This document shows positions 1-64,000 of a DNA stretch of 64,000 nucleotides, piece by piece. The position numbers and the translations under genes were made by a program. The stretch spans positions 5,375,556 to 5,439,555 of the forward strand of contig NC_051116.1 of assembly GCF_014839805.1 (NCBI RefSeq). Direction: 5' to 3'. Origin of the DNA: Manduca sexta. Its lineage: Eukaryota; Arthropoda; Insecta; Lepidoptera; Sphingidae. The notes under the pieces are model-generated. The model did not search any database. It saw only the letters and a list, made by a program, of their open reading frames with translations, and was not told where the DNA came from. Within the stretch, counting starts at the first letter, position 1, and each line of letters opens with the position of its first letter.

Positions 1-555
1 TGACGGAGAAAACGCGCGGATGTATTTTATCAAATAACTTTTATATGGTTGTTGGAAAATTAGATATATTACATTTCTGCTGTCATTATTCCTTAATTTG
101 CCTTACAACTTAATAGGTTTGGTTTTGTTTATTTTTAAACGATTTTCGACGTTATTAACGTAGATTAAGGTCGTTTTTATTTTATCTAGCATTCCTGTAC
201 GAACAGGCTTCGTCTAGACTAGTCTAGAACGTTTGCTTTCGTAATTCTCCAAGGTTGTTACTACCAATTGTACGATTGTATCGACTGCACAGTTTTAACA
301 TGTTTGTGGGGTAAACTAGTTTTCATCTATAATACCTGAGTAAGGCTGCTATCACCTAAGTTGCCTACGCCAGATGAAAACGGCAAAAATCCCGGTCATT
401 TGGACGAAATATGGATTTTTAACGGACACCTATGAAAAAACTTTTTTTGCAACGAAAATAAAAACATCGTTATAATTTTTATTCATTTATACTATAGCTT
501 GTTATTTAATTTTTTACGAAGATTTATTTCAATTTTGCGCTTATTTATAAATAAC
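1..555. other. AT-rich DNA, nothing assigned
   Basis: No ORF, TIR or tRNA-like head was seen. A short palindromic patch CTAGACTAGTCTAG occurs near 221. Confidence 0.5.
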
Positions 556-556
556 T

Positions 557-832
557 AGCCGACCCGACAGACGTCCCGTCTTAACTATGAATTTGCAGCG
601 CGCATTCTGTCAATCGCTGACAGTTATTTCAAACAATTGCCAGTTATATAAAATTAATATTTTCGTAAAGTTTTCTAATTTTCCGCGCATTTTTTTCTTC
701 ATAAAAATCTTCTCCAGACAATACAAACGTAACCAAAAAAAAAATAGTGAAATCGGTCCATTTGTTCACGCGTGACGGCGTGACCAAGGGAAATAGGGAT
801 TAATTTTTATATATATGGATTGGATTTCCCTT
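557..832 (+). repeat. Repeat B1, copy 1
   Basis: TATGAATTTGCAGCGCGCAT, CAATCGCTGACAGTTATTTC, CCAAGGGAAATAGGGATTAA. A second copy is at 9452-9750 in the same orientation. Confidence 0.82.
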
Positions 833-1211
833 GACAACAAAAGAGCCCGGTTTTAACCCGGACACTTAAAAATCCTCTGCTGGACGCCCCCCGGACTCCC
901 TTCAAACTAGGACAAATCCGAGGAATTCCGGACGGATAGCAGCCCTACCTAAGAGGCATCCTGCTTCCATGCTCGCCTGTATCAACTGAGGTCTCATTCC
1001 TTTGACTGCTAGACCTCTGCCCCAAGCCACAAAACTGAAAAAAATCAAAACATCAAACATTTGCAAAATGAAGGCATCATGATCATGGGCTGGATTAAGG
1101 TGTTGGTTGTCCGAAAAGTCAACGTTACAAAATCTATATACATTTTGCATAATTTTAAAAATTATTAAATTTTTCTGATCTTCGAAACGTCATCGGGAGA
1201 ATATCTATCTA

Positions 1212-1347
1212 TAATAATATCAGCCCAGTATTATATACTTGCCCACTGCTGAGCACGGGCCTCCTCTACTACTGAGAGGGATTAGGCTTTAGTCCACCAC
1301 GCTGGCCTAGTGCGGATTGGTAGACTTCACACACCTTCGAAATTCAT
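1212..1347 (-). mobile_element. SINE family 1, 3' part
   Basis: Contains only the body and tail (CAGCCCAGTATTATATACTT to CACACCTTCGAAATTC); the tRNA head is missing. Confidence 0.75.
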
Positions 1348-1351
1348 ATCT

Positions 1352-1530
1352 ATCTATACATATAAAACGTCTCCTTTTCTTATTTGTATGATATCGATTT
1401 TCTCAAAATCTACTGAACGGATTTTTATGAAATTTGGTATGGAGATAGTTTAAGACCCTGGGAAGGTTATGATACTTTTCTATCCCGGAAAAACTTCACG
1501 ATGGCGAAGTCGCGAGCAAAAGCTAGTTAT
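1352..1530 (-). repeat. Repeat D
   Basis: CGATTTTCTCAAAATCTACT, AAATTTGGTATGGAGATAG, GTCGCGAGCAAAAGCTAGTT in reverse. Confidence 0.75.
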
Positions 1531-1599
1531 AAAATACCGCGATAAAATTTGATAATTAGTTACATTTCGATGTCTAATATTCGCGTAAACATAAGCAAT

Positions 1600-1865
1600 C
1601 ATTATTAATTTATAATATATGTAAAGTCCGTGCCGCAACGATAATATCTTCACTTATCTGTCCACGAGTCAATCTTTGCCCTATCGACTGTTATCAAAGC
1701 AGACTGATTGACTACGCGAACCGGATCCTGAAGTACTGAGTCTGGTGAAATGAAAACATTTCAATATCAATGGTAGTAGAAACATTCCAAGAAGGGGATA
1801 AGCTATATATTAAATAGCGGACGTCGCTCCACACCGACACCTGACTTGCTAAAAACAACCAACAA
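1600..1865 (+). other. Unassigned stretch with a TATA-like box
   Basis: Less AT-rich DNA (GTCCACGAGTCAATCTTTGC onward) leads to CTATATATTAAATAGCGG near 1803 and a GC-rich run. A promoter is conceivable, for example for the 5' UTR exon of the Gk-like gene, but there is no other support. Confidence 0.2.
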
Positions 1866-1870
1866 ATCGA

Positions 1871-2102
1871 TGGCTCCTAAGTAAACTATCGTATCTGGGA
1901 AAATTGCGACATTCACATTTTAGCGTACGTAAGTACTGTTTACTACCATTCCCATTTAATTCAGAAGTTAATAAACGAAAAAAAATTTAACAATCATTTA
2001 GTAACTTTTTTTAATGGGTTTTGGTAGTCAACAGTACCTAACGAAATGTTAAATAAGTGAATATTGTTACTTTTACAGATACGATAGTTTACTTAGGAGC
2101 CA
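1871..2102 (+). mobile_element. GGCTCCTAAGT-type MITE, copy 1 (232 bp)
   Basis: The termini TGGCTCCTAAGTAAACTATC and the inverse (ending ACTTAGGAGCCA) pair over about 27 bp. The flanks ATCGA and GCGAA suggest a 4-bp TCGA-like duplication. Confidence 0.85.
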
Positions 2103-2261
2103 GCGAAATATTGTAATTGACAAATTATTCTATACTGTGCATTCATAAAAAAAACCCTTTCAAGACACAATGGTCAGTTATCAGCCTATTTCAGAAAGCA
2201 TTTTAATCTAAATTGATGCTGATAGGATATTTGTATCTGTAAGAATAGTGGCTAACATGAA

Positions 2262-2390
2262 TGAATACCTCCTAGTCCAATTACGGGCACGGAGCTCAGC
2301 CAGGTACGAAGGAGATATTATACTGTACAAGTGTGTATGCAGAACACAGGTACTCTGTTCCTTCACTATTTACTGATTACATAAAAGATA
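2262..2390 (-). repeat. SINE family 3, fragment
   Basis: GAATGAATACCTCCTAGTCC, AGGAGATATTATACTGTACA and CTCTGTTCCTTCAC match the 3' half of the family. Confidence 0.6.
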
Positions 2391-2556
2391 AAAGAGGCTT
2401 AAAGAATTGAATTGCTTAAATCAGCATTATTGTTGTAATTGATCGGTGCGATATGTTAATGGCAGATCGTAAATAAACTTTGTTTTAATTCGTATTGTGA
2501 CGTTTTTTATTGCCGAGGGATTGTGTTTTGCCATTTTTTTATTGTCAATAACTCGA

Positions 2557-2797
2557 TAGCTCCTAGGTAAAGTATCGTATGTGAAAAAATTACGACGTTC
2601 AAATTTTAGCGTTTCGTTGTCTTAGTTCTGTTTACTATCGAACCCATTTAATTCAAAAGTTAATAAACGAAACAACGCTTAAGTAATAATCACTTAGTAA
2701 CTTGATGATTTTTGGTAGTAAAATTACCTACATAACGAAACGTTAAAAACGTGAATATCGTTATTTTTTTCAGATACGACAGTTTACTTAGGAGCCA
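2557..2797 (+). mobile_element. GGCTCCTAAGT-type MITE, copy 2 (241 bp)
   Basis: It is about 80% similar by eye to copy 1, with the same TIRs and interior (TTAGCGT, TTAATAAACGAA). TCGA is present on both sides. It is in the same orientation, 454 bp after copy 1. Confidence 0.85.
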
Positions 2798-2865
2798 TCG
2801 AACTATGAACTAATAAGTAAAAATCTTCACGATATAGACGAATGATGACATACAGAGACACATGC

Positions 2866-3098
2866 TCATGCCTTCTATCCACTATGGTGTAGGCAAAGGC
2901 GTTCTGGTGCACCTACTTTCAGTCGTGTGTATTCCGTCCCACGAGTTGATAGGTGGCGAGTCTATCGCTCTATCGGACAAATTCCAAACACCGCGCTGAT
3001 ACTGAGTAGAAAAATCGAATATCATTTCGCTCGAACCAAGGATCGAACCTGAGACCTGAACACTGCAGTCGTACCGTAATACAACTACGCCACCAGTA
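2866..3098 (-). mobile_element. SINE family 2
   Basis: On the - strand the head is GGCGTAGTTGTATTACGGTA with box B GGTTCGATCC. The body GCGATAGACTCGCCACC and the 3' region are all present though diverged. Confidence 0.75.
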
Positions 3099-3104
3099 AA
3101 AAAA

Positions 3105-4410
3105 AACTATTATAAACATCGATATAATTATATGTAAGTACTACGTGAATGATTACAAATGATAAAATAATTAGACCTAGGAATAACCAGAACCGGCTAG
3201 CAGATAGAGACGTTATAACTGCGATAGAATAGGACAAGAATAAGTGGAAAAATGTATCGAAAATTTTATATGTCCGCTTCGTCTATCGATTCCAGTTTAA
3301 GCAAGTTTCGACTCCAAATAAGTTTACTTTACATTGTCATAAAGTAGTGCGCAGTAGCCATTAATGTGATTTGTATATACGTGTAATTTTTATCGATATA
3401 TATCTAATTGTCTGTCTGTTTATGACGCACGAGATCAATAAAATCAATTCACATTTCTTTTCAGGACATTCAGAAATTAACACTGAATATTGCGCAATAT
3501 AATAATGGGTATATATCAGTATATTTTTAACTTTGTTTTATGAGACGGATAACACAAAATAAAATGGCAAGATTGTTAACGCCTTCATCCAAGCAAACGG
3601 CCTTGAGTCTTCGTTCCATACATTTACAGCGCATGAATAACGGGCGGGAATATGCAGATTTGAAAATAATCGCAAAATGAATAAATATTAGGTCTTTTTG
3701 AAATTTTAAAATACCAAAATTTTCCTTATTATTTGGTCTAATAGTGTTGATTTAGTTTAGGAGATAGATTTTCAACAATTTTCGTGGCATTTTCATTATG
3801 GAATTAATGAAATAACATCCACTTTAAAAAAAAAATTAAATAACCAAAGTAAAGATAACACATTCGAAATATGAGATTTAGATTTTATTTCTATGTGTAT
3901 AATAATTTTGGATAGAGCGTGCCGTTATGCTGGGGTATCACTTTAATAAAACAGAAAATTTTCTTCTTTAGTTATTAATGGTGTATCAAAATACGTATAA
4001 ACTAACACCTCTCCCTAAAGTGGTGGGCAGAGGTACAACTACTGTACATATTGCGACAGCCTCACTTTAGGAATTCCAAATCGCAAATACGAATTATAAT
4101 ACATCCAAGTTTCGACAAAAAAAATCCATACACCTATCAGTCTGTGTAAAGTTGAACTGAGTAACTCAATTGTTTTTTACGCAATAGATATTCCGTCGAG
4201 AGAAACTTCCTTATATAAAGTAAACGCCATGGCGGATGTTGAGCGAAATCCTTGATTCTGTTTACATGTTAATTTTTTATCTTTAGGAAAACTTAGTTTA
4301 TTACATGCTTGATAATTATACACTGTTTATTTATTGTTTATGTGTTCGATAAGAGAATTTCGTAATTTCGCCTTTATTAATATAGATTGTATTGAAATAA
4401 TTATTAGAGT
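3105..4410. other. AT-rich intergenic DNA
   Basis: No gene or complete repeat recognised. TCTAATAGTGTTG and AATTTTCGTGGCATTTTCAT near 3740-3800 recur near 12510-12590, so a diverged repeat is present. Confidence 0.45.
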
Positions 4411-4416
4411 ACTTTG

Positions 4417-4785
4417 GTGGCGTAGTTGTAATTGTATACGGTACGAGTACGGCTACAGCGCTGAGGTCCTGGGTTCGAATCTCGGGTCGGGATAAAAATT
4501 ATAGAGACTGGGTTTTTCTATCATAAAAATTACTCAGTCGGATTCAGGAACTTGGCGGTGATACTCCCGTGCCTCGGAAAACACGTAAAGCAGTTGGTCT
4601 TGCGCCTGATCTCTTGTTGGTCATGACGGATTTCCGTCTCACCGGACTGTGAGAGTGAAGGAACAGTAAGTGCTTGTGTATTGCTCACATACTAGTGCAC
4701 TATAATATCCTCCTGCGTGACCGATCTCCGTTGAGATTGACCGCCGTGGCCGAAACTTAACTAGATATAATTCATTCATAGGTTA
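4417..4785 (+). mobile_element. Chimeric SINE: family 2 head, family 3 body
   Basis: The head GTGGCGTAGTTGTAATTG and box B GGGTTCGAATCTCGGGTC (4417-4495) are those of family 2. The body (AAAGCAGTTGGTCTTGCGCC ... ACCGCCGTGGCCGAAA) is that of the repeats at 11829 and 60560. Whether family 3 always has this head cannot be told, because the other copies here lack it. Confidence 0.75.
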
Positions 4786-5395
4786 TATAATGCAGCTATT
4801 TCCCTGAAATGTATATGAATTGTTTAGATTTTATACTTACGTTGTTAAGAACATCTTAGTTCTTATATTATAGTCCAGTTTTTGATAAAAAAGGGGGTGA
4901 CTGGGAAAGATTTCCGGGAGTTTTGAAAATTGGTTATTTTACGAATTTCAACTTTGCCACCTCGCGTTTCCGCCGCTCGCGCCTCCATATTGAGAAAATG
5001 GCGCTTAAAAACAGTTTTTTTTTAAATATCTCCTTTATGACGCATATCGTAAAACGCGTCGTAAAAGAGATATTCCCAAAACAGAGAGAGAACCTAGAAA
5101 GTAGAAATATAAACCTTATGTATTATTTAGCTTTATAAAAAATTAAAAAGAAATATATACATATGAAGTACCAAGGTTCTACTACAACCATAGATTGGAT
5201 GATTAAATCGCCTTGAGGTAGCTCTGTAGGTATAATAACTGTAATAAGGTATTTCCCCTCGGAATAGCTTTGAACGCAATAAAGTATTACAAGATTTTCC
5301 TTAACTATCTACCAAGGTTTTGTCTCGCTCGTTATTTTATATGATATTAATGTTGTTTTTTATTGGCTTGTGCCGATCTGTATATTGTAGGCTGA

Positions 5396-5718
5396 ACATT
5401 GACGTATATTCTATAGACACGAACGTTCATCAATTTGTTCAAAATCTGAACTAAAATGGTAACCAAAACGTCACTGTTATAACCTATTAATTCACGTGAA
5501 CAACAAATAATTTTACTTATGTGACTAATATTTTTTATTCTAATCCAGGTTTATACTTAGATTCGAGTTCTTTTATCATGAGCGCCACTTCGTACACAAC
5601 CACTAACTGGCAATATTGACCATACTAAAGTCAGTTTGAATGGATTGCAGTTCAATTCAGTTGAACACAGTGAATGTTCGTAACGCCAAATCTAATACTT
5701 AGTACGTATATATCGATG
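5396..5718 (+). repeat. 320-bp interspersed repeat K, copy 1
   Basis: One of three copies (others 51708-52031 and 62346-62668). The order TGACGTATATTCTATAGACA, CAAAATCTGAACTAAAATGG, GATTGCAGTTCAATTCAGTT, TATATATCGATG is shared. No ORF, no tRNA head. Confidence 0.85.
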
Positions 5719-6156
5719 GGCCTGAACGGTTCGTGCATTTGATTTGATTTACCGCCATTTTTAATAAACAACTCGAACTTTTTTCGGTCTCTCAAAATTT
5801 TACCAATTAGTTTTTGTTTTGACATGCTTACAAATGAATTATTTTGATTGGTTCATTCTCAGAATCGGATTAAAGATTCAGATTGGGATCGTTTATAGAA
5901 AACGACTGCTGTAATTATTATTAGCAAAAGTAGTTGAAGATAATGAAAAAGTCCCGCAGTTCTAGGAGAAATAATGTGATTCATTACATTCTCTGAGCTG
6001 TATCAATTACGTTTTAATCTATTCGTGTTTACTACGGCTTCTGTCTGCTGTCTTAGGGCCGGCACATAGATGGCGGAGCGCAGCGCAGAGAATTTTTTAC
6101 AGTCGAACTATTATTGAAATTGTCTTAATTGAAATAATATTCAAAATCCAATAAGG

Positions 6157-6290
6157 GGCCGTTCAAGTATTACGTAACGCAATTTTTGAAGATTTTTGAG
6201 CCGCTCACCCCTCCATGTAACGCGCCGTAAGGTTTTCCTGTACCCCCCTCTCTAAAAATTGTGCTACTTTTTAGTAAAGTGTTGATTAAA
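6157..6290 (-). repeat. Repeat M
   Basis: GGCCGTTCAAGTATTACGTA, CACCCCTCCATGTAACGCGC. Related fragments lie at 16862-16955 (opposite strand) and 59800-59836. Confidence 0.65.
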
Positions 6291-6673
6291 ATTAACCTGA
6301 ACCAGCGGGAATGCATGAAAAGATTGACGAGGTTGGAGTGAGCGAGAGAAGTATCCCAGAATCGTGCAAAGTGGCACTGCATAGTCTCTGCCTACCCCTA
6401 GAATAGAGGCGTGATGCTACGTATGTATGTATGTAAATATCCGAGATATTTCATAATTGTGATAAATAACTGACATGATAAGATTATTGATCGTTAAGAT
6501 AAAGATGATGAAGTGTGAATGATTTTTGGAATTTTCTAGACAGTTCTAGTGGTTCTTGAGATTTCTGAATGAATGTCGTGAGTATGCTGTCTAGGATTAA
6601 CCAAAGCTGATAAGACCCTGAAAAACCATTACTTGTTATACTAGACATACATATATAGCACACAACAGTATAA

Positions 6674-6998
6674 TATATTAATAATGTCAGCCCTGTATGA
6701 TATACTGACCCACTACTAGGCTCGGGCCTCCTCTACTACTGAGAGGAATTAGGCCCAAGTCCATCACGCTGGCGTAGTGCGGTTTGGCAAGTCGCATACC
6801 TTCAAATTTTTTATAAAGAATATCTCGGGTATGCAGGTTTCCTCGCGATGTTTTCTTTCACTGTTAAAGCGAACGATAAATTCACAAAGAATACACACAT
6901 AATTTTAAAAAGTCAGAAGTTTGTGCCTTTGGGATTTGAACCTGCGGACATTCGTCTTAGCAGTCCGTTCCACTCCCAACTAGGCTATCACCACTAGC
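6674..6998 (-). mobile_element. SINE family 1
   Basis: Nearly complete on the - strand: tail side TAATAATGTCAGCCCTGTAT, head side GATTTGAACCTGCGGACATT ending CTAGGCTATC. Confidence 0.82.
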
Positions 6999-7389
6999 AT
7001 TATTGCTTTGGCTATTTCATTACATTGTAACATAATCACAAATAACACGTAATGAGAAGTTTATTGGAGCGTGAAAACTTTCTTGAATTTCTCAATCATT
7101 AGTCACATTCATAATGAAATTGTTGATATTAATCTGATATTTATTCATGTCTTTATTACCAGTAAAGAATAATTTTCCCTTCTTCTACCACAAGATAAAT
7201 CATTTAAGAGTATGTTTGCAGTTGCCTTATTTTTATAATCTTGATCGTTTGAAGAAGGATTTATTTATATCAACCATCAAGACAACAATAACACCGATTG
7301 CATTGAACTTATCATTTGAAGATCTGTCTAGATGAAGTACTAATAAAGAATACTCTATCGATTTCTGCATGTCAACTTTATAATTATAT

Positions 7390-7605
7390 CAGCTTTTGAT
7401 GGCGGCTTCGCCAGCGTGAACGAGTTTTCGGAGATATAAGACCCACTATATATTTTCCCAAAATAGAAAGTAGTCTATAACCTTCCCAGGATCTTAAACT
7501 ATCTCAATATCAAATTTCATAAAAATCCGTTCAGTAAATCCTGAAAAAATCGAATAAATACAGACAGTTTTTGGGGATTTTGTTTTATTATATGTGTAAA
7601 TAGGT
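7390..7605 (+). repeat. Repeat D (lepidopteran-type GCTTTTGCTCGCGGCTTCG)
   Basis: GGCGGCTTCGCCAGCGTGAA, ATATATTTTCCCAAAATAGA, AAATTTCATAAAAATCCGTT. Other copies: 1352-1530 (-), 21428-21652, 40768-40960 and 58596-58815 (+), with more diverged relatives at 11000, 33590 and 58970. Confidence 0.75.
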
Positions 7606-7619
7606 AGATAAAGCAATTG

Positions 7620-7740
7620 CGCATGTTCTTTGTACGCGCATGGCAATAATGGACCCACTGCACCTGATGGTAAGTGAAGGTTTCAGATAGTATCTACTGA
7701 CGAGAGACGGTTATCATTTATTAGTCACTTAAGACCGGGG
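7620..7740 (-). repeat. Repeat G fragment
   Basis: CCCACTGCACCTGATGGTAA and CTACTGACGAGAGACGG match the 3' region in reverse. Confidence 0.6.
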
Positions 7741-8185
7741 TTATGATAATAAAATCCAAGCTATAAATATTAATTGTTATAACAAACTTTACTATTATAC
7801 GTTTACTAGTTAATCCAAGAAAATCTGATAAACATTATAACACTAATCTCTCCATTGTCAGTGATATAGCTCAACATATCACTCTAAGTAAAACAAACGA
7901 ATACAGTTAATTAGTTTACTTATACTCAACATAACGGATCTATGATAAGATATCAAGCAATTAATGTGTGTGGAAATTTTCTTTATTCAGTATTGTAAAG
8001 ATATTATAGATATCATTTCTTTAGTAACAAATAAGTGTTTGAAGGCACAATCTGAAAAGTCGAGCATACGTTTTAGTAATATCGTAGGCGGACTATTTTG
8101 AGAAATTTTTAATCTATATATTTTGGAAATTACGGATAGCGAGTACCTTGAACACGGTAAAGGGCTTTGTGAAAACACCAATATA

Positions 8186-8371
8186 TAGTAGAAACCGGTT
8201 GTAACGACTCCGGTTATAACGACTTCGGTTATACCGACACATTGGTTATAACGTCTAAATAGAAAAGTCTCTGTAAATAAATGTATATAAACGTTATCGT
8301 TTATTACGACTATCGGGTATAGCGTCCTGATTTGATGATGCATTTGAAGTCGTTATATCCGGTTTTCACTG
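8186..8371 (-). mobile_element. pogo/Tigger-like MITE, second copy (186 bp)
   Basis: The termini AGTAGAAACCGGTTGTAACG and CCGGTTTTCACTG match the copy at 19123 in the opposite orientation. The left outer base is T in place of C and the right TA is CA, so it is slightly decayed. It lies 330 bp upstream of Gk-like exon 1. Confidence 0.8.
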
Positions 8372-8446
8372 CACATATAAAAGACCTTGTAAAGCGAAGT
8401 AAGAATGTAGTCCATTATAGTTTACTCGCTGTTTTTTTTTTATATG

Positions 8447-8562
8447 TGCACAGCAAACACCCCCTGCACCTGATTGGTAAGTGGAGTGGGGTCCAATAGC
8501 ATGTCGACTGACGAGAGATTATTGCTCCCAGCAGTCGCTAAAATTATGCCGGCCTGTTGGAA
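8447..8562 (-). repeat. Repeat G fragment upstream of the Gk-like gene
   Basis: CTGCACCTGATTGGTAAGTG, ATGTCGACTGACGAGAG, TATGCCGGCCTGTTGG. It ends about 130 bp before the exon 1 acceptor. Confidence 0.7.
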
Positions 8563-8694
8563 TTGAATTGCCTTTACATTACCAGATTTTCCGTTGTTAT
8601 ATTACGATGAAATTATTACGTATCATCGTACGTTTTCCAATCGAATATGTTGCTTAAATTGTATTTTGTAAAAAGAAATTTTCATTGTCTCCAG

Positions 8695-11600
8695 ATACCG
8701 AAATGCCAGTCAAAGAGGGAGGGAAGAAATCGCTCGTCGGCGTGATAGACGACGGGACGAAGACAGTCAGATTTGTGGTATGTATTCTATACAGGGCCCT
8801 TATTCTGTATGATAGTGTAAACGCGTAACGCGGCCGTGTCATGTTATCTCCGAGAAATGTGCGTGGAATGGTATTCTGTAAGCCAAATTTCTATAGTCCT
8901 AAACATGACGCGTTCTGTTACGTGCTTGTTACGCACTGTTAAAATAACGTGCGGGATAGAGAATAAGGCCCCTGGATGTTTCTTTTAACACGAATCCGAC
9001 AAAGAGACTCCACTACACCTGATGATAAAAAGCGAGTTTGAGGTTCATTATTCTCCCGCTTTGCTATGGAGGAAAGTGGATAATAAATATTTCCAACTCC
9101 TCCCTATCATTCTCTTCGATAATTTTGGTTGCGGGATACTGACAAATTAGTTTTCTCTGAGACTCGTCGAGCTTCACTGCTCGATGTCATAAAATGCGTG
9201 CCACTGCTGATCTCGGCTTACAGGAGTTGCAGTGGTGGGTGTGAGGGCGGGAAAATCTCTGATGATAAAAATTTATGTTCAGTTACAGTGTCCATTGACG
9301 AAAGTTGATTATTCCACTCGTTACAATTTGCCGGTGCGAAAACGCATATACACAGGCTGATGCCTACTACTACTCTCTGTCTTGAGTTAGTAATGTGCAT
9401 TATTATTTAACCCCGAACGATATTTGTTAATGAAACACGTATATTTATAGGCTACTAGTTGACCCAACAGACGTTGTCCCGTCGTAACTATGAATTTGCA
9501 GCGCGCATTCTGTCAATCGCTGACAGTTATTTCAAACAATTGACAGTTATATAATATTAATATTTTCGTTAATTTTTCTTAAATTTTCTGATTTTCAGCG
9601 CAATTTTTTAATTTTTTTCTTTCATAAGAACCTTCTCCAGACTATAACAAACACAACAAAAAAAATAGTGAAATCGGTCCAGCCGTTCACGCGTGATGGC
9701 GTGTCCAAGGGAAATAGGGATTAATTTTTATAGATATAGATTTGAACCCTTATTTGAACGAATCAAATACAGGGAAAATGCTAATGTTTCCAATTTAGTC
9801 TTTTGTCAAAATACTGGTGGTAGGTCTCTCATATGTGAGAGTCATGACTCAAGTCAAAAAGTCTTATTATGTCGAGTAGTTACGCTGGCTACAATGTCGT
9901 TCAAACCGGAACACAACAGTGATTACATACTGCTGCTTGGCGGCAGAAATAGACATTGCCAATATCTACCCAGGGAGACTCTCACATATGATAGACCTTC
10001 CACCAGTAATACAGGAGTTGCAAAAAAAGTTATACACACATCACGCCTTTCTCCTCAAAGGCGTAGGCAGATATGCGCACTCATTTTCCGCCAAATATGT
10101 ACCGTCCCATGATGCGATAGGGGGCGAGCCTATCGCCATATCGAGCACATATTCGAGACTGATACTGAGCAGAGAAATCCAACATCACTTTGCCCGACCC
10201 GGGATTCGAACTCTATAGGAACTTTCGAGGGTGTGTGAAGTCTATCAATCCGCACTAGGCCAGCGTGGTGGACTAAGGCCTAATCCCTCTCAGTATTAGA
10301 GAAGGCCGTGCTCAACAGTGGGACAGTATACAGGGCTGATATTTTTTATGTCAGAGCGGTTGTCATTACTACACAATCGAAGCAGTAATTTGCCATGATG
10401 ATTGTAAAACATGATTTGCAAATAACAGTATGAAAGATGAATATCACAATTTAGGATATTTAAAGCACAAGGTCTGTGCAAGGTGATCGTGTTTTTTTTG
10501 GCTTCATTATAAAAACAATTTTTCGAAAACAACTTTTACATTGAACCTGTTTCATGAGGTGCATTGAGTTTTCCTGTTTTGTTTTTGTGGGTGTGTCTGA
10601 TGTTTGTGCGGGCAAGTTTTTTTTATTTGCAAATGTTTAATGGACCCGTTTACATTGTGAAGGTTAAGCTGTTATTGATGTCTTGTAATCCTACTGATAT
10701 TATAAATGCGAAAGTTTGTGCGGATTGATGTATGTATGTTTGTTCCTCTTTCACGAAAATACTACTGAACGGATTTGGATGAAACTTTACAGTAATATTT
10801 GTTATACATCAGAATAACACATGGGATACAACTTATAATGATTTTGTGTAATTTGGTCATAATATAAGTATACATATTATCAAGTAAGTCAGAAAAAATT
10901 ATGATACCGTAAACTCCTTACGCGGGCGAAGCCGCTAGCAAAAGCTAGTGTCATATAATTTTGAATGTAGATGTAATTTAATTCTGTCAGATTTGAAAGG
11001 CATCATGAAATTAGCTTCGCTCGCATGGGAGTTTTTTGGGGATAAAAAGTAGCTTGTAGCACTCATGATTAATGTAGCTTTCTATTAGTGAAAGTATTTT
11101 CTAGATCAGTCCAGTAGTTCCAAAGATTAACCCCAATAAACAAACAAACCCAGAAACTCACTCACACACTTCCTCTTTATAATATCAACATAGATGTAGT
11201 AGGTACAATTTACATCTTAAGAATGAACAGATGGATGAGGACGGTCCAGAACCGGTCCCTGTGGCGCTCACTGGGGGAGGCCTATGTCCAGCAGTGGACG
11301 ATTACCGGCAGAAATGATGATAATGATGATGATGAATGATCAGAGATTTTCCCACCCTCTCACCCACCACTACAACTCCTGTAAGTCAGGATCAGCAGTG
11401 GCATTTAATTACACCGAGCTGTGAAGCTCGGCGAGTCTCAGGGAAAACTAAGTCATTATCCCGCAACGAAATTAATCAAATAGAAAGATAGGGAGAAATA
11501 ATGAGTATGCAATTATGCAGACAATATTCCGCTATTTAATAGAGTTATCTTCAGAGACTGCCGAGTTAATTGGTTTTAGATTTTACCACGCGGTCGATAT

Positions 11601-14600
11601 TGCAATGGTGTGATTATGCTTAAGATAATAACTTTAAGCACGTATGTATCTTGGGTTTGATTCTTGAAAAGCGATGTTGGGTTTCTTGATTTAGTATTAG
11701 CCCGGCGTCTTGCATCGTATCCGTTATGGTGATAGGCCACCAATTAGTTCAAACCTAGCATATAGTGAAATTTGGGTATGATAGCATCTCTGCCTACCTC
11801 TGAAAAGGAAACGTGATATATGCTTTATGAATTAATCCTTCCTAGCCGAATTTCGGCCACGGCGGCCAATCTCAGCGTACATCAGGTACGCAGGAGATAT
11901 AGTGCACAAGCGTGTGCGCAATACACAAGCACTCCCTGTTCCTTAACTCTCATAGTCCGGTGAGACGGTAACTACATGAATGGAGAGATCAGGCGCAGGA
12001 CCAACGGCTTTACGTGCTTTAATGACCCGTTATACTCCACTTATATTATTCACAAAATGCGCAATTGATTTAATAGTAGGTGACACTTTATTGGCGATCA
12101 ATGAACGTTGTTATCAACTTATCAGTTGTAAATAACCGCTAAGCTATTATGAAAATAAGTATGTCGGTTTGGAGAGGTGTTGAGCCGATGGTAGTTGATC
12201 GGATGACAAGGTGTGGAGTAGTTTTTTTATAGAGTCCCGTTTAAGGCCCCCTCGTGAACAAACGTCCTTGATCATGTCTTTCATTCGTTTATGGCGGGAA
12301 TAAACAATTTAGGTTTTTTTAACAAATATGAAAATGTTTTATTTATTTATTTTTATTTATTTAGAGGAACAACTCACAAAACATACATCGATGCCTGAGT
12401 AATGCAAGGTTTTAGACAAAATCTTAATGTTGTTTCAATTACGAGTCGTCACGGCATGCACATAATACGAAATGAATTGGAAATGTTCCTTATTAAATTG
12501 TCTATCTAATAGTGTTGGTGGAAATTTAAAATTATGTGTACTTTAGGAAGACATGCACGAAATTAATAATTTTCGTGGCATTTTCATTATGAAATTATAG
12601 AAACATTATATACTTTAAAAAAGATATTGAAATGAACCCGAAGATTTGTTGGTTTGTTTAAACGCACCAATCTTAGGAACTACTTACCATCCTTTAAGGA
12701 ACAGAAATTCTATACTACGTTTAATGTATCTAATTATAAAGTTGAGTGCACACAGCGATACGGATTAAGCTGGGGTTACATGTCAAACAAATTACGGTTT
12801 TGTATTGACGTCGTCACACGTCAGTTGCTGTCAGTGAGGTATCAGTCACTTGATATTCAATGAAAGGGTGTTGTTATTTTGCGTTGATATTCATGATGAT
12901 AGAATGCTATAATTCCACCAAAGAGATATATGTTGCTAATTGACAAGCAATAGATGTCACACGCCTGTGATATTGGTAGTTGCCACCATTCCACCAGAGA
13001 GATAGCTAATTGCCAAGCTATAGATGTGACACGCCTGTGATATACTGTTTAAATTTTATTAGTAACCTTAACACAAAGTTGGTGAAAAAATATTATAATG
13101 GAACGAAAATGAATTATTCATGTCTCGAATAACATGTTACCACTAGACTTTCTCGCCCTCACACCCACCACTACAACTCCTGTAAGCCAGGATCAGCAGT
13201 GGCACGCATTATCCCGCAACGACATTAATCAAATAGAAAGATAGGGAGGAGTTGGAAATATGAATTGTTCACTTCCCTCCAAAGCGGGAGACAAAAATAT
13301 GAACTAAGGAGCCGTTTTAACCTCAAGGATAGTGACGTATACAACTAAGGTCAGTTATATATCACCACGGATAAAATTAAAAGAAAGGGTCCCATGACAT
13401 GAGATATTTCATTTTAGCACTAGAAAGAGGTGGTAGTAAAGCTTTTCCATTATTACTTTTTTTTCGTAGATATACGAAGCGGAATGTTCAAACGAACTCG
13501 TGTCATATCAGCTGGACAAAACAGAGGTGCAGCCTCAAGAAGGATGGTCCGAACAGGACCCATTGGAGATCATGCACAACATCAGAATATGCGCGGAAAA
13601 TGCTATAGATCAGCTGACTGAATTAGGTAAAAATATTTTTTTATTACTTTGCATGACGAGACGAGCTTGCCGGGCGTCTGAAAGTAAGTGTTACGACCGA
13701 TAAACAGTAGAAACACCAACACCTTGAATTACAATGTATTGTTTGGTATTCCACTGCGCTCGCCATCCTGAGACATGAGATGTTAAGTCTTATTATGTAG
13801 TTACATTGGCTCGCTTCGGTAATTAAACGAAAACGGGGTAATAGGTAATTAGGGGCAAAATGGAATCTTCGTATACAGATACCTGTAATGTACTCATTTT
13901 TCTTCTTAAGAATGTTGTGAATAGATTTGGATGAGGGTAAAGTTGATTTTTTAGATAAAAACTCAATGTTTCGGTCTATTTACTCCATAAGTCATATTCG
14001 CACTGTTTACGGGATATATTTAATTTGCTTAGGATGTAAAATTGTATATAGTTCCCGGTTACCCCAATATATTCTGGGGTATGTTTAATCTTATAGAGTA
14101 TAATATGTTTATCGCTATAGTTTGTCTGTTATTAACTATTCTACACTAAAACAAAATTAAACTATATACGTATTATAAAAACTTTACCGTGGCTATTTTT
14201 AACGTCATTGTAATTTGATTCATCGTTTGAAAATATACTTATGTGCTAACTTGAAGAAGGTAAAGTAAAACTTATATAAATAACTCTAAATTATGTAGCG
14301 AATGTCGTTAATTAACTAAAAAAATAAAGAGCTGTTATACTATTTGTCGTGTGCGAACAAGTAGTGCTTATTGGGGTAAAATATTACACAACTGAGATTG
14401 TTAAGGAGATTTTGAAAACACAAGAAATTTAGATCCTTCTTAGCAGAACAGTTTTTCCTCTTTGTTAATATAGCAATATAGACCTTACTGTAATTACCTT
14501 TCTTTAATATTACCGTTTACCCCATATATATTTTTCAGTAGATTTTATTACTGCTTATCCTCTTTCAGGTTATTCCAGAGAAGATATCGTCACATTAGGC

Positions 14601-17600
14601 ATAACTAACCAGAGGGAGACAACAATAGCATGGGACATGTGTACTGGACAACCCTTACATCCAGCTATAGGTGAGTTTATAAACTCATTCAGGTTTTTCT
14701 GTCCTAAAGCAACTCTTTGAATATGTAATCGCACACACTGTACTAAATATATATGGATATGTAAGCGCATACACACACTCACGACGTTTATCCCCGAAGG
14801 GGTAGGCAGAGGCGTAACTGATGCATCCAGTTTTCGACGTGTGTATTCCGTCTCATGATGTGATAGGGGGCGAGTCTATCGCCATATCTGGCACAAATAC
14901 CAGCCTCCGGGTTGATATTTAGTAAAAAAACAATATGACTATGCCCGACCCAGGAATCAAACCCGAGACCTGAGCAGTCGTACCGTAATACAACAACGCC
15001 ACCGATGCATAAAAATAGCTTGCAATTTCATTATTAAGTAGTTTCTACAATTTTTCGCTCAATCAAATGTGGTCTCAACCCGTCTACTTTAAAAGCCGGC
15101 TATTCTATAGTGACTTGCAAATCATATACCATTGGATAATCCCTGTCAAAGTTTCTATGAACTTATCATATCTGTATTCTCGATGGAGTTCTTTGATGTT
15201 TCCGATTAGAATTACAGATGGTATCTTATATAATATTGTATTAGAAGTGCGTGCTACAATTTGATACTTTTATTGATATAAGAATTGTCGTATATATTTT
15301 ATTTATTAAGGATTACCAACAGAGTTAACAATGTTACATACAAATAGCTAAAAAAAACATCGACTAATTGCAATTCTAATAACAGGCAAGCACAACATGC
15401 GCAAGGTTAAAAAAAATTAAACGTATATATTAAAGGAATGAAATATAATAGATAATACTATTATTTTAGTCAAAGTAAATAATCGATTACAAATTAATGA
15501 CATTTAATTTATTTAATTAAGTTTGAAATTTAGATTGCGTTCTATTTTTAGCACGAATTCATGAATAATAATATATGACCGGTCTATTTAAGCATAATAA
15601 ATAAAAACTAGTTTAAATTTTGTTCATTAGTTGCTGCCCTATGCCAAAAGAAATAAAATTAATTAAGAAAAAATAGTATTTGTATGAGATTACTAATGGT
15701 TTCGCTTTTCTTCTATCCTGAACTTTGCGGACAACCCTGTTCCATGTTATTACACTTGTTTTTGTTTCTATGCCGATTGTCATAGGCAATTGTCAAGCAA
15801 CTGAACTCATGCTGGGTAGATCGGTCCACCAACTGCTAAAAAACTATATTTATAAAATGTAGGTAGATATTGTAACTTTGACTTTGCGCATGAACAACAC
15901 CTCAGTCCCCCCCGTGACCATGAAGGCTGCAGTCTTCGAAACATCGGGAGAAAATTATAACTGCGATAAAATCCGTAAAATAGTTTTATTTTAATGATAA
16001 ATGAAAATGATAAATAAATCATCAATGGCCGCCTTGGTGGCGTAGTTGTACTGCACGCGCTCTGAGGTCCTGGGTTCGAATCCCTGGTCTGGCAAAGTGA
16101 TATTTGGGTTTTTCCGCTTAGTCTTAGGCTCGCCCCCTATCACACCATGGAATGGAACATACTTGGCGAAAAGTTGGTGCCCTGGTTGCGCCTCTGCATA
16201 CCCCTTCGATGAAATGCCTGATATTGTGTGTAATATCGTTACCATTTTTATATTCCAGCATGGAATGATATCCGAACAGACAGCACAGTCGACGCTATTC
16301 TAGCCAAAGTGCCAGATCGTAACAAGAATTACTTTAAAAACATATGCGGTTTGCCAATATCGCCATACTTTAGCGCGTTGAAAATGCGCTGGTTGAAGGA
16401 CAATGTTAAAGCGGTGAGGAAGGCGAGCAGAGATAAACGGCTTTTATTCGGCACCGTTGACTCTTGGATTATTTGGGTAAGTGCAAATTGTACTCTATAA
16501 ATACTAATGTAAGGGTGTTTTTTAAATTTATTTGGGCAACAAAAGAGATTACAATCAGTATTTTTTTCTTTTTATTTATAAAAGAAACAATAGAACAATA
16601 TTATTCATATAAACTACATAAAATAGGAACACACAATCCAGTAAAATTTGGATATACATTTAACATATGGAGGGGGAGTCTTGTAAACCATTACGATGCG
16701 TTATAGAGGCTCGTACAAAGCGTTATGTAACATTGTTTCTTTTAATTTTAAAACAATAACAAAGGTATTTTAGCGACTTTCCAGTATTTTGCGTAAAATA
16801 ATTGTGAATATTAGAAAAAATTGTAAATATAGAATTACATAACTTTTGTAGTGTTGAGGGTGTATTGGAAAACGTTACGGCGCGTTACATGGAGGGGTGG
16901 GCGGGTCAAAAATCTTCAAGGAATGCGTTGCGTATACTTGACGGCCCCTAAGGTTAATAGAAAGTTGACTGTAAAACATTGTTTTATTTTTAAGAATACA
17001 TTCAGAGGCGTAGCTACAGCTATATCAGCCGTATCAGTGATACGGGGCCCCTGAGCTTTGGAGTCCCTCTTGACCCATACCTACATTAAACTAAGCAGGC
17101 GCCCAAAAATTCACACTGCCCTAAAGAGACCCCCAAATTTTTTGATATATGGCCCCTCTGTCCATATACGCTACTGGATACATTTTTTGTGCAATTATAT
17201 TTATAGTTTAGGTAACAATATTGTATGTAATTGAATCTTCCTCGTAGGATTAATGCCTCATTGGAATATTTGGCCTTCCAAATTTTTTCAGAATAATTTA
17301 ATTAATTCATACAAAGAAAAATGAACTGTAACAATACCTAATAAGTGTCCTAATGCCTCTTCAGAACTTAACCGGAGGTCCTCACGGTGGCATCCACATA
17401 ACAGATGTAACCAACGCGTCCAGGACTCTGCTCATGAACTTGGAGACTTTGAACTGGGACCCTATGCTTTGCAGGTGAATTATTATAATTGTGATATATT
17501 TCTGATGGTAGGTTTAATATGTGAGAGTCCGCCTGGGTAGGTACCACTGAAATGACTATTTCTGCCGCTAAGCAGTATGTGGCCAGGGTTGTGTTCCGGT

Positions 17601-20600
17601 TTCAAGGAAATTGTAGCCAATCTAACTACTAGTCATAATGAGACTTAACATCTCATGTCTCAGGATTCGAGCGCAGTGGAATACCAAACAATACTTTGTA
17701 ATTCAAGGAGTTGGATGGTGTTCCTACTGTTTATGGACGGTCGCACCACCTACCGTCAGGCAAACGGCAAGTTCGTCTCATTAAAAGCAATAAAAAAAAT
17801 TGTGATCTTTGCATTATTGTTAAGTAATCATTTATATGAGGTTAAAATGCCTCCTTAGATCATTATTCTGTCTCCCGCTTTGCTATGGAGGGAAGTGGAC
17901 AATTGATATTTCCAACTACTCCCTATCTTTCTATTTAATTAATTTAATTGCGGGAAAGTCTATAATCATTTATACACAAACAGTTGAATAGATTTGGCGG
18001 GAATTTGTCATGAAAATAGACCATGCTGTGTATTAATACATGAAATCATTTTCTTGGAAATTGGTCGCCACAGTGGAATTTATTCTAGAAATATTTCACG
18101 CAAATATAGGCGAGCAAAGTCAGTACAGACATGAAACAAACGTAATTGTTTTTATGACCTTGCCTTATTTATTGCAGGTTATTCGGCGTACATCGAAACA
18201 CTTTGCCGCAGATCCGTAGCAGCTCTGAAGTTTACGGTAGAGTTGAAGATTGTTCAGTTTTGGACGGCATCAGAATATCTGGGGTGAGTTACAAACAAAT
18301 TGATATTAGTCTTTTATGAAAGATTATAAGTGTAATTTGGTTTTAAGGTATTTTCAATTGATATCTACGATAGAAAATATTTTAGAAAACAGTATTACAA
18401 TTCCTATTTAAATGTGTACGTTATCGGTCCCCGGGCTCACGATAAATTAGGAATAATTATAATTGATAATATACTTCCCAAATACCCCATTCGCAACTTC
18501 ATCAACCATGTAACTAACTATCCTTTGTTTTCAAAATTAAATTTTATATATTAACCTTACTAACATTCCTAGGTATAGTATTTTTTTTTTGGGTATCGTG
18601 CCTTCCATTTGTAACCGGGGAAAACCTGCGAAGGGGATACTGGAATCTCCCAGTTTAGCGACTGCTCGGCTGTGGCAGGAAACTTGGGAGGGGATAGCTG
18701 GGAAGGAAGTATGGGTGAAGGATACAAAGAACTCTTAGGATGGGAGGAGGGAAAGAGGCTAGTAAATGTTCGCGCGCCCTTATAGGCCTCAATGTGAATT
18801 GGCAACCATGAGGCATACACACTGGACTGTGTGCCTAGGGCCGCGACAAATGTCCGTGCATGGGCGTGCATTCGGTATGAAGACCGGGCACACAAGAATT
18901 GCCTTTTGGGAGATGTACAGATTGCTTTTAAAAATTTCGTAAAGCTATGCTTAGTTAAAACACAAATTGACTCGATCAGCTGTAAGTCAAAACCATCTTG
19001 CCTCTTAATAAGGTTTAAACTAGGAACCCCGTGATGTTTTTGACAGCTGTTTAAGCAATTCTTAACCACCTAACGCTAAAGCAAGTTTATAACTAAGACT
19101 GAAAGTATTTAAAATAACATTACAGTGAAAACCGGTTATAGCGACTTCGAAGGGACCACCGAATGTGGACGTTATATCCGATAGTCGTTATAAACAATAC
19201 GCTTTTTATATGCATATATTTAAAGAGACTTTACTATTTAGTCGTTATAACCGGTGCGTCGCTATAACCGGAGTCGTTATAACCGGTTTCTACTGTATAT
19301 CCTTTACAGATACTAGGCAACCAGCAATCGGCGTTGGTAGGCCAGAACTGCATGAGCGCAGGACAAGCCAAGAACACGTACAGGAGCGGATGTTTCCTCC
19401 TCTACAATACAGGCACGCGTAAGGTGCAGTCCACACACGGGTTGATAACCACGGTCGCGTACAAGCTGGGACCCGACGCGCCCGCTGTGTACGCGCTTGA
19501 AGGTCAGTGTGGACGTTACTTTTAAATTAGATGAATCAATTTAGATATTTCATGGTTTCAATGATAATTTCAGCATTATTTTTGAGACTGCCTCGGTGGC
19601 GTAGTTGTATTGCATGCCCGGTACAATAGCGCTCTGAGGTCCTGGGTTTGAATCCCGGGTCGGGCAAAGTGATATTTGGGTTTTTCTGCTCGGTATCAGC
19701 CCGGAGTCTGGAATTTGTGCCCGATATGGCGATAGGCTCGTCCCCTATCACATCATGGGACGGAACATACTTGGCGAAAAGTGGGTGCCCTGGTTGCGCC
19801 TCTGCATACCCCGTCGGGGATAAATGCGTGATGTTATGTATGTATGTATTTTATTATTTTAAGTGATTACATATAATCGCCTTTGTTAACATATTGCGGC
19901 CAATTTAACAGAAAACAAAGATTCAGACAAACGTAAATAAATCTAAATGGGAAGCTGGCAAGAATCGGGTTGTATGCACGCTTTGCCACTGGTCTACCCC
20001 ATTTGTTCCCATAATATTATTACTATTTATAAAACAAACAAACACACATCACGCATTTATTCTCGAAGGGGTATGCAGAGGCCCAATCAGGGCACCCACT
20101 TTTAGCCAAATGTATTCATTCCCATAATGTGATAGGGGACGAATCTATCGCCTTGTCGGGCACAACACTCCGGGCTGATATTGAGCAGAAAAACCCAAAT
20201 ATCACTTTGCCCGACATGGGATTGCCACCCAGGACCTCAGAGCGAAGTCGTATAGCGCAGTACAACTACGCCTCCGAAGCAGTCTTATTATTATTGTTTA
20301 CCCCAATCGTAATTACGTATTACCGAATACCCCATTCGCTGTCGAAAAAACATCCAGGAAGTCGCTGGATGCAGGCCGCTTCCAACAGGTCGACGTGGAG
20401 ATCCTTGGGGGAGGCCTATGTTCAGCAGTGGACTTCCTGTGGCTGAGATGATGATGATGATGATGATGAATACCCCATTTTACCCCAGGCTCGATTGCCG
20501 TCGCCGGTGGTGCCATGAAGTTCCTGCGGGATAACTTGCATCTTATCAAGGATGTGGTTGAAGATACGGAGCATATTGCTGGACAAGTGTTCTCAACGGG

Positions 20601-23600
20601 GGACGTGTATTTTGTTCCAGCTTTTAGTGGACTATATGCGCCTTATTGGAGGAAGGATGCTAGAGGGTGAGGATAACTGAATTCTGATTATAACTAGCTT
20701 ATTATAAAAGCTTACTATAGCTTGTTATGAAAAATTCGCAAAGATATATTTAAGTAAAACACTAATTTACTCGATCAGCTGTTAAAAGCCCGCCATGTTA
20801 CCTCTAAATAAGGTTTAAACTAGAATCCGGTGATGTTTATGACAGCTATTTAAGTAATTCTTAACCACCTTTTAACGTTAAAACAAGATTATAAGTAAAA
20901 CTGATCAATCAATCAATTAACATTTTTGTAGTTATTTTATTATACCTTTTCACCCCAACATAAAAATAATGTTGACATATTGGTATTTCAGAATAAAACT
21001 ATTTTTCGGATTTTATATAACTTTCTCGCGAAGTTTCGAAAACTTTGCAGCCTTTATGGTTCGGGCGGACTGAGGTGTTTGTCATCCGATATGTCAATAT
21101 TGCAACATCTACCTACATTTTACAATTATACAACAATAGTTTTATATCGATGTCTAACATTCGCGTAAACATAAGAAATTATTACTTGAAACTTATTTTC
21201 ATTTGACTAATTTTATTAGAAGGAGAAATACATAATGTATGTTCATAATAGTTGCAAATTATTTAATTATTCAATTTGCTTGCAGAATAATTTGCGGTCT
21301 CACAGCTTTCACGACCAAGAACCACATCATACGAGCAGCTTTGGAGGCAGTCTGTTTCCAAACCAGGTAATATAAACAATAACATTTAATTAATATGGAA
21401 ATATCATATTGATATAATTATTGTATACTAGATTTTACTCGCGGCTTCGTCCGAGTGAAGGAGTTTTCCGGGATAAAAGTCACGGTATATATTTTCCTTG
21501 GGTAGAAAGTAGCTTAACTTTCCAGTGTCATAAACTATCTCCATAGCAAATTTAATAAAAATCCGTTGAGTAGATTTTGAGAAAATCGATGACATACAGA
21601 CAGACAGACAACTTTTGGGGAACTTTGTTTTATAATATGTATAGATAAGTATGATATAAATAAATTTTGTTGTAAACACTATTTCAAATTGAATGAGATT
21701 AAATCTGCCATTTTCATTCATTTAATTCGCAACAGAATATTTATAAAGAAATTTAAAATATTGTTCCCTTCAAATGTCCCTGTATCGATAACTGTATTTT
21801 TTTATTCAAAGGGACATATTGGAAGCAATGAACAAAGACTGCGGCATGCCATTGGCCAAACTACACGTCGACGGTCGGATGACGTCCAACGATTTGCTGA
21901 TGCAGTTGCAAGCGGACCTCACCGGTATACCTGTGTGTGAGTATTTTTTTATTTTAACATGACATAGATTGTTAGCCTGGAAATGCCGGCTTATACAAAC
22001 ACACCGGACTTTTTGATGAGCACTTTAGATGCTGGCAACCCTTGAAATTAAGCGACTTGAGGGGAACCCATTAACAGGTTACGAATCTAGGCTCATGACG
22101 GTCACTGGGAGAGGATGACACATCAGCTATTAAGGATGAGCGTGCTAAACAATCTATCCACTAAATTCGTTGGGACGCGGGCCAGGACTACTAGAAGGGT
22201 AGGGGGGACGGGGAACTCTGCGAGGTCGGAATTGCGGTCTTGTGGATTGTATAAGTATCATAATGGTGGTTGTAATGTGACGGAGTTTGACGTCAATGTT
22301 GTAGCTGTGCTATGGAATTAATTTATGATTATATCGGAACGGTATAAGACGTTAAATGTTGTGGACGTGTATATACGTCATGCACGTTTATATGCGTTTT
22401 TGTAGAATTATTTCACCGTCCTTCAAATAAATTTATCACATCGTTTATGTATCACTACATAGTATAAAACAAAGTCGCTTTCTCTGTCCCTATGTCCCTT
22501 TGTATGCTTAAATCTTTAAAACTACGCAACGGATTTTGATGCGTTTTTTTTAATAGATAGAGTGATTCAAGAGGAAGGTTTATATGTATAATAACATCCA
22601 TTAAATAGTGGAGAAATACTGTTATTTTGTTATGTTATACCCGTGCGAAGCTAGTGCGGGCCGCTGTGTTTTTATATACAACGTTCACAGTTTTTCTGTA
22701 GTGTATTTAATATCAGCATTGCACCCGTGCGAAGCCGGGGCGGGTCGCTAGTCGTATTATATGTAAATTATGAGTTATTTTTTAATTTTATTTTTTTATT
22801 TTATTCTCAGTGCGAGCCCAGTCGTGGGATATGTCTGCGCTAGGAGTGGGGATAGTGGCGGGCAACTCCGTCGGCGTGTGGAGCTGTGACAAGTGGAAAC
22901 ATCACTCTGCATCCACTGACACATTCTTACCTACCACTACTGATGACGGTAGGTTGTACCACTATACTAATGTGCCATAATTTAATAAAAGACTTAGTTA
23001 CTGCCCACAAATTATATGATAGTTCATAAAGCAATTGGCTTGTCATTAAAGTAATTGATTGTAAAAATGTTGATGTCGATAAAATTTTATCAGCAGTCAA
23101 TAGCCTGATTACACGCTCAATTAGCCGGATTAAGTTCTAAATGTTTTAACGATACGACATTTGATAGGTACCACTTTATTATTTGATGTAATATCATATT
23201 TTAATCTATTCCATTTTAGATCGTGACGCGAGGTACACGAAATGGAAAATGGCGGTGCAACGGTCACTCGGATGGGCGACGACCAAAAAGTCGATCACAA
23301 TGACAGGTCAGGCAAAAAGAAAATATAGCATGGTGCCACAAAAGAGTTACGAGTCCATATCACCCACGGACAGTCGAAAAAATTCGTACGATTTCAACGG
23401 AAAATTAGAAATAGAGGTCGACACCTCGACATTAGACGAGGGCGTCAATTCTTATAACGAGGACTTGCTTCAGTATTCCGCTCGGAAATTCTCAATTTAC
23501 GTCCCGCTAAAGACTAAAAAAGTCGAACACACTATATTAGATGATGTCGAATATTTTATGGCTAAAAAGGAGTGCGATTATGGAATGTGCGAGTGTTGTG

Positions 23601-26600
23601 ACGATGAGAAAAAGATATCGACAAACTGGGAGTCGATAGAGGAGATTATCGAGAACGATCCGGAGATAATTTTCGATAGTGACGATAATCCTATATTGGT
23701 TGAACCGGTGAGGACTCCTGACGCTTTGCTCATAGATTCCGGGCCCGTAGTGATGGGAAACGGTATCAGTTTGAGCAAACGTATGCATTTGGAAAAGATA
23801 CCGGCGATATTTCGCACTATTTGCAGTAAATTCTCGAATGCTTCACTGACGTGATTAGACGTCATGTCAGTAATTGGTTTCCTGTGCTTTGTCCGCTTTG
23901 GTATAAGCGGATCCAAGTGTTAAATTGTGACGTTTGCTTATTAGCTGGCTAGATCAAGGCTGTTCTAAATTATTCAAGAATATTTAAATGTTTTCATTTA
24001 CATTGAATTTAGTTCAAAAATATACTATTATATACATAAAAGTTCGTAACAAAAGATTTCGTGATACGTTATAATCTAAAGCGAATTATAAAAGAATGTT
24101 TTACAGTTTAAAATTATTTGAGCGCCAGTACTTAAATAATTTATTTATTTACTTAAAAGACAACATATATACAATTTATTTCGAATAAACATTCATGATT
24201 AAGACGTCACCAAAATAATTCATAAATTAACTCGAAATAAGTCGACGTATGAAGTTAAGAAACTTATATTAAAATATTATATTCAATAAACCAGTGAAAT
24301 ACTGAAGTAAAGTCCTCTATGAAGTATTTTCCAAACTATTCTATATTTTTGCTCAATTAAATCTGCAAATTATTTAATAATACTTGCAGTGTCCGACCAA
24401 AACTCGGTGGAACATTTAGACCGAGGGTGGCCTCTGTTTCTGGCCAATATCGTCACTCAAATTCAAATTACTCATTACAAATATTGTCGGCAATTTTAAT
24501 TTTACTAATATGTCAAATTAAAAAGATGTCACATATAGATTTCAAAATCTTTTATTAAAAACACAATGGCAACGTGGTTTTCGTCTTATTAAAAAAAAAT
24601 TGTCGAAACACGAATTTTCGCGCTCATTGGCCGAAACCGTAATTCGGTCGGACACTGCAGAAATATGCAAAAGTCGAATTATTTAATTGTTAGGATTTTT
24701 ATAGTAATATTGCTGTATTATTTTGCCCACTAAAGTGTTTTTATTATTTGATAATTGTTTTCAGTTTTGTTGCTTTTCTTTAAATTTGTAGTATTTCTTT
24801 CTCTTTACAAAGTTTTAGAATAGTTTCCAGGGATCGGCCACATGTCACGCGTTCCTATAAATAAAATAATAGTAATGGTATTAATGAACTATGAGGCTGG
24901 CGATAATTAACTTGATATTGATCTCTTTGAGAGATGTAATTCATATCTGTGATATTTTTATTTTATGTTAGGTCGCTATGTTTGTTTACATGTAGCAAAG
25001 AAATTTCTATAATAATCCATTGATGGAAAATCACGTTATACATTTCGTGACAAGTATTTGTTGTTTCTGTTTTTGGTATTTTATAGTAAGGTTAGAGAGC
25101 CTTATTCCGTCTACGGGGGTATATCCGTCTTTTTGCAACTACGGGCGTTCTAAACGAAGGACAACTTTGATAGCCGAATAGGTAAATAGGGGTTTTGTTT
25201 ACTCTCTTACCTATACTTCCAAGTCCTCCCTATCTTTCTGTTTGATTAATTTCGTTGCGGGATAACGACAAATTGGTTTTCCTTGAGTCTATTGAAACAC
25301 CGACGTGGTTGGCATAGACAAAACTTTATTTTTATATAGACAATAGACAAGCAAATCAATCTGTGTACGCACGACTAGATGACGTCACTTACATATTTTG
25401 ATACAAAGAACTTCACTGCTCGGTGTCATAAAATGCGTGCCACTGCTGATCCTGGCTTACAGGAGTTGTAGTGGTGGGTGTGAAGGTGGGAAATTCTCTC
25501 TTACATATACGGATATCGATGCTGTCCTTGGGATAGAACGCCTGTAATTGAAAAGATTCGACCCTATAGACGGAATAAGGCCTCTTTACCTTAATTTTTT
25601 TTTTTTTGTTGACATATGTGGCCGTACCCTCCTCAATCTCTGAATATTTCTATTATTCTCTAGATAGGAATTATTATAATGTAATTATTTACTAACACTA
25701 ATATAAGACTGGTATTAATATTGATGAATAAAATTATTATTTTATCCTTCAGTGGGTCTATAGTTTTATTTTTTCCTTGCATGTACTTTTGCATGGATTT
25801 GATAAGCATGCATAGAAATGATTGTTTTCATTTTTAATTGGATTTCGATGTGCACAAGAGGTATTCGATTAAATATAAAATAAGAAAAAGCCAGTATAAG
25901 AATAATAAATTTGTCATTTTATTTATTTAATAATTTTGTTTTAAGTCACTATAATTCAGTATTAAATGGAAATTAATTGTATAAGATAGATTAAATGAGC
26001 GTGCCTTTCTGTTTACCTCTTGGTACAAATTCATAATTAAATTCTTTAACTTCATACAAACGTGCAATACTTGTGTTTAATAAGATCATTTTCACGATAT
26101 TACATTACGGCGCGTAAATCATGTAAAATTCGTGGCATTACATTGCACAGTCACTTGACGTATATAAACGTCAATAAAGTTTTTTGTTTATTGTTGGTGC
26201 CTGATATACACATGCTGATCGCGTAACGCGACCCTATTGCAGGTTTTAACACCTTGTGTACGGTGGTCGTTATGGGGCGGATATAAAATACATCCTACCA
26301 CCAGCAAAAAGTGCAAATGATGACGGATATAAACGTCAGTATAGTATGAAAGCGAAAAATATAAATCGTATTTTGATTTATTAGTGTTAGCTCAAAAAAA
26401 ATTTAAGTCGCCAATCCACAGTACCTATGCATTCAGCATCTTGCAATCATATGGAATGCGACAGTTCATTTATCCCGCCAATAAACGCACATTTCACGGT
26501 TTCACGACCGATTTTCACTAGAATTTAAATTATCATAGATTCATGAGTGCGTGGACTAAAAATTAAAACCATGTTATTTGATTTGCGCAAGATTTTATTC

Positions 26601-27385
26601 TTAATATGATTTTGGGACAGGATCAGTGTATACAAACATATCTACGTTTTTATGGAATCGCAAACACAGGCACGTATTTAGTCACACCTCGGGACCATGG
26701 CCCCCCAAGAAAATATATTAATAAATACTCATACGCATAAGGGTGGAAATATTTGAATTGGAATAAATAAATAAAAAGTTCACACTTGTGTTGTTTGTTT
26801 GATTTTCCTAGACACGTGCGTCATCACTTAACAGATTACAGTGAATATAAAAAATATACGAACATTAAAGCAGTATTAACAATTAAAAGCACACTATATA
26901 TTGCTTAGTAATACAGATCTATAAACTTACCTAAAGCGATAGCTAACTTTATAACTCTAAATATATAGTATCTTAATAAAAGCCTAGTGACTCAATGTCA
27001 TATTTATAAGTATTGCACGTTTTCTTATCAAAATTATAACTACATAATGAGAACACTACTGACTATTGGAAATATTAATAAGCTCTGTCGAAGTCGACTA
27101 AAAGCCATTTTAATTTACCTTAACTTAGTCATGGAATAATAAATATACTAATATTATAGTATAAATCATACATTTTATTGGCTACGGCATATTGGAACTT
27201 AATAAAATTGAAAGATAAGTTGCAATTATCGTTTTTATACTTCATGATGAGTGGCATAAGTTTTATAATACCTTTTCTTTTCAGAGGAGCGATACAAGCT
27301 TTTGGCATCGATACCCGCTGCTTTGTACATCTTTGGCAGCTTTACCATGCTAGTCGTATCATCTATACTCAAGAACAATAGATGA
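8695..27385 (+). CDS. Gk: Glycerol-kinase-like gene, 13 exons, membrane-tail isoform (556 aa)
   Basis: Joining 8703-8777, 13470-13626, 14569-14670, 16259-16476, 17365-17474, 18178-18283, 19310-19502, 20489-20666, 21286-21366, 21812-21936, 22811-22948, 23220-23306 and 27285-27385 keeps one open frame of 556 codons with GT-AG at every junction. The order and spacing of motifs match FGGY-family glycerol kinases, which phosphorylate glycerol to glycerol-3-phosphate with ATP: an N-terminal DDGT loop (res 16-19), NQRET (91-95), a TD motif (197-198), KNTY..GCF (277-285), and the long block [15 protein letters not shown]. Several ligand residues differ from the family: N260 where the catalytic Asp is expected, R281 and R411-equivalent for Gly, and K331 for Gln. 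Catalytic activity is therefore doubtful. An acceptor-like CTCCAG ends at 8694, so a 5' UTR exon may lie upstream. The last exon adds a hydrophobic tail, as in the membrane-anchored vertebrate GK isoform. Confidence 0.9.
8703..8777 (+). CDS. Gk: Gk-like exon 1 (start codon, DDGT loop)
   Basis: This exon holds 25 codons from ATG 8703 to donor GTATGT at 8778, ending in phase 0. It encodes a short Lys-rich leader followed by [14 protein letters not shown], the counterpart of the family's nucleotide-binding D-Q-G-T loop. The conserved Gln is Asp, and the Thr/Ser after the GT pair is Lys. The Arg of the loop is kept (R23). An acceptor-like CAG just 8 nt before the ATG suggests the ATG sits at the start of the second transcribed exon, which supports this start. 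It is only 75 nt long and easily missed. The frame joins exactly to exon 2. Confidence 0.88.
8796..8971 (-). mobile_element. GGCCTTATTCT-type MITE, copy 1
   Basis: It has inverted termini GGCCCTTATTCTGTATGATA and (reverse complement of right end) GGGGCCTTATTCTCTATC. Two more copies lie at 61760 and 63196. It begins 18 nt after the exon 1 donor of the Gk-like gene. Confidence 0.82.
9040..9262 (+). repeat. Repeat I, copy 1 (Gk-like intron 1)
   Basis: ATTCTCCCGCTTTGCTATGG, GAGACTCGTCGAGCTTCACT, GCTTACAGGAGTTGCAGTGG. Confidence 0.78.
9452..9750 (+). repeat. Repeat B1, copy 2 (Gk-like intron 1)
   Basis: Shares TATGAATTTGCAGCGCGCAT and CCAAGGGAAATAGGGATTAA with copy 1; about 90% alike. Confidence 0.82.
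9811..10010. repeat. Repeat F fold-back copy
   Basis: The terminus ACTGGTGGTAGGTCTCTCAT is present at 9811-9843 and again inverted at 9977-10009. Between them is a reversed partial copy of the repeat. Confidence 0.75.
10035..10215 (-). mobile_element. SINE family 2, headless 3' part with box B
   Basis: Covers CACATCACGCCTTTCTCCTC to CCCGACCCGGGATTCGAAC, then switches directly into a family 1 SINE. Confidence 0.75.
10216..10345 (+). mobile_element. SINE family 1, 3' part
   Basis: The body AGTCTATCAATCCGCACTAG to ACAGGGCTGATATT, directly joined to a family 2 SINE at 10213. Confidence 0.75.
10690..10955 (-). repeat. Repeat D2 in Gk-like intron 1
   Basis: ATACTACTGAACGGATTTGG, ACACATGGGATACAACTT and CGGGCGAAGCCGCTAGCAAA. 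It is a relative of family D with a different interior. Confidence 0.7.
11228..11337 (+). mobile_element. RTE LINE 3' fragment
   Basis: It reads [20 protein letters not shown] and then QWTITGR, the same C-terminus as the 20337 copy, followed by a GATGATAATGATGATGATGA tail. It lies in Gk-like intron 1. Confidence 0.85.
11340..11500 (-). repeat. Repeat I (intron 1)
   Basis: CACCACTACAACTCCTGTAA, AAGCTCGGCGAGTCTCAGGG in reverse. Confidence 0.75.
11829..12025 (-). repeat. SINE family 3 body
   Basis: TTTCGGCCACGGCGGCCAAT, AGTCCGGTGAGACGG and GATCAGGCGCAGGACCAACG follow the 4500-4785 body in reverse. Head absent. Confidence 0.72.
12030..13140. other. Gk-like intron 1, unassigned part
   Basis: AT-rich DNA. 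Near 12900-13050 a block around GAGATATATGTTGCTAATTG is present twice in tandem (second as GAGATAGCTAATTGCCAAGC), each followed by ACACGCCTGTGATAT. Confidence 0.5.
13144..13325 (-). repeat. Repeat I (intron 1)
   Basis: CACCACTACAACTCCTGTAA, ATAGGGAGGAGTTGGAAATA; an internal part is deleted relative to copy 1. Confidence 0.75.
13470..13626 (+). CDS. Gk: Gk-like exon 2
   Basis: The acceptor TTTTCGTAG precedes 13470 and the donor GTAAAA starts at 13627. It has 52 codons plus 1 nt (residues 26-77). The peptide contains [11 protein letters not shown], matching the family's EGWVEQDP segment that follows the N-terminal beta strands. The exon joins exon 1 in phase 0 and exon 3 in phase 1. Confidence 0.95.
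13640..13835 (-). repeat. Repeat F, partial (intron 2)
   Basis: TTGCATGACGAGACGAGCTT, GGTATTCCACTGCGCTCGCC and TTAAGTCTTATTATGTAGTT are the reverse of the family 3' half. It begins about 15 nt after the exon 2 donor. Confidence 0.75.
14569..14670 (+). CDS. Gk: Gk-like exon 3 (NQRET motif)
   Basis: It starts after CTCTTTCAG and ends before GTGAGT. The peptide includes [14 protein letters not shown] (residues 87-100). R93 and E94 correspond to the Arg-Glu pair that binds glycerol in E. coli GlpK and are conserved here. Phase is 1 on both sides. Confidence 0.96.
14767..15003 (-). mobile_element. SINE family 2 in Gk-like intron 3
   Basis: Full-length on the - strand, from ACACTCACGACGTTTATCCC to ATACAACAACGCCACCGATG. 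Confidence 0.8.
15845..16000 (+). repeat. Repeat P (Gk-like intron 3)
   Basis: CGTGACCATGAAGGCTGCAG, TTCGAAACATCGGGAGAAAA, GCGATAAAATCCGTAAAATA. Also at 48578-48722 (+) and reversed at 21025-21175. Confidence 0.72.
16029..16235 (+). mobile_element. SINE family 2 in Gk-like intron 3, next to exon 4
   Basis: Head CTTGGTGGCGTAGTTGTACT and box B GGGTTCGAATCCC are intact. The 3' end lies about 25 nt from the exon 4 acceptor. Confidence 0.82.
16259..16476 (+). CDS. Gk: Gk-like exon 4 (glycerol-site Tyr)
   Basis: It starts after TATATTCCAG and ends at TGG before GTAAGT. It encodes [15 protein letters not shown] through GTVDSWIIW (residues 112-184), a near-canonical FGGY-kinase segment. Y148 in PYFSALK matches the glycerol-contacting Tyr. 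A tRNA-headed SINE (16029-16235) ends about 25 nt before the acceptor. Confidence 0.96.
16862..16955 (+). repeat. Repeat M (Gk-like intron 4)
   Basis: CGGCGCGTTACATGGAGGGG, GGAATGCGTTGCGTA, TTGACGGCCCC. Confidence 0.65.
17006..17178 (+). repeat. Repeat O (Gk-like intron 4)
   Basis: GGCGTAGCTACAGCTATATC, TGATACGGGGCCCCTGAG, AAGCAGGCGCCCAAAAATTC; an inverted copy lies at 29845-29975. Confidence 0.7.
17365..17474 (+). CDS. Gk: Gk-like exon 5 (TD-TNASRT motif)
   Basis: The acceptor CTCTTCAG precedes 17365 and the donor GTGAAT follows 17474. It encodes [18 protein letters not shown] (residues 192 onward), the FGGY signature in which Thr-Asp and Asn-Ala-Ser-Arg-Thr are kept. It ends in phase 2 and joins exon 6. 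Confidence 0.95.
17498..17800 (+). repeat. Repeat F in Gk-like intron 5
   Basis: TATGTGAGAGTCCGCCTGGG, GCAGTATGTGGCCAGGG, GAGCGCAGTGGAATACCAAA, CAGGCAAACGGCAAGTTCGT. Eight copies lie in the window; this one is full-length. Confidence 0.8.
17858..17960 (+). repeat. Repeat I, 5' fragment (intron 5)
   Basis: TTCTGTCTCCCGCTTTGCTA, ACTCCCTATCTTTCTATTTA. Confidence 0.68.
18178..18283 (+). CDS. Gk: Gk-like exon 6
   Basis: It starts after TTTATTGCAG and ends before GTGAGT. Its peptide runs from [19 protein letters not shown] to LDGIRISG (residues 221-256). This links the two actin-like domains; the family equivalent is LP.I.SSSE...G. It ends in phase 0 immediately before the exon carrying the altered active site. 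Confidence 0.93.
18585..18905 (+). repeat. Repeat E, copy 1 (Gk-like intron 6)
   Basis: TCTTAGGATGGGAGGAGGGA, CCTCAATGTGAATTGGCAAC and GGGCGTGCATTCGGTATGAA recur at 42640-42945 and, reversed, at 46375-46640. The open - strand frame through it is an artefact of the repeat. Confidence 0.72.
18920..19108 (+). repeat. Repeat L, copy 1 (Gk-like intron 6)
   Basis: TCGTAAAGCTATGCTTAGTT, CTCGATCAGCTGTAAGTC and TTCTTAACCACC are shared with 20730-20912 and, reversed, with 50885-51070. Confidence 0.8.
19123..19295 (+). mobile_element. pogo/Tigger-like MITE (173 bp)
   Basis: It is flanked by TA (19121-19122 and 19296-19297). Termini are CAGTGAAAACCGGTTATAGC and, as reverse complement of the other end, CAGTAGAAACCGGTTATAAC. 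Inner repeats of CGTTATAACCGG occur near the right end. It ends 14 nt before Gk-like exon 7. Confidence 0.85.
19310..19502 (+). CDS. Gk: Gk-like exon 7 (altered active site)
   Basis: It encodes [19 protein letters not shown] onward (residues 257-321). Glycerol kinases have G-D-Q at this position, where the Asp is the catalytic base; here the codons are GGC AAC CAG, giving Asn260. Further on, KNTYRSGCF has Arg281 and Ser282 where the family has Gly-Thr, which contact nucleotide phosphates. Phe285 is kept. The exon is well formed, with donor GTCAGT and phase 0 to 1. A 173-bp TIR element ends only 14 nt before it, so the element supplies most of the acceptor region. Confidence 0.95.
19588..19850 (+). 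mobile_element. SINE family 2 in Gk-like intron 7
   Basis: Best-preserved family copy: GCCTCGGTGGCGTAGTTGTA, box B GGTTTGAATCCCGGGTCGGG, body CCCGATATGGCGATAGGCTC, tail (TATG)n. Confidence 0.85.
20038..20277 (-). mobile_element. SINE family 2 in Gk-like intron 7
   Basis: Opposite orientation to the 19588 copy, 190 bp away, so the two can form a long inverted repeat in the pre-mRNA. Confidence 0.82.
20337..20467 (+). mobile_element. 5'-truncated RTE LINE fragment with (ATG)n tail and 12-bp TSD
   Basis: It encodes the last residues of an RTE polyprotein ([16 protein letters not shown]) followed by (GATGAT)n. The duplication GAATACCCCATT is present at 20325-20336 and 20468-20479. The insertion sits in a Gk-like intron and the right-hand TSD copy is part of the exon 8 acceptor. 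Confidence 0.9.
20489..20666 (+). CDS. Gk: Gk-like exon 8
   Basis: It encodes [17 protein letters not shown] and then [21 protein letters not shown] (residues 321-380), the most conserved part of the C-terminal ATPase domain. K331 occupies the position of the family's Gln in the AVQWLRD segment. The acceptor TTTTACCCCAG lies directly after an inserted LINE fragment and uses the duplicated target-site copy. Donor is GTGAGG. Confidence 0.95.
20730..20912 (+). repeat. Repeat L, copy 2 (Gk-like intron 8)
   Basis: TTACTCGATCAGCTGTTAAA, GGTTTAAACTAGAATCCGG and GTAATTCTTAACCACC match copy 1. Confidence 0.78.
21025..21175 (-). repeat. Repeat P (Gk-like intron 8)
   Basis: GAAAACTTTGCAGCCTTTAT, CATCTACCTACATTTTACAA. 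Confidence 0.62.
21286..21366 (+). CDS. Gk: Gk-like exon 9
   Basis: It is an 81-nt exon flanked by GCTTGCAG and GTAATA. It encodes [19 protein letters not shown] and then EAVCFQTR (residues 381-407), the helix following the YAPYW block in all glycerol kinases. Phases are 2 on both sides. Confidence 0.95.
21428..21652 (+). repeat. Repeat D in Gk-like intron 9
   Basis: TACTCGCGGCTTCGTCCGAG, AAATTTAATAAAAATCCGTT, CATACAGACAGACAGAC. Confidence 0.75.
21812..21936 (+). CDS. Gk: Gk-like exon 10 (VDGR motif)
   Basis: It starts after TTCAAAG and ends before GTGAGT. It encodes [20 protein letters not shown], then [20 protein letters not shown] (residues 408-448). The family's VDGG is VDGR (codons GAC GGT CGG); the second Gly normally contacts the adenine nucleotide. 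The Asn three residues further on is kept (TSN). Confidence 0.95.
22470..22756 (+). repeat. Repeat D3, copy 1 (Gk-like intron 10)
   Basis: AAAACAAAGTCGCTTTCTCT, AACGGATTTTGATGCG, TTGCACCCGTGCGAAGCCGG. The inverted second copy is at 43520-43805. Confidence 0.78.
22811..22948 (+). CDS. Gk: Gk-like exon 11
   Basis: It starts after TATTCTCAG and ends before GTAGGT. It encodes [20 protein letters not shown] and [11 protein letters not shown] (residues 450-494). The family reads E-T-T-A-L-G-A-A at the centre; here the Glu-Thr pair is replaced by Asp-Met. The following GVGVW-like segment is kept. Confidence 0.94.
23220..23854 (+). CDS. Gk: Gk-like exon 12, read-through terminal form (705-aa isoform)
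   Basis: The acceptor CATTTTAG precedes 23220. The frame continues [20 protein letters not shown], typical of the kinase C-terminal helix, and stays open to TGA at 23852-23854. An internal donor at 23307 (ACAG|GTCAGG, with an unfavourable C at +3) would shorten it and join exon 13. If not spliced, 182 residues are added after residue 523. This tail is rich in Asp, Glu and Ser, has a Cys cluster in [15 protein letters not shown], and no clear membrane segment. The 547-nt open stretch and codon use argue it is coding. AATAAA signals lie at 24184 and 24285. I recognise no domain in the tail. Confidence 0.75.
24184..24290 (+). terminator. Two AATAAA poly(A) signals for the long Gk-like isoform
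   Basis: AATAAA occurs at 24184-24189 and 24285-24290, 330-430 nt after the stop of the long form and well before exon 13. They fit a proximal polyadenylation site competing with splicing to exon 13. This is positional inference; AATAAA is common in AT-rich DNA. Confidence 0.45.
24386..24658 (+). mobile_element. GCAGTGTCCGACC MITE
   Basis: Perfect 13-bp inverted ends GCAGTGTCCGACC enclose about 273 bp. The next bases also pair imperfectly (AACTCGGT against TTACGGTT). It lies just past the long isoform's poly(A) signals, inside intron 12. A hAT-like origin is possible but no duplication was verified. Confidence 0.75.
25087..25590 (+). mobile_element. Long-TIR element containing nested repeats
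   Basis: The outer ends read TAAGGTTAGAGAGCCTTATT and, as reverse complement, TAAGGTAAAGAGGCCTTATT, and keep pairing for roughly 80 bp (GGCGTTCTA.., GGACA..). The centre (about 25205-25500) is a copy of the CCTGGCTTACAGGAGTTG repeat, which is itself interrupted by about 115 bp at 25284-25400. Confidence 0.75.
26205..26315 (-). repeat. Repeat G fragment in Gk-like intron 12
   Basis: TTTTAACACCTTGTGTACGG and CGGATATAAAATACATCCTA match the 5' part in reverse. Confidence 0.68.
27285..27385 (+). CDS. Gk: Gk-like exon 13, alternative last exon with membrane tail
   Basis: The acceptor CTTTTCAG ends at 27284. Joined to the donor at 23307, the split codon becomes Glu, and the frame reads [20 protein letters not shown], then a hydrophobic run [13 protein letters not shown] and a stop. 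One helix of about 20 residues followed by a short basic end is a tail anchor. Vertebrate GK has a similar hydrophobic C-terminal exon that targets it to the mitochondrial outer membrane; the same role here is inference. AATAAA lies 8 nt after the stop (27393). Confidence 0.82.
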
Positions 27386-27392
27386 TCAGTTA

Positions 27393-27398
27393 AATAAA
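27393..27398 (+). terminator. AATAAA after the membrane-tail exon
   Basis: A canonical hexamer 8 nt past the exon 13 stop. It would give a very short 3' UTR; more distal signals are possible. Confidence 0.35.
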
Positions 27399-27399
27399 T

Positions 27400-29830
27400 T
27401 AAAGTACAAATTGGGCTGGGCTTTACTATTTGGACTATGGCGTTTTAAGAATATTTGTCTATATTCAATAGTTATGTCAATGTGTAATCGACTTAAAATG
27501 TATTAACATTGGGTCATTTATGCTTTTTCTGTATGTTTGTAATATTCGTATTTGGGAAAGCGTTTAATTTCTCAGTTATATATTTTAGCAAATTTGAGGA
27601 TTACTGTAGAGGCTATTTACCTAAATAAAAGTAATCTAGCCGTGATTATTAGTACCACCGAAATATGTATTTTTACATAAAGTTCTTTTGCATTCGACAT
27701 AACTCAAAAATCGTAAATGTTACTAGAACAAAATATTTCGATTTTACGGTTACCATCTGCTGAATTTGTTACCTTTAGTAGATTCTAGAGTTGAATCCGT
27801 AACAACATTTTATAAGACATCAAATAAGGCAAAGTATTGGAGCAATCAAATAGATAGTTTTATATTATTATCTTATTGATTGCCAATATTTTAGGTTTTA
27901 CTAAATTACTTTGCCGCATATATTTTTATGTGCCATAATTATCTTTGACCTCATGTTAGATGTAGGAGTATTTAATTTTCCATTGTTACTCGAACGCACA
28001 ATATTTGTACGTGTAATCAACCAAATTGTAAATACTGGGTTTTTTAAGAATATTGTTTTCGATCTCGGAGACAAATACTGGTAATCAAGGCAGTAAGTCA
28101 AAGGCGGCCAATTTATTACTGATTTGGAATGGTATAAACGAACATTCTTCCTAAGGTTTCATCTCTCTCTAGTAGGTCCCTCATATCTGAGGATCGTTGT
28201 CAGCATCAGGCTTGCATCTGGAACGATGATCTGCCTCCACCGGTTTCATACATCTACGTAAATTATAAATGCATTTTCTTGTTTGATAAACAGTAGTAAA
28301 AACGATAAGATAATCTAGTTAATCATGTAATAAAGCAGAATCGCCTTTTCAGACTTACTGCTTTCTCGATTTCTACAGCAGAATAAACTCTTGAATATTT
28401 TAATAAAATATACCTGATGAGGCTTTAACTATAAGCTTAACATCAATAGCATGAAGAAAAATTAAATTTAATTACTAAATAATAAAAAAATGTTTTAACC
28501 TTTGTCTCCAAGATTGAGAAACATCGTTCAAATTGAATCTTTACGTATTAGTTTTATGGAAATGGGCTATCATGATATTTATTATTTGTAGCATTTAAGT
28601 AATTGGTGTGATATAATTTATATGCGTATATGTAGAATAGTTGTCTATGTCTGGGATTACAATCAAACTACTAAATAATAATAGCGTAAGAAATTGTTGC
28701 TCAGAACAAAACTATGAAAACCTCATTTCTTCGTTAAATCTGATTTATAAATATCTTTATTGTTTGTTAAATTTGTTTTATGAATACCAAAATCTCAATT
28801 TCAAACTGTAGTTCCTTTATGTATTTACTCATATAGCGCATTTATTTTTGTGTTATATAGATTGTACAAGTGTACACAAAGGATATAAACAGTTCAAACT
28901 GCATTTCATGTATCGATTGCTATTAAGAGCCTTTTTTTTACCAAAGCAGTAAAAAATAAATAAAATATGTATATACCTTGCTAATGGATAAAATTGAATT
29001 GTTTGTTAAATGTAACTTTCCGGCAACTGAAACGATTTGGTAGTATCAAACATACTTCAATTTAATACTTATATGCCTTCTAATATAGTTAAAAGGCTAA
29101 CACCACTGCTTAGAGAAGAGGGACAAGTGTGTAAGTTTTGTGACAATTTGACCCCCATGTACCTACTTCAAGTACCTCCCTGTCCTAAATGTACAGACGG
29201 TGTTCCAATGAGTATTTAGTGTACAATATATAATAGTTATTTTTTAATAATAATTATATATTGGGATGTACGGAGCATTGTCTTTTTTGGAGACACAAAT
29301 ACCGTAAATGTTTCTCATTAATTTCTCGCTTTTGTGTAGTCAGATATGATTTTTAGACGTGTTTAATTAATGTTATATTTTCGTAGGCAAGTAATATTTT
29401 TATGCTTGGGGTTGTGTGTCTTAGATTTATAGGTTCAAATTGCATTTTATATGATTTTTTATTGGAATAAGTATTGTGTTGTAGTGAGGTACTTACTATT
29501 TAGAGACCAGATAAAACAAATTTGAACCGTTTCTTACAGATGTTAATTCCGATTTGAAAAGCTTAAAAATCTTTTCCCGCTATGAAAGACCCAAAACTCT
29601 GTACGAGGTCAGCGACATCCATTTAAAAATTACATCATAAAATTCCAATATTTCTCATGTGAGGAAATCTCTGGGATAATAAGTAGCCTATGTGTTAAAC
29701 CATGGTCTATTCGTGTACCAAATTTTATCCAATTATTTCTGACAATTTCTTATTTCTAATAAACATTCGAACATTTTCACAAACTATCATTATAAAATTA
29801 GTAGTAGTAAGATACGTAACGTAGCTTTCT
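27400..29830. other. AT-rich intergenic DNA downstream of the Gk-like gene
   Basis: No convincing coding frame. One short repeat-like patch (CTCATATCTGAGGATCGTTG) lies near 28182. Confidence 0.5.
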
Positions 29831-29844
29831 ATAGAGAGTCCCTA

Positions 29845-29975
29845 TATCTAAGTTTGTTGGGGGCTTTTCAGGGCAGTGCGAACTTTTGGGCGCCTGCTTA
29901 GTTTATTGTAGGTATGGGCCAAAAGGGGCCCTGTATCATTGATACGGCTGCTACAGCAGTCGCTACGCCCCTGGT
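29845..29975 (-). repeat. Repeat O, inverted copy
   Basis: GGGCGCCTGCTTAGTTTATT, GGGCCCTGTATCATTGATAC, GCAGTCGCTACGCCCC. Confidence 0.7.
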
Positions 29976-30405
29976 CTACACACCCTTAACAGGTCTTGCT
30001 GCCTTGAACAACAAGTTTGCCGTTATAAGCGAAAGGTTAGACGAGTCATGCTACGATCAAGAATTAAATTTGATGCAATCTAGGCTTTACACGTTATGTC
30101 CATGTCTCGAATTAATGCCGGGTAAGAAAAAATATGTTCTTCTGGTCTCTAGATTTGTGTATGTGTTATTTTTTAGACTTTTGACCCTTATTGTGATTTA
30201 TTTGCATCATTCCTTTGACATAATTTATTGTGTGGTAGCTATGGGATATTTGTTAATCGGTGCATTTCGATTGGTATTTAAGGAAAATTATGATTGGAAA
30301 TATCAGTATTGGCAAATGGGAATAATATTTATCTATCGTAGAATAATTGAATTGTTTAAAAAGCGTAATATCAGGCACGAAATCAGATTTAGTATTAATT
30401 TATAA
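29914..30405 (+). CDS. Hypothetical ORF, 163 codons, two hydrophobic segments
   Basis: The frame is open from ATG 29914 to TAA. Its first 20 or so codons lie in repeat O. The remainder (LAALNNKFAVISERLDESCY, then VSRFVYVLFFRLLTLIVIYL and IIYCVVAMGYLLIGAFRLV) contains two plausible membrane helices. An acceptor-like TTAACAG at 29991 and a donor-like GTAAGA at 30122 are present, so part could be an exon of a membrane protein. I recognise no family; a chance ORF is quite possible. Confidence 0.2.
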   Translation: MGQKGPCIIDTAATAVATPLVYTPLTGLAALNNKFAVISERLDESCYDQELNLMQSRLYTLCPCLELMPGKKKYVLLVSRFVYVLFFRLLTLIVIYLHHSFDIIYCVVAMGYLLIGAFRLVFKENYDWKYQYWQMGIIFIYRRIIELFKKRNIRHEIRFSINL

Positions 30406-30784
30406 TGATCATTGGTGTGTAAAAAGTTATTTTGTTTAAACCAGACGGGGGTCCGGATCTTTTATGTCCCCTTCCTGAATACACGTCTGAACATATTACA
30501 AGAAAACGAAATTTAAACAAAGAATTAGGTATTGTTTGTATTTTTTTTTTATATATTTTTATAATTTGTACTTAAATTGGTTTTGGAAATTATTTTTGGG
30601 GGGTATATATAATAATATAAAATCAAATGTATATTTTCACTATCTATATTACAAATCAATGTAAAAGTTATTCTGCTCTTATATGTCAAGTAAATGACTT
30701 AGACAATATATAAATGATGTGACTTGTGTGTTTTTTTCTTTCTGCCAAATTACTACATTTATAATCATTGTAATCTAAAACAAA

Positions 30785-31022
30785 CAAACACACACATCAT
30801 GTATTTAACCTCGAAGGGGTATGCAGAGGCGCAACCAGGGCCCCAACTTTTCTCCAAATGTGTTCCGTCCTATGGTGTGATAGGGGACGCCTATCGCCGT
30901 ATCGGGCACAAATTCCACACTCCGGGCTGGAACTGAGAAGAAAATTGCCTCTGTAGCGAAGTTGTACTGCATGCGTGGTACGATAGCGCTCCAAGGTCCT
31001 GGGTTCGAATCCCAGGTCGGGT
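30785..31022 (-). mobile_element. SINE family 2 with inverted head
   Basis: The body (30785-30945) is on the - strand, but the tRNA-like head (30948-31022: GTAGCGAAGTTGTACTGCAT, box B GGGTTCGAATCCCAGG) is on the + strand at the place where a - strand head should be. Confidence 0.78.
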
Positions 31023-31238
31023 GTTTGAGATTAATTTATGTGGGTGGTTCACACAGACACAAAACAGTATAAAGATTGTTTTGCACTTTCTATGTTACTC
31101 AGCTACGTTGAGTGACAAATATTTTTGCTCACGTCAATAAGCACAAGGCACGTCCTATCTAGATGATCTAAGGTAAATGGCAATGATCCGGAAAGGAGAC
31201 GGGCGAAATTGGGCTTGACAGTACCCTTATGAAACATA

Positions 31239-32544
31239 CCTAGTCTTGCCATAAATATTGTAATAAAGAAAAAAGAAAATTGTTAACTGCAAATAACATT
31301 TATTACTTTTACAGTGTGTCAGTTTAATACATAAATATAAAACAATTAAAAATATAAAAAGCTTATTCGAAGTGGTCTCCATTGGCTGCAATACAGTCCT
31401 TTAAACGATGAGGCCAGTTATCAATAGAAGCACGCACTCTTTCCATGGGAAAATTCTTCACTGCCAATCGTATAGATTGTTTTAGGGACTCCAAATTATC
31501 ATGGCGTTTAGAGCAAGCTGTACTCTCTAAAACTGACCACAAATCATAATCCAGCGGATTAAGATCGGGACTAGACGACGGCCAGTCTTCAGCTCTGATG
31601 AAGTCCGAAACGTTCGATTCCAACCAAGACTGCGTGGACCGAGCTTTATGACCCGGCGCCGAGTCTTGCTGGAAGGACCATACTTGGTTATTGAACATGG
31701 TGATGTTAAGGGGCTTAACTACCTTCTCAAGAATGGTATCTTGATACACTTGTGCCGATGTTTTGATACCTTTTTCACAAAAATATGGCTCAGTCACTCC
31801 TTCATAGCTAACACCCCACCAAACCATCACTGAAGTCGGATAATGTCCACGTTGCACTCTGTCGACTAATTGGGAAGCTTCCTTAGAGCTTTGAGCATAA
31901 ATACGGTCATTTTGTTTGTTAAAATGTTGCTCAATTGTAAAAATTTTCTCATCCGTAAACAAAATTTTTCTGTGACCTCCCTTTGCGTACCGCTTCAGTA
32001 GTTGTTTCGATTTTACCACCCTATTCTTCTTTAAATTATCAGTTAAGAAATGGCCAGTGCGTCTCTTATAGGCTGCAAGTCCTAAGTCATCTTTTAAAAT
32101 ACGCGACATGGTTCTAGGTGCTATCTTCATTTCCCGAGATAAAATCTTTTGCTTTCGGACAGGATTTCTTCGAATTCTTTCCCTTACTGCTTTGACCACC
32201 TTTTTCGTACGAACACTACGTGGACGGCCAGATCTTTTCTGTCACAAACAGAGGAGGTCTCATTGTACCTATTAATAGCCCGGTACACAAACATTTTACT
32301 AATACCAAGTGTATGGAGAGTTTTAAAAATTGCATTTGGCTCCATACCTACTTTGTGTAATGCTATCACAGCGATTCGGTTCTCTTTATCACCCCACACC
32401 ATTTTAATATCGCAAAATATTTTACAATGTATTGGCGCCAAAATGAGAAAACACAATGAACAATCGTATAAAAATGACAGATTCGAAATTCAAATGTAAT
32501 ATTTTTTTATAATTAAGTGTAACAGTATTTATGGCCAGACTAAG
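31239..32544 (-). mobile_element. Full-length mariner-like element, maT (DD37D) type
   Basis: The 1306-bp element is bounded by TA on both sides (31237-31238 and 32545-32546). Its terminal inverted repeats match over about 26 bp: CCTAGTCTTGCCATAAATA on the left and CTTAGTCTGGCCATAAATA as the reverse complement of the right. It carries a single transposase gene on the - strand. Size, TA duplication and catalytic spacing fit the maT group of the Tc1/mariner superfamily. Confidence 0.9.
31363..32402 (-). pseudogene. DD37D transposase with one frameshift
   Basis: Translation begins at ATG 32402 and runs through a paired-like N-terminal helix-turn-helix (NRIAVIALHKVG...). A frameshift near 32240, at an AAAA run after CDRK, splits it; the remaining 278 codons read from 32199 to the stop at 31363. 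In that second part the catalytic residues are D83 (ILFTDEKIF), D179 (FQQDSAPGH) and D217 (NPLDYDLW), with 37 residues between the last two. All three are present, so the protein would be catalytically complete apart from the 1-nt loss. The frameshift could be decay or an assembly error. Confidence 0.88.
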
Positions 32545-32549
32545 TATAC

Positions 32550-34480
32550 TTATCAATATTCTTCTTCTATTTTTATATCTGCTAATAAAAAATATTAGAT
32601 TGTATTACAATGGGAAAATAAAATATTGTTTATTATGAATAAGTAACTGACTTTCTGTACCGGGAATATCTTTAATTAATGTATATTATTGTTATTCGCT
32701 TTCTGTACTTCTGCGCAAGTGAATGTTTTTGGTTTGATTTTTTTTTTAACGACTACGGCTTTTCGAGAATATTTAGACGATTGCTGTTTTAATGAACTAC
32801 CCACGCTTATTCAACAACGGACTGTGATTTCTTGCTTGCTCAACTGATTTTGCTTGTTCTACCGGATTTCGGAAAGTAACGATAAATCATCAACACCATT
32901 GTGTTAATTGCAATCTACACGTAGTTTCATCTTGCGATATACTTAACCCTTTATATTGGTCCTCGTCCATTCCATGCGATAATTTCAATTCTGGTTATTA
33001 TTTAAGCCAGCTGCTCATTAGTCAACACGGCAATCCAGTGGACAATGATTAGGTGCTGTGAACATCTTGTGCTATCGGGTAAATACGAAATTATTCACAG
33101 AAAAGTGTTTTTTACGCTGTATTCTGTAGCGATTATTTCTTTACTCCCGTTGTAGAGACAGATTTTTTTTTCTAATTTAGAAATGGTTTTATTATTCCTA
33201 TAAAATAATGCATAAATCATCTCTATAACACTAAGCCCAAGGTTCTATGGAGTTTCGCCCGTCTCCTTTTACCACATTACTTAAATATTGTTTTTTTTTT
33301 TTGTACTATACATTTGATCAAATTTATAAAATAAAGGTTGTATGGCACCTGCCGAAAAATAATAAATTTTTAATAAAAATAATTAGACTACAATTTTTGA
33401 AATGTAAGAAATATTTTGAGACGTTCATCCAATTTCTACTTATAGCCAAAAATAATAAGTATATGGTGTAATTGAAACCATGTCGTATGTATTCAATACA
33501 ATGTAATTGGCGTAAATATATTCGTTTGATGGTCTATGGTTTGTGTATTTATTTCCTGTTTATATTTTAAAACCTGAAATACTTAATTATAATAATTTGC
33601 CTACGGTTCCACCTGCGTGAAAAAGTTTTTTCTAGGTTAGAAAATAGCCTAAACACTCGGGAGTAAAGTAGCTTCCTATTAGTAAAAACAATTTCAAAAT
33701 CGGTTAAGAAGTTTCTGAGATTAGCGCTTTCAAACAAACAAACTCTTCAGCTTTATATAATTGTATAGATAGATAATAATAATAGCGGCCTGAAATATAT
33801 TATACGTTATAGTGCTGAGCACAGACCACCTGTTCCTGTACTACTGAGATGGTTTGGGTTTTAAGTCCACCACACAGGCTTAGTGCGGGTCATAAAATAT
33901 ATATGAGAAGTAAAAGGATCAATCTTTAGTGAATTGAAATAGAAATAAGGGTCTATAACTAGTCGCATTCACGACGTGACCTCCTCGGGCGTTGAAACCA
34001 GACTGAAGTCGTAGACTAAATTCGTTTCGTTCTGCATTACTCTTTAAATTGTTGGCTGACAAGCTCCCGCCTTTTCCAATACTTCGTTAATGTGAAGGTC
34101 GATAGGCTCACTGTCACTCTGTAAATACAACAGAATATCAATCTAAACATAAACGCAAATAATTGTGATTAGTTGCAGACCGCAATTATTGCCTGCTGTC
34201 GAGGCTGTTTCTTAACTTTGCAAAACTGGATTTTATTATCGAACAACTACAACCTGTATGTATAAAAGCCTCGCTTATTTTATCATCTAATTCTATCTTT
34301 TTATAAAATTCATCTTTCGCATTAGATAACTGCTCATGTATAAACGCCCTTATAATTTACAATCACTGTTGCCAACATGACATTATGAACTGTCAAAATC
34401 ACGAGTTATCGGACTTCTCATAAAATATGATAAAATTGTAAACATTGGAATATTTTCGAATTTTATATTGAATAAAACAT
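32550..34480. other. Intergenic DNA between the maT element and the F-box gene
   Basis: Holds a repeat D relative (33590-33770) and a SINE fragment (33779-33897). Otherwise nothing assigned; the F-box promoter presumably lies in its last few hundred bases. Confidence 0.45.
33779..33897 (-). repeat. SINE family 1, diverged fragment
   Basis: Matches AGTCCACCACACAGGCTTAG and TACTGAGATGG in the body; both ends are lost. Confidence 0.6.
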
Positions 34481-34483
34481 TAA

Positions 34484-34576
34484 AATGGTGTGAGAATTAA
34501 GCTTGAACACCCAGAAAAGTGTCTCACAGTCACAAAGCCTCGATTTACATATTCCAGTAAGTTTTACAGCATGTAA
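34484..34576 (+). promoter_or_regulatory. Two minimal upstream ORFs before the F-box gene
   Basis: ATG-GTG-TGA at 34484 and ATG-TAA at 34571 lie 127 and 40 nt before the F-box start. If transcribed in the leader they could reduce initiation at 34611. Transcription of this leader is not shown, and an intron could remove either one. Confidence 0.3.
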
Positions 34577-34610
34577 TATCAAGAAAGGTGAGAAAATATT
34601 TCCTAACAAG

Positions 34611-36342
34611 ATGACCGACATCCAAAGCTTACCATTAGAGATTTTTATAGAAATATTAGTGAACACAGATGGTATAACGCTTGGTAAATGCCGCAGAGTA
34701 TGCAAAAACTGGAAAGACGTTATTGATAACACAGATTATTTATGGGAGAATATATGTCTAAATGAATATAAATATCCTTCAATAATCGCAAGAAGAAAGG
34801 CAAGCAAGGATTTGAAATGGTATCACATATACAAAAACTTATTTAAGTGGTCTAACCTCGACGAATATGAGAAAGATTTCAAACAATTTTATGTATTTTT
34901 ACATCATGACATAAACCATGCCTTGGATATAGAATATGGTGTTTTACCTCTGAAAGAGACGAGAGGCATGATCCTCTACGACACTAGCACTCTAAAACTC
35001 ATACCAGTCGCTGTACCAGACCAGAATGTGTTAAAAATAGCCAATAATGATATAGCAACAGTAATTTTATTGACTTCAGGACTATTAATTCAAAAAACAG
35101 TTGACAATTGCACTGATATGTCAGAAGCATTCTTCAAAGCTGAAATGTTTGTTTTGGGTACAGATGCAGTATATTTCTGCGATGATCAGGATGTTTACAT
35201 GTGCGACTTAAAACTAAAAACTTTGAGTAGAAAGTTAATAGTACATATTGAGTATAGTATTAAGCAAATGCAATACAATGATGACACTATATACATTTTC
35301 ACGAAATGCGGAAAAATATTGAGTATAACTAGAGACCATAGAATGCAAATGAAACCGATAAACTGCCCTCCAGAATGGATCGTTCAGATCAAATACATCA
35401 CAATAGTTAATGCAAGAAATTTCATTTGTTATTCAAAAAATTTGTTCAAAATAGAAACAGAGAAGTATCAGCATTTGTACCTGGATTTTCCGTTGGTAAC
35501 AGCATTGTTTTTTTACATTGATTTTGTATTGATTGGAACGAGGCAAGGGGAGATATTGTTGTATCGTCTTTCGAGTCAGAAAAAAGGTATGAAACCGATA
35601 TTCGAGAAGATTGCCCAGTTACCGGAGATGAAGTATGCTTTACGTCTGGATGTTTGTGAAAGGGAATCTGGTCCGGTTATAATAGCTGCAACATTTTTTG
35701 ATATTATGATATTGGAATTAACATTCTTCCCTCATGTAAGTATTTATATTATAAAACAAAAAATAATAATTGTATTATATAGATTCTACAAAAAATATCC
35801 ATCATGGTTAATTTAAACTTTTGATATAGATTGAAAATAATTTTCAATTACTCTATATTTTTTTTAAAATAAGACTTGTATAACATAGATTCTATCAAAA
35901 TGTTTCCATCTTGATTTATTTAAAATTTTGTTATAAATTGAAAATTAGTTTCAATTAGGTTACTTACCTACTTTAATATTTTTTAATTTCATTGCTACTC
36001 ACAGAGAAATGAATAGATATATCAGAATATCTATAAATGATAATTTCTTAGTTTAATATCTTGAATGTGATAAAAATAATTTATTATCTGCTTTAATATT
36101 ATAAACCTTATTTGTATTAAAAATCTTATCTTTTTAATACTCTTTACTAAAACATTTGTATTAACTAATAACATAATATATAAATAAAATAACAGATATA
36201 AATGTCTAAAAATAATTTATCTTTTCAGGAACTTGAAAAGAAGAAATCGTACCCGCCCCATCAACTTACAATGTTTAAAAGACTGACAACACTGAGGGAT
36301 CGTTTGAGGATGGGAGTGCCCAGCTTGAAGGCTATTGCTTAG
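34611..36342 (+). CDS. F-box protein, two exons (412 aa)
   Basis: Exon 1 is 34611-35735 (donor GTAAGT) and exon 2 is 36229-36342 (acceptor CTTTTCAG), both phase 0, giving 412 codons. Residues about 5-48 read SLPLEIFIEILVNTDGITLG, then CRRVCKNWKDVIDNTDYLW, a typical F-box, which recruits substrates to SCF ubiquitin ligases through Skp1. The rest (about 360 residues) has repeating beta-rich blocks of a propeller-like kind, for example FLMI/ILLYRLS segments, but I see no clean WD repeats. The frame is open upstream to 34503 without an ATG, so I start at 34611. Two tiny upstream ORFs precede it. It is single-copy in the window and does not overlap repeats; the substrate is unknown. Confidence 0.85.
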
Positions 36343-36365
36343 TGCTTAAACATAGTATTGTCTCC

Positions 36366-36683
36366 ATTATCATCATCAGTCCTGTATTATATACTGTCCC
36401 ACTTTTGGGCACGGGTCTCCTCTACTATTAGATTAGGCCTTAGTCCACCACGCTGGCCTAGTGCGGATTGGTAACTTCACACATCCTCGAAATTCCTATA
36501 GAGAATTTCGCAGGTACGCAGGTTTCCTCGCGATGTTTTCCTTCACCGTTGAAGCGAACGTTCATTCACAAAGAATACACACTTATTTTTTTAGAAAAGT
36601 GTGAGGTATGTGCCCTTGGGATTTGAACCTGCGGACATTCGTCTCGGCAGTCCGTTCCACAACCAACTAGGCTATCGCCGCTT
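36366..36683 (-). mobile_element. SINE family 1
   Basis: A full copy, immediately downstream of the F-box stop codon. Any transcript past 36362 carries it in antisense. Confidence 0.82.
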
Positions 36684-37314
36684 GTCTCAATTAGGCTCCA
36701 TGATTTTGTTATGTAAATTTATACCCTCTATCATTTCATTAAGGTTTACTTTTCTGCTGCTGCTAGAAATCTTTATAGAGCAATTAGGGCTATGAGTTTC
36801 ACCCAATTTACATAGTAGGTACTATATTGAGCTTATAAAACAACAATAAAACAAGAAATAATTATGAAAGAATGTGGAATCAATATTTCAATTTCTTGTT
36901 CATTTTTAAAAAGTTACAGTATATTTTTGGGTTGAATATAGTATTTTATTGTATTCCTTCCTAAAAAGTAAATCTTGAAATTACACCTGTATATTTTGTT
37001 TCCAAATAGTAAAGTATTTCTCAAAATAAATCTATGTAACGAATCATATTTTTTCTGCAAAAAATTTCTGCCTCATCTGTTTTTGTTTTATCTTAATGCA
37101 TTCGTCTTATAAAAGAATTTATAAATTAATATATTAAGACAAAAAAAAAACAGATGAGACACAAAGAAGCGTAATAATATACTCAAATACTTTATGTTAT
37201 TTGTAAATCGCTCTTTTTACAGTATTAAACATTATATTCGTAGCAAATACAGAATACAATTTTAAGAAAAAAAAGTCTAAATACAACCAGAGAGAATAAT
37301 AGAATAGTCATGTG

Positions 37315-37445
37315 GCATAGCTTCCGTCGTACGAGGCTGCGCGGCCGAATATTTCCGGAAACACCCGATGTCATTGGCGAGGGCAGCGGCTCGTGAAAAT
37401 TTATTAGTGATCTGGCATTCTGAAATTGCGTTGATTTAAACTGTA
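37315..37445 (-). other. GC-rich island of unknown nature
   Basis: About 110 bp are markedly GC- and CpG-rich against AT-rich surroundings (GAGGCTGCGCGGCCGAATAT). On the - strand an acceptor-like AATTTCAG is followed by a frame reading ITNKFSRAAALANDIGCFRK and on to a stop about 50 codons later. This could be a terminal exon, but no partner exon was found. Confidence 0.2.
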
Positions 37446-37698
37446 TAATAAGCAATAAGTTGTTAACTAATTTATTTGTTAAATAATTGTGTATTTATAA
37501 TTTATTTTGCTGTAATTATAATAAATCGTATTGAAAATATTATTTATTTATTTATTTATTTAAAAAATCCACAGCCCTTAATACTAGAGTGACACAATCT
37601 GATACACTTATATTAAGGCCAATAACGGATTTACATTTTGTTTACACTTTTAAATAACAGGCAGTCAAAAGTGGGATAGTGTCTCTAGAGGAGCATAT

Positions 37699-37760
37699 AT
37701 GTGTGTGTACGTGTGTGCGTGCGTGTGCGTGTGCGCGTGCACGTGTATGTGCGTGTGTGT
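37699..37760. repeat. TG/CA-rich microsatellite
   Basis: About 60 bp of alternating purine-pyrimidine, mostly TG with CG steps (GTGTGTGTACGTGTGTGCG and so on). It lies in the 3' UTR of the adjacent LINE copy. Confidence 0.9.
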
Positions 37761-37799
37761 CACCATTTCTATATATTTATACATTTACATATGTATTAT

Positions 37800-40080
37800 T
37801 TAGTTATTTATTTGTATTACATTGTCTTCATAAAGAATTTTTAAAACATCACATTTAAATTTGTTTTTGTTTGCATGAATGTCAGCTGACATAAACTTCT
37901 TATTATAAACTCTTTGTAGTCGGCTCACTATTGAATTCTGCGCGTAATTCGTATACGAGTGAGAAACCGCAAATAGGCTTCGCGTGAAATGTTGAGGGAT
38001 GCAGAAACGTAGAATTTTACTTGTGAGAGAGAAGCAGTCAATGTATCCATTGCACACACCATGTAGAAAAGCCATATCTATTAATGTGCGTCTATATTCT
38101 AGGCTAGTGAGTCTATGATACTTACAGGAATCTTCGTAATTGTTAAAGTATCTGTGTTTTCTATAATTGAGATGTTTCACAAATTTGCACTGTATGCTCT
38201 CAACACTGTTGATGTATGTTATATAGTGAGGGTTCCAGATAATACTGCAGTACTCAAGAATGCTTTTTACATATGAATTATAAAGTAATTTTAAACAACC
38301 TATATCTGTGAAAGGTTTACTAATTCGCAAGATAAATCCAAGACTCTTATAAGATTTTTGAACAACACATTCAATATGTCCGGAGAAAGTAAGTTTATCA
38401 TCTATTAGTACGCCCAAATCCTTAACTAATCGCTGTTTGTTTATGTTTATTTTACTTATTTGATAATTAAAGTGTGTGGGACTTCTTTTACGAGTAAAAG
38501 AAATATAATGACATTTACTAATATTTATATCAATACGGTTTAATTCGTAATATTCACTGAGTCGATCAAGATCACTTTGAAGTTTTATACAGTCAGTAGT
38601 GTCCTTGATTTTCATAAATATTTTTGTGTCGTCAGCGTACATAAGAAATTTAGCGTGTTGAAAGCATTTATCTACATCATACAAATAGGCTGCGTATAGT
38701 AGAGGCCCCAAGATAGAACCTTGTGGGATACCAGATGGGATTTCAATAAAGTCGGAACGAAAGCCTCCTACAGTGACTGCTTGAGATCGTTTATGCAGAT
38801 ATGACTCCATCCATCTTAGCAGGTTTCCCCGAACGCCTAGTTCATAAAGCTTACGTAGAAGTATAACATGATCTACACGATCGAAAGCTTTCTCAAAATC
38901 GGTATAGACTACATCAACTTGCGAGTCACCATCCATGCTAGTAGCAACGTAGTCAATAAAGGTACCTAAGTTAGTTGCTGTTGACCTTCCCTTAATAAAT
39001 CCATGTTGCTCGGGAGGAATTGAGGGTGATATTACAGGATATATTTGCGCATGGACAATTTTTTCTAACAATTTACTAAGAACGTTAAGTATTGATATAG
39101 AGCGGTAGTTTTCAATCGAAGTTTTGAGACCTTTTTTGTATGTTGGAATAACATGAGCTTTTTTCCAATCATTCGGAAAATGTCCATCATGCAAAGATCT
39201 GTTGAATAACAACGAAATTGGTACAGCTAAGGTATGGGCACACTTTTTAAAAAATATAGGAGGTAGATTGTCACAACCAGCTCCCTTATTTATATCAAGA
39301 TTGCTTAATAGTTTTTGAACTTCTTGTGGACTAATTGAGATGTCATAAATTATATTTAAATGTAAATTGTCAGTGTTAAAAAACGGTGATGAATAATATT
39401 GTAAAGGTAAACTGAAGTTCCTTTTGAAAAATTCATTGAATGCAGAACAAGTATCTACTGGGTTATCAATTTGCGTAGCACCATAATTCATTTGTTGGGG
39501 GAAATTAGAACAATTTTTGCGCTTACACTTTACATAATTCCAAAAGAATTTAGGGTTGGATTTAATTGTTTCTTGAGCAAACTTTGTATATGATACATAA
39601 CATTCCTTTTGTAATTTCTTTTGTCTGCTCCTTAACTATGAGAAGAGTTCATAATCCAGCTGATTTTTGTATTTTTTCCAAGATGCGTGCAATTTACTTT
39701 TTTCTTTTATTAAGTTAATAAGTGCCCTACTGTACCTCAATGGGTAGGAATATGTTCCACCACAGCGAACTTTCGGTATAAACTTATCAATTATTTTATT
39801 TATGATTGAGTAAAATTTATCTGTGATATTGTCCAAATAAGGATCAGTTGAGATAAAGCTCCAATCTTGTTTAGAAAGTAAGTTATTGATATTAAGATAG
39901 TCTCCACGTCTAAATTGGTATTTCATTTTTGAGCACGGCTTAAGAAAAGGCATTAAAAGGTCTGTGGCAGTGATGTCGAGAGATGGATGGTAAGGATCTT
40001 CGGGTACAAGCGCTGAGCTCGATTTTTGTATGCTTATAGGGAAATCCGAAAAGACTAAGTCTAGGGTATTACTACTATTA
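37800..40080 (-). pseudogene. LINE reverse transcriptase with a single in-frame stop
   Basis: The same frame is open from about 40080 to the stop at 37800 except for one TAG at 39636. The RT domain carries YRSISILNVLSKLLEKI, the motif A segment VVYTDFEKAFDRVDH, SGIPQGSILGPLLY and the catalytic FLMYADDTKIF. A C-terminal region with LLYNSYVKSILEYCSIIWNP follows, as in Jockey and CR1 relatives. With only one lesion the copy looks young. Confidence 0.88.
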
Positions 40081-40117
40081 TGCTTTTATTATAAGTGTGA
40101 TTCTGAAAACCAATTAG

Positions 40118-40345
40118 TAATTACTCACATCACCGCGTAGTATTGTGTGCGCTGTGGCCCCGGGTTCGAATTCCGAGTCGGGCAGTAATATTGGGTTTTT
40201 ATGTTCAGTATCAGCGGAGTCTGGAATTTATGACCGATATGGCGATAGGCTCCCTCTAACATAGGAAGAGACAGCGAAAAGTGGGTGCCTTAGTTGCACC
40301 CTTCCCTTTAGGGATAGATACAGTATGAAGTGTGTTTTGTGTTTG
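40118..40345 (+). mobile_element. SINE family 2
   Basis: Diverged copy with box B GGGTTCGAATTCCGAGTCGG and GATATGGCGATAGGCTCC; box A is weak. Confidence 0.72.
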
Positions 40346-40767
40346 ATAATAATGCGGACAGAGTCGCGCGCAAAACCTGTACAAAACATTTCGTGAACAA
40401 ATTAAAACATTTGGTTGACTCACTTAAAGTATAAAACTGGAACTTCACAGTTCACGGTTCACAAAAATATTATCTTCCATATTACAAGAACTAAAATAGA
40501 ATGGAATTTTAAGTGTTTAATATCAAACATAACCTAGTTTACATTTATTTTTACTTCGTAATTGAAGTATAATACTATGATATTAAATTAAATCAAATTA
40601 TTTTGCTAAAACATGGTATAAAGTGTGGTATTCAATATATTATTACAAGTGAAAAATGTTTCACCGTTTCAACCGTATGCAAAATTGTATATAGGTATGT
40701 ACTTAGAATTAAAGAAGGTAGTAACAAAATTATTATTTGTCTATATAATTATTATATTTTATTGAAA

Positions 40768-40960
40768 ACTAGCTTTTGCTCGCGGGTTTGCCCGCCCGAA
40801 CGAGTTTTCCGGTCCAAAAATAACGCTATATATTTTCCCGAGATAGAAAATAGCCTATAACCTTCCCAAAATCTTAAACTATCTCTATACCAAATTTCAT
40901 AAAAATCCGTTCAGTAAATTTTGAGAAAATCGATAACATACAGACAGACAGAAAAAGGGA
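40768..40960 (+). repeat. Repeat D
   Basis: AACTAGCTTTTGCTCGCGGG, ATAGAAAATAGCCTATAACC, GATAACATACAGACAGAC. Confidence 0.78.
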
Positions 40961-41212
40961 CATATATTTGAAAAGAAATAAAGTTGCTAGCGAATATTTT
41001 CAAATATTTGAAAAGACATTTGCCATCATAACTTTATCTTATTGCTTGTGAATATTTTCGGGTACAAAGCACAAGATAAAAGCACTCGTCTGGATTCCAG
41101 ACAATATCTGCGTGCCAACAGGCAGACAGTCATAATGCTACGTGCTGTTTGAAACGGGTATTTGTTTTACTTCTTTCAGTTAGAAGATGGTATGCTGTAC
41201 AGAATGATTGTC

Positions 41213-41362
41213 TACACGCCCACGCTTTTCATCTCCAGTGGAGTAAGCAGCGGCGCATCTAGTGCTAATACTACTCGCCATGCGTATTCAGTCCCACGAT
41301 ATGAGAGGCGAATCTATCGCCATATCGCCACTCCAAATTTATACTGACCAGAAAAACCTAAT
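41213..41362 (-). repeat. SINE family 2, partial
   Basis: Body only: GTATTCAGTCCCACGATATG, CTATCGCCATATCGCCACTCC. Confidence 0.62.
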
Positions 41363-41569
41363 AACTATCTACACACATTAATTGCACTTATTAATGAACA
41401 AATAAATGGTAATGGTAAGTCATAATAAATTTAGACTGTATGGAAATAGGCAGTAAGAATTTATTTTGTTGACCTATATTCCCAAACATTTATAGATAAA
41501 CTTTCTACTTTAACGGCGAAGAAAAAAAACTTGAGGAAATCTGCATACCTTAGAAGTTCTTTACAATTA

Positions 41570-41702
41570 TGAGGGTATGTGAACTCTACCAACCCGCATA
41601 AGGCCAGCGTGGTGGACTAAGGCCTAATCTCGCTCAGTAGTAGAGGCCCGTGCCCAGCAGTGGGACAGTATATAATACAAGGCTGATATTATTATTATTA
41701 TA
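41570..41702 (+). repeat. SINE family 1, 3' part
   Basis: Runs from GCGTGGTGGACTAAGGCCTA to AAGGCTGATATTATTATTAT; head absent. Confidence 0.72.
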
Positions 41703-42164
41703 TCCTGTATTGCCAATGGACTCAAAAACGCCTGGAGCATTTTTATTGATTTTTTAGGTAGTCTTCAGATTAGCCCAGTAGATTATGAATCATGTTAAGA
41801 TAATTAGCACCGTGAAAAACCAGAGCGAATCCCTAGTTCTTCAACTAAAAACCAACATATAATAAATTGCACAGAATTTTCCAACCGTTTTGTCCAATTG
41901 TATTATCAATCACTACTAAATATATTTATTTATGCGTACACCCGCGGCCAGAATAGGAAATTACAATCAACAAACTTTTAAAATATTAAAGCTAAAACAA
42001 TTCGAACATTGTCCATTGTTTGCAAAACAAAACAAACGCTAAATCAAACAAAATTCGATTGAAAAATAAATAATGCAAATATCTTCGGCTCCGGCGAACA
42101 CAATGCGACATCGTTGTGGCTTTTGTATTATCAGATTTTTGGTTTGATTCATGTTTTTATAAAA

Positions 42165-42415
42165 TGTTTTACTGTAGCAGTGTGTAGTCACTGTTGTGTT
42201 CGGGTTTGAAGAACATTGTAGCCAGTGTAAATACTGGACATAATAAGACTTATGATCTCGTGTCTCAGAATGACGAGCGCAGTGGAATACCAAACAATAC
42301 TTTGTGAATCAAGGTGTTGGATGGTGTTTCTACTGTTCATGGCGGTCGTATCGCTTACAATCAGGCCATCGGCAAGCTCGTCTCGTCATTCAAAGCAATA
42401 AAAGAAAAGGGTTTT
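42165..42415 (+). repeat. Repeat F
   Basis: TACTGTAGCAGTGTGTAGTC, GACGAGCGCAGTGGAATACC, AAGCTCGTCTCGTCATTCAA. Confidence 0.78.
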
Positions 42416-42423
42416 TTTTCAGT

Positions 42424-42600
42424 AGGAACAATACTATTCCTGTATTATACTGTCCCACGAGAATTCTCTACTACTGACTTCTGATATATATGCCTTAGTC
42501 CATCATACTAATTGCGAACCTAGTTATTGAAGACTTCACATACCTTCAAAATCTTGAATGGAATTCTTCTGCAAGAGATTACCTTTCGTAGTTTTTCTTC
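42424..42600 (-). repeat. SINE family 1, degenerate copy
   Basis: CTGTATTATACTGTCCCACG, CTCTACTACTGA and CTTCACATACCTTCAAA follow the family order with many changes. Confidence 0.55.
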
Positions 42601-42639
42601 AATAACGGAAGCGATGCACAAAGTATGCAAGGGATTTTT

Positions 42640-42945
42640 TGTGTTAAGACCTTGCAGTCAACGCAATGACAGATCTGCAAACGGTATACTGATCTCCCAC
42701 GGCTGAACGACTACAGGGCCCTGGAAGAAGATTAGGAGACGATGATTTGGAAGGAGTTGAGGAAGGAGAAGGAACCATCTTAGGATGGGCGGAGAGAAGG
42801 AATAGAAATGTTCGCGAGTCCCTCATAGACCTCAATGTGAACTTACAACCATGAAGTATATACATTTAACTAGTCATGACACATATCTCGCCATGAATGG
42901 GCGTGCATTCGGTGTGAAGACCGAGCGCACAAGAAAGTATGTTAG
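42640..42945 (+). repeat. Repeat E, copy 2
   Basis: CATCTTAGGATGGGCGGAGA, AGACCTCAATGTGAACTTAC, GGGCGTGCATTCGGTGTGAA. Confidence 0.72.
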
Positions 42946-43519
42946 GGTTTTTTTTATGATTCGAATTGGTCTTTATAATTATCGCTGGGTGACAATTGTG
43001 TCTCACATAGGGTGCGGGGGGTTCTGCTATTTGATACGTAGTTCGCCCCCCCCCCCCAGTATGCAAGAGTAGCGAGCGCCTAAAGCGCTCACCCCAAAAG
43101 TCTGGTATGTTTGTATAAGCCGACGCTTTCCAGGATAACAATCGTAGTCAGGAAACAAAAATGTAACATATATGAAAAGTTGATCAGGTTTTGAATAGCG
43201 AACCTTCGCTTTCGCAGTCCACTCCATTCCAAACAAAGCTATCATATAGCTAATAGTTAAATACATGAGTATACCACATTAACCCCATGTTCGACGCATT
43301 GTAAAAGCTAGCTGCGGCAAAGTTGTGTGCCAAAACGCAGGAAAATTTACCGCGCCAACCATAGATACTAGGTAACTGGATATTGGGCGATTATTTTGTA
43401 AGCTGTTTAGGTGTTAATTTCCTTTTGAAATTGAGCTGTGTTTTATGTTTGCGGCCGCGTTATGGGTTCCGATTTTGTAACAAAATTATTGCCATGCGCT
43501 GTGTGACATTTTATATACT

Positions 43520-43805
43520 ACTAGCGACGCGCCCCGGCTACGCACGGGTGCAATGCTGATACTAAATACACTACAGAAAAACTGTGAACGTTGTATATAA
43601 AAACATAGCGGCCCGCTCTGGCTTCGCACGGGTATAACATAACAAAATAACAATATTTCTCCACTATTTAATGGATGTTATTATACATATAAGCCTTCCT
43701 CTTGAATCACTCTATCTATTAAAAAAAAACCGTAGTTTTAAAGATTTAAGCATACAAAGGTAGGGACAGAGAAAGCGACTTTGTTTTATACTATGTAGTG
43801 ATTAA
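43520..43805 (-). repeat. Repeat D3, copy 2
   Basis: Reverse of copy 1: GCCCCGGCTACGCACGGGTG, AAAACTGTGAACGTTGTATA, GAAAGCGACTTTGTTTTATA. Confidence 0.78.
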
Positions 43806-43829
43806 ATACCTAAGTGCTTACGGAAAATA

Positions 43830-44125
43830 TTTACTGGTGGTAGGTCTCATTTGTGAGAGTCCGCCTGGGTCGCTATCACCGCAATATACATTTCTGCCGC
43901 CAAGCAGCAGTGTGTAGTCACTCTTGTGTTCGGTTTGAAGGACATTGTAGCCAGCGTAACTACTGGACATAATAAGATTTAACATTTCATTTCTTAGGAT
44001 GGTGAGCGCAGTGAAATACTAAACAATACTTTGTAATTCAAGGTTGGATGGTGTATCTGCTGTTTATGGGCGGTTATATCGCTTGCCATCAGGCGAACGG
44101 CAAGCTCGTTGCGTCATTCATCTTG
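43830..44125 (+). repeat. Repeat F
   Basis: GAGAGTCCGCCTGGGTCGCT, AAGCAGCAGTGTGTAGTCAC, ATCAGGCGAACGGCAAGCTC. Confidence 0.8.
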
Positions 44126-44275
44126 TTTAGAACTTGTTAAAAAAAAACTTTAAAAGAATTTCTCTCAGTTTTACATAAAAAACTATAAAACTACATTTAC
44201 AATTTCGATTATCTCGAAATAAGATTTCCTGACATACTAATTTTGCGCTTAGCACGGCAGAATAACTTTATTTAG
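44108..44275 (-). repeat. Partial copy of the CTGCCGT MITE
   Basis: It shares ATCTTGTTTAGAACTTG, AACTACATTTACAA and TTTTGCGCTTAGCACGGCAG with the 50216 element in reverse orientation. The other terminus is missing. Confidence 0.65.
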
Positions 44276-44764
44276 TATATAATCTTCGTCTTTGATTTCA
44301 TATTTTTTAGTACTGTATAATTTTCTTTTCTACTTCCTATTATTATGTTTTAGATTTTTATTCAATATGTTGTTAGTGGTAAATTGCTTTTGCTGTTGGT
44401 GTACCGTATTAAAAATAAATAAATAAACTTTGAATTGAAATATTCCCATAAATTTAAACTGTACGTGTGAACTGTACAATTACTTTTATTGTACACGGTT
44501 TGTTAATTAGAGGCAATATGATGGAAGACTTGTTATTTCATTATTAAAACATTTCTGGTTTGAAATGGACGGCAATTAGAATGGACGGCGGGGAGGGATG
44601 GACTTAGAATTTATTTATGGGGGTCAGACCTCACTAAATAGCTATCTCTTTGGGCATAGAAACTTATAAGTCGACGGTGAAACCAAGTGTCGTTTGTTTA
44701 TTAAAATTACTAAAGTTTTTTAGTTTATTTTTTTTTATTTGATTAAAGGCATACTCAACAGCCA

Positions 44765-44862
44765 ATCTGAACAAGGTCAACGTAGTTGACTAAGGCTTAA
44801 ATCTTAAGTTGTAGGGAAGGCCCGTGCCCACCTGTGGGACAGTATGCAGAGTTAGTATAATT
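44765..44862 (+). repeat. SINE family 1, fragment
   Basis: GGCCCGTGCCCACCTGTGGG and the weakened GTTGACTAAGGCTTAAATC match the body and the 3' end. Confidence 0.55.
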
Positions 44863-45279
44863 ATATATAACAGAGCACAATTGCTCAGTAAATACAGTGC
44901 AATATATATACGAAAGCTGTTTTCCTACGGAGTGGATTGGCAATTTGTATGGAGCCGAGCGGCTGCGCGATATGCAAATATTTGTTCTGGTTTTCGATGT
45001 TATGAGACTTATCTTTCATATTACTGTAGAATGGGATTTTTGTGTAACTGAAGAGGCTTTTGTTTAAGTCTTCTTAAAAGAAGGTTTGTAAATGAGCAAT
45101 TGGTAATTTAAGTCAGCACTTAGGAATAATATCTGTAATGTTAGAAATACTATGTGATATCTTGCTTTGAGGGAAGGAATTGACATCATGAGCTATAACA
45201 AACCCAAAAGCATAACTCTTTAACTTATTACGTAATTTATAGATATTGAATTGAATACATATTATCATCAAAGCAAATG

Positions 45280-45540
45280 ATTCACACTTTGCCGGTGATA
45301 GGATATATTTTATATCCTGTCGGACAGCGACCACCGTACACAAGGAGTTAAAACCCGCCATAGTAGCCCACGTAAGTGTGTCGCGTTCCGGGTTCAGCCT
45401 GGATATATTCGGTTCCAACAGGCCGGCATAATTGTGTCGACTGCCGGTAATCATTTTTCGTCAGTCGAAATTCTATTGGACTCCTCTTTACTTACCATCA
45501 GGTGCAGGGTGGTCACTTTACCGTGCACATAAAAAAACAT
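45280..45540 (+). repeat. Repeat G, copy 1
   Basis: GATAGGATATATTTTATATC, GACCACCGTACACAAGGAGT, CTTACCATCAGGTGCAGGGT. Other copies lie at 47180, 49418 and 62985, with fragments at 7620, 8447 and 26205. Confidence 0.8.
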
Positions 45541-45600
45541 AGACTAAGATAAACATAGACAATAAGAAGAAGTTATTTGACCACCTTTTACCTCAATTAA

Positions 45601-45943
45601 GCGACGATAGCCTAGTTGGGTGTGGAACGGTCTACCGAGACGAATGTCCGCAGGTTCAAATCCCAAGGGCACACACCTCTGACTTTTCTAAAAAATCATG
45701 TGTGTATTCTTTGTGAATTTATCGTTCGCTTTAATGGTGAAGGAAAACATCGTGAGGAAACCTGGCACATCTGAGAAGTTTCTCTATAGGAATTTCGAAG
45801 GTGTGTGAAGTCTACCAATCCGCACTGGGCCAGCGTGGTGGACTAAGGCCTAATCCCTCTCAGTAGTAGAGGAGGCCCGTGCTCAGCAGTGGGCAAGTAT
45901 ATAATACAGGGCTGATATTATTATTATTATTATTACCTCAATA
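45601..45943 (+). mobile_element. SINE family 1, full copy
   Basis: It starts with a tRNA-derived head: box A-like GATAGCCTAGTTGGG and box B GGTTCAAATCCCAAG. The body is CGCACTGGGCCAGCGTGGTG and the tail is (ATT)n. Nine other copies or fragments in this window share this consensus. Confidence 0.85.
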
Positions 45944-45944
45944 T

Positions 45945-46370
45945 ACAAATATTATTCCATTGTTAACACAAACATGATCTGGTTACTAATTAACAATAGA
46001 AAGACTAGTTGGTCTAGACTAAACAGTATTCCAAGGTAATGTGAGCTATCTTGAGACTACCAGTAGATAATTGTATCTAATGAGTCGAAAATACGACACA
46101 GCCTTGTTTCAGCAGAGGGTGGTTAAAAAGGATCAGCTTCAGATGTTTTCCTAACATAACCTAGAAATATAAAAGACGAATTATATTTGTATAAACTTGG
46201 CTACATTTTTATATAATGTCGTGTACTCCATATTTAAATACAAGGAATTTACAATGCAACAATCAGATTAAAGATAAATGCGCATTAAATAATAAGTTTA
46301 CCTTGATAGATCGACTTCCAATATCCATCAAGTAAAAAAAGGCGCGATTAACAATAAAATAAATCCCCGA
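45945..46370. other. AT-rich DNA, nothing assigned
   Basis: No ORF, TIR or tRNA-like signal seen. Confidence 0.5.
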
Positions 46371-46374
46371 GGCA

Positions 46375-46640
46375 ATTCTTGTGCGCTCGGTCTCCACACT
46401 GAATGCACGCCCTACGGAAGGACATTTATCGCGACCTAGACACACAGTTAATTGTGTATACCTCATGGTTGCCAATTCACACTGACGCCTATAAGGGATC
46501 GCTAACAGTTCCTAGCCTTCTCCCATCTTCCCATCCTAAGAAGTTTCCTTATCCTTCCCCCACACTTTCTTACCAGTTATCCCCTCCCAACTTTCGTCCA
46601 GGACCCTGCAGTCGCAAAGCCGGGAGATTGCAGTAACTCA
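46375..46640 (-). repeat. Repeat E, copy 3
   Basis: Reverse: TGCGCTCGGTCTCCACACTG, CATGGTTGCCAATTCACACT, CTTCCCATCCTAAGAAG. Confidence 0.72.
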
Positions 46641-46644
46641 TACG

Positions 46645-47020
46645 CAGGTTTCCCGCGTTTATGTATTTCTCCGTTCGTGTTGACAATATAAAATGTTTTA
46701 AATCTAATCAAATTTTTTTACGCATTGAGTTTCAACGGAATGCCCGTTATCTGAATGCGTCCCTGTCTGCAGTGGGTACTAATTTTGTGCTGTGCCCGGA
46801 TTACAGGGGTTTCGACAGACTTACGGCAATATTAGTTACCGTGTTGTAAACATACTTTACTGTTCTTGGAAATCAAGCATACGTTCGCAATGTTGGTAGT
46901 GTGTGTTCGAATTTCAAATAAAGTATGTAACTTTATCGCCTTATTGTTATTTTTTCTCGCTCTCTTTGGCAAGGATTGTTAATTAATGTTATTTATATTC
47001 TTGAAGTTAACTTTATTCAC
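46645..47020. other. Unassigned DNA
   Basis: Moderately GC-rich first half, AT-rich second half; a 62-codon open stretch shows no recognisable feature. Confidence 0.4.
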
Positions 47021-47025
47021 ATTAA

Positions 47026-47166
47026 GGGTCTGTTTCAAAAGTATAAAGTATTTTTTATCTGATTGTTATTGTATTATACAGCCAATGTAGACAGTACTCA
47101 ATGGCCGGTTTATATATTTATATGACGCGTAGCATTTATTCAGAATTTGTACAAAAGGCCCTTTAT
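47026..47166 (+). repeat. Repeat N, shorter relative
   Basis: GGGTCTGTTTCAAAAGTATA to TACAAAAGGCCCTTTATT; inverted ends and ATATGACGCGTAGCATTTAT are shared with the 48183 copy. Confidence 0.58.
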
Positions 47167-47179
47167 TCTTGCTTTTTGT

Positions 47180-47425
47180 TTACTTGCAAAAAAATCCGCT
47201 ACATCTGATGGTAAGTGGAGTGGGGTCCAAAAGAATGTCGACTGAGGAGAGATGATTACCTCTCGACAGTCGACACAATTATGCCGGCCTGTTGGATATA
47301 CACAGGCTGATTCCGGAACGTGACACGTGCGCGCCATAATGACGCGTTTTAAGCCTTTATGTACGGTGGTCGCTATCCGCACGGATATAAAATATATCCT
47401 GCCAGCAAACACGATAGTTGCAGCG
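47180..47425 (-). repeat. Repeat G, copy 2
   Basis: TCTGATGGTAAGTGGAGTGG, GTCGACACAATTATGCCGGC, TACGGTGGTCGCTATCCGCA (reverse). Confidence 0.78.
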
Positions 47426-47524
47426 GTAAACGCGGACGTCGCACGTATTGATGCGTGCTCTCTACGCCTTTTCAGCGCACATAATACACAGTTCCACTGC
47501 ATCGTTGACTGCGCATTTTAGCTC

Positions 47525-47880
47525 TGCGTCTATTACTACTACTACTACGTCTATAAACCCCAAAACAAAAAACATTCAACACTAAACAAAACGCTTTACG
47601 TCAAACAACAGACAAGCGTTTGAGCCAAAGGTTTTTTGTAAAGCCGTGTGTAGAAAGTCTGTTAAACTACTGGCGAACTTCGCAATTTGCCGCGTCGGTT
47701 CAAAAACTAAAAGTCGCGCATCCAACCAATTTGCAGTTCGCGCGGACGCTGCCGTGTCCATTTAGCCCAATTAGGGTTTCGCCTATAACATTTTTATATT
47801 TTAAATTAAGATTTTTTGTGGTACATAAGGGCGATTTTATGTCACTTTAGTGATAGATGCATCTTAAGATAGCTCACGCT
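47525..47880. other. Unassigned DNA with GC-rich patch
   Basis: A (CTA)n run near 47530 precedes a GC-rich patch (GCGCGGACGCTGCCGTGTCC near 47735). No family recognised. Confidence 0.4.
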
Positions 47881-47884
47881 AGAA

Positions 47885-48165
47885 CGTCAACAGCTATCCT
47901 CCGTCTGTATGAGTCGTATTTTAAAATATTTTGGACATGTAGCAACGGAAACCAGACAACCTGAAGAAGTTGGTGCTCACCAGTAAGCTCGAAGGCAAGC
48001 GACGAAGAGGGCGTAATCCGAAGCGCTGGTCAGACCAGGCTAACTCTCTAATCTGCTAATAAGCGCAGCGGTGCACCAAGCCGAAAATCACGCCTCGTGG
48101 AAAAGACTGTTGAATAACGGGGCGGGATCACGATCCTCAGTAATGAGTGGCCGACTGAAGAGAGA
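47885..48165 (+). mobile_element. Decayed LINE RT C-terminal fragment
   Basis: Broken frames read ILKYFGHVAT, KLEGKRRRGRNPKRWSDQ-like and WKRLLNN segments, recognisable as the C-terminal tail of an endonuclease-reverse transcriptase. Several stops and shifts show it is old. Confidence 0.75.
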
Positions 48166-48182
48166 GTGGTAGATATCAGACT

Positions 48183-48370
48183 AGGCCTGGTTTCACAAAT
48201 TTCACGTATTTGACAGTTATCGTATTAAACAGGTAAAGTAGATAGTACTCATTTTATTACCATTTATTTGGGAGCATAGATTGGTGTGCGACTTTTATAT
48301 TTTGTCGCATTTTACATTTATATGACGAGTACCTAGCATTTAGTGAGCAGTTGTGAAGCAGACCCTTATT
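48183..48370 (+). repeat. Repeat N, MITE-like
   Basis: TTGACAGTTATCGTATTAAA, ACCATTTATTTGGGAGCATA, TATATGACGAGTACCTAGCA. The ends pair weakly (CCTGGTTTCACAA with TTGTGAAGCAG). Related copies lie at 47026-47166 and, reversed, 60238-60500. Confidence 0.62.
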
Positions 48371-48577
48371 TTAGTAATTTTTTTGTCAGTTTGATAATAA
48401 AAGGAGACATATTAATAAGGCTGAGTTAAAAATAAAGCCTACTTAATAGATCTGTTAATGATTTCTTATGTTTACGCGAATAAATCCGAACCCAAAGGCG
48501 GATTGTTAGACTTCAAGACACTCACACATTCTGCGTAGATCGGAACGTCAACAGCAAAAAAAAATATTAAAATGTGT

Positions 48578-48722
48578 AGTTGTAAAATGTGGATATTGTA
48601 ACTGAGTTTTCGAACGTTTAACACCTCATTCCTCTGACCATGAAGGCTACAGTCTTCGAAACTTCACGAAGAAAATTATAATGTAAAAAACCGCGATAAA
48701 ATCCGAAAAATAGTTTTATTTC
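48578..48722 (+). repeat. Repeat P
   Basis: CTGACCATGAAGGCTACAGT, AAACCGCGATAAAATCCGAA. Confidence 0.72.
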
Positions 48723-48724
48723 AA

Positions 48725-49410
48725 GATCTATTGATATGATATTTGATAATTGATTTTTTAGTTTTATTATAAAATAAAACGCAGTCAAAATTGTATCTAG
48801 TCAAAATTATTAATTATTATTTAAAACTTAAACCTAAAACTTAAACTCACCACTTCTTTTTCCATATTATGTTATTATAAGTGGAGGCCTTTAATCTGCA
48901 GGTCTTCCGATTCTTTCTCTCTTCCTGACTAAACATCCTTCATGATGGAGGGGTCAGCCTTCTTCTCATTTTTTTTCCACTTCGCCCTATTCATGACGTC
49001 GTCATCGGAAACACTGCATGCTACCAAGTCGCGTTGCAACACATTTTCCCATGTAGTTTTTGGTAGGAATTCCGATTAAATATAAGTATTCTATTTTTCA
49101 ACCTAATTTGTATAAAATATTCCGGAATGTTCGTTAAATTAATTTATTAGTGTTAAACATGCACATCGTTGGAACTTTTACGAGGAGATGAGACGCGGTT
49201 ATGGTTCGTTATACGGTTATTCGTCACAGCTCGTGGTTAAGTCTAGATCAGCTGTAGTCAACCTTTTATTAAAAAAAACGTATAAAGGAAAATACATTGG
49301 CATAGACTTGAAGGTATTTTAAACCTGAAAAGTTCTGTTTAAGGTCATTTTAAAGTGCTATGGAGGCATGGCATGCGGTTTTTCATTGATAAAAATCGGA
49401 TATACCCCGT
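48725..49410. other. Unassigned AT-rich DNA
   Basis: Near 48895-49070 a block (CATGATGGAGGGGTCAGCCT, GCGTTGCAACACATTTTCCC) resembles a LINE-derived 3' end, but it is too decayed to call. Confidence 0.35.
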
Positions 49411-49417
49411 CTACCTT

Positions 49418-49670
49418 GCAAAAACTGCTGGTGGATAGGATATATTTTATATCCGCCGGGAAAGCGACCACCGTACACAAGGTGTTAAAACCCGTCATAG
49501 AGGTCCATGTAAGTGTGTCGCATTTTGGGATTAGCTTGTCTTTATCCGTTATCACCGGGCCGGCATAATTGTGTCGACTGCCAAGGGGTAATCATTTCTC
49601 ATCAGTTGAAAATTTATTGAACCCCACTCCATTTACAATGAGACCACATTGCCGTGCCCGTAAAAAAATA
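49418..49670 (+). repeat. Repeat G, copy 3
   Basis: GGATAGGATATATTTTATAT, GACCACCGTACACAAGGTGT, GCCGGCATAATTGTGTCGAC. Confidence 0.8.
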
Positions 49671-49764
49671 AAAATAATAATAAACATTACAAGGATTAAA
49701 GATGACTTCTCCGTTGAAAAAAACAAACTTACACAAATTAGATAAAAATAGATACTATTTATAG

Positions 49765-50030
49765 ATCACTCGTCTGCGAGGTTCCATCTGGGTAGATACC
49801 ACTGTCTATTTGTATCGCTAAGCAACAGTAGCCAGCACAATACTGGGCACTATGAGGCTGATCTTATATCGGGACGACGACGGCAAGAACTACGCCATGT
49901 TTGTAATTCAAAGTTCTGTTATTGATACTGTTTTGGCCGGTCGTATTGCTTGTCATCAGGCAAGCGGTTTGCTTGTCTCATTATTCAATCACATTAAAAA
50001 AAAGATTAAAATAAGTTATTATAAAATATT
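49765..50030 (+). repeat. Repeat F, diverged
   Basis: CATCTGGGTAGATACCACTG, TACTGGGCACTATGAGGCTG, CGTATTGCTTGTCATCAGGC. Confidence 0.68.
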
Positions 50031-50215
50031 TCTTCAAAATAAAAAGCAGTTGCCTTAGTTTAACTTTTGCCTACCAGACATAAAACTCGTGTTTTTGTTT
50101 TAAAGATAAAGCATGAAGAATTTAAATAATTATTGCGAAATATACTTCATTTAAATGAACTCTGACCATAACAATAAAATACAAAATACCTTAATATAAG
50201 CGACTGAGGTATATT

Positions 50216-50462
50216 CTGCCGTGCTAAGCGCAAAAGCGGTATGTCAGGGAAACCTTATTGAGATAATCGAAGCTTTGTAAATATAGTTTTGTATGTAAAA
50301 CTGAGATAGAGAAACACTTTCAAGGTTTTTTTTGACAAGTTCTAAACAAGATAACGTAATTAAGGCAAGTTCATTGGATGGGAATTTCTTTAAGCTGACG
50401 ACATAAAAATCAAGATTTTGTTTTTTTTTTTTGAGATACCGCTTTTGAGCTTAGGACGGCAG
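50216..50462 (+). mobile_element. CTGCCGT MITE (247 bp)
   Basis: The ends CTGCCGTGCTAAGCGCAAAA and (reverse complement) CTGCCGTCCTAAGCTCAAAA pair over about 31 bp, 29 matching. A half-copy lies at 44108-44275. Confidence 0.8.
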
Positions 50463-50884
50463 TATTAATATATTTCATGACAATAGTTTAACACCCCTGG
50501 TACAGTCTAGACGTACTTGTCTGTTTATAGCCTGTTCATATTATCTTCACGTTTCTCGGGGGATAAGCAGTCTTTATATATTTTAGAATTTGAGAAAAAT
50601 ATTGTTAGCACTTATGTAGGAACTATTTGTACTCTTTGAACTATTGCTTAACTTTCAGAATTGCTGATTTTTTCATTCAGACCGCCATTTGTACCACCAA
50701 TGTAATCATTTCCACAGTGTGTATACAAATTTGTGTTCTTGTTTTTACATTTTCGGTGAACAATAAAGTTTTAAATAAATAAATACATTTTTGGAATAAA
50801 TTTATCCACTAAATTATAGACACCCAGATCAATGTTTGTGTAATATAAACACAATTTTGTGGTTCATTCTTACATTTCATTCTT

Positions 50885-51070
50885 TATGCAGTCTTACTTA
50901 TAAACTTGTTTTAGCGTTAAGAGGTGGTTAAGAATTGTTTAAACAGTTGTCAAAAACATCACCGGTTTCCTAGTTTAAACCTTATTAAAAGACAAGATAG
51001 CGGGTTAAGACTTACAGCTGATCGAGTAAATTTGTGTTTTAACTAAGCATAGCTTTGCGAATTTTGTATA
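50885..51070 (-). repeat. Repeat L, copy 3
   Basis: Reverse of copy 1: GGTGGTTAAGAATTGTTTAA, CTTACAGCTGATCGAG, AACTAAGCATAGCTTTGCG. Confidence 0.8.
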
Positions 51071-51707
51071 AGTTCTGATAATGTTTAGAAGTATTTTAAG
51101 TCATTATTTATATAGGTGCTTAATTTACGTGGTCTCGGACCCACTCGTCCTCTAAAACTCGTACCCTAGAATAAAAGTTTTAGATTCGTCACCTATTCAA
51201 GTGCCCATTGGTCCCCTGATGTGTTGCAGTGCTTGTGTTAGTGACTTCTTTATTTGTGTTTTTGTATTAACAATTTTGTTTTTAAGTAGAATCGGTATTG
51301 TCTTGTTTATACTAAACTCTAGCAAGTAATATTTTGATGTATTCACAGTCACGAAAACTAGTTAAATAGTGCCAAATAAGATTGTATATCTATATACATA
51401 ACGTTTTAAATCCGACAGTGGTTCTGAGAAGCTATCTTAGTACAAAAAGATACCTCTGGCCAACCCGTATGCGCCGAAGAAGCCTTTAGTTTTGGTTGGT
51501 ATGCTGTAGGGTATACAGGTGTTAGGGACTCGGTCCAATGGTCGCTCGGATGATGCTATAATCCAGAGTGTTGATATTGGGCCGTAAAACTGGTGAAACA
51601 AACAAATCACCATATCATTGGTGATAGCAATAATACGTTTTCTCCCCTCGAAAAAACGGTGTTAAAATCATTACCCTTCCTTGCTTCGCCGCAGTCATTT
51701 AAAATCA

Positions 51708-52031
51708 TTGACGTATATTCTGTAGACACAAACGTCCATATAAACTATTTGCTCAAAATCTGAACTAAAATGGCAACCAAAACGTCACTGCTATAACCTA
51801 TTTATTCACTTGAACAACAAATTATTTTACTTATTTGACTAATATTTTTTATTCAAATCCAGGTTTACACTTAGACTCGAGTTCTTATCATGAGCGCCAC
51901 TCCGTACACGACCACAAGCTGTCAATATGGACGATACTAAACTCAGTTTGAATGGATTGCAGTTCAATTCAGTTCAACACAGTGAATGTTCGGAACGCCA
52001 AATCTCTATGTAGTACATGTATATCGATGTT
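51708..52031 (+). repeat. 320-bp interspersed repeat K, copy 2
   Basis: About 90% like copy 1 by eye, same orientation; ends GTACATGTATATCGATGTT. Confidence 0.85.
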
Positions 52032-52278
52032 TAAAATACTATATTAAACATTTTTGTCCGTCTATCATGTTAATATATTTTTTTTAGAATAAATTTAAAC
52101 TTTGCAAGTTGTAAGAAAACCATTCTTCACGAACTATTTTAGATTCACATTCAAATTCAATGAAATATATCCATCATTCAATTGAACTGAGAAGTGCTAT
52201 TTTGCGGTACCATAAATTTATTACTATCTTAGATTGATTTCAGATTCAATTCATACTCAAAGGGTATTACCGTGGTAA

Positions 52279-52314
52279 GTGCGAAAGAGAGGGCATGCTC
52301 TGTCTCGTTCGCAC
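52279..52314. repeat. Short hairpin GTGCGAAAGAGA/TCTCGTTCGCAC
   Basis: 12-bp arms with one mismatch flank a 12-nt loop. The unit sits in otherwise plain DNA between repeat K and the 43-bp-TIR element. Confidence 0.7.
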
Positions 52315-52407
52315 CTCTATGCTAGAGATTCAATTAACATTGCAGCTAGGTAAGCTTTATTGCAGTTATTAGTACGTAATAGGTCATTTATTTGAAAATG
52401 GCAGGTA

Positions 52408-52770
52408 TACTGGGTCATTTTGACATTGCGTTACTAAATGAAACCACATACTTGTCTTCTTTGCTTACATTGTGCCAAAAATCATAAATTTTTTGATCTT
52501 TTTGTAATTTAATGCGAATATGGCGTGTGCGTGAGTGTATTACTGACTGAAAGTATGATGTTGCCGCTGCGACGTATACTCTTAGAGTAGTAGTACTGAC
52601 TTTAGGGCGCGTGAAATTAAAATTACCTTTTATTAATATTTATTTTGTTCGAAACTTACACTTTTTTATTTTACATCTACGGCCCAAGTAACTTATTGTA
52701 AAGTGTTATTTCCAAGTAAATAATTATGTGGTTTTATTTAGTAAGGCGATGTCAAAATTACCTTATATAG
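52408..52770 (+). mobile_element. Element with 43-bp terminal inverted repeats
   Basis: The left end (TACTGGGTCATTTTGACATT) and the reverse complement of the right end (TATAAGGTAATTTTGACATC) align over 43 bp with about 7 mismatches, up to a shared AAACCACATA. The interior of about 280 bp has no ORF. Family unassigned. Confidence 0.75.
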
Positions 52771-53653
52771 CATGAAAGCGAAATGGGGGTTGACCCCAGT
52801 GTTTTAAAACTGGTACGCGCACATTTTTTCATAATTGTTGGACGGTTGTGCAATCATTTAGAAATAAAAAATATTTATTTATTTTGCGAGTATATATATG
52901 AATGAACTGCTCTAAATAATAAAAAAAATTAATTGTAGTTTTATTCTCTGTATCATGTACTGTAGTTTATACGTTAAACTGATTTGGAGAAGAGCAACAC
53001 CAGAGTTTCTTGCCCGTTCTTCTCTGGTGAGAACTGCTTTCCGAACTGGTAGAGTTAATATTGACAGAATCTAAATAATGTATAACATTTTACGGTTTCG
53101 AATAAATCATTTCATTTCAGTGTGAAGTGATTGTTATTATGTTAAGTATAGCGAAACATTTCCGGAGGTCTAAAAATCACGGCTTCTATCAATCAATATC
53201 CCTTAATAAATACATATACATAGAATTTGACTATTTCACACTTATATTTTATTTTAGTATCCGTTATTCCGGTTCCGGGTATCATATCGTAAATACGTAC
53301 ATCAACGACCTCCGCAAATAATATCAATCTTCAAGACGAAATAGTGCTTAAAAAGTGTGTTATAACGCAAATACACCACAGTAACCAAGACAAAACAAGA
53401 TTAGCAAGTGAGCACTGCGAAATTATATTGTTTATGGGAAATTACTGCAAATCTACATCCACAACATAACCTTAAAAAGTTAAAATTCACAGCTGTAAGT
53501 ACCATAAACTATAGATCGTTAACCAGTGACAATTAAAAACAGCTATAGTACCAACCTAACAACAAACGACACTGACAGCTGCAGTGTTGCCAGATATAAT
53601 ATAAAAAACCACCAGAAATCTGGGTTCCCACAATAAACAAACCATAAAATAAC

Positions 53654-54425
53654 ATGGATAAAGGCATGGAGCTGTTACTATCAAAACTGGATGAGAAGCT
53701 ACAGCAGCAAACTTTACTCATAACAACTTCAGTAACAAAAAATGTTATGGAGGCGCTGGACCAAAAGATGAAAATGATTACCGAAGAAAACAACGTCATG
53801 AAAGAAAAATTTCGCAGCTAGAACAAAAACTTAGTAGCATGGAAATTGAGAAACGGAAGAATAATTTAATCTTTTTTGGTATCAACAATATAGAAAAATC
53901 AGAATATGAACTTGTAGAATATATTAAATATATTATAACGAACATGGGCATAGATCTTAATAATCAAGAAATTAATAAAGTATACAGAATTGGGAAGTGG
54001 GCTACCAACAAAAACCGCCCTATCGTAGTCTCTTTCACAACCCTATGGAAAAACATGTGATAATGAAAAATAAATCTAAACTCCCACGGGGAATCTATAT
54101 CAAGGAAGACTATTCTAAAGAGGTACTAGAAAAACGTAAGCAACTTCAGCCGATTATCGAAGAGGAGAAAAGAAACGGAAACATAGCTTTTTTAGTACAC
54201 GATAAAATTGTTGTGAAAAAACCAAGAGATAACAGTCGTGAAAAAAGGAAAAGAGAGGTGTCGGGATCACCGAACTCGTCGACGCAAAAGAAAATAAATA
54301 CAACCAATGACGCAAATCACATACTCCCCACGACCCCTTCAAAAGTAACAACGAGACCAAATAATTTACTCAATTTCATAGAGAGAAAACGCTCAGCATC
54401 AATATCAGAGATCCCAAAAAACTAG
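53654..54425 (+). pseudogene. LINE ORF1-like protein (frameshifted)
   Basis: From ATG 53654 the peptide starts as a coiled-coil-like helix (MDKGMELLLSKLDEKLQQQT). The frame shifts near 53806 (at an AAAAA run) and continues KISQLEQKLSSMEIEKRKNN, then LIFFGINNIEKSEYELVEYI. A second shift near 54050 leads to KLPRGIYIKEDYSKEVLEKR. The order coiled coil, RRM-like segment, basic C-terminal region resembles LINE ORF1 nucleic-acid chaperones. It ends near 54422, where the frame passes into ORF2 by a further shift. Confidence 0.7.
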
Positions 54426-57420
54426 ATAATGACATCGACACCCGGAATCCAAACAAAATAAAACTTTTAACATTATTCACACCAACCTCGAAAATTAACC
54501 CCCCAAGCCGGCCGGTCACCGTGGGGGACGAAGACTATCACCCTCCAACTGAAATAATCCAGCATCAAATACGAACAGTCCCAAAACCGTGTTGCCAAAA
54601 TAACGACATTATATTATATATTGCCACATTCAACGTCCTCTCTCTAAGAACCAGGGAGAGTTTGGCGGAATTGACTCTAGCGTTGACAAACCTAAATTGG
54701 TCAATAATAGGTCTGAGTGAGGTTAGACGATTAGGCGAAGGTATTGAAGACCACGAAAAATTTATTTTCTACTACAAGGGAGACACACCAGGCCATAATG
54801 GAACAGGATTTCTTATCAAAGCAGAATTAAGATCTTACATTGAAGAATTTGTAGGAATATCCGAACGTATCGTAAAACTTAATTTGAAACTGCCTATGAA
54901 CCAAATGTGGTCAATTGTACAAATTTACTCTCCCACAGAGCAATCAAGCAAAACAGAAATTGACTCCTTTTACTCTATGCTAACAGAAGCAATAAAAGAT
55001 ACGCACAGTAACTTAATAGTGATGGGCGACTTTAATGCCAGAACGGGAAGCAGAGTAGAAGGAGAGGAGATGATATTAGGTCCATTCTGTTCCGGTAAAA
55101 GAACTAGAAACGGCGAAAAACTTATAGAATTAGCTTACGAGAACAACTTGAAAATACTTAACACCTTATACAAAAACCGGAGCAGCAATAGATGGACTTG
55201 GATATCCCCAGATGGCCGCTACAGAAACGAGATCGATTATATTCTTGCTAAAAACACGAAAGAGTTTCAGGATTGCAGAGTCGTAAATAATCTAAATTTT
55301 AATAGTAACCACAGAATGGTCAGAGCGAAACTCCAAATCAGCACATCCCATAAACATAGGCCCTTCAAGATAAAACATTTAAACACCACAACACTAGAAA
55401 ATACCGAAAAACTTAAAGAAAAGCTAGAAAAGTTTATTGAGAGTACAAAGGAATTAAACACTCAAAACAAATACAATAAATTCGAAGATCTTATTCATAC
55501 TAAAGCCGTAAATAATCCAAATAATCGAAATCGAAGGCAGGTAAAATGGATTACAAACGAATCTAAAGAATTGTTGGCAATAAGAGCCAAACTTATATCA
55601 ACTCCTGGAAAAACTAAAGAACACAGAAAAGAAATAGCCCATATTAGTAACAAAATTAAGAAAAATATGAGAAAAGACCACCAAAAGTACCGACTAGAAA
55701 CATTGGAACGTTGCATCCAGAGAACAGGAGGCATCAAAAAAGCAGCTAAAATATTGGTGGAGAAAGTAGACTGGATACCTAATATCTCAGATAAAAATGG
55801 CAAACACGAAACTAGACGCCCAGAAATCACATCAATAGCAACTACTTTCTTCCGAAACCTCTACGCAAAAACAAATTTTAGTCAACCCATAGACTTAATA
55901 GGAGGAAACGATATTCCAGATATAATATCTGCAGAAGTGGAGAACGCAGTAAAAACTCAAAAGAAAGATAAGGCCCCCGGCTCGGACGGCATTCCTAACG
56001 AATTTCTTATCAAAAACATAGACCACCTAGCACCAACTCTTACATATCTATTCAATGAAGTACTGCAGCGCGAGACGATACCTGATCAATGGACAACGTC
56101 GACTATTGTCTTGTTACATAAGAAAGGCGACAAAAACAATATCAACAACTATAGGCCTATTAGCCTTATGTCAAACATATATAAGGTGTTCGCTAAAATT
56201 ATTTTAAACAGAATAACCCAAATATTGGACGAAAATCAACCACGAGAACAAGCGGGCTTTAGAAGTGGATATTCAACCTTAGACCACATCCACGTGGTGA
56301 AACAGCTATTTGAAAAAGGCAAAGAGTTCAACATAACTTTTTACTGCTGCTTTATAGACTACAGCAAAGCCTTCGATTCACTAGACCACGAGACTATCTG
56401 GCAAGCTCTTATAAACCAAGGAGTCGAAAATAAATATATCCGAATCCTTAGGAACCTTTATTTAAACAGTAAGGCTAGAATTAAACTGGAGAAAGAAGGA
56501 GAAGAAATAAGAATAGAAAGAGGTGTACGTCAGGGTGATCCCTTGTCACCTAAACTTTTCACAGCAGTTTTAGAAGAGATATTCCGACAGCTGGACTGGG
56601 AAGAGTATGGACTGACAATTAATGGTGAAAACCTTTCGCACCTAAGATTCGCAGATGATCTGATAATTATCTCATCGTCGAAGGAAGAGCTCCAAATAAT
56701 GATAAATGACCTCGATAAAATAAGCCGTAAAGTAGGTCTAACCATGAACACTCAAAAAACAAAGCCATGACGAACGGAAAGCAAGACCCTATTTATGTCA
56801 ACGATACAATAATCGAATACGTAAATGAATACATTTACCTTGGTCAAATAATATCACCGCAAGACTTAACTTCAAAAGAAATAGATAGACGTATCGGAAA
56901 TGCATGGAAACAATACTGGAGTCTAAAAGAGATTATGAAGAGCAAAGAAACGAGTATGACCATTAAACGGAAACTATTTGATACCTGTATATTACCTGTA
57001 CTTACATATGGCTGTCAGACTTGGGCTTTAAACAAATGTCATACTAAAAAACTTGAAACTTGCCAGAACGCCATGGAAAGAAGCATGCTCAGAAATAAAT
57101 TGTCTGACAAAATTAGAACTTCAACAATAAAGAAACGTACAGGAACGAAGGATATTACGGTAACAATCAGAAAGTTAAAATGGAGATGGGCAGGCCATAC
57201 AATCAGAGGGAAGGAAAAGTGGTCCAAACAAATTTTATTTTGGTATACCGGATACAAAAAAAGAAAACGAGGGAGGCCAAGCAGAAGATGGGCTGATGAA
57301 ATAAAGAATATAGCGGGTGGAGGCTGGACAACAATAGCAAAGGACAGAGTAAAGTGGAAGGAGATGGAGGAGGCCTTTGCCTATAAGAGGCATACAGACA
57401 AGGCTGTCGATGGAAATTAA
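54390..57420 (+). pseudogene. RTE endonuclease / reverse transcriptase (one frameshift)
   Basis: The long frame is open from about 54390 to 56769; GTG at 54521 is one possible start. Numbered from there, residues about 30-265 form an apurinic-type endonuclease (IATFNVLSLRTRESLAELTL, MGDFNART near 167, RNEIDYILA). The terminal SDH motif reads SNH, an Asp to Asn change that may impair cleavage. The RT domain has KAPGSDGIPNEF (about 484), motif A CFIDYSKAFDSLDH (about 610) and RFADDLIII (about 709). After a 1-nt shift at about 56765 the thumb and C-terminal region continue to 57420. Confidence 0.88.
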
Positions 57421-57569
57421 CGAGAAATAATTCTAACGCAATTATTTTATTTTTATTTCAATTACTAACTAACTTACCTAACCTATACTATGGGTTAATA
57501 CGTGTCACTTTTGTTACTATATGCATTGTCTGATTAAAGGCTTTATTATTATTATTATCCGTTATTCTT

Positions 57570-58080
57570 ATTTTTTTCTTCACTGAACTCCAGGCAAAAT
57601 CTGAACACCCGGATATTTTGGACACAAACCCCAATATTACATGGGGACCGAATAATATAACTTTCCAACCTAGGCAGTGAAAGGAAATTATATAGATTAA
57701 TAACTAGGTTAATATTAACCTATTTGATTTTCTTCATGCTTCCACAGTGTCCTTAGAACAGAACGCGTACAGGAAAAGGTAACAATACAATGTTTTGTCG
57801 ACATAATACGGTGATACATTACTGCCAACGACAATTGATTCATGGCGCAATAACAGAGGAAACGCCACAAAAAATGAAATTGCCTTCATATCCTTGATTT
57901 CTTACGTGCGTGGAGTTTTAAGGGGAAATAGTAGTCTAGCATTACTCTTATTTCCAAAGGAATAAGGTTTAATTTCTTGACAAGGAACTTTTTTTATCTC
58001 ATTTGGTTTTAATATAAATAAGAAAAATTCGTATGTTAAGATGTGGGTGCCTAATCACTTTTGAAGAAATATGGAAGTAT
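57570..58080. other. AT-rich DNA downstream of the RTE element
   Basis: No feature recognised. Confidence 0.45.
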
Positions 58081-58084
58081 TCTA

Positions 58085-58310
58085 ATTTTATTGCTTTGAA
58101 TGACGAGACGAGCTTACTGCTTTCGGGATGGTAAGTGATACGAGAGCCCATAAATAACAAAAACACCATCAAACATCTTGAATTTCAAAGTATTGTTTGG
58201 TATTCCACTGCGCTCGCCTGATACATGAGATGTTACGTCTTATTAGTTAGTTGCGGTGGTACCTACCCAGGCGGACTCTCACATATGAGAGAACTGCAAA
58301 ATTGGATTCC
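58085..58310 (-). repeat. Repeat F
   Basis: GAATGACGAGACGAGCTTAC, TGTTTGGTATTCCACTGCGC, CTACCCAGGCGGACTCTCAC (reverse). Confidence 0.78.
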
Positions 58311-58423
58311 TAGCTACTCCTGATGTCTCTAAAGGTAAGCAAGCTCCTTTTTATGGTCAAAATGCTGAAAACATTTATAAGACAATCTTGCGAGCGGAAT
58401 TGCGGACAGAAATTAAATACACA

Positions 58424-58590
58424 CTTTTATCCCCGAACAGGTAGGCAGAGGTGCAACTAGGAGCCAAACTTGTTGACAAGTGTGTTAGTCCCATGATAAT
58501 AGGAAGTGAAACGGTTGTAATATTGGGGACTAACTCTAGACTCCGGTCTGATTTTGAACAGAAAAACCCAATATCAGAAACTATTAAAAT
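58424..58590 (-). repeat. SINE family 2, partial
   Basis: From TTTATCCCCGAACAGGTAGG to CAGAAAAACCCAATATCAG; head missing. Confidence 0.68.
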
Positions 58591-58595
58591 ATAAA

Positions 58596-58815
58596 CATAT
58601 TCGCTTTTGCTCGCAGTTTCGTACGCGTGAGACTTTTCCGGGATAAGAGTCCCGTTATATATTTTGTCATGACAAAAATAGCGTATGTCCTGTCCAGGGC
58701 CTTAAACTATTTCCATACAAAATTTCATCGAAATCCGATGAGTAGTTATTGAGATTATCGCGTTCAGACAGGAAGACAAATGCGGCGGGGGACTTTGTTT
58801 TATAATATATTTTTT
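58596..58815 (+). repeat. Repeat D
   Basis: CGCTTTTGCTCGCAGTTTCG, TACAAAATTTCATCGAAATC, GGACTTTGTTTTATAATATA. Confidence 0.72.
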
Positions 58816-59523
58816 AGAACTTTTTAAGAAGAACAATTCCGTCATACATGACTGTTCCCTAATTTTAAGAATTTACGCAGCTCACGCAACGGAAGCTCAC
58901 AAAAGTAATACATTTTTCCTCGTTTTGAGACATTTTTCATTGATGCTCCGCTCCTATTGGTCATAGCGTGATGTTATATAGCCTATAGCCTTCCTCGATA
59001 AATAGGCTATCCAACACTTAAAGAGCTTTTCAATTCCAATCAGTAGTTCCTAAAATTAGCGCGTTCAAACAAACAAACTCTTCAGCTTTATACGTATAGG
59101 GATAGATTTTGCGCTAGACTGAATAAGCAATACTCAATTTTAATATTGTGTCCCCAAATAAAACTACGGTTCCTTATAAAATTGTTGACGTAGTGATTTA
59201 CTATCATTTTACCGTCAAATAAATCCCGTGGGTGCCGAACGTCTTTGCTTCCATTGCCTTTCAGTTTTTTCGGATGTTCGAGAGCTAGATTGATTTTACA
59301 AACATTATGAGGTACATGAGTTTAATAATAGATTGACGAGGAAAAAGACTTTTGCTTTTCGGAATTCGCGTTTTGTTTTTATTTGGGAAGTTAACGTTGT
59401 CAGTAAATTAATTTAATTTTTTACCACAAGACATAGTTTTTTATTTTCCTGGTCAGGCTATACTTATAATTTAAATAAAAAAATAATGTATCATATTATT
59501 CAGGAACTAAACATATTTAATAC

Positions 59524-59755
59524 ATAGCCTCACGCTTTTTATCTCCGAAGGGGTAGGCAGTGACGTATCTGGTGTACCGATTTTTCGCCTTGTGTATTCC
59601 ATCCCATGATCTCATAGGGGGCAAAACTATCGCAATACCAGCACAAATTCCAGACTCCGGGCTGATATTGAGTAGAAACCTCAAAATCACTTTGCCTGCC
59701 TCGAGATTCGAACTCAGAACTGCACTCTTATCGTAATACAACTATGCCACCGAAG
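59524..59755 (-). mobile_element. SINE family 2
   Basis: Full-length diverged copy, GCCTCACGCTTTTTATCTCC to ATACAACTATGCCACCGAAG. Confidence 0.75.
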
Positions 59756-59839
59756 CCTGTACCTATATAACTACACACCCATTTTAAACGAACACTAAAT
59801 CTTCAAAAATTGCGTTACGTAATACTTGAACGGCCTCCA

Positions 59840-60235
59840 AGCTGATACAAATATCTTACAATTAGCAACGCAGATAGTTAGGAACAAAGCCCTCGCATAC
59901 GAGGAATCTATCACCAACTTACCTCTTGATTTGTTCGTCTCAGAAACTAGCTCCTAGCCTACACTGTCTTACCAACTCGCCTGTCGCAGCTCAAATATCA
60001 AAGGGTTAGATTGTCTTTGATAAAGTCTGCCGATCTGAATACTAAAGGTTTTTTCCCGCTCCCAATATAATATGGAAATTGGAGGTTTATTTGGCCGCCT
60101 CGGGCTGTTGAGTGAAACGTTGCTATATAACAATAAACGGATTACAGGCGTTCGGAGAATGTCATAGAGGTTATTATTGAATGATGTGTTCCGATTTGGA
60201 AGGCATTTCAGCTTGTGTAACTAGGAATTATGGGA
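59840..60235. other. Unassigned DNA
   Basis: No ORF, TIR or tRNA-like signal seen. Confidence 0.45.
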
Positions 60236-60237
60236 CT

Positions 60238-60500
60238 AAGGGCCTTTTACAACTTCTGAATGATACTCGTCACATAAATTTATAAGCCGACCAAATATAA
60301 AAGTCACTTTAAAGCTAATCCTTGCTCTCCAATAAATGCTAATAAAATTAGTTCTATGTACTACATAACCTGCTCAATTACTATTAAATATAATTGGCCA
60401 TAAATACAAAAGTCACTTTCATTTATGCTCCCAAATAAATGGTAATAAAATTGTAACTATCTACATTACCTGTTCAATACGATTACTGCCAATACAATTT
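60238..60500 (-). repeat. Repeat N, reverse and partly doubled
   Basis: GGCCTTTTACAACTTCTGAA, ATAAATGCTAATAAAATTAG and again CTCCCAAATAAATGGTAATA, so the interior is present twice. Confidence 0.58.
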
Positions 60501-60559
60501 ACTTAGAACTTGTGAACCATGCACTTAACATATTATAATAATATGGGATGGTGAACGCA

Positions 60560-60775
60560 AGCTAATGAATGAATCCTTCTTATCGGAATTTCGTCCATAG
60601 CGGTCAAGCTCAACGCAGATCCGCCACGCAGAAGATATTATAGTGCACTTGTGTGTGCGTAATACACGTGCACTCTCTGTTCCTTCACTCTCATAGTTCA
60701 GTGAGACGGCGATCCGACATGACCGGAGAGAGATCAGGCGCAGGATTAACGGCTATACGTGCTTTCCAAGGCATT
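60560..60775 (-). repeat. SINE family 3 body
   Basis: GAATGAATCCTTCTTATCGG, TCATAGTTCAGTGAGACGG and GAGATCAGGCGCAGGATTAA match the 11829 repeat. Confidence 0.72.
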
Positions 60776-60904
60776 TACATTTTATCTCTGCGTTCGCTTT
60801 ATAATACAATTTATTATCAGATATCTAGATGATAATGCCTTGTCACTGTAATCAGTTTCCTCAAAACAAAATTAGAGAATCAATATGGAAAATTACATTA
60901 ATAA

Positions 60905-61222
60905 TATAATAATATCAGCCCTGTATTATATACTTGCCCACTGCTGAGCACGGGCTTCCTCTACTACTGAGAGGGATTAGGCCTTAGTCCACCACGCTGG
61001 CCTAGTGCGGATTGGTAGACTTCACACACCCTCGAAATTCCTTTAGAGAACTTCTCAGATGTGCAGGTTTCCTCACGATGTTTTCCTTCACCGTTAAAGC
61101 GAACGATAAATTCACAAATACACACATGATTTTAGAAAAGTCAGTGGTGTGTCCTTGGGATTTGAACCTGTGGACATTCGTCTTCGCAGTCCGTTCCACA
61201 CCCAACTAGGCTGTCGCCACTA
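60905..61222 (-). mobile_element. SINE family 1
   Basis: Full copy with tail AATAATATCAGCCCTGTATT and head ending CCAACTAGGCTGTCGCC. Confidence 0.82.
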
Positions 61223-61224
61223 TT

Positions 61225-61755
61225 GCCGCAATTAAAATAACAAGTTACATGAAAATGTTATTTCTTTTCAGTAGAGTTGAAAATCTTGTACTACTGAAAT
61301 ATCCTGAAAAGGTTACAGGAAGTCCCTCGGTACTCGGGTACGTGGTTACGCATAGTGACGAAAACTCAAGGCTCTTACAGGGAGAGCTTTCAAGCCGACC
61401 CCGTCTGGAAACGGTTTTAAATAAACAAAAGCTCACGCGTTGAAGGGGTGAGTAGGGATGTTACTTGTGCGTTGTTTGCTAAGTTTATGGTATTATTTAT
61501 CGCATTAACGATTTATTTGGAAATAATTAGAGACATTTGAATAATAGACAGCCTACAGATAAGAATAAATTGGCGACATGCATTTGATATTGATTCAAGA
61601 CAGTATTTTTTCCCAGGAAAAAAGTCGCTACCACTACTTGAGGGCTGAATGAAACGGTTATGGTGCTTTCACCGGTCTTACAGCTCAACATTTGGGACGA
61701 CATTTGGGAACCCTAGGGCAAGTATCACTTCTAATAGTTTTGAAACACCGTCATG
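61225..61755. other. Unassigned DNA
   Basis: No convincing gene; the small open frames on both strands at 61245-61443 overlap each other and show no motif. Confidence 0.4.
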
Positions 61756-61759
61756 CTGG

Positions 61760-61935
61760 GGGCATATTCTCTATCCCGCACGTTATTTTGACAATGCGTA
61801 ACAAGCACGTAACACAACGCATCATGTTTAGGACTATAGAAATTTTGCTTACAGAATACCATTCCACGCACATTTCTCGAAGATAACATGACACGGCCGC
61901 GTTACGCGTTTACACTATCATACAGAATAAGGACC
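61760..61935 (+). mobile_element. GGCCTTATTCT-type MITE, copy 2
   Basis: It has the same family sequence as copies 1 and 3 (ATTCTCTATCCCGCACGTTA ... CATACAGAATAAGG). It is near-identical to the 63196 copy over about 165 bp. Confidence 0.8.
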
Positions 61936-62087
61936 CTGATCAAATTTTCAATACTAAACAAAAGGAATTTTATTTTTAGTTTCCGGAGCACAGGTCCGCT
62001 TTAGAAATTTGTCTAACATCCATGCTTTTGGTCTTGGCGACGCTTGGGAAATTCTCCAGCATTAGATATTTTTAAACTATATTTGAC

Positions 62088-62320
62088 TTCCTTGGTGACG
62101 AAGTTGTATTACGCGCGTAGTATGCTGTTCGAAGGTCCTAGGTTAGATTCCTGAGTCGGGCAATGTAAGATTTCAATTTAGTATCAGCTCAGGGTTTGGA
62201 ATTTATAGCCAATATGGTGATAGGCACGCCCCCTGTCACATCATGGGAAGGAACAATGCGGCGAAAAGTGGGTGCTCTATTTGCACTCCTGGCTACCCCT
62301 TTGACGATAAAGGCTTAGTA
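62088..62320 (+). mobile_element. SINE family 2
   Basis: Head TTGGTGACGAAGTTGTATTA, body CCAATATGGTGATAGGCACG; box B is mutated. Confidence 0.72.
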
Positions 62321-62345
62321 TGTTTATGTCAACATTTCGTGTGTA

Positions 62346-62668
62346 GATTGGCATCGATATATATGTACGTACTAGATTTGGCGTTCCAAACATTCACTGT
62401 GTTCAACTGAATTGAACTGCAATCCACTGAAACTGACTTTAGTGTGCTCAGTATTGACAGATTGTGGTTGTGTACGGAGTGGCGTTCATGATATAAGAAC
62501 TCGAGTCTACATGTAAACCTGGATTTGAATAAAAAAATGTCAAATAAGTAAAATTATTTGTTGTTCAAGTGTATAAGTAAGTTATAACAGTGACGTTTTG
62601 GTTGCCATTTTAGTTCAGATTTTGAACAAATAGTTTATATGGACGTTCGTGTTATATACATCAATGTA
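62346..62668 (-). repeat. 320-bp interspersed repeat K, copy 3
   Basis: Reverse orientation, CGATATATATGTACGTACTA to ATATACATCAATGTAGAC. Confidence 0.85.
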
Positions 62669-62984
62669 GACTGGTAAATATAAATTCGTGTTTTAAAGAC
62701 GCTTGTAAGGTTGTTTGTTCACAATGCTTACGTTTGCCGAGACAACTCTAATTGCGTGGTGTTTACCACGTCGCACTGTCAAGAAGTTTGTTGGAAATAA
62801 AAACTGCTACGTTAATGATTTCTTATGTTTACGCGTATGTTAGACATTGACATAAAACTATAATTAATTCTACCCAAGTCTTCACAATGGAAGGAAATGA
62901 TAATTTAAATAACCGCAATAAAAACTGCCTCGTGGTTTTGGATTGAATCATTGTTGCCTTTCGGAACTTGAATGGAATGTATTT

Positions 62985-63195
62985 TTTGCTGGTGGTAGGA
63001 TATATTTTATATTCGCCCGGATAGTGACAACCTTACACAAAGTGCTAAAACCCCGCCATATTGGCCAATGTGTGTCGCGTTTCGGGATCAGTCTGTGTAT
63101 ATCTGGTTCCAACAGGCATAATTGTGTCGACTGTCGAGGGGAATTATTTCCCGTCAGTCGACGTTCTATTGGACCCCACTCCACTTACCATCAGG
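62985..63195 (+). repeat. Repeat G, copy 4, split by a MITE
   Basis: GGTGGTAGGATATATTTTAT to CCACTTACCATCAG. It continues at 63369 after the inserted element. Confidence 0.8.
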
Positions 63196-63368
63196 GGCCT
63201 TATTCTCTATCCCGCACGTTATTTTAACAGTGCGTAACAAGCACGTAACACAACGCATCATGTTTAGGACTATAGAAATTTGGCTTACAGAATATCATTC
63301 CACGCACATTTCTCGAAGATAACATGACACGGCCGCGTTACGCGTTTACACTATCATACAGAATAAGG
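63196..63368 (+). mobile_element. GGCCTTATTCT-type MITE, copy 3, nested
   Basis: It has intact termini and is inserted inside the repeat at 62985-63195; that repeat resumes at 63369 (TGCTGTGG, then TTTGCCGTGC). Confidence 0.82.
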
Positions 63369-63704
63369 TGCTGTGGTGTCGATTTGCCGTGCGAGTATCA
63401 AAAAAGAAATGGAAAGGCGCATATGTCAGTCTATTTTTAAATATCTATGCTTTATGGAAGATTATAAGGTCATTTGTAAATGAAACTTCTAGAAACTAAA
63501 CTGTTGTAGGCTGTGCTTTGTCGTTGTATTTTTTATTCTCTGACTCTCTTAGAAATTAAAGACGGCAAGCAAGCAACGTATCAAATAGTTGACCTCGCAC
63601 CCCACTCATGAGGCCCCTATTAGTTAAACACAAAACCCCTTATGACTCATTGAGAAAGAAAAATAACTCATGTCTCTAAATAAGTCCTCTATAACATCAA
63701 GTTA

Positions 63705-64000
63705 TTTACTGGTGGTAAGTTTCCCATATGTGAGATTCCGCCTGGGTAGGAACCACTGTAATATCTATTTCTGCCGGCAAGCAGCAGTGTGTAATCACTG
63801 TTGTGTTCCGATTTGAAGGATATTGTAGTCAGTGTAACTACTGGACATAATAAAATTTAACTCACGTCTCAGAATGGCGAGCGCAGTGGAATACCAAACA
63901 ATACTTTATAATTCAAGGTGTTGGTTGGTGTTTCTTCTGTTTATGGGCGGTCATATCGCTTACCATCAGCCGAACGGCAAGTTCATCTCGTCATTAAGGA
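63705..64000 (+). repeat. Repeat F, runs off the window
   Basis: TGAGATTCCGCCTGGGTAGG, GGCGAGCGCAGTGGAATACC, CAGCCGAACGGCAAGTTCAT. The 3' end is at or beyond 64000. Confidence 0.8.

What the first reader, a model, noticed from the sequence alone, without database searches (positions are those of the whole stretch)
19310..21936. Glycerol-kinase-like protein with a stripped active site
The scaffold is strongly conserved, yet four ligand positions are changed. The G-D-Q Asp (catalytic base) is Asn260. The Gly-Thr of KNTYGTGCF is Arg281-Ser282. The Gln of VQWLRD is Lys331. The second Gly of VDGG is Arg. The N-terminal loop is also altered (DDGTK). Arg93, Glu94, Tyr148 and Phe285, which shape the glycerol pocket, are kept. 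Clean splice sites and an intact frame argue against a pseudogene. This points to a pseudokinase or a kinase with another substrate or function.
Basis: partly seen in the sequence, partly recalled or inferred. Interest (0 to 1): 0.8.

Follow-up and report, generated by a model that had tools for sequence, protein, structure and literature searches.

The report
Insect glycerol kinase without its catalysts
A tobacco hornworm gene labelled glycerol kinase, with counterparts in many other insects, keeps the glycerol pocket but has lost residues needed to use ATP, so it is probably a long-conserved non-enzyme with another job.

Summary
The catalytic Asp is Asn260 and the phosphate-loop Gly is Arg281. 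All 120 listed homologues, whose named members span six holometabolous orders, carry both. A second, profile search reached past the group: 31 of 120 Asn+Arg, 88 Asp+Gly, one unscorable; no Asn+Gly or Asp+Arg. With trait columns removed, 29 Asn+Arg rows form one clade (100/100). Protein rates are close to those of Asp+Gly paralogues, lower in Hymenoptera; 15 named species carry both types. Glycerol-site residues are kept, while four ATP-side positions became mostly basic. Lys331 is not diagnostic. Best reading: an old pseudo-glycerol-kinase, perhaps a tail-anchored glycerol or glycerol-3-phosphate-binding scaffold or regulator, comparable to but separate from mammalian GK2/Gykl1. Loss of catalysis is inferred, not assayed. 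A fall armyworm RNAi study appears to have silenced this gene as an ordinary kinase.

The parts
8703..8777 (+). coding exon 1 (aa 1-25), starts with ATG; altered phosphate hairpin IDDGTKTVR at aa 15-23
   Evidence: GT donor, frame; a 3' splice-like AG lies just upstream of the ATG, so a 5' untranslated exon is likely (not tested)
13470..13626 (+). coding exon 2 (aa 26-78)
14569..14670 (+). coding exon 3 (aa 78-112) with NQRETT: Arg93, Glu94 of the glycerol pocket
16259..16476 (+). coding exon 4 (aa 112-184): Trp113, Tyr148 of the glycerol pocket
17365..17474 (+). coding exon 5 (aa 185-221)
18178..18283 (+). coding exon 6 (aa 221-256)
19310..19502 (+). coding exon 7 (aa 257-321): Asn260 (Asp in active kinases), Arg281-Ser282 (Gly-Thr in active kinases), Phe285 kept
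20489..20666 (+). coding exon 8 (aa 321-380): Gly327 kept, Lys331
21286..21366 (+). coding exon 9 (aa 380-407)
21812..21936 (+). coding exon 10 (aa 407-449): VDGR, Arg429 in place of Gly; Asn433 kept
22811..22948 (+). coding exon 11 (aa 449-495): Asp455 where Asp+Gly kinases have Glu
23220..23306 (+). coding exon 12, short form, donor ACAG|GTCAGG, spliced to the tail exon
   Evidence: the same junction (MT|EERY versus MT|G) separates isoforms with identical 400-residue stretches in H. zea, P. napi, Hyposmocoma and Aphomia (4 of 6 pairs examined)
23220..23854 (+). coding exon 12, long form, reads through to a stop: 182-aa tail with TILDD, KKECDYG.C.CC and IENDPEIIFD motifs (705-aa isoform)
   Evidence: (P0001 identical); mostly low predicted confidence
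27285..27385 (+). coding exon 13: hydrophobic C-terminal tail (LASIPAALYIFGSFTMLVVSSILKNNR), 556-aa isoform
   Evidence: hydropathy 1.9 over 19 residues; modelled as helix 529-559 in the H. zea orthologue P0042

Best explanation
The gene encodes a pseudo-glycerol-kinase: a paralogue that kept the glycerol kinase fold and glycerol pocket but can no longer catalyse phosphoryl transfer from ATP. Shown here: Asn for the catalytic Asp, Arg for the phosphate-loop Gly, loss of the VDGG second Gly, one clade with members in six holometabolous orders, slow protein evolution, Asp+Gly paralogues in the same species, and a C-terminal hydrophobic tail that Lepidoptera can swap for a long conserved tail by alternative splicing. 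Inferred: it does not phosphorylate glycerol; the basic residues at 20, 281, 331 and 429 make the former ATP-phosphate site an anion site; the protein binds glycerol or glycerol-3-phosphate and works as a membrane-anchored (probably mitochondrial outer membrane) scaffold or regulator of glycerol metabolism, in the manner of mammalian GK2/Gykl1. I put loss of glycerol kinase catalysis at about 0.85 and the ligand-responsive tail-anchored scaffold at about 0.35.
Against: No activity or binding was measured. Asn at an acid-base position can leave slow catalysis. Gln261, Thr19, Gly327 and Asn433 remain, so nucleotide binding is not excluded. Gly281 is not absolute among the others: one Asp+Ser protein (P0314) exists, and some Asp+Gly Hymenoptera have VDGA. 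An enrichment of ligand positions among changed columns (4 of 11 against 10 of 154, p=0.008) counts the two positions that define the groups; without them it is 2 of 9 against 10 of 154, p=0.13, so it is no independent support. The tail is ancestral (90 of 96 Asp+Gly relatives of 535-590 aa have one), so it is no evidence for a new role. RNAi of the probable fall armyworm orthologue lowered glycerol after chilling in one assay and lowered cold survival, which its authors read as enzyme activity (PMC8904778).
Confidence: 0.5

Rival explanations
1. Still a glycerol kinase, only slower or regulated: Asn260 and Arg281 lower the rate but the protein makes (or, as some cold-hardiness papers hold, removes) glycerol-3-phosphate in vivo.
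For: Glycerol pocket, Gln261, Gly327, Asn433 and fold kept. In S. frugiperda dsRNA against Sf-GK1 lowered glycerol after chilling in one assay (29-35 against about 73 for the three genes) and raised cold mortality (PMC8904778, section 8 read; discussion passages).
Against: In the same paper's HPLC table silencing Sf-GK1 left 40.4 mM glycerol against 44.1 in control (a significant but small drop), while silencing Sf-GK2, with Asp, left 6.1. Species with this gene also keep Asp+Gly paralogues.
Confidence: 0.13
2. An active kinase for another substrate, or another ATP-dependent chemistry such as adenylylation.
For: Some pseudokinases turned out to use ATP in other ways (general knowledge). Conserved new residues suggest that the cleft does something.
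Against: The substrate side did not change (R, E, W, F 120 of 120), and the Asp lost is the base that FGGY sugar kinases share (recalled). Arg in the phosphate loop would be expected to fill the ATP phosphate site (inference).
Confidence: 0.08
3. A regulatory subunit: it forms mixed oligomers with an active paralogue (C27 or C924 type) and sets that enzyme's activity, like other dead paralogues of metabolic enzymes.
For: Fold conserved; Asp+Gly paralogues coexist in 15 named species. Glycerol kinases are oligomers (recalled). A dead paralogue activating its partner is documented for trypanosome deoxyhypusine synthase (PMC3663545, start of abstract seen in the listing).
Against: No interface analysis was done and no interaction data were found or sought.
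Confidence: 0.22
4. A decaying gene or annotation artefact.
For: Loss of catalytic residues is a usual early sign of decay.
Against: 12 to 13 clean exons, 86% identity to Bombyx over 548 aligned residues, rates close to or below those of Asp+Gly paralogues, and unnamed assembled contigs no longer than 2.4-3.6 kb that carry full 688-710-aa frames (P0003, P0007, P0008, P0019), which suggests spliced RNA, as the Manduca gene spans 15-19 kb.
Confidence: 0.02

Closest known systems
Glycerol kinase (EC 2.7.1.30), FGGY family, as in E. coli GlpK and the Manduca C27 and C924 paralogues
   Different: Catalytic Asp, phosphate-loop Gly and VDGG Gly replaced by Asn, Arg and mostly Lys/Arg; Glu of the ...E.TALG motif is Asp in all 29 clade rows of the tree set.
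Mammalian sperm GK2 and Gykl1
   Same: Glycerol-kinase-like proteins reported without detectable kinase activity, held at the mitochondrial outer membrane by the C-terminus, acting as adapters with Pld6 (PMC5566117, passages read); a glycerol-kinase-like protein on arrays of outer-membrane anion channels is PDB 7nie (title seen; that it is from sperm is recalled).
   Different: Separate origin: 7nie keeps Asp and Gly and falls outside the insect group. The mouse genes are intronless and testis-specific; this one has introns, and its probable S. frugiperda orthologue was expressed in all stages and tissues tested (PMC8904778).
Sf-GK1 of Spodoptera frugiperda (PMC8904778)
   Same: The paper lists Arg99, Glu100, Phe155 and Asn266 as glycerol-binding residues; the Asn+Arg proteins of Helicoverpa (P0004, P0006, P0042) and Chrysodeixis (P0010) have exactly these numbers, so Sf-GK1 is very probably this gene.
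   Different: The authors treat it as a catalytic glycerol kinase; in the passages and sections I read they do not remark on the Asn. They give an open frame of only 343 aa, and I did not see the Sf-GK1 sequence.
Inactive-looking glycerol-kinase-related genes of Drosophila
   Same: PMC3302884 states that five related genes exist and only two are predicted to be active (passages).
   Different: Whether any of the other three belongs to this clade could not be tested; no Drosophila name was among the 360 listed hits. The paper behind the statement (PMC2807631) is not held.

Membership tests
Catalytic glycerol kinase | FGGY fold and both FGGY domains | tested here: met
Catalytic glycerol kinase | Glycerol pocket Arg, Glu, Trp, Tyr, Phe (GlpK 84, 85, 104, 136, 271; roles recalled) | tested here: met
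   120/120 for R, E, W, F and 117/120 for Y
Catalytic glycerol kinase | Catalytic Asp (GlpK 246 with Met; role recalled) | tested here: not met
   Asn in 120 of 120 and in 31 of 120 hits of the second search
Catalytic glycerol kinase | Phosphate-loop Gly-Thr (GlpK 267-268) and VDGG second Gly (412) | tested here: not met
   Arg281 120 of 120; Gly429 0 of 120. Some Asp+Gly proteins also lack the second Gly (VDGA)
Catalytic glycerol kinase | ATP-dependent phosphorylation of glycerol | not testable with these tools
   needs an enzyme assay
Tail-anchored pseudo-glycerol-kinase of the mammalian GK2/Gykl1 type | C-terminal hydrophobic tail | tested here: met
   556-aa isoform, helix in the model of P0042; 51 of 55 clade proteins of 535-590 aa
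Tail-anchored pseudo-glycerol-kinase of the mammalian GK2/Gykl1 type | Mitochondrial outer membrane location and Pld6 or VDAC partnership | not testable with these tools
   reported for the mammalian proteins
Tail-anchored pseudo-glycerol-kinase of the mammalian GK2/Gykl1 type | Common descent with the mammalian protein to the exclusion of active kinases | tested here: not met
   7nie groups with a herring sequence outside the insect rows
Pseudogene | Broken frame or relaxed constraint | tested here: not met
   open frame and splice sites; protein rates close to or below paralogues; dN/dS itself not tested

The most novel reading that the evidence does not exclude
The ATP half of a glycerol kinase was rebuilt, at or before the origin of insects with complete metamorphosis, into a basic anion pocket next to an intact glycerol pocket: Asn260 removes the negative charge beside the phosphate, and Arg281 (with Lys/Arg at 20, 331, 429) takes over the place of the ATP phosphates. 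The product is a dedicated glycerol-3-phosphate (or glycerol plus phosphate) sensor on a membrane tail, with a second tail made by alternative splicing in Lepidoptera, that reports glycerol status to metabolism, for example in chilling and diapause.
Probability: 0.2. Interest if true: 0.82.

Novelty: new variant of a known kind. Interest (0 to 1): 0.62.

Why it matters
Public records name these proteins glycerol kinase or glycerol kinase 3 in dozens of insects (names), and one RNAi study of cold hardiness appears to have targeted the gene as an enzyme. If it is not an enzyme, that annotation and part of the account of glycerol build-up in insects need revision. It would also be a metabolic pseudokinase shared by six insect orders, with Asp+Gly paralogues in the same species, so enzyme and pseudoenzyme can be compared directly in laboratory insects such as Bombyx, Apis or Manduca.

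Tried and rejected
dN/dS: not computed, because no insect coding DNA besides this genome is held; protein rates were compared instead, for matched but not always identical species (beetles: Aquatica-Popillia against Aquatica-Oryctes; ants: Odontomachus against Ooceraea). The clade is slightly faster than its paralogues in Lepidoptera and beetles and slower in Hymenoptera. Origin on the holometabolan stem: the free tree puts the clade beside an Asp+Gly lineage that also has cockroach and katydid members (94/90), which would make the split older; holding the clade with the holometabolan members of that lineage is not rejected (p-AU 0.0999), so the date is open. One unnamed sequence (P0111) is the first branch of the clade, but in the fragment tree it falls inside, beside the non-Hymenoptera; its source is unknown. 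Whether hemimetabolous insects or Drosophila have the gene is untested: one search used an Asp+Gly query and could only favour Asp+Gly hits, and protein searches are capped at three. One search lists the best 120 hits of an Asn+Arg query, so 120 of 120 is partly selection; the profile was also built from clade members, but reached beyond them. Lys331 as evidence was rejected. The enrichment test does not hold once the two group-defining positions are left out (p=0.13). A list of columns invariant in both groups has eight false entries caused by gaps in the 7nie row; only 260, 281 and 455 stand. An added alignment misplaced some columns, so only positions 260 and 281 are used from it; one search is the clean alignment. 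Literature: the ten searches listed, by title and start of abstract, no paper that calls this insect clade a pseudokinase; most subscription papers (for example those on glycerol kinases of B. mori, S. exigua and P. xylostella, seen only as citations) are not held. The row label human7nie is wrong: 7nie is a mammalian glycerol-kinase-like protein. Distances within the predicted cleft could not be measured, as no coordinate file was in the script folders. PMC11545850 (beetle glycerol kinases, passages) and PMC12869072 (Drosophila enzymes, passages) gave nothing on these residues; PMC7536082 held only a citation.
Full report
What is there. The window lies in a 470-Mb insect genome, and its gene product is identical to a protein named glycerol kinase isoform X2 of Manduca sexta (705 aa). 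The gene has twelve coding exons from 8703 to 23854, or thirteen to 27385 with the alternative end; junctions are canonical and the frame is open. Of six pairs of lepidopteran proteins compared, four (Helicoverpa zea, Pieris napi, Hyposmocoma, Aphomia) show the same alternative junction behind identical 400-residue stretches; the Chilo pair has another second tail, and the Plutella pair is not of that kind.

The active site. Roles of these residues are recalled from the GlpK literature. Lys331 is not special: Asp+Gly rows have K or R there in 23 of 48 scorable cases.

How widespread. All 120 listed homologues (of 7998 scored) have Asn260 and Arg281 (same by motif). Named members are Lepidoptera, a lacewing, beetles, a flea, Hymenoptera and nematoceran flies; others are unnamed. 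Because the listing is cut at 120, I searched with a 255-column profile of seven members, which limits hits to shorter proteins and so reaches past the clade: of 120 hits 31 have Asn+Arg, 88 Asp+Gly, and one (P0208) lacks the Asp/Asn motif in its gene model but has the Arg; one of the 31 (P0220) departs from the family just after the Arg. No protein with Asn+Gly or Asp+Arg was seen. The named vertebrate, mollusc, crinoid and fungal hits among them have Asp+Gly. A third search, seeded with an Asp+Gly fragment whose best match is a cockroach, gave 119 Asp+Gly and one Asp+Ser (P0314) of 120, from cockroaches, crickets, bugs, lice, mayflies, crustaceans, Hymenoptera, beetles, a herring and unnamed sources; by design it could not be expected to show Asn+Arg proteins. 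Fifteen named species appear with both types (Manduca, Danaus plexippus, Plutella, Apis cerana, Cephus, Odontomachus brunneus, Polistes exclamans, Xylocopa violacea, Neodiprion virginianus, Diachasmimorpha, Fopius, Anthophora retusa, Aquatica, Lamprigera, Rhamnusium, typed). In Manduca the paralogues on contig C27 and on a small contig with two near-identical copies keep GDQQ and GTG.

Descent. A careful tree of 79 rows with ten trait columns removed recovers 29 Asn+Arg rows as one clade at 100/100, with an internal order close to the species tree: an unnamed row first, then Hymenoptera, then beetles with lacewing beside flea, flies and Lepidoptera. Its sister is an eight-row Asp+Gly lineage with Manduca C27, Danaus, Plutella, a honeybee, a weevil, Periplaneta, Anabrus and an unnamed row (94/90). 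A stem-holometabolan origin is not rejected. Holometabola are more than 300 million years old (recalled).

Constraint. Distances between the same or matched species are 0.19-0.21 in the clade against 0.46-0.48 in the Asp+Gly Hymenoptera lineage, 0.41 against 0.38 in beetles, and 0.24 and 0.28 against 0.21 and 0.26 from Manduca to Danaus and Plutella. So the clade is about as constrained as its Asp+Gly relatives, more so in Hymenoptera. In the fragment tree 152 of 153 rows of the clade keep both Asn and Arg (the other is P0208; trait columns were left in) over 13.3 changes per site. A site that had merely lost its job would be expected to drift; these stayed Asn and Arg, which argues that they do something. 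Of 165 columns near-invariant in Asp+Gly kinases, 11 changed in the clade, four of them at ligand positions (p=0.008; ligand list recalled), but two of the four define the groups, and without them the excess is not significant (p=0.13). In 108 of 120 clade proteins at least three of the four cleft positions 20, 281, 331 and 429 are basic, 90 having all four.

Function. Two published strands bear on it. First, mammalian Gykl1 and Gk2 are reported to lack glycerol kinase activity, to sit on the mitochondrial outer membrane by their C-termini and to act as adapters with Pld6 (PMC5566117, passages), so a tail-anchored pseudo-glycerol-kinase has a separately evolved precedent. Second, in Spodoptera frugiperda two genes called Sf-GK1 and Sf-GK2 were silenced; the paper lists Asn266 among glycerol-binding residues of Sf-GK1 and Asp258 for Sf-GK2 (section 6), and the Asn+Arg proteins of Helicoverpa and Chrysodeixis carry exactly the Sf-GK1 numbers. 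By HPLC, glycerol after chilling was 44.1 mM in controls, 40.4 with Sf-GK1 silenced and 6.1 with Sf-GK2 silenced; a second assay gave similar drops for all three genes (section 8), and the authors report higher cold mortality for all. The HPLC contrast suits a non-enzyme that has some influence on glycerol or cold survival, but the two assays disagree.

Verdict. Loss of catalysis is the best inference; a role as glycerol or glycerol-3-phosphate-responsive scaffold or regulator is the most likely mechanism but rests on residue chemistry and analogy. It is a new variant of a known kind, pseudoenzymes of the glycerol kinase family, and I found no paper naming it as such in the ten searches made, which cover open-licence papers only.

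Noticed in passing
L040-L042 (genome contigs C924, C1406, C1844): A fast-evolving glycerol kinase with Asp and Gly kept (end branch 1.03) occurs on three small contigs; L040 is 98.7-99.5% identical to the other two over most of its length, probably uncollapsed haplotypes.
   Followed up: partly
window 23307-23854: Lepidopteran long C-terminal tail: conserved among 39 aligned tails with TILDD, KKECDYG.C.CC and IENDPEIIFD motifs, no Pfam match. The cysteine cluster could bind metal or be lipidated (guess).
   Followed up: partly
window 19615-19834 and 20046-20259: Two inverted copies of an interspersed repeat, 211 bases between them, inside the intron between exons 7 and 8 (85-87% complementary); could form a long hairpin in the pre-mRNA. 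Related copies lie near 10077, 14787 and 16058.
   Followed up: no
window 34494-35813: Open frame of 440 aa with an F-box domain downstream of the gene.
   Followed up: no
window 54365-56767, 37803-39635, 31366-32241: Two frames with reverse transcriptase domains and one DDE_3 transposase-like frame below Pfam's cut-off.
   Followed up: no
Asp+Gly Hymenoptera kinases such as P0266, P0283, P0308: These otherwise active-looking paralogues have VDGA instead of VDGG, so the second Gly is not absolute.
   Followed up: no
P0314 (Prorops nasuta): Keeps the Asp but has Ser where the phosphate-loop Gly stands (STYSTGCF), the one Asp+Ser protein seen.
   Followed up: no
position 455 of the window protein: Glu of the ...E.TALG motif is Asp in all 29 clade rows and Glu in all 46 scorable Asp+Gly rows; role unknown to me.
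   Followed up: no
P0111: Unnamed 557-aa sequence that branches first in the Asn+Arg clade (95/84 for the rest); its host could show whether the gene predates Holometabola.
   Followed up: no
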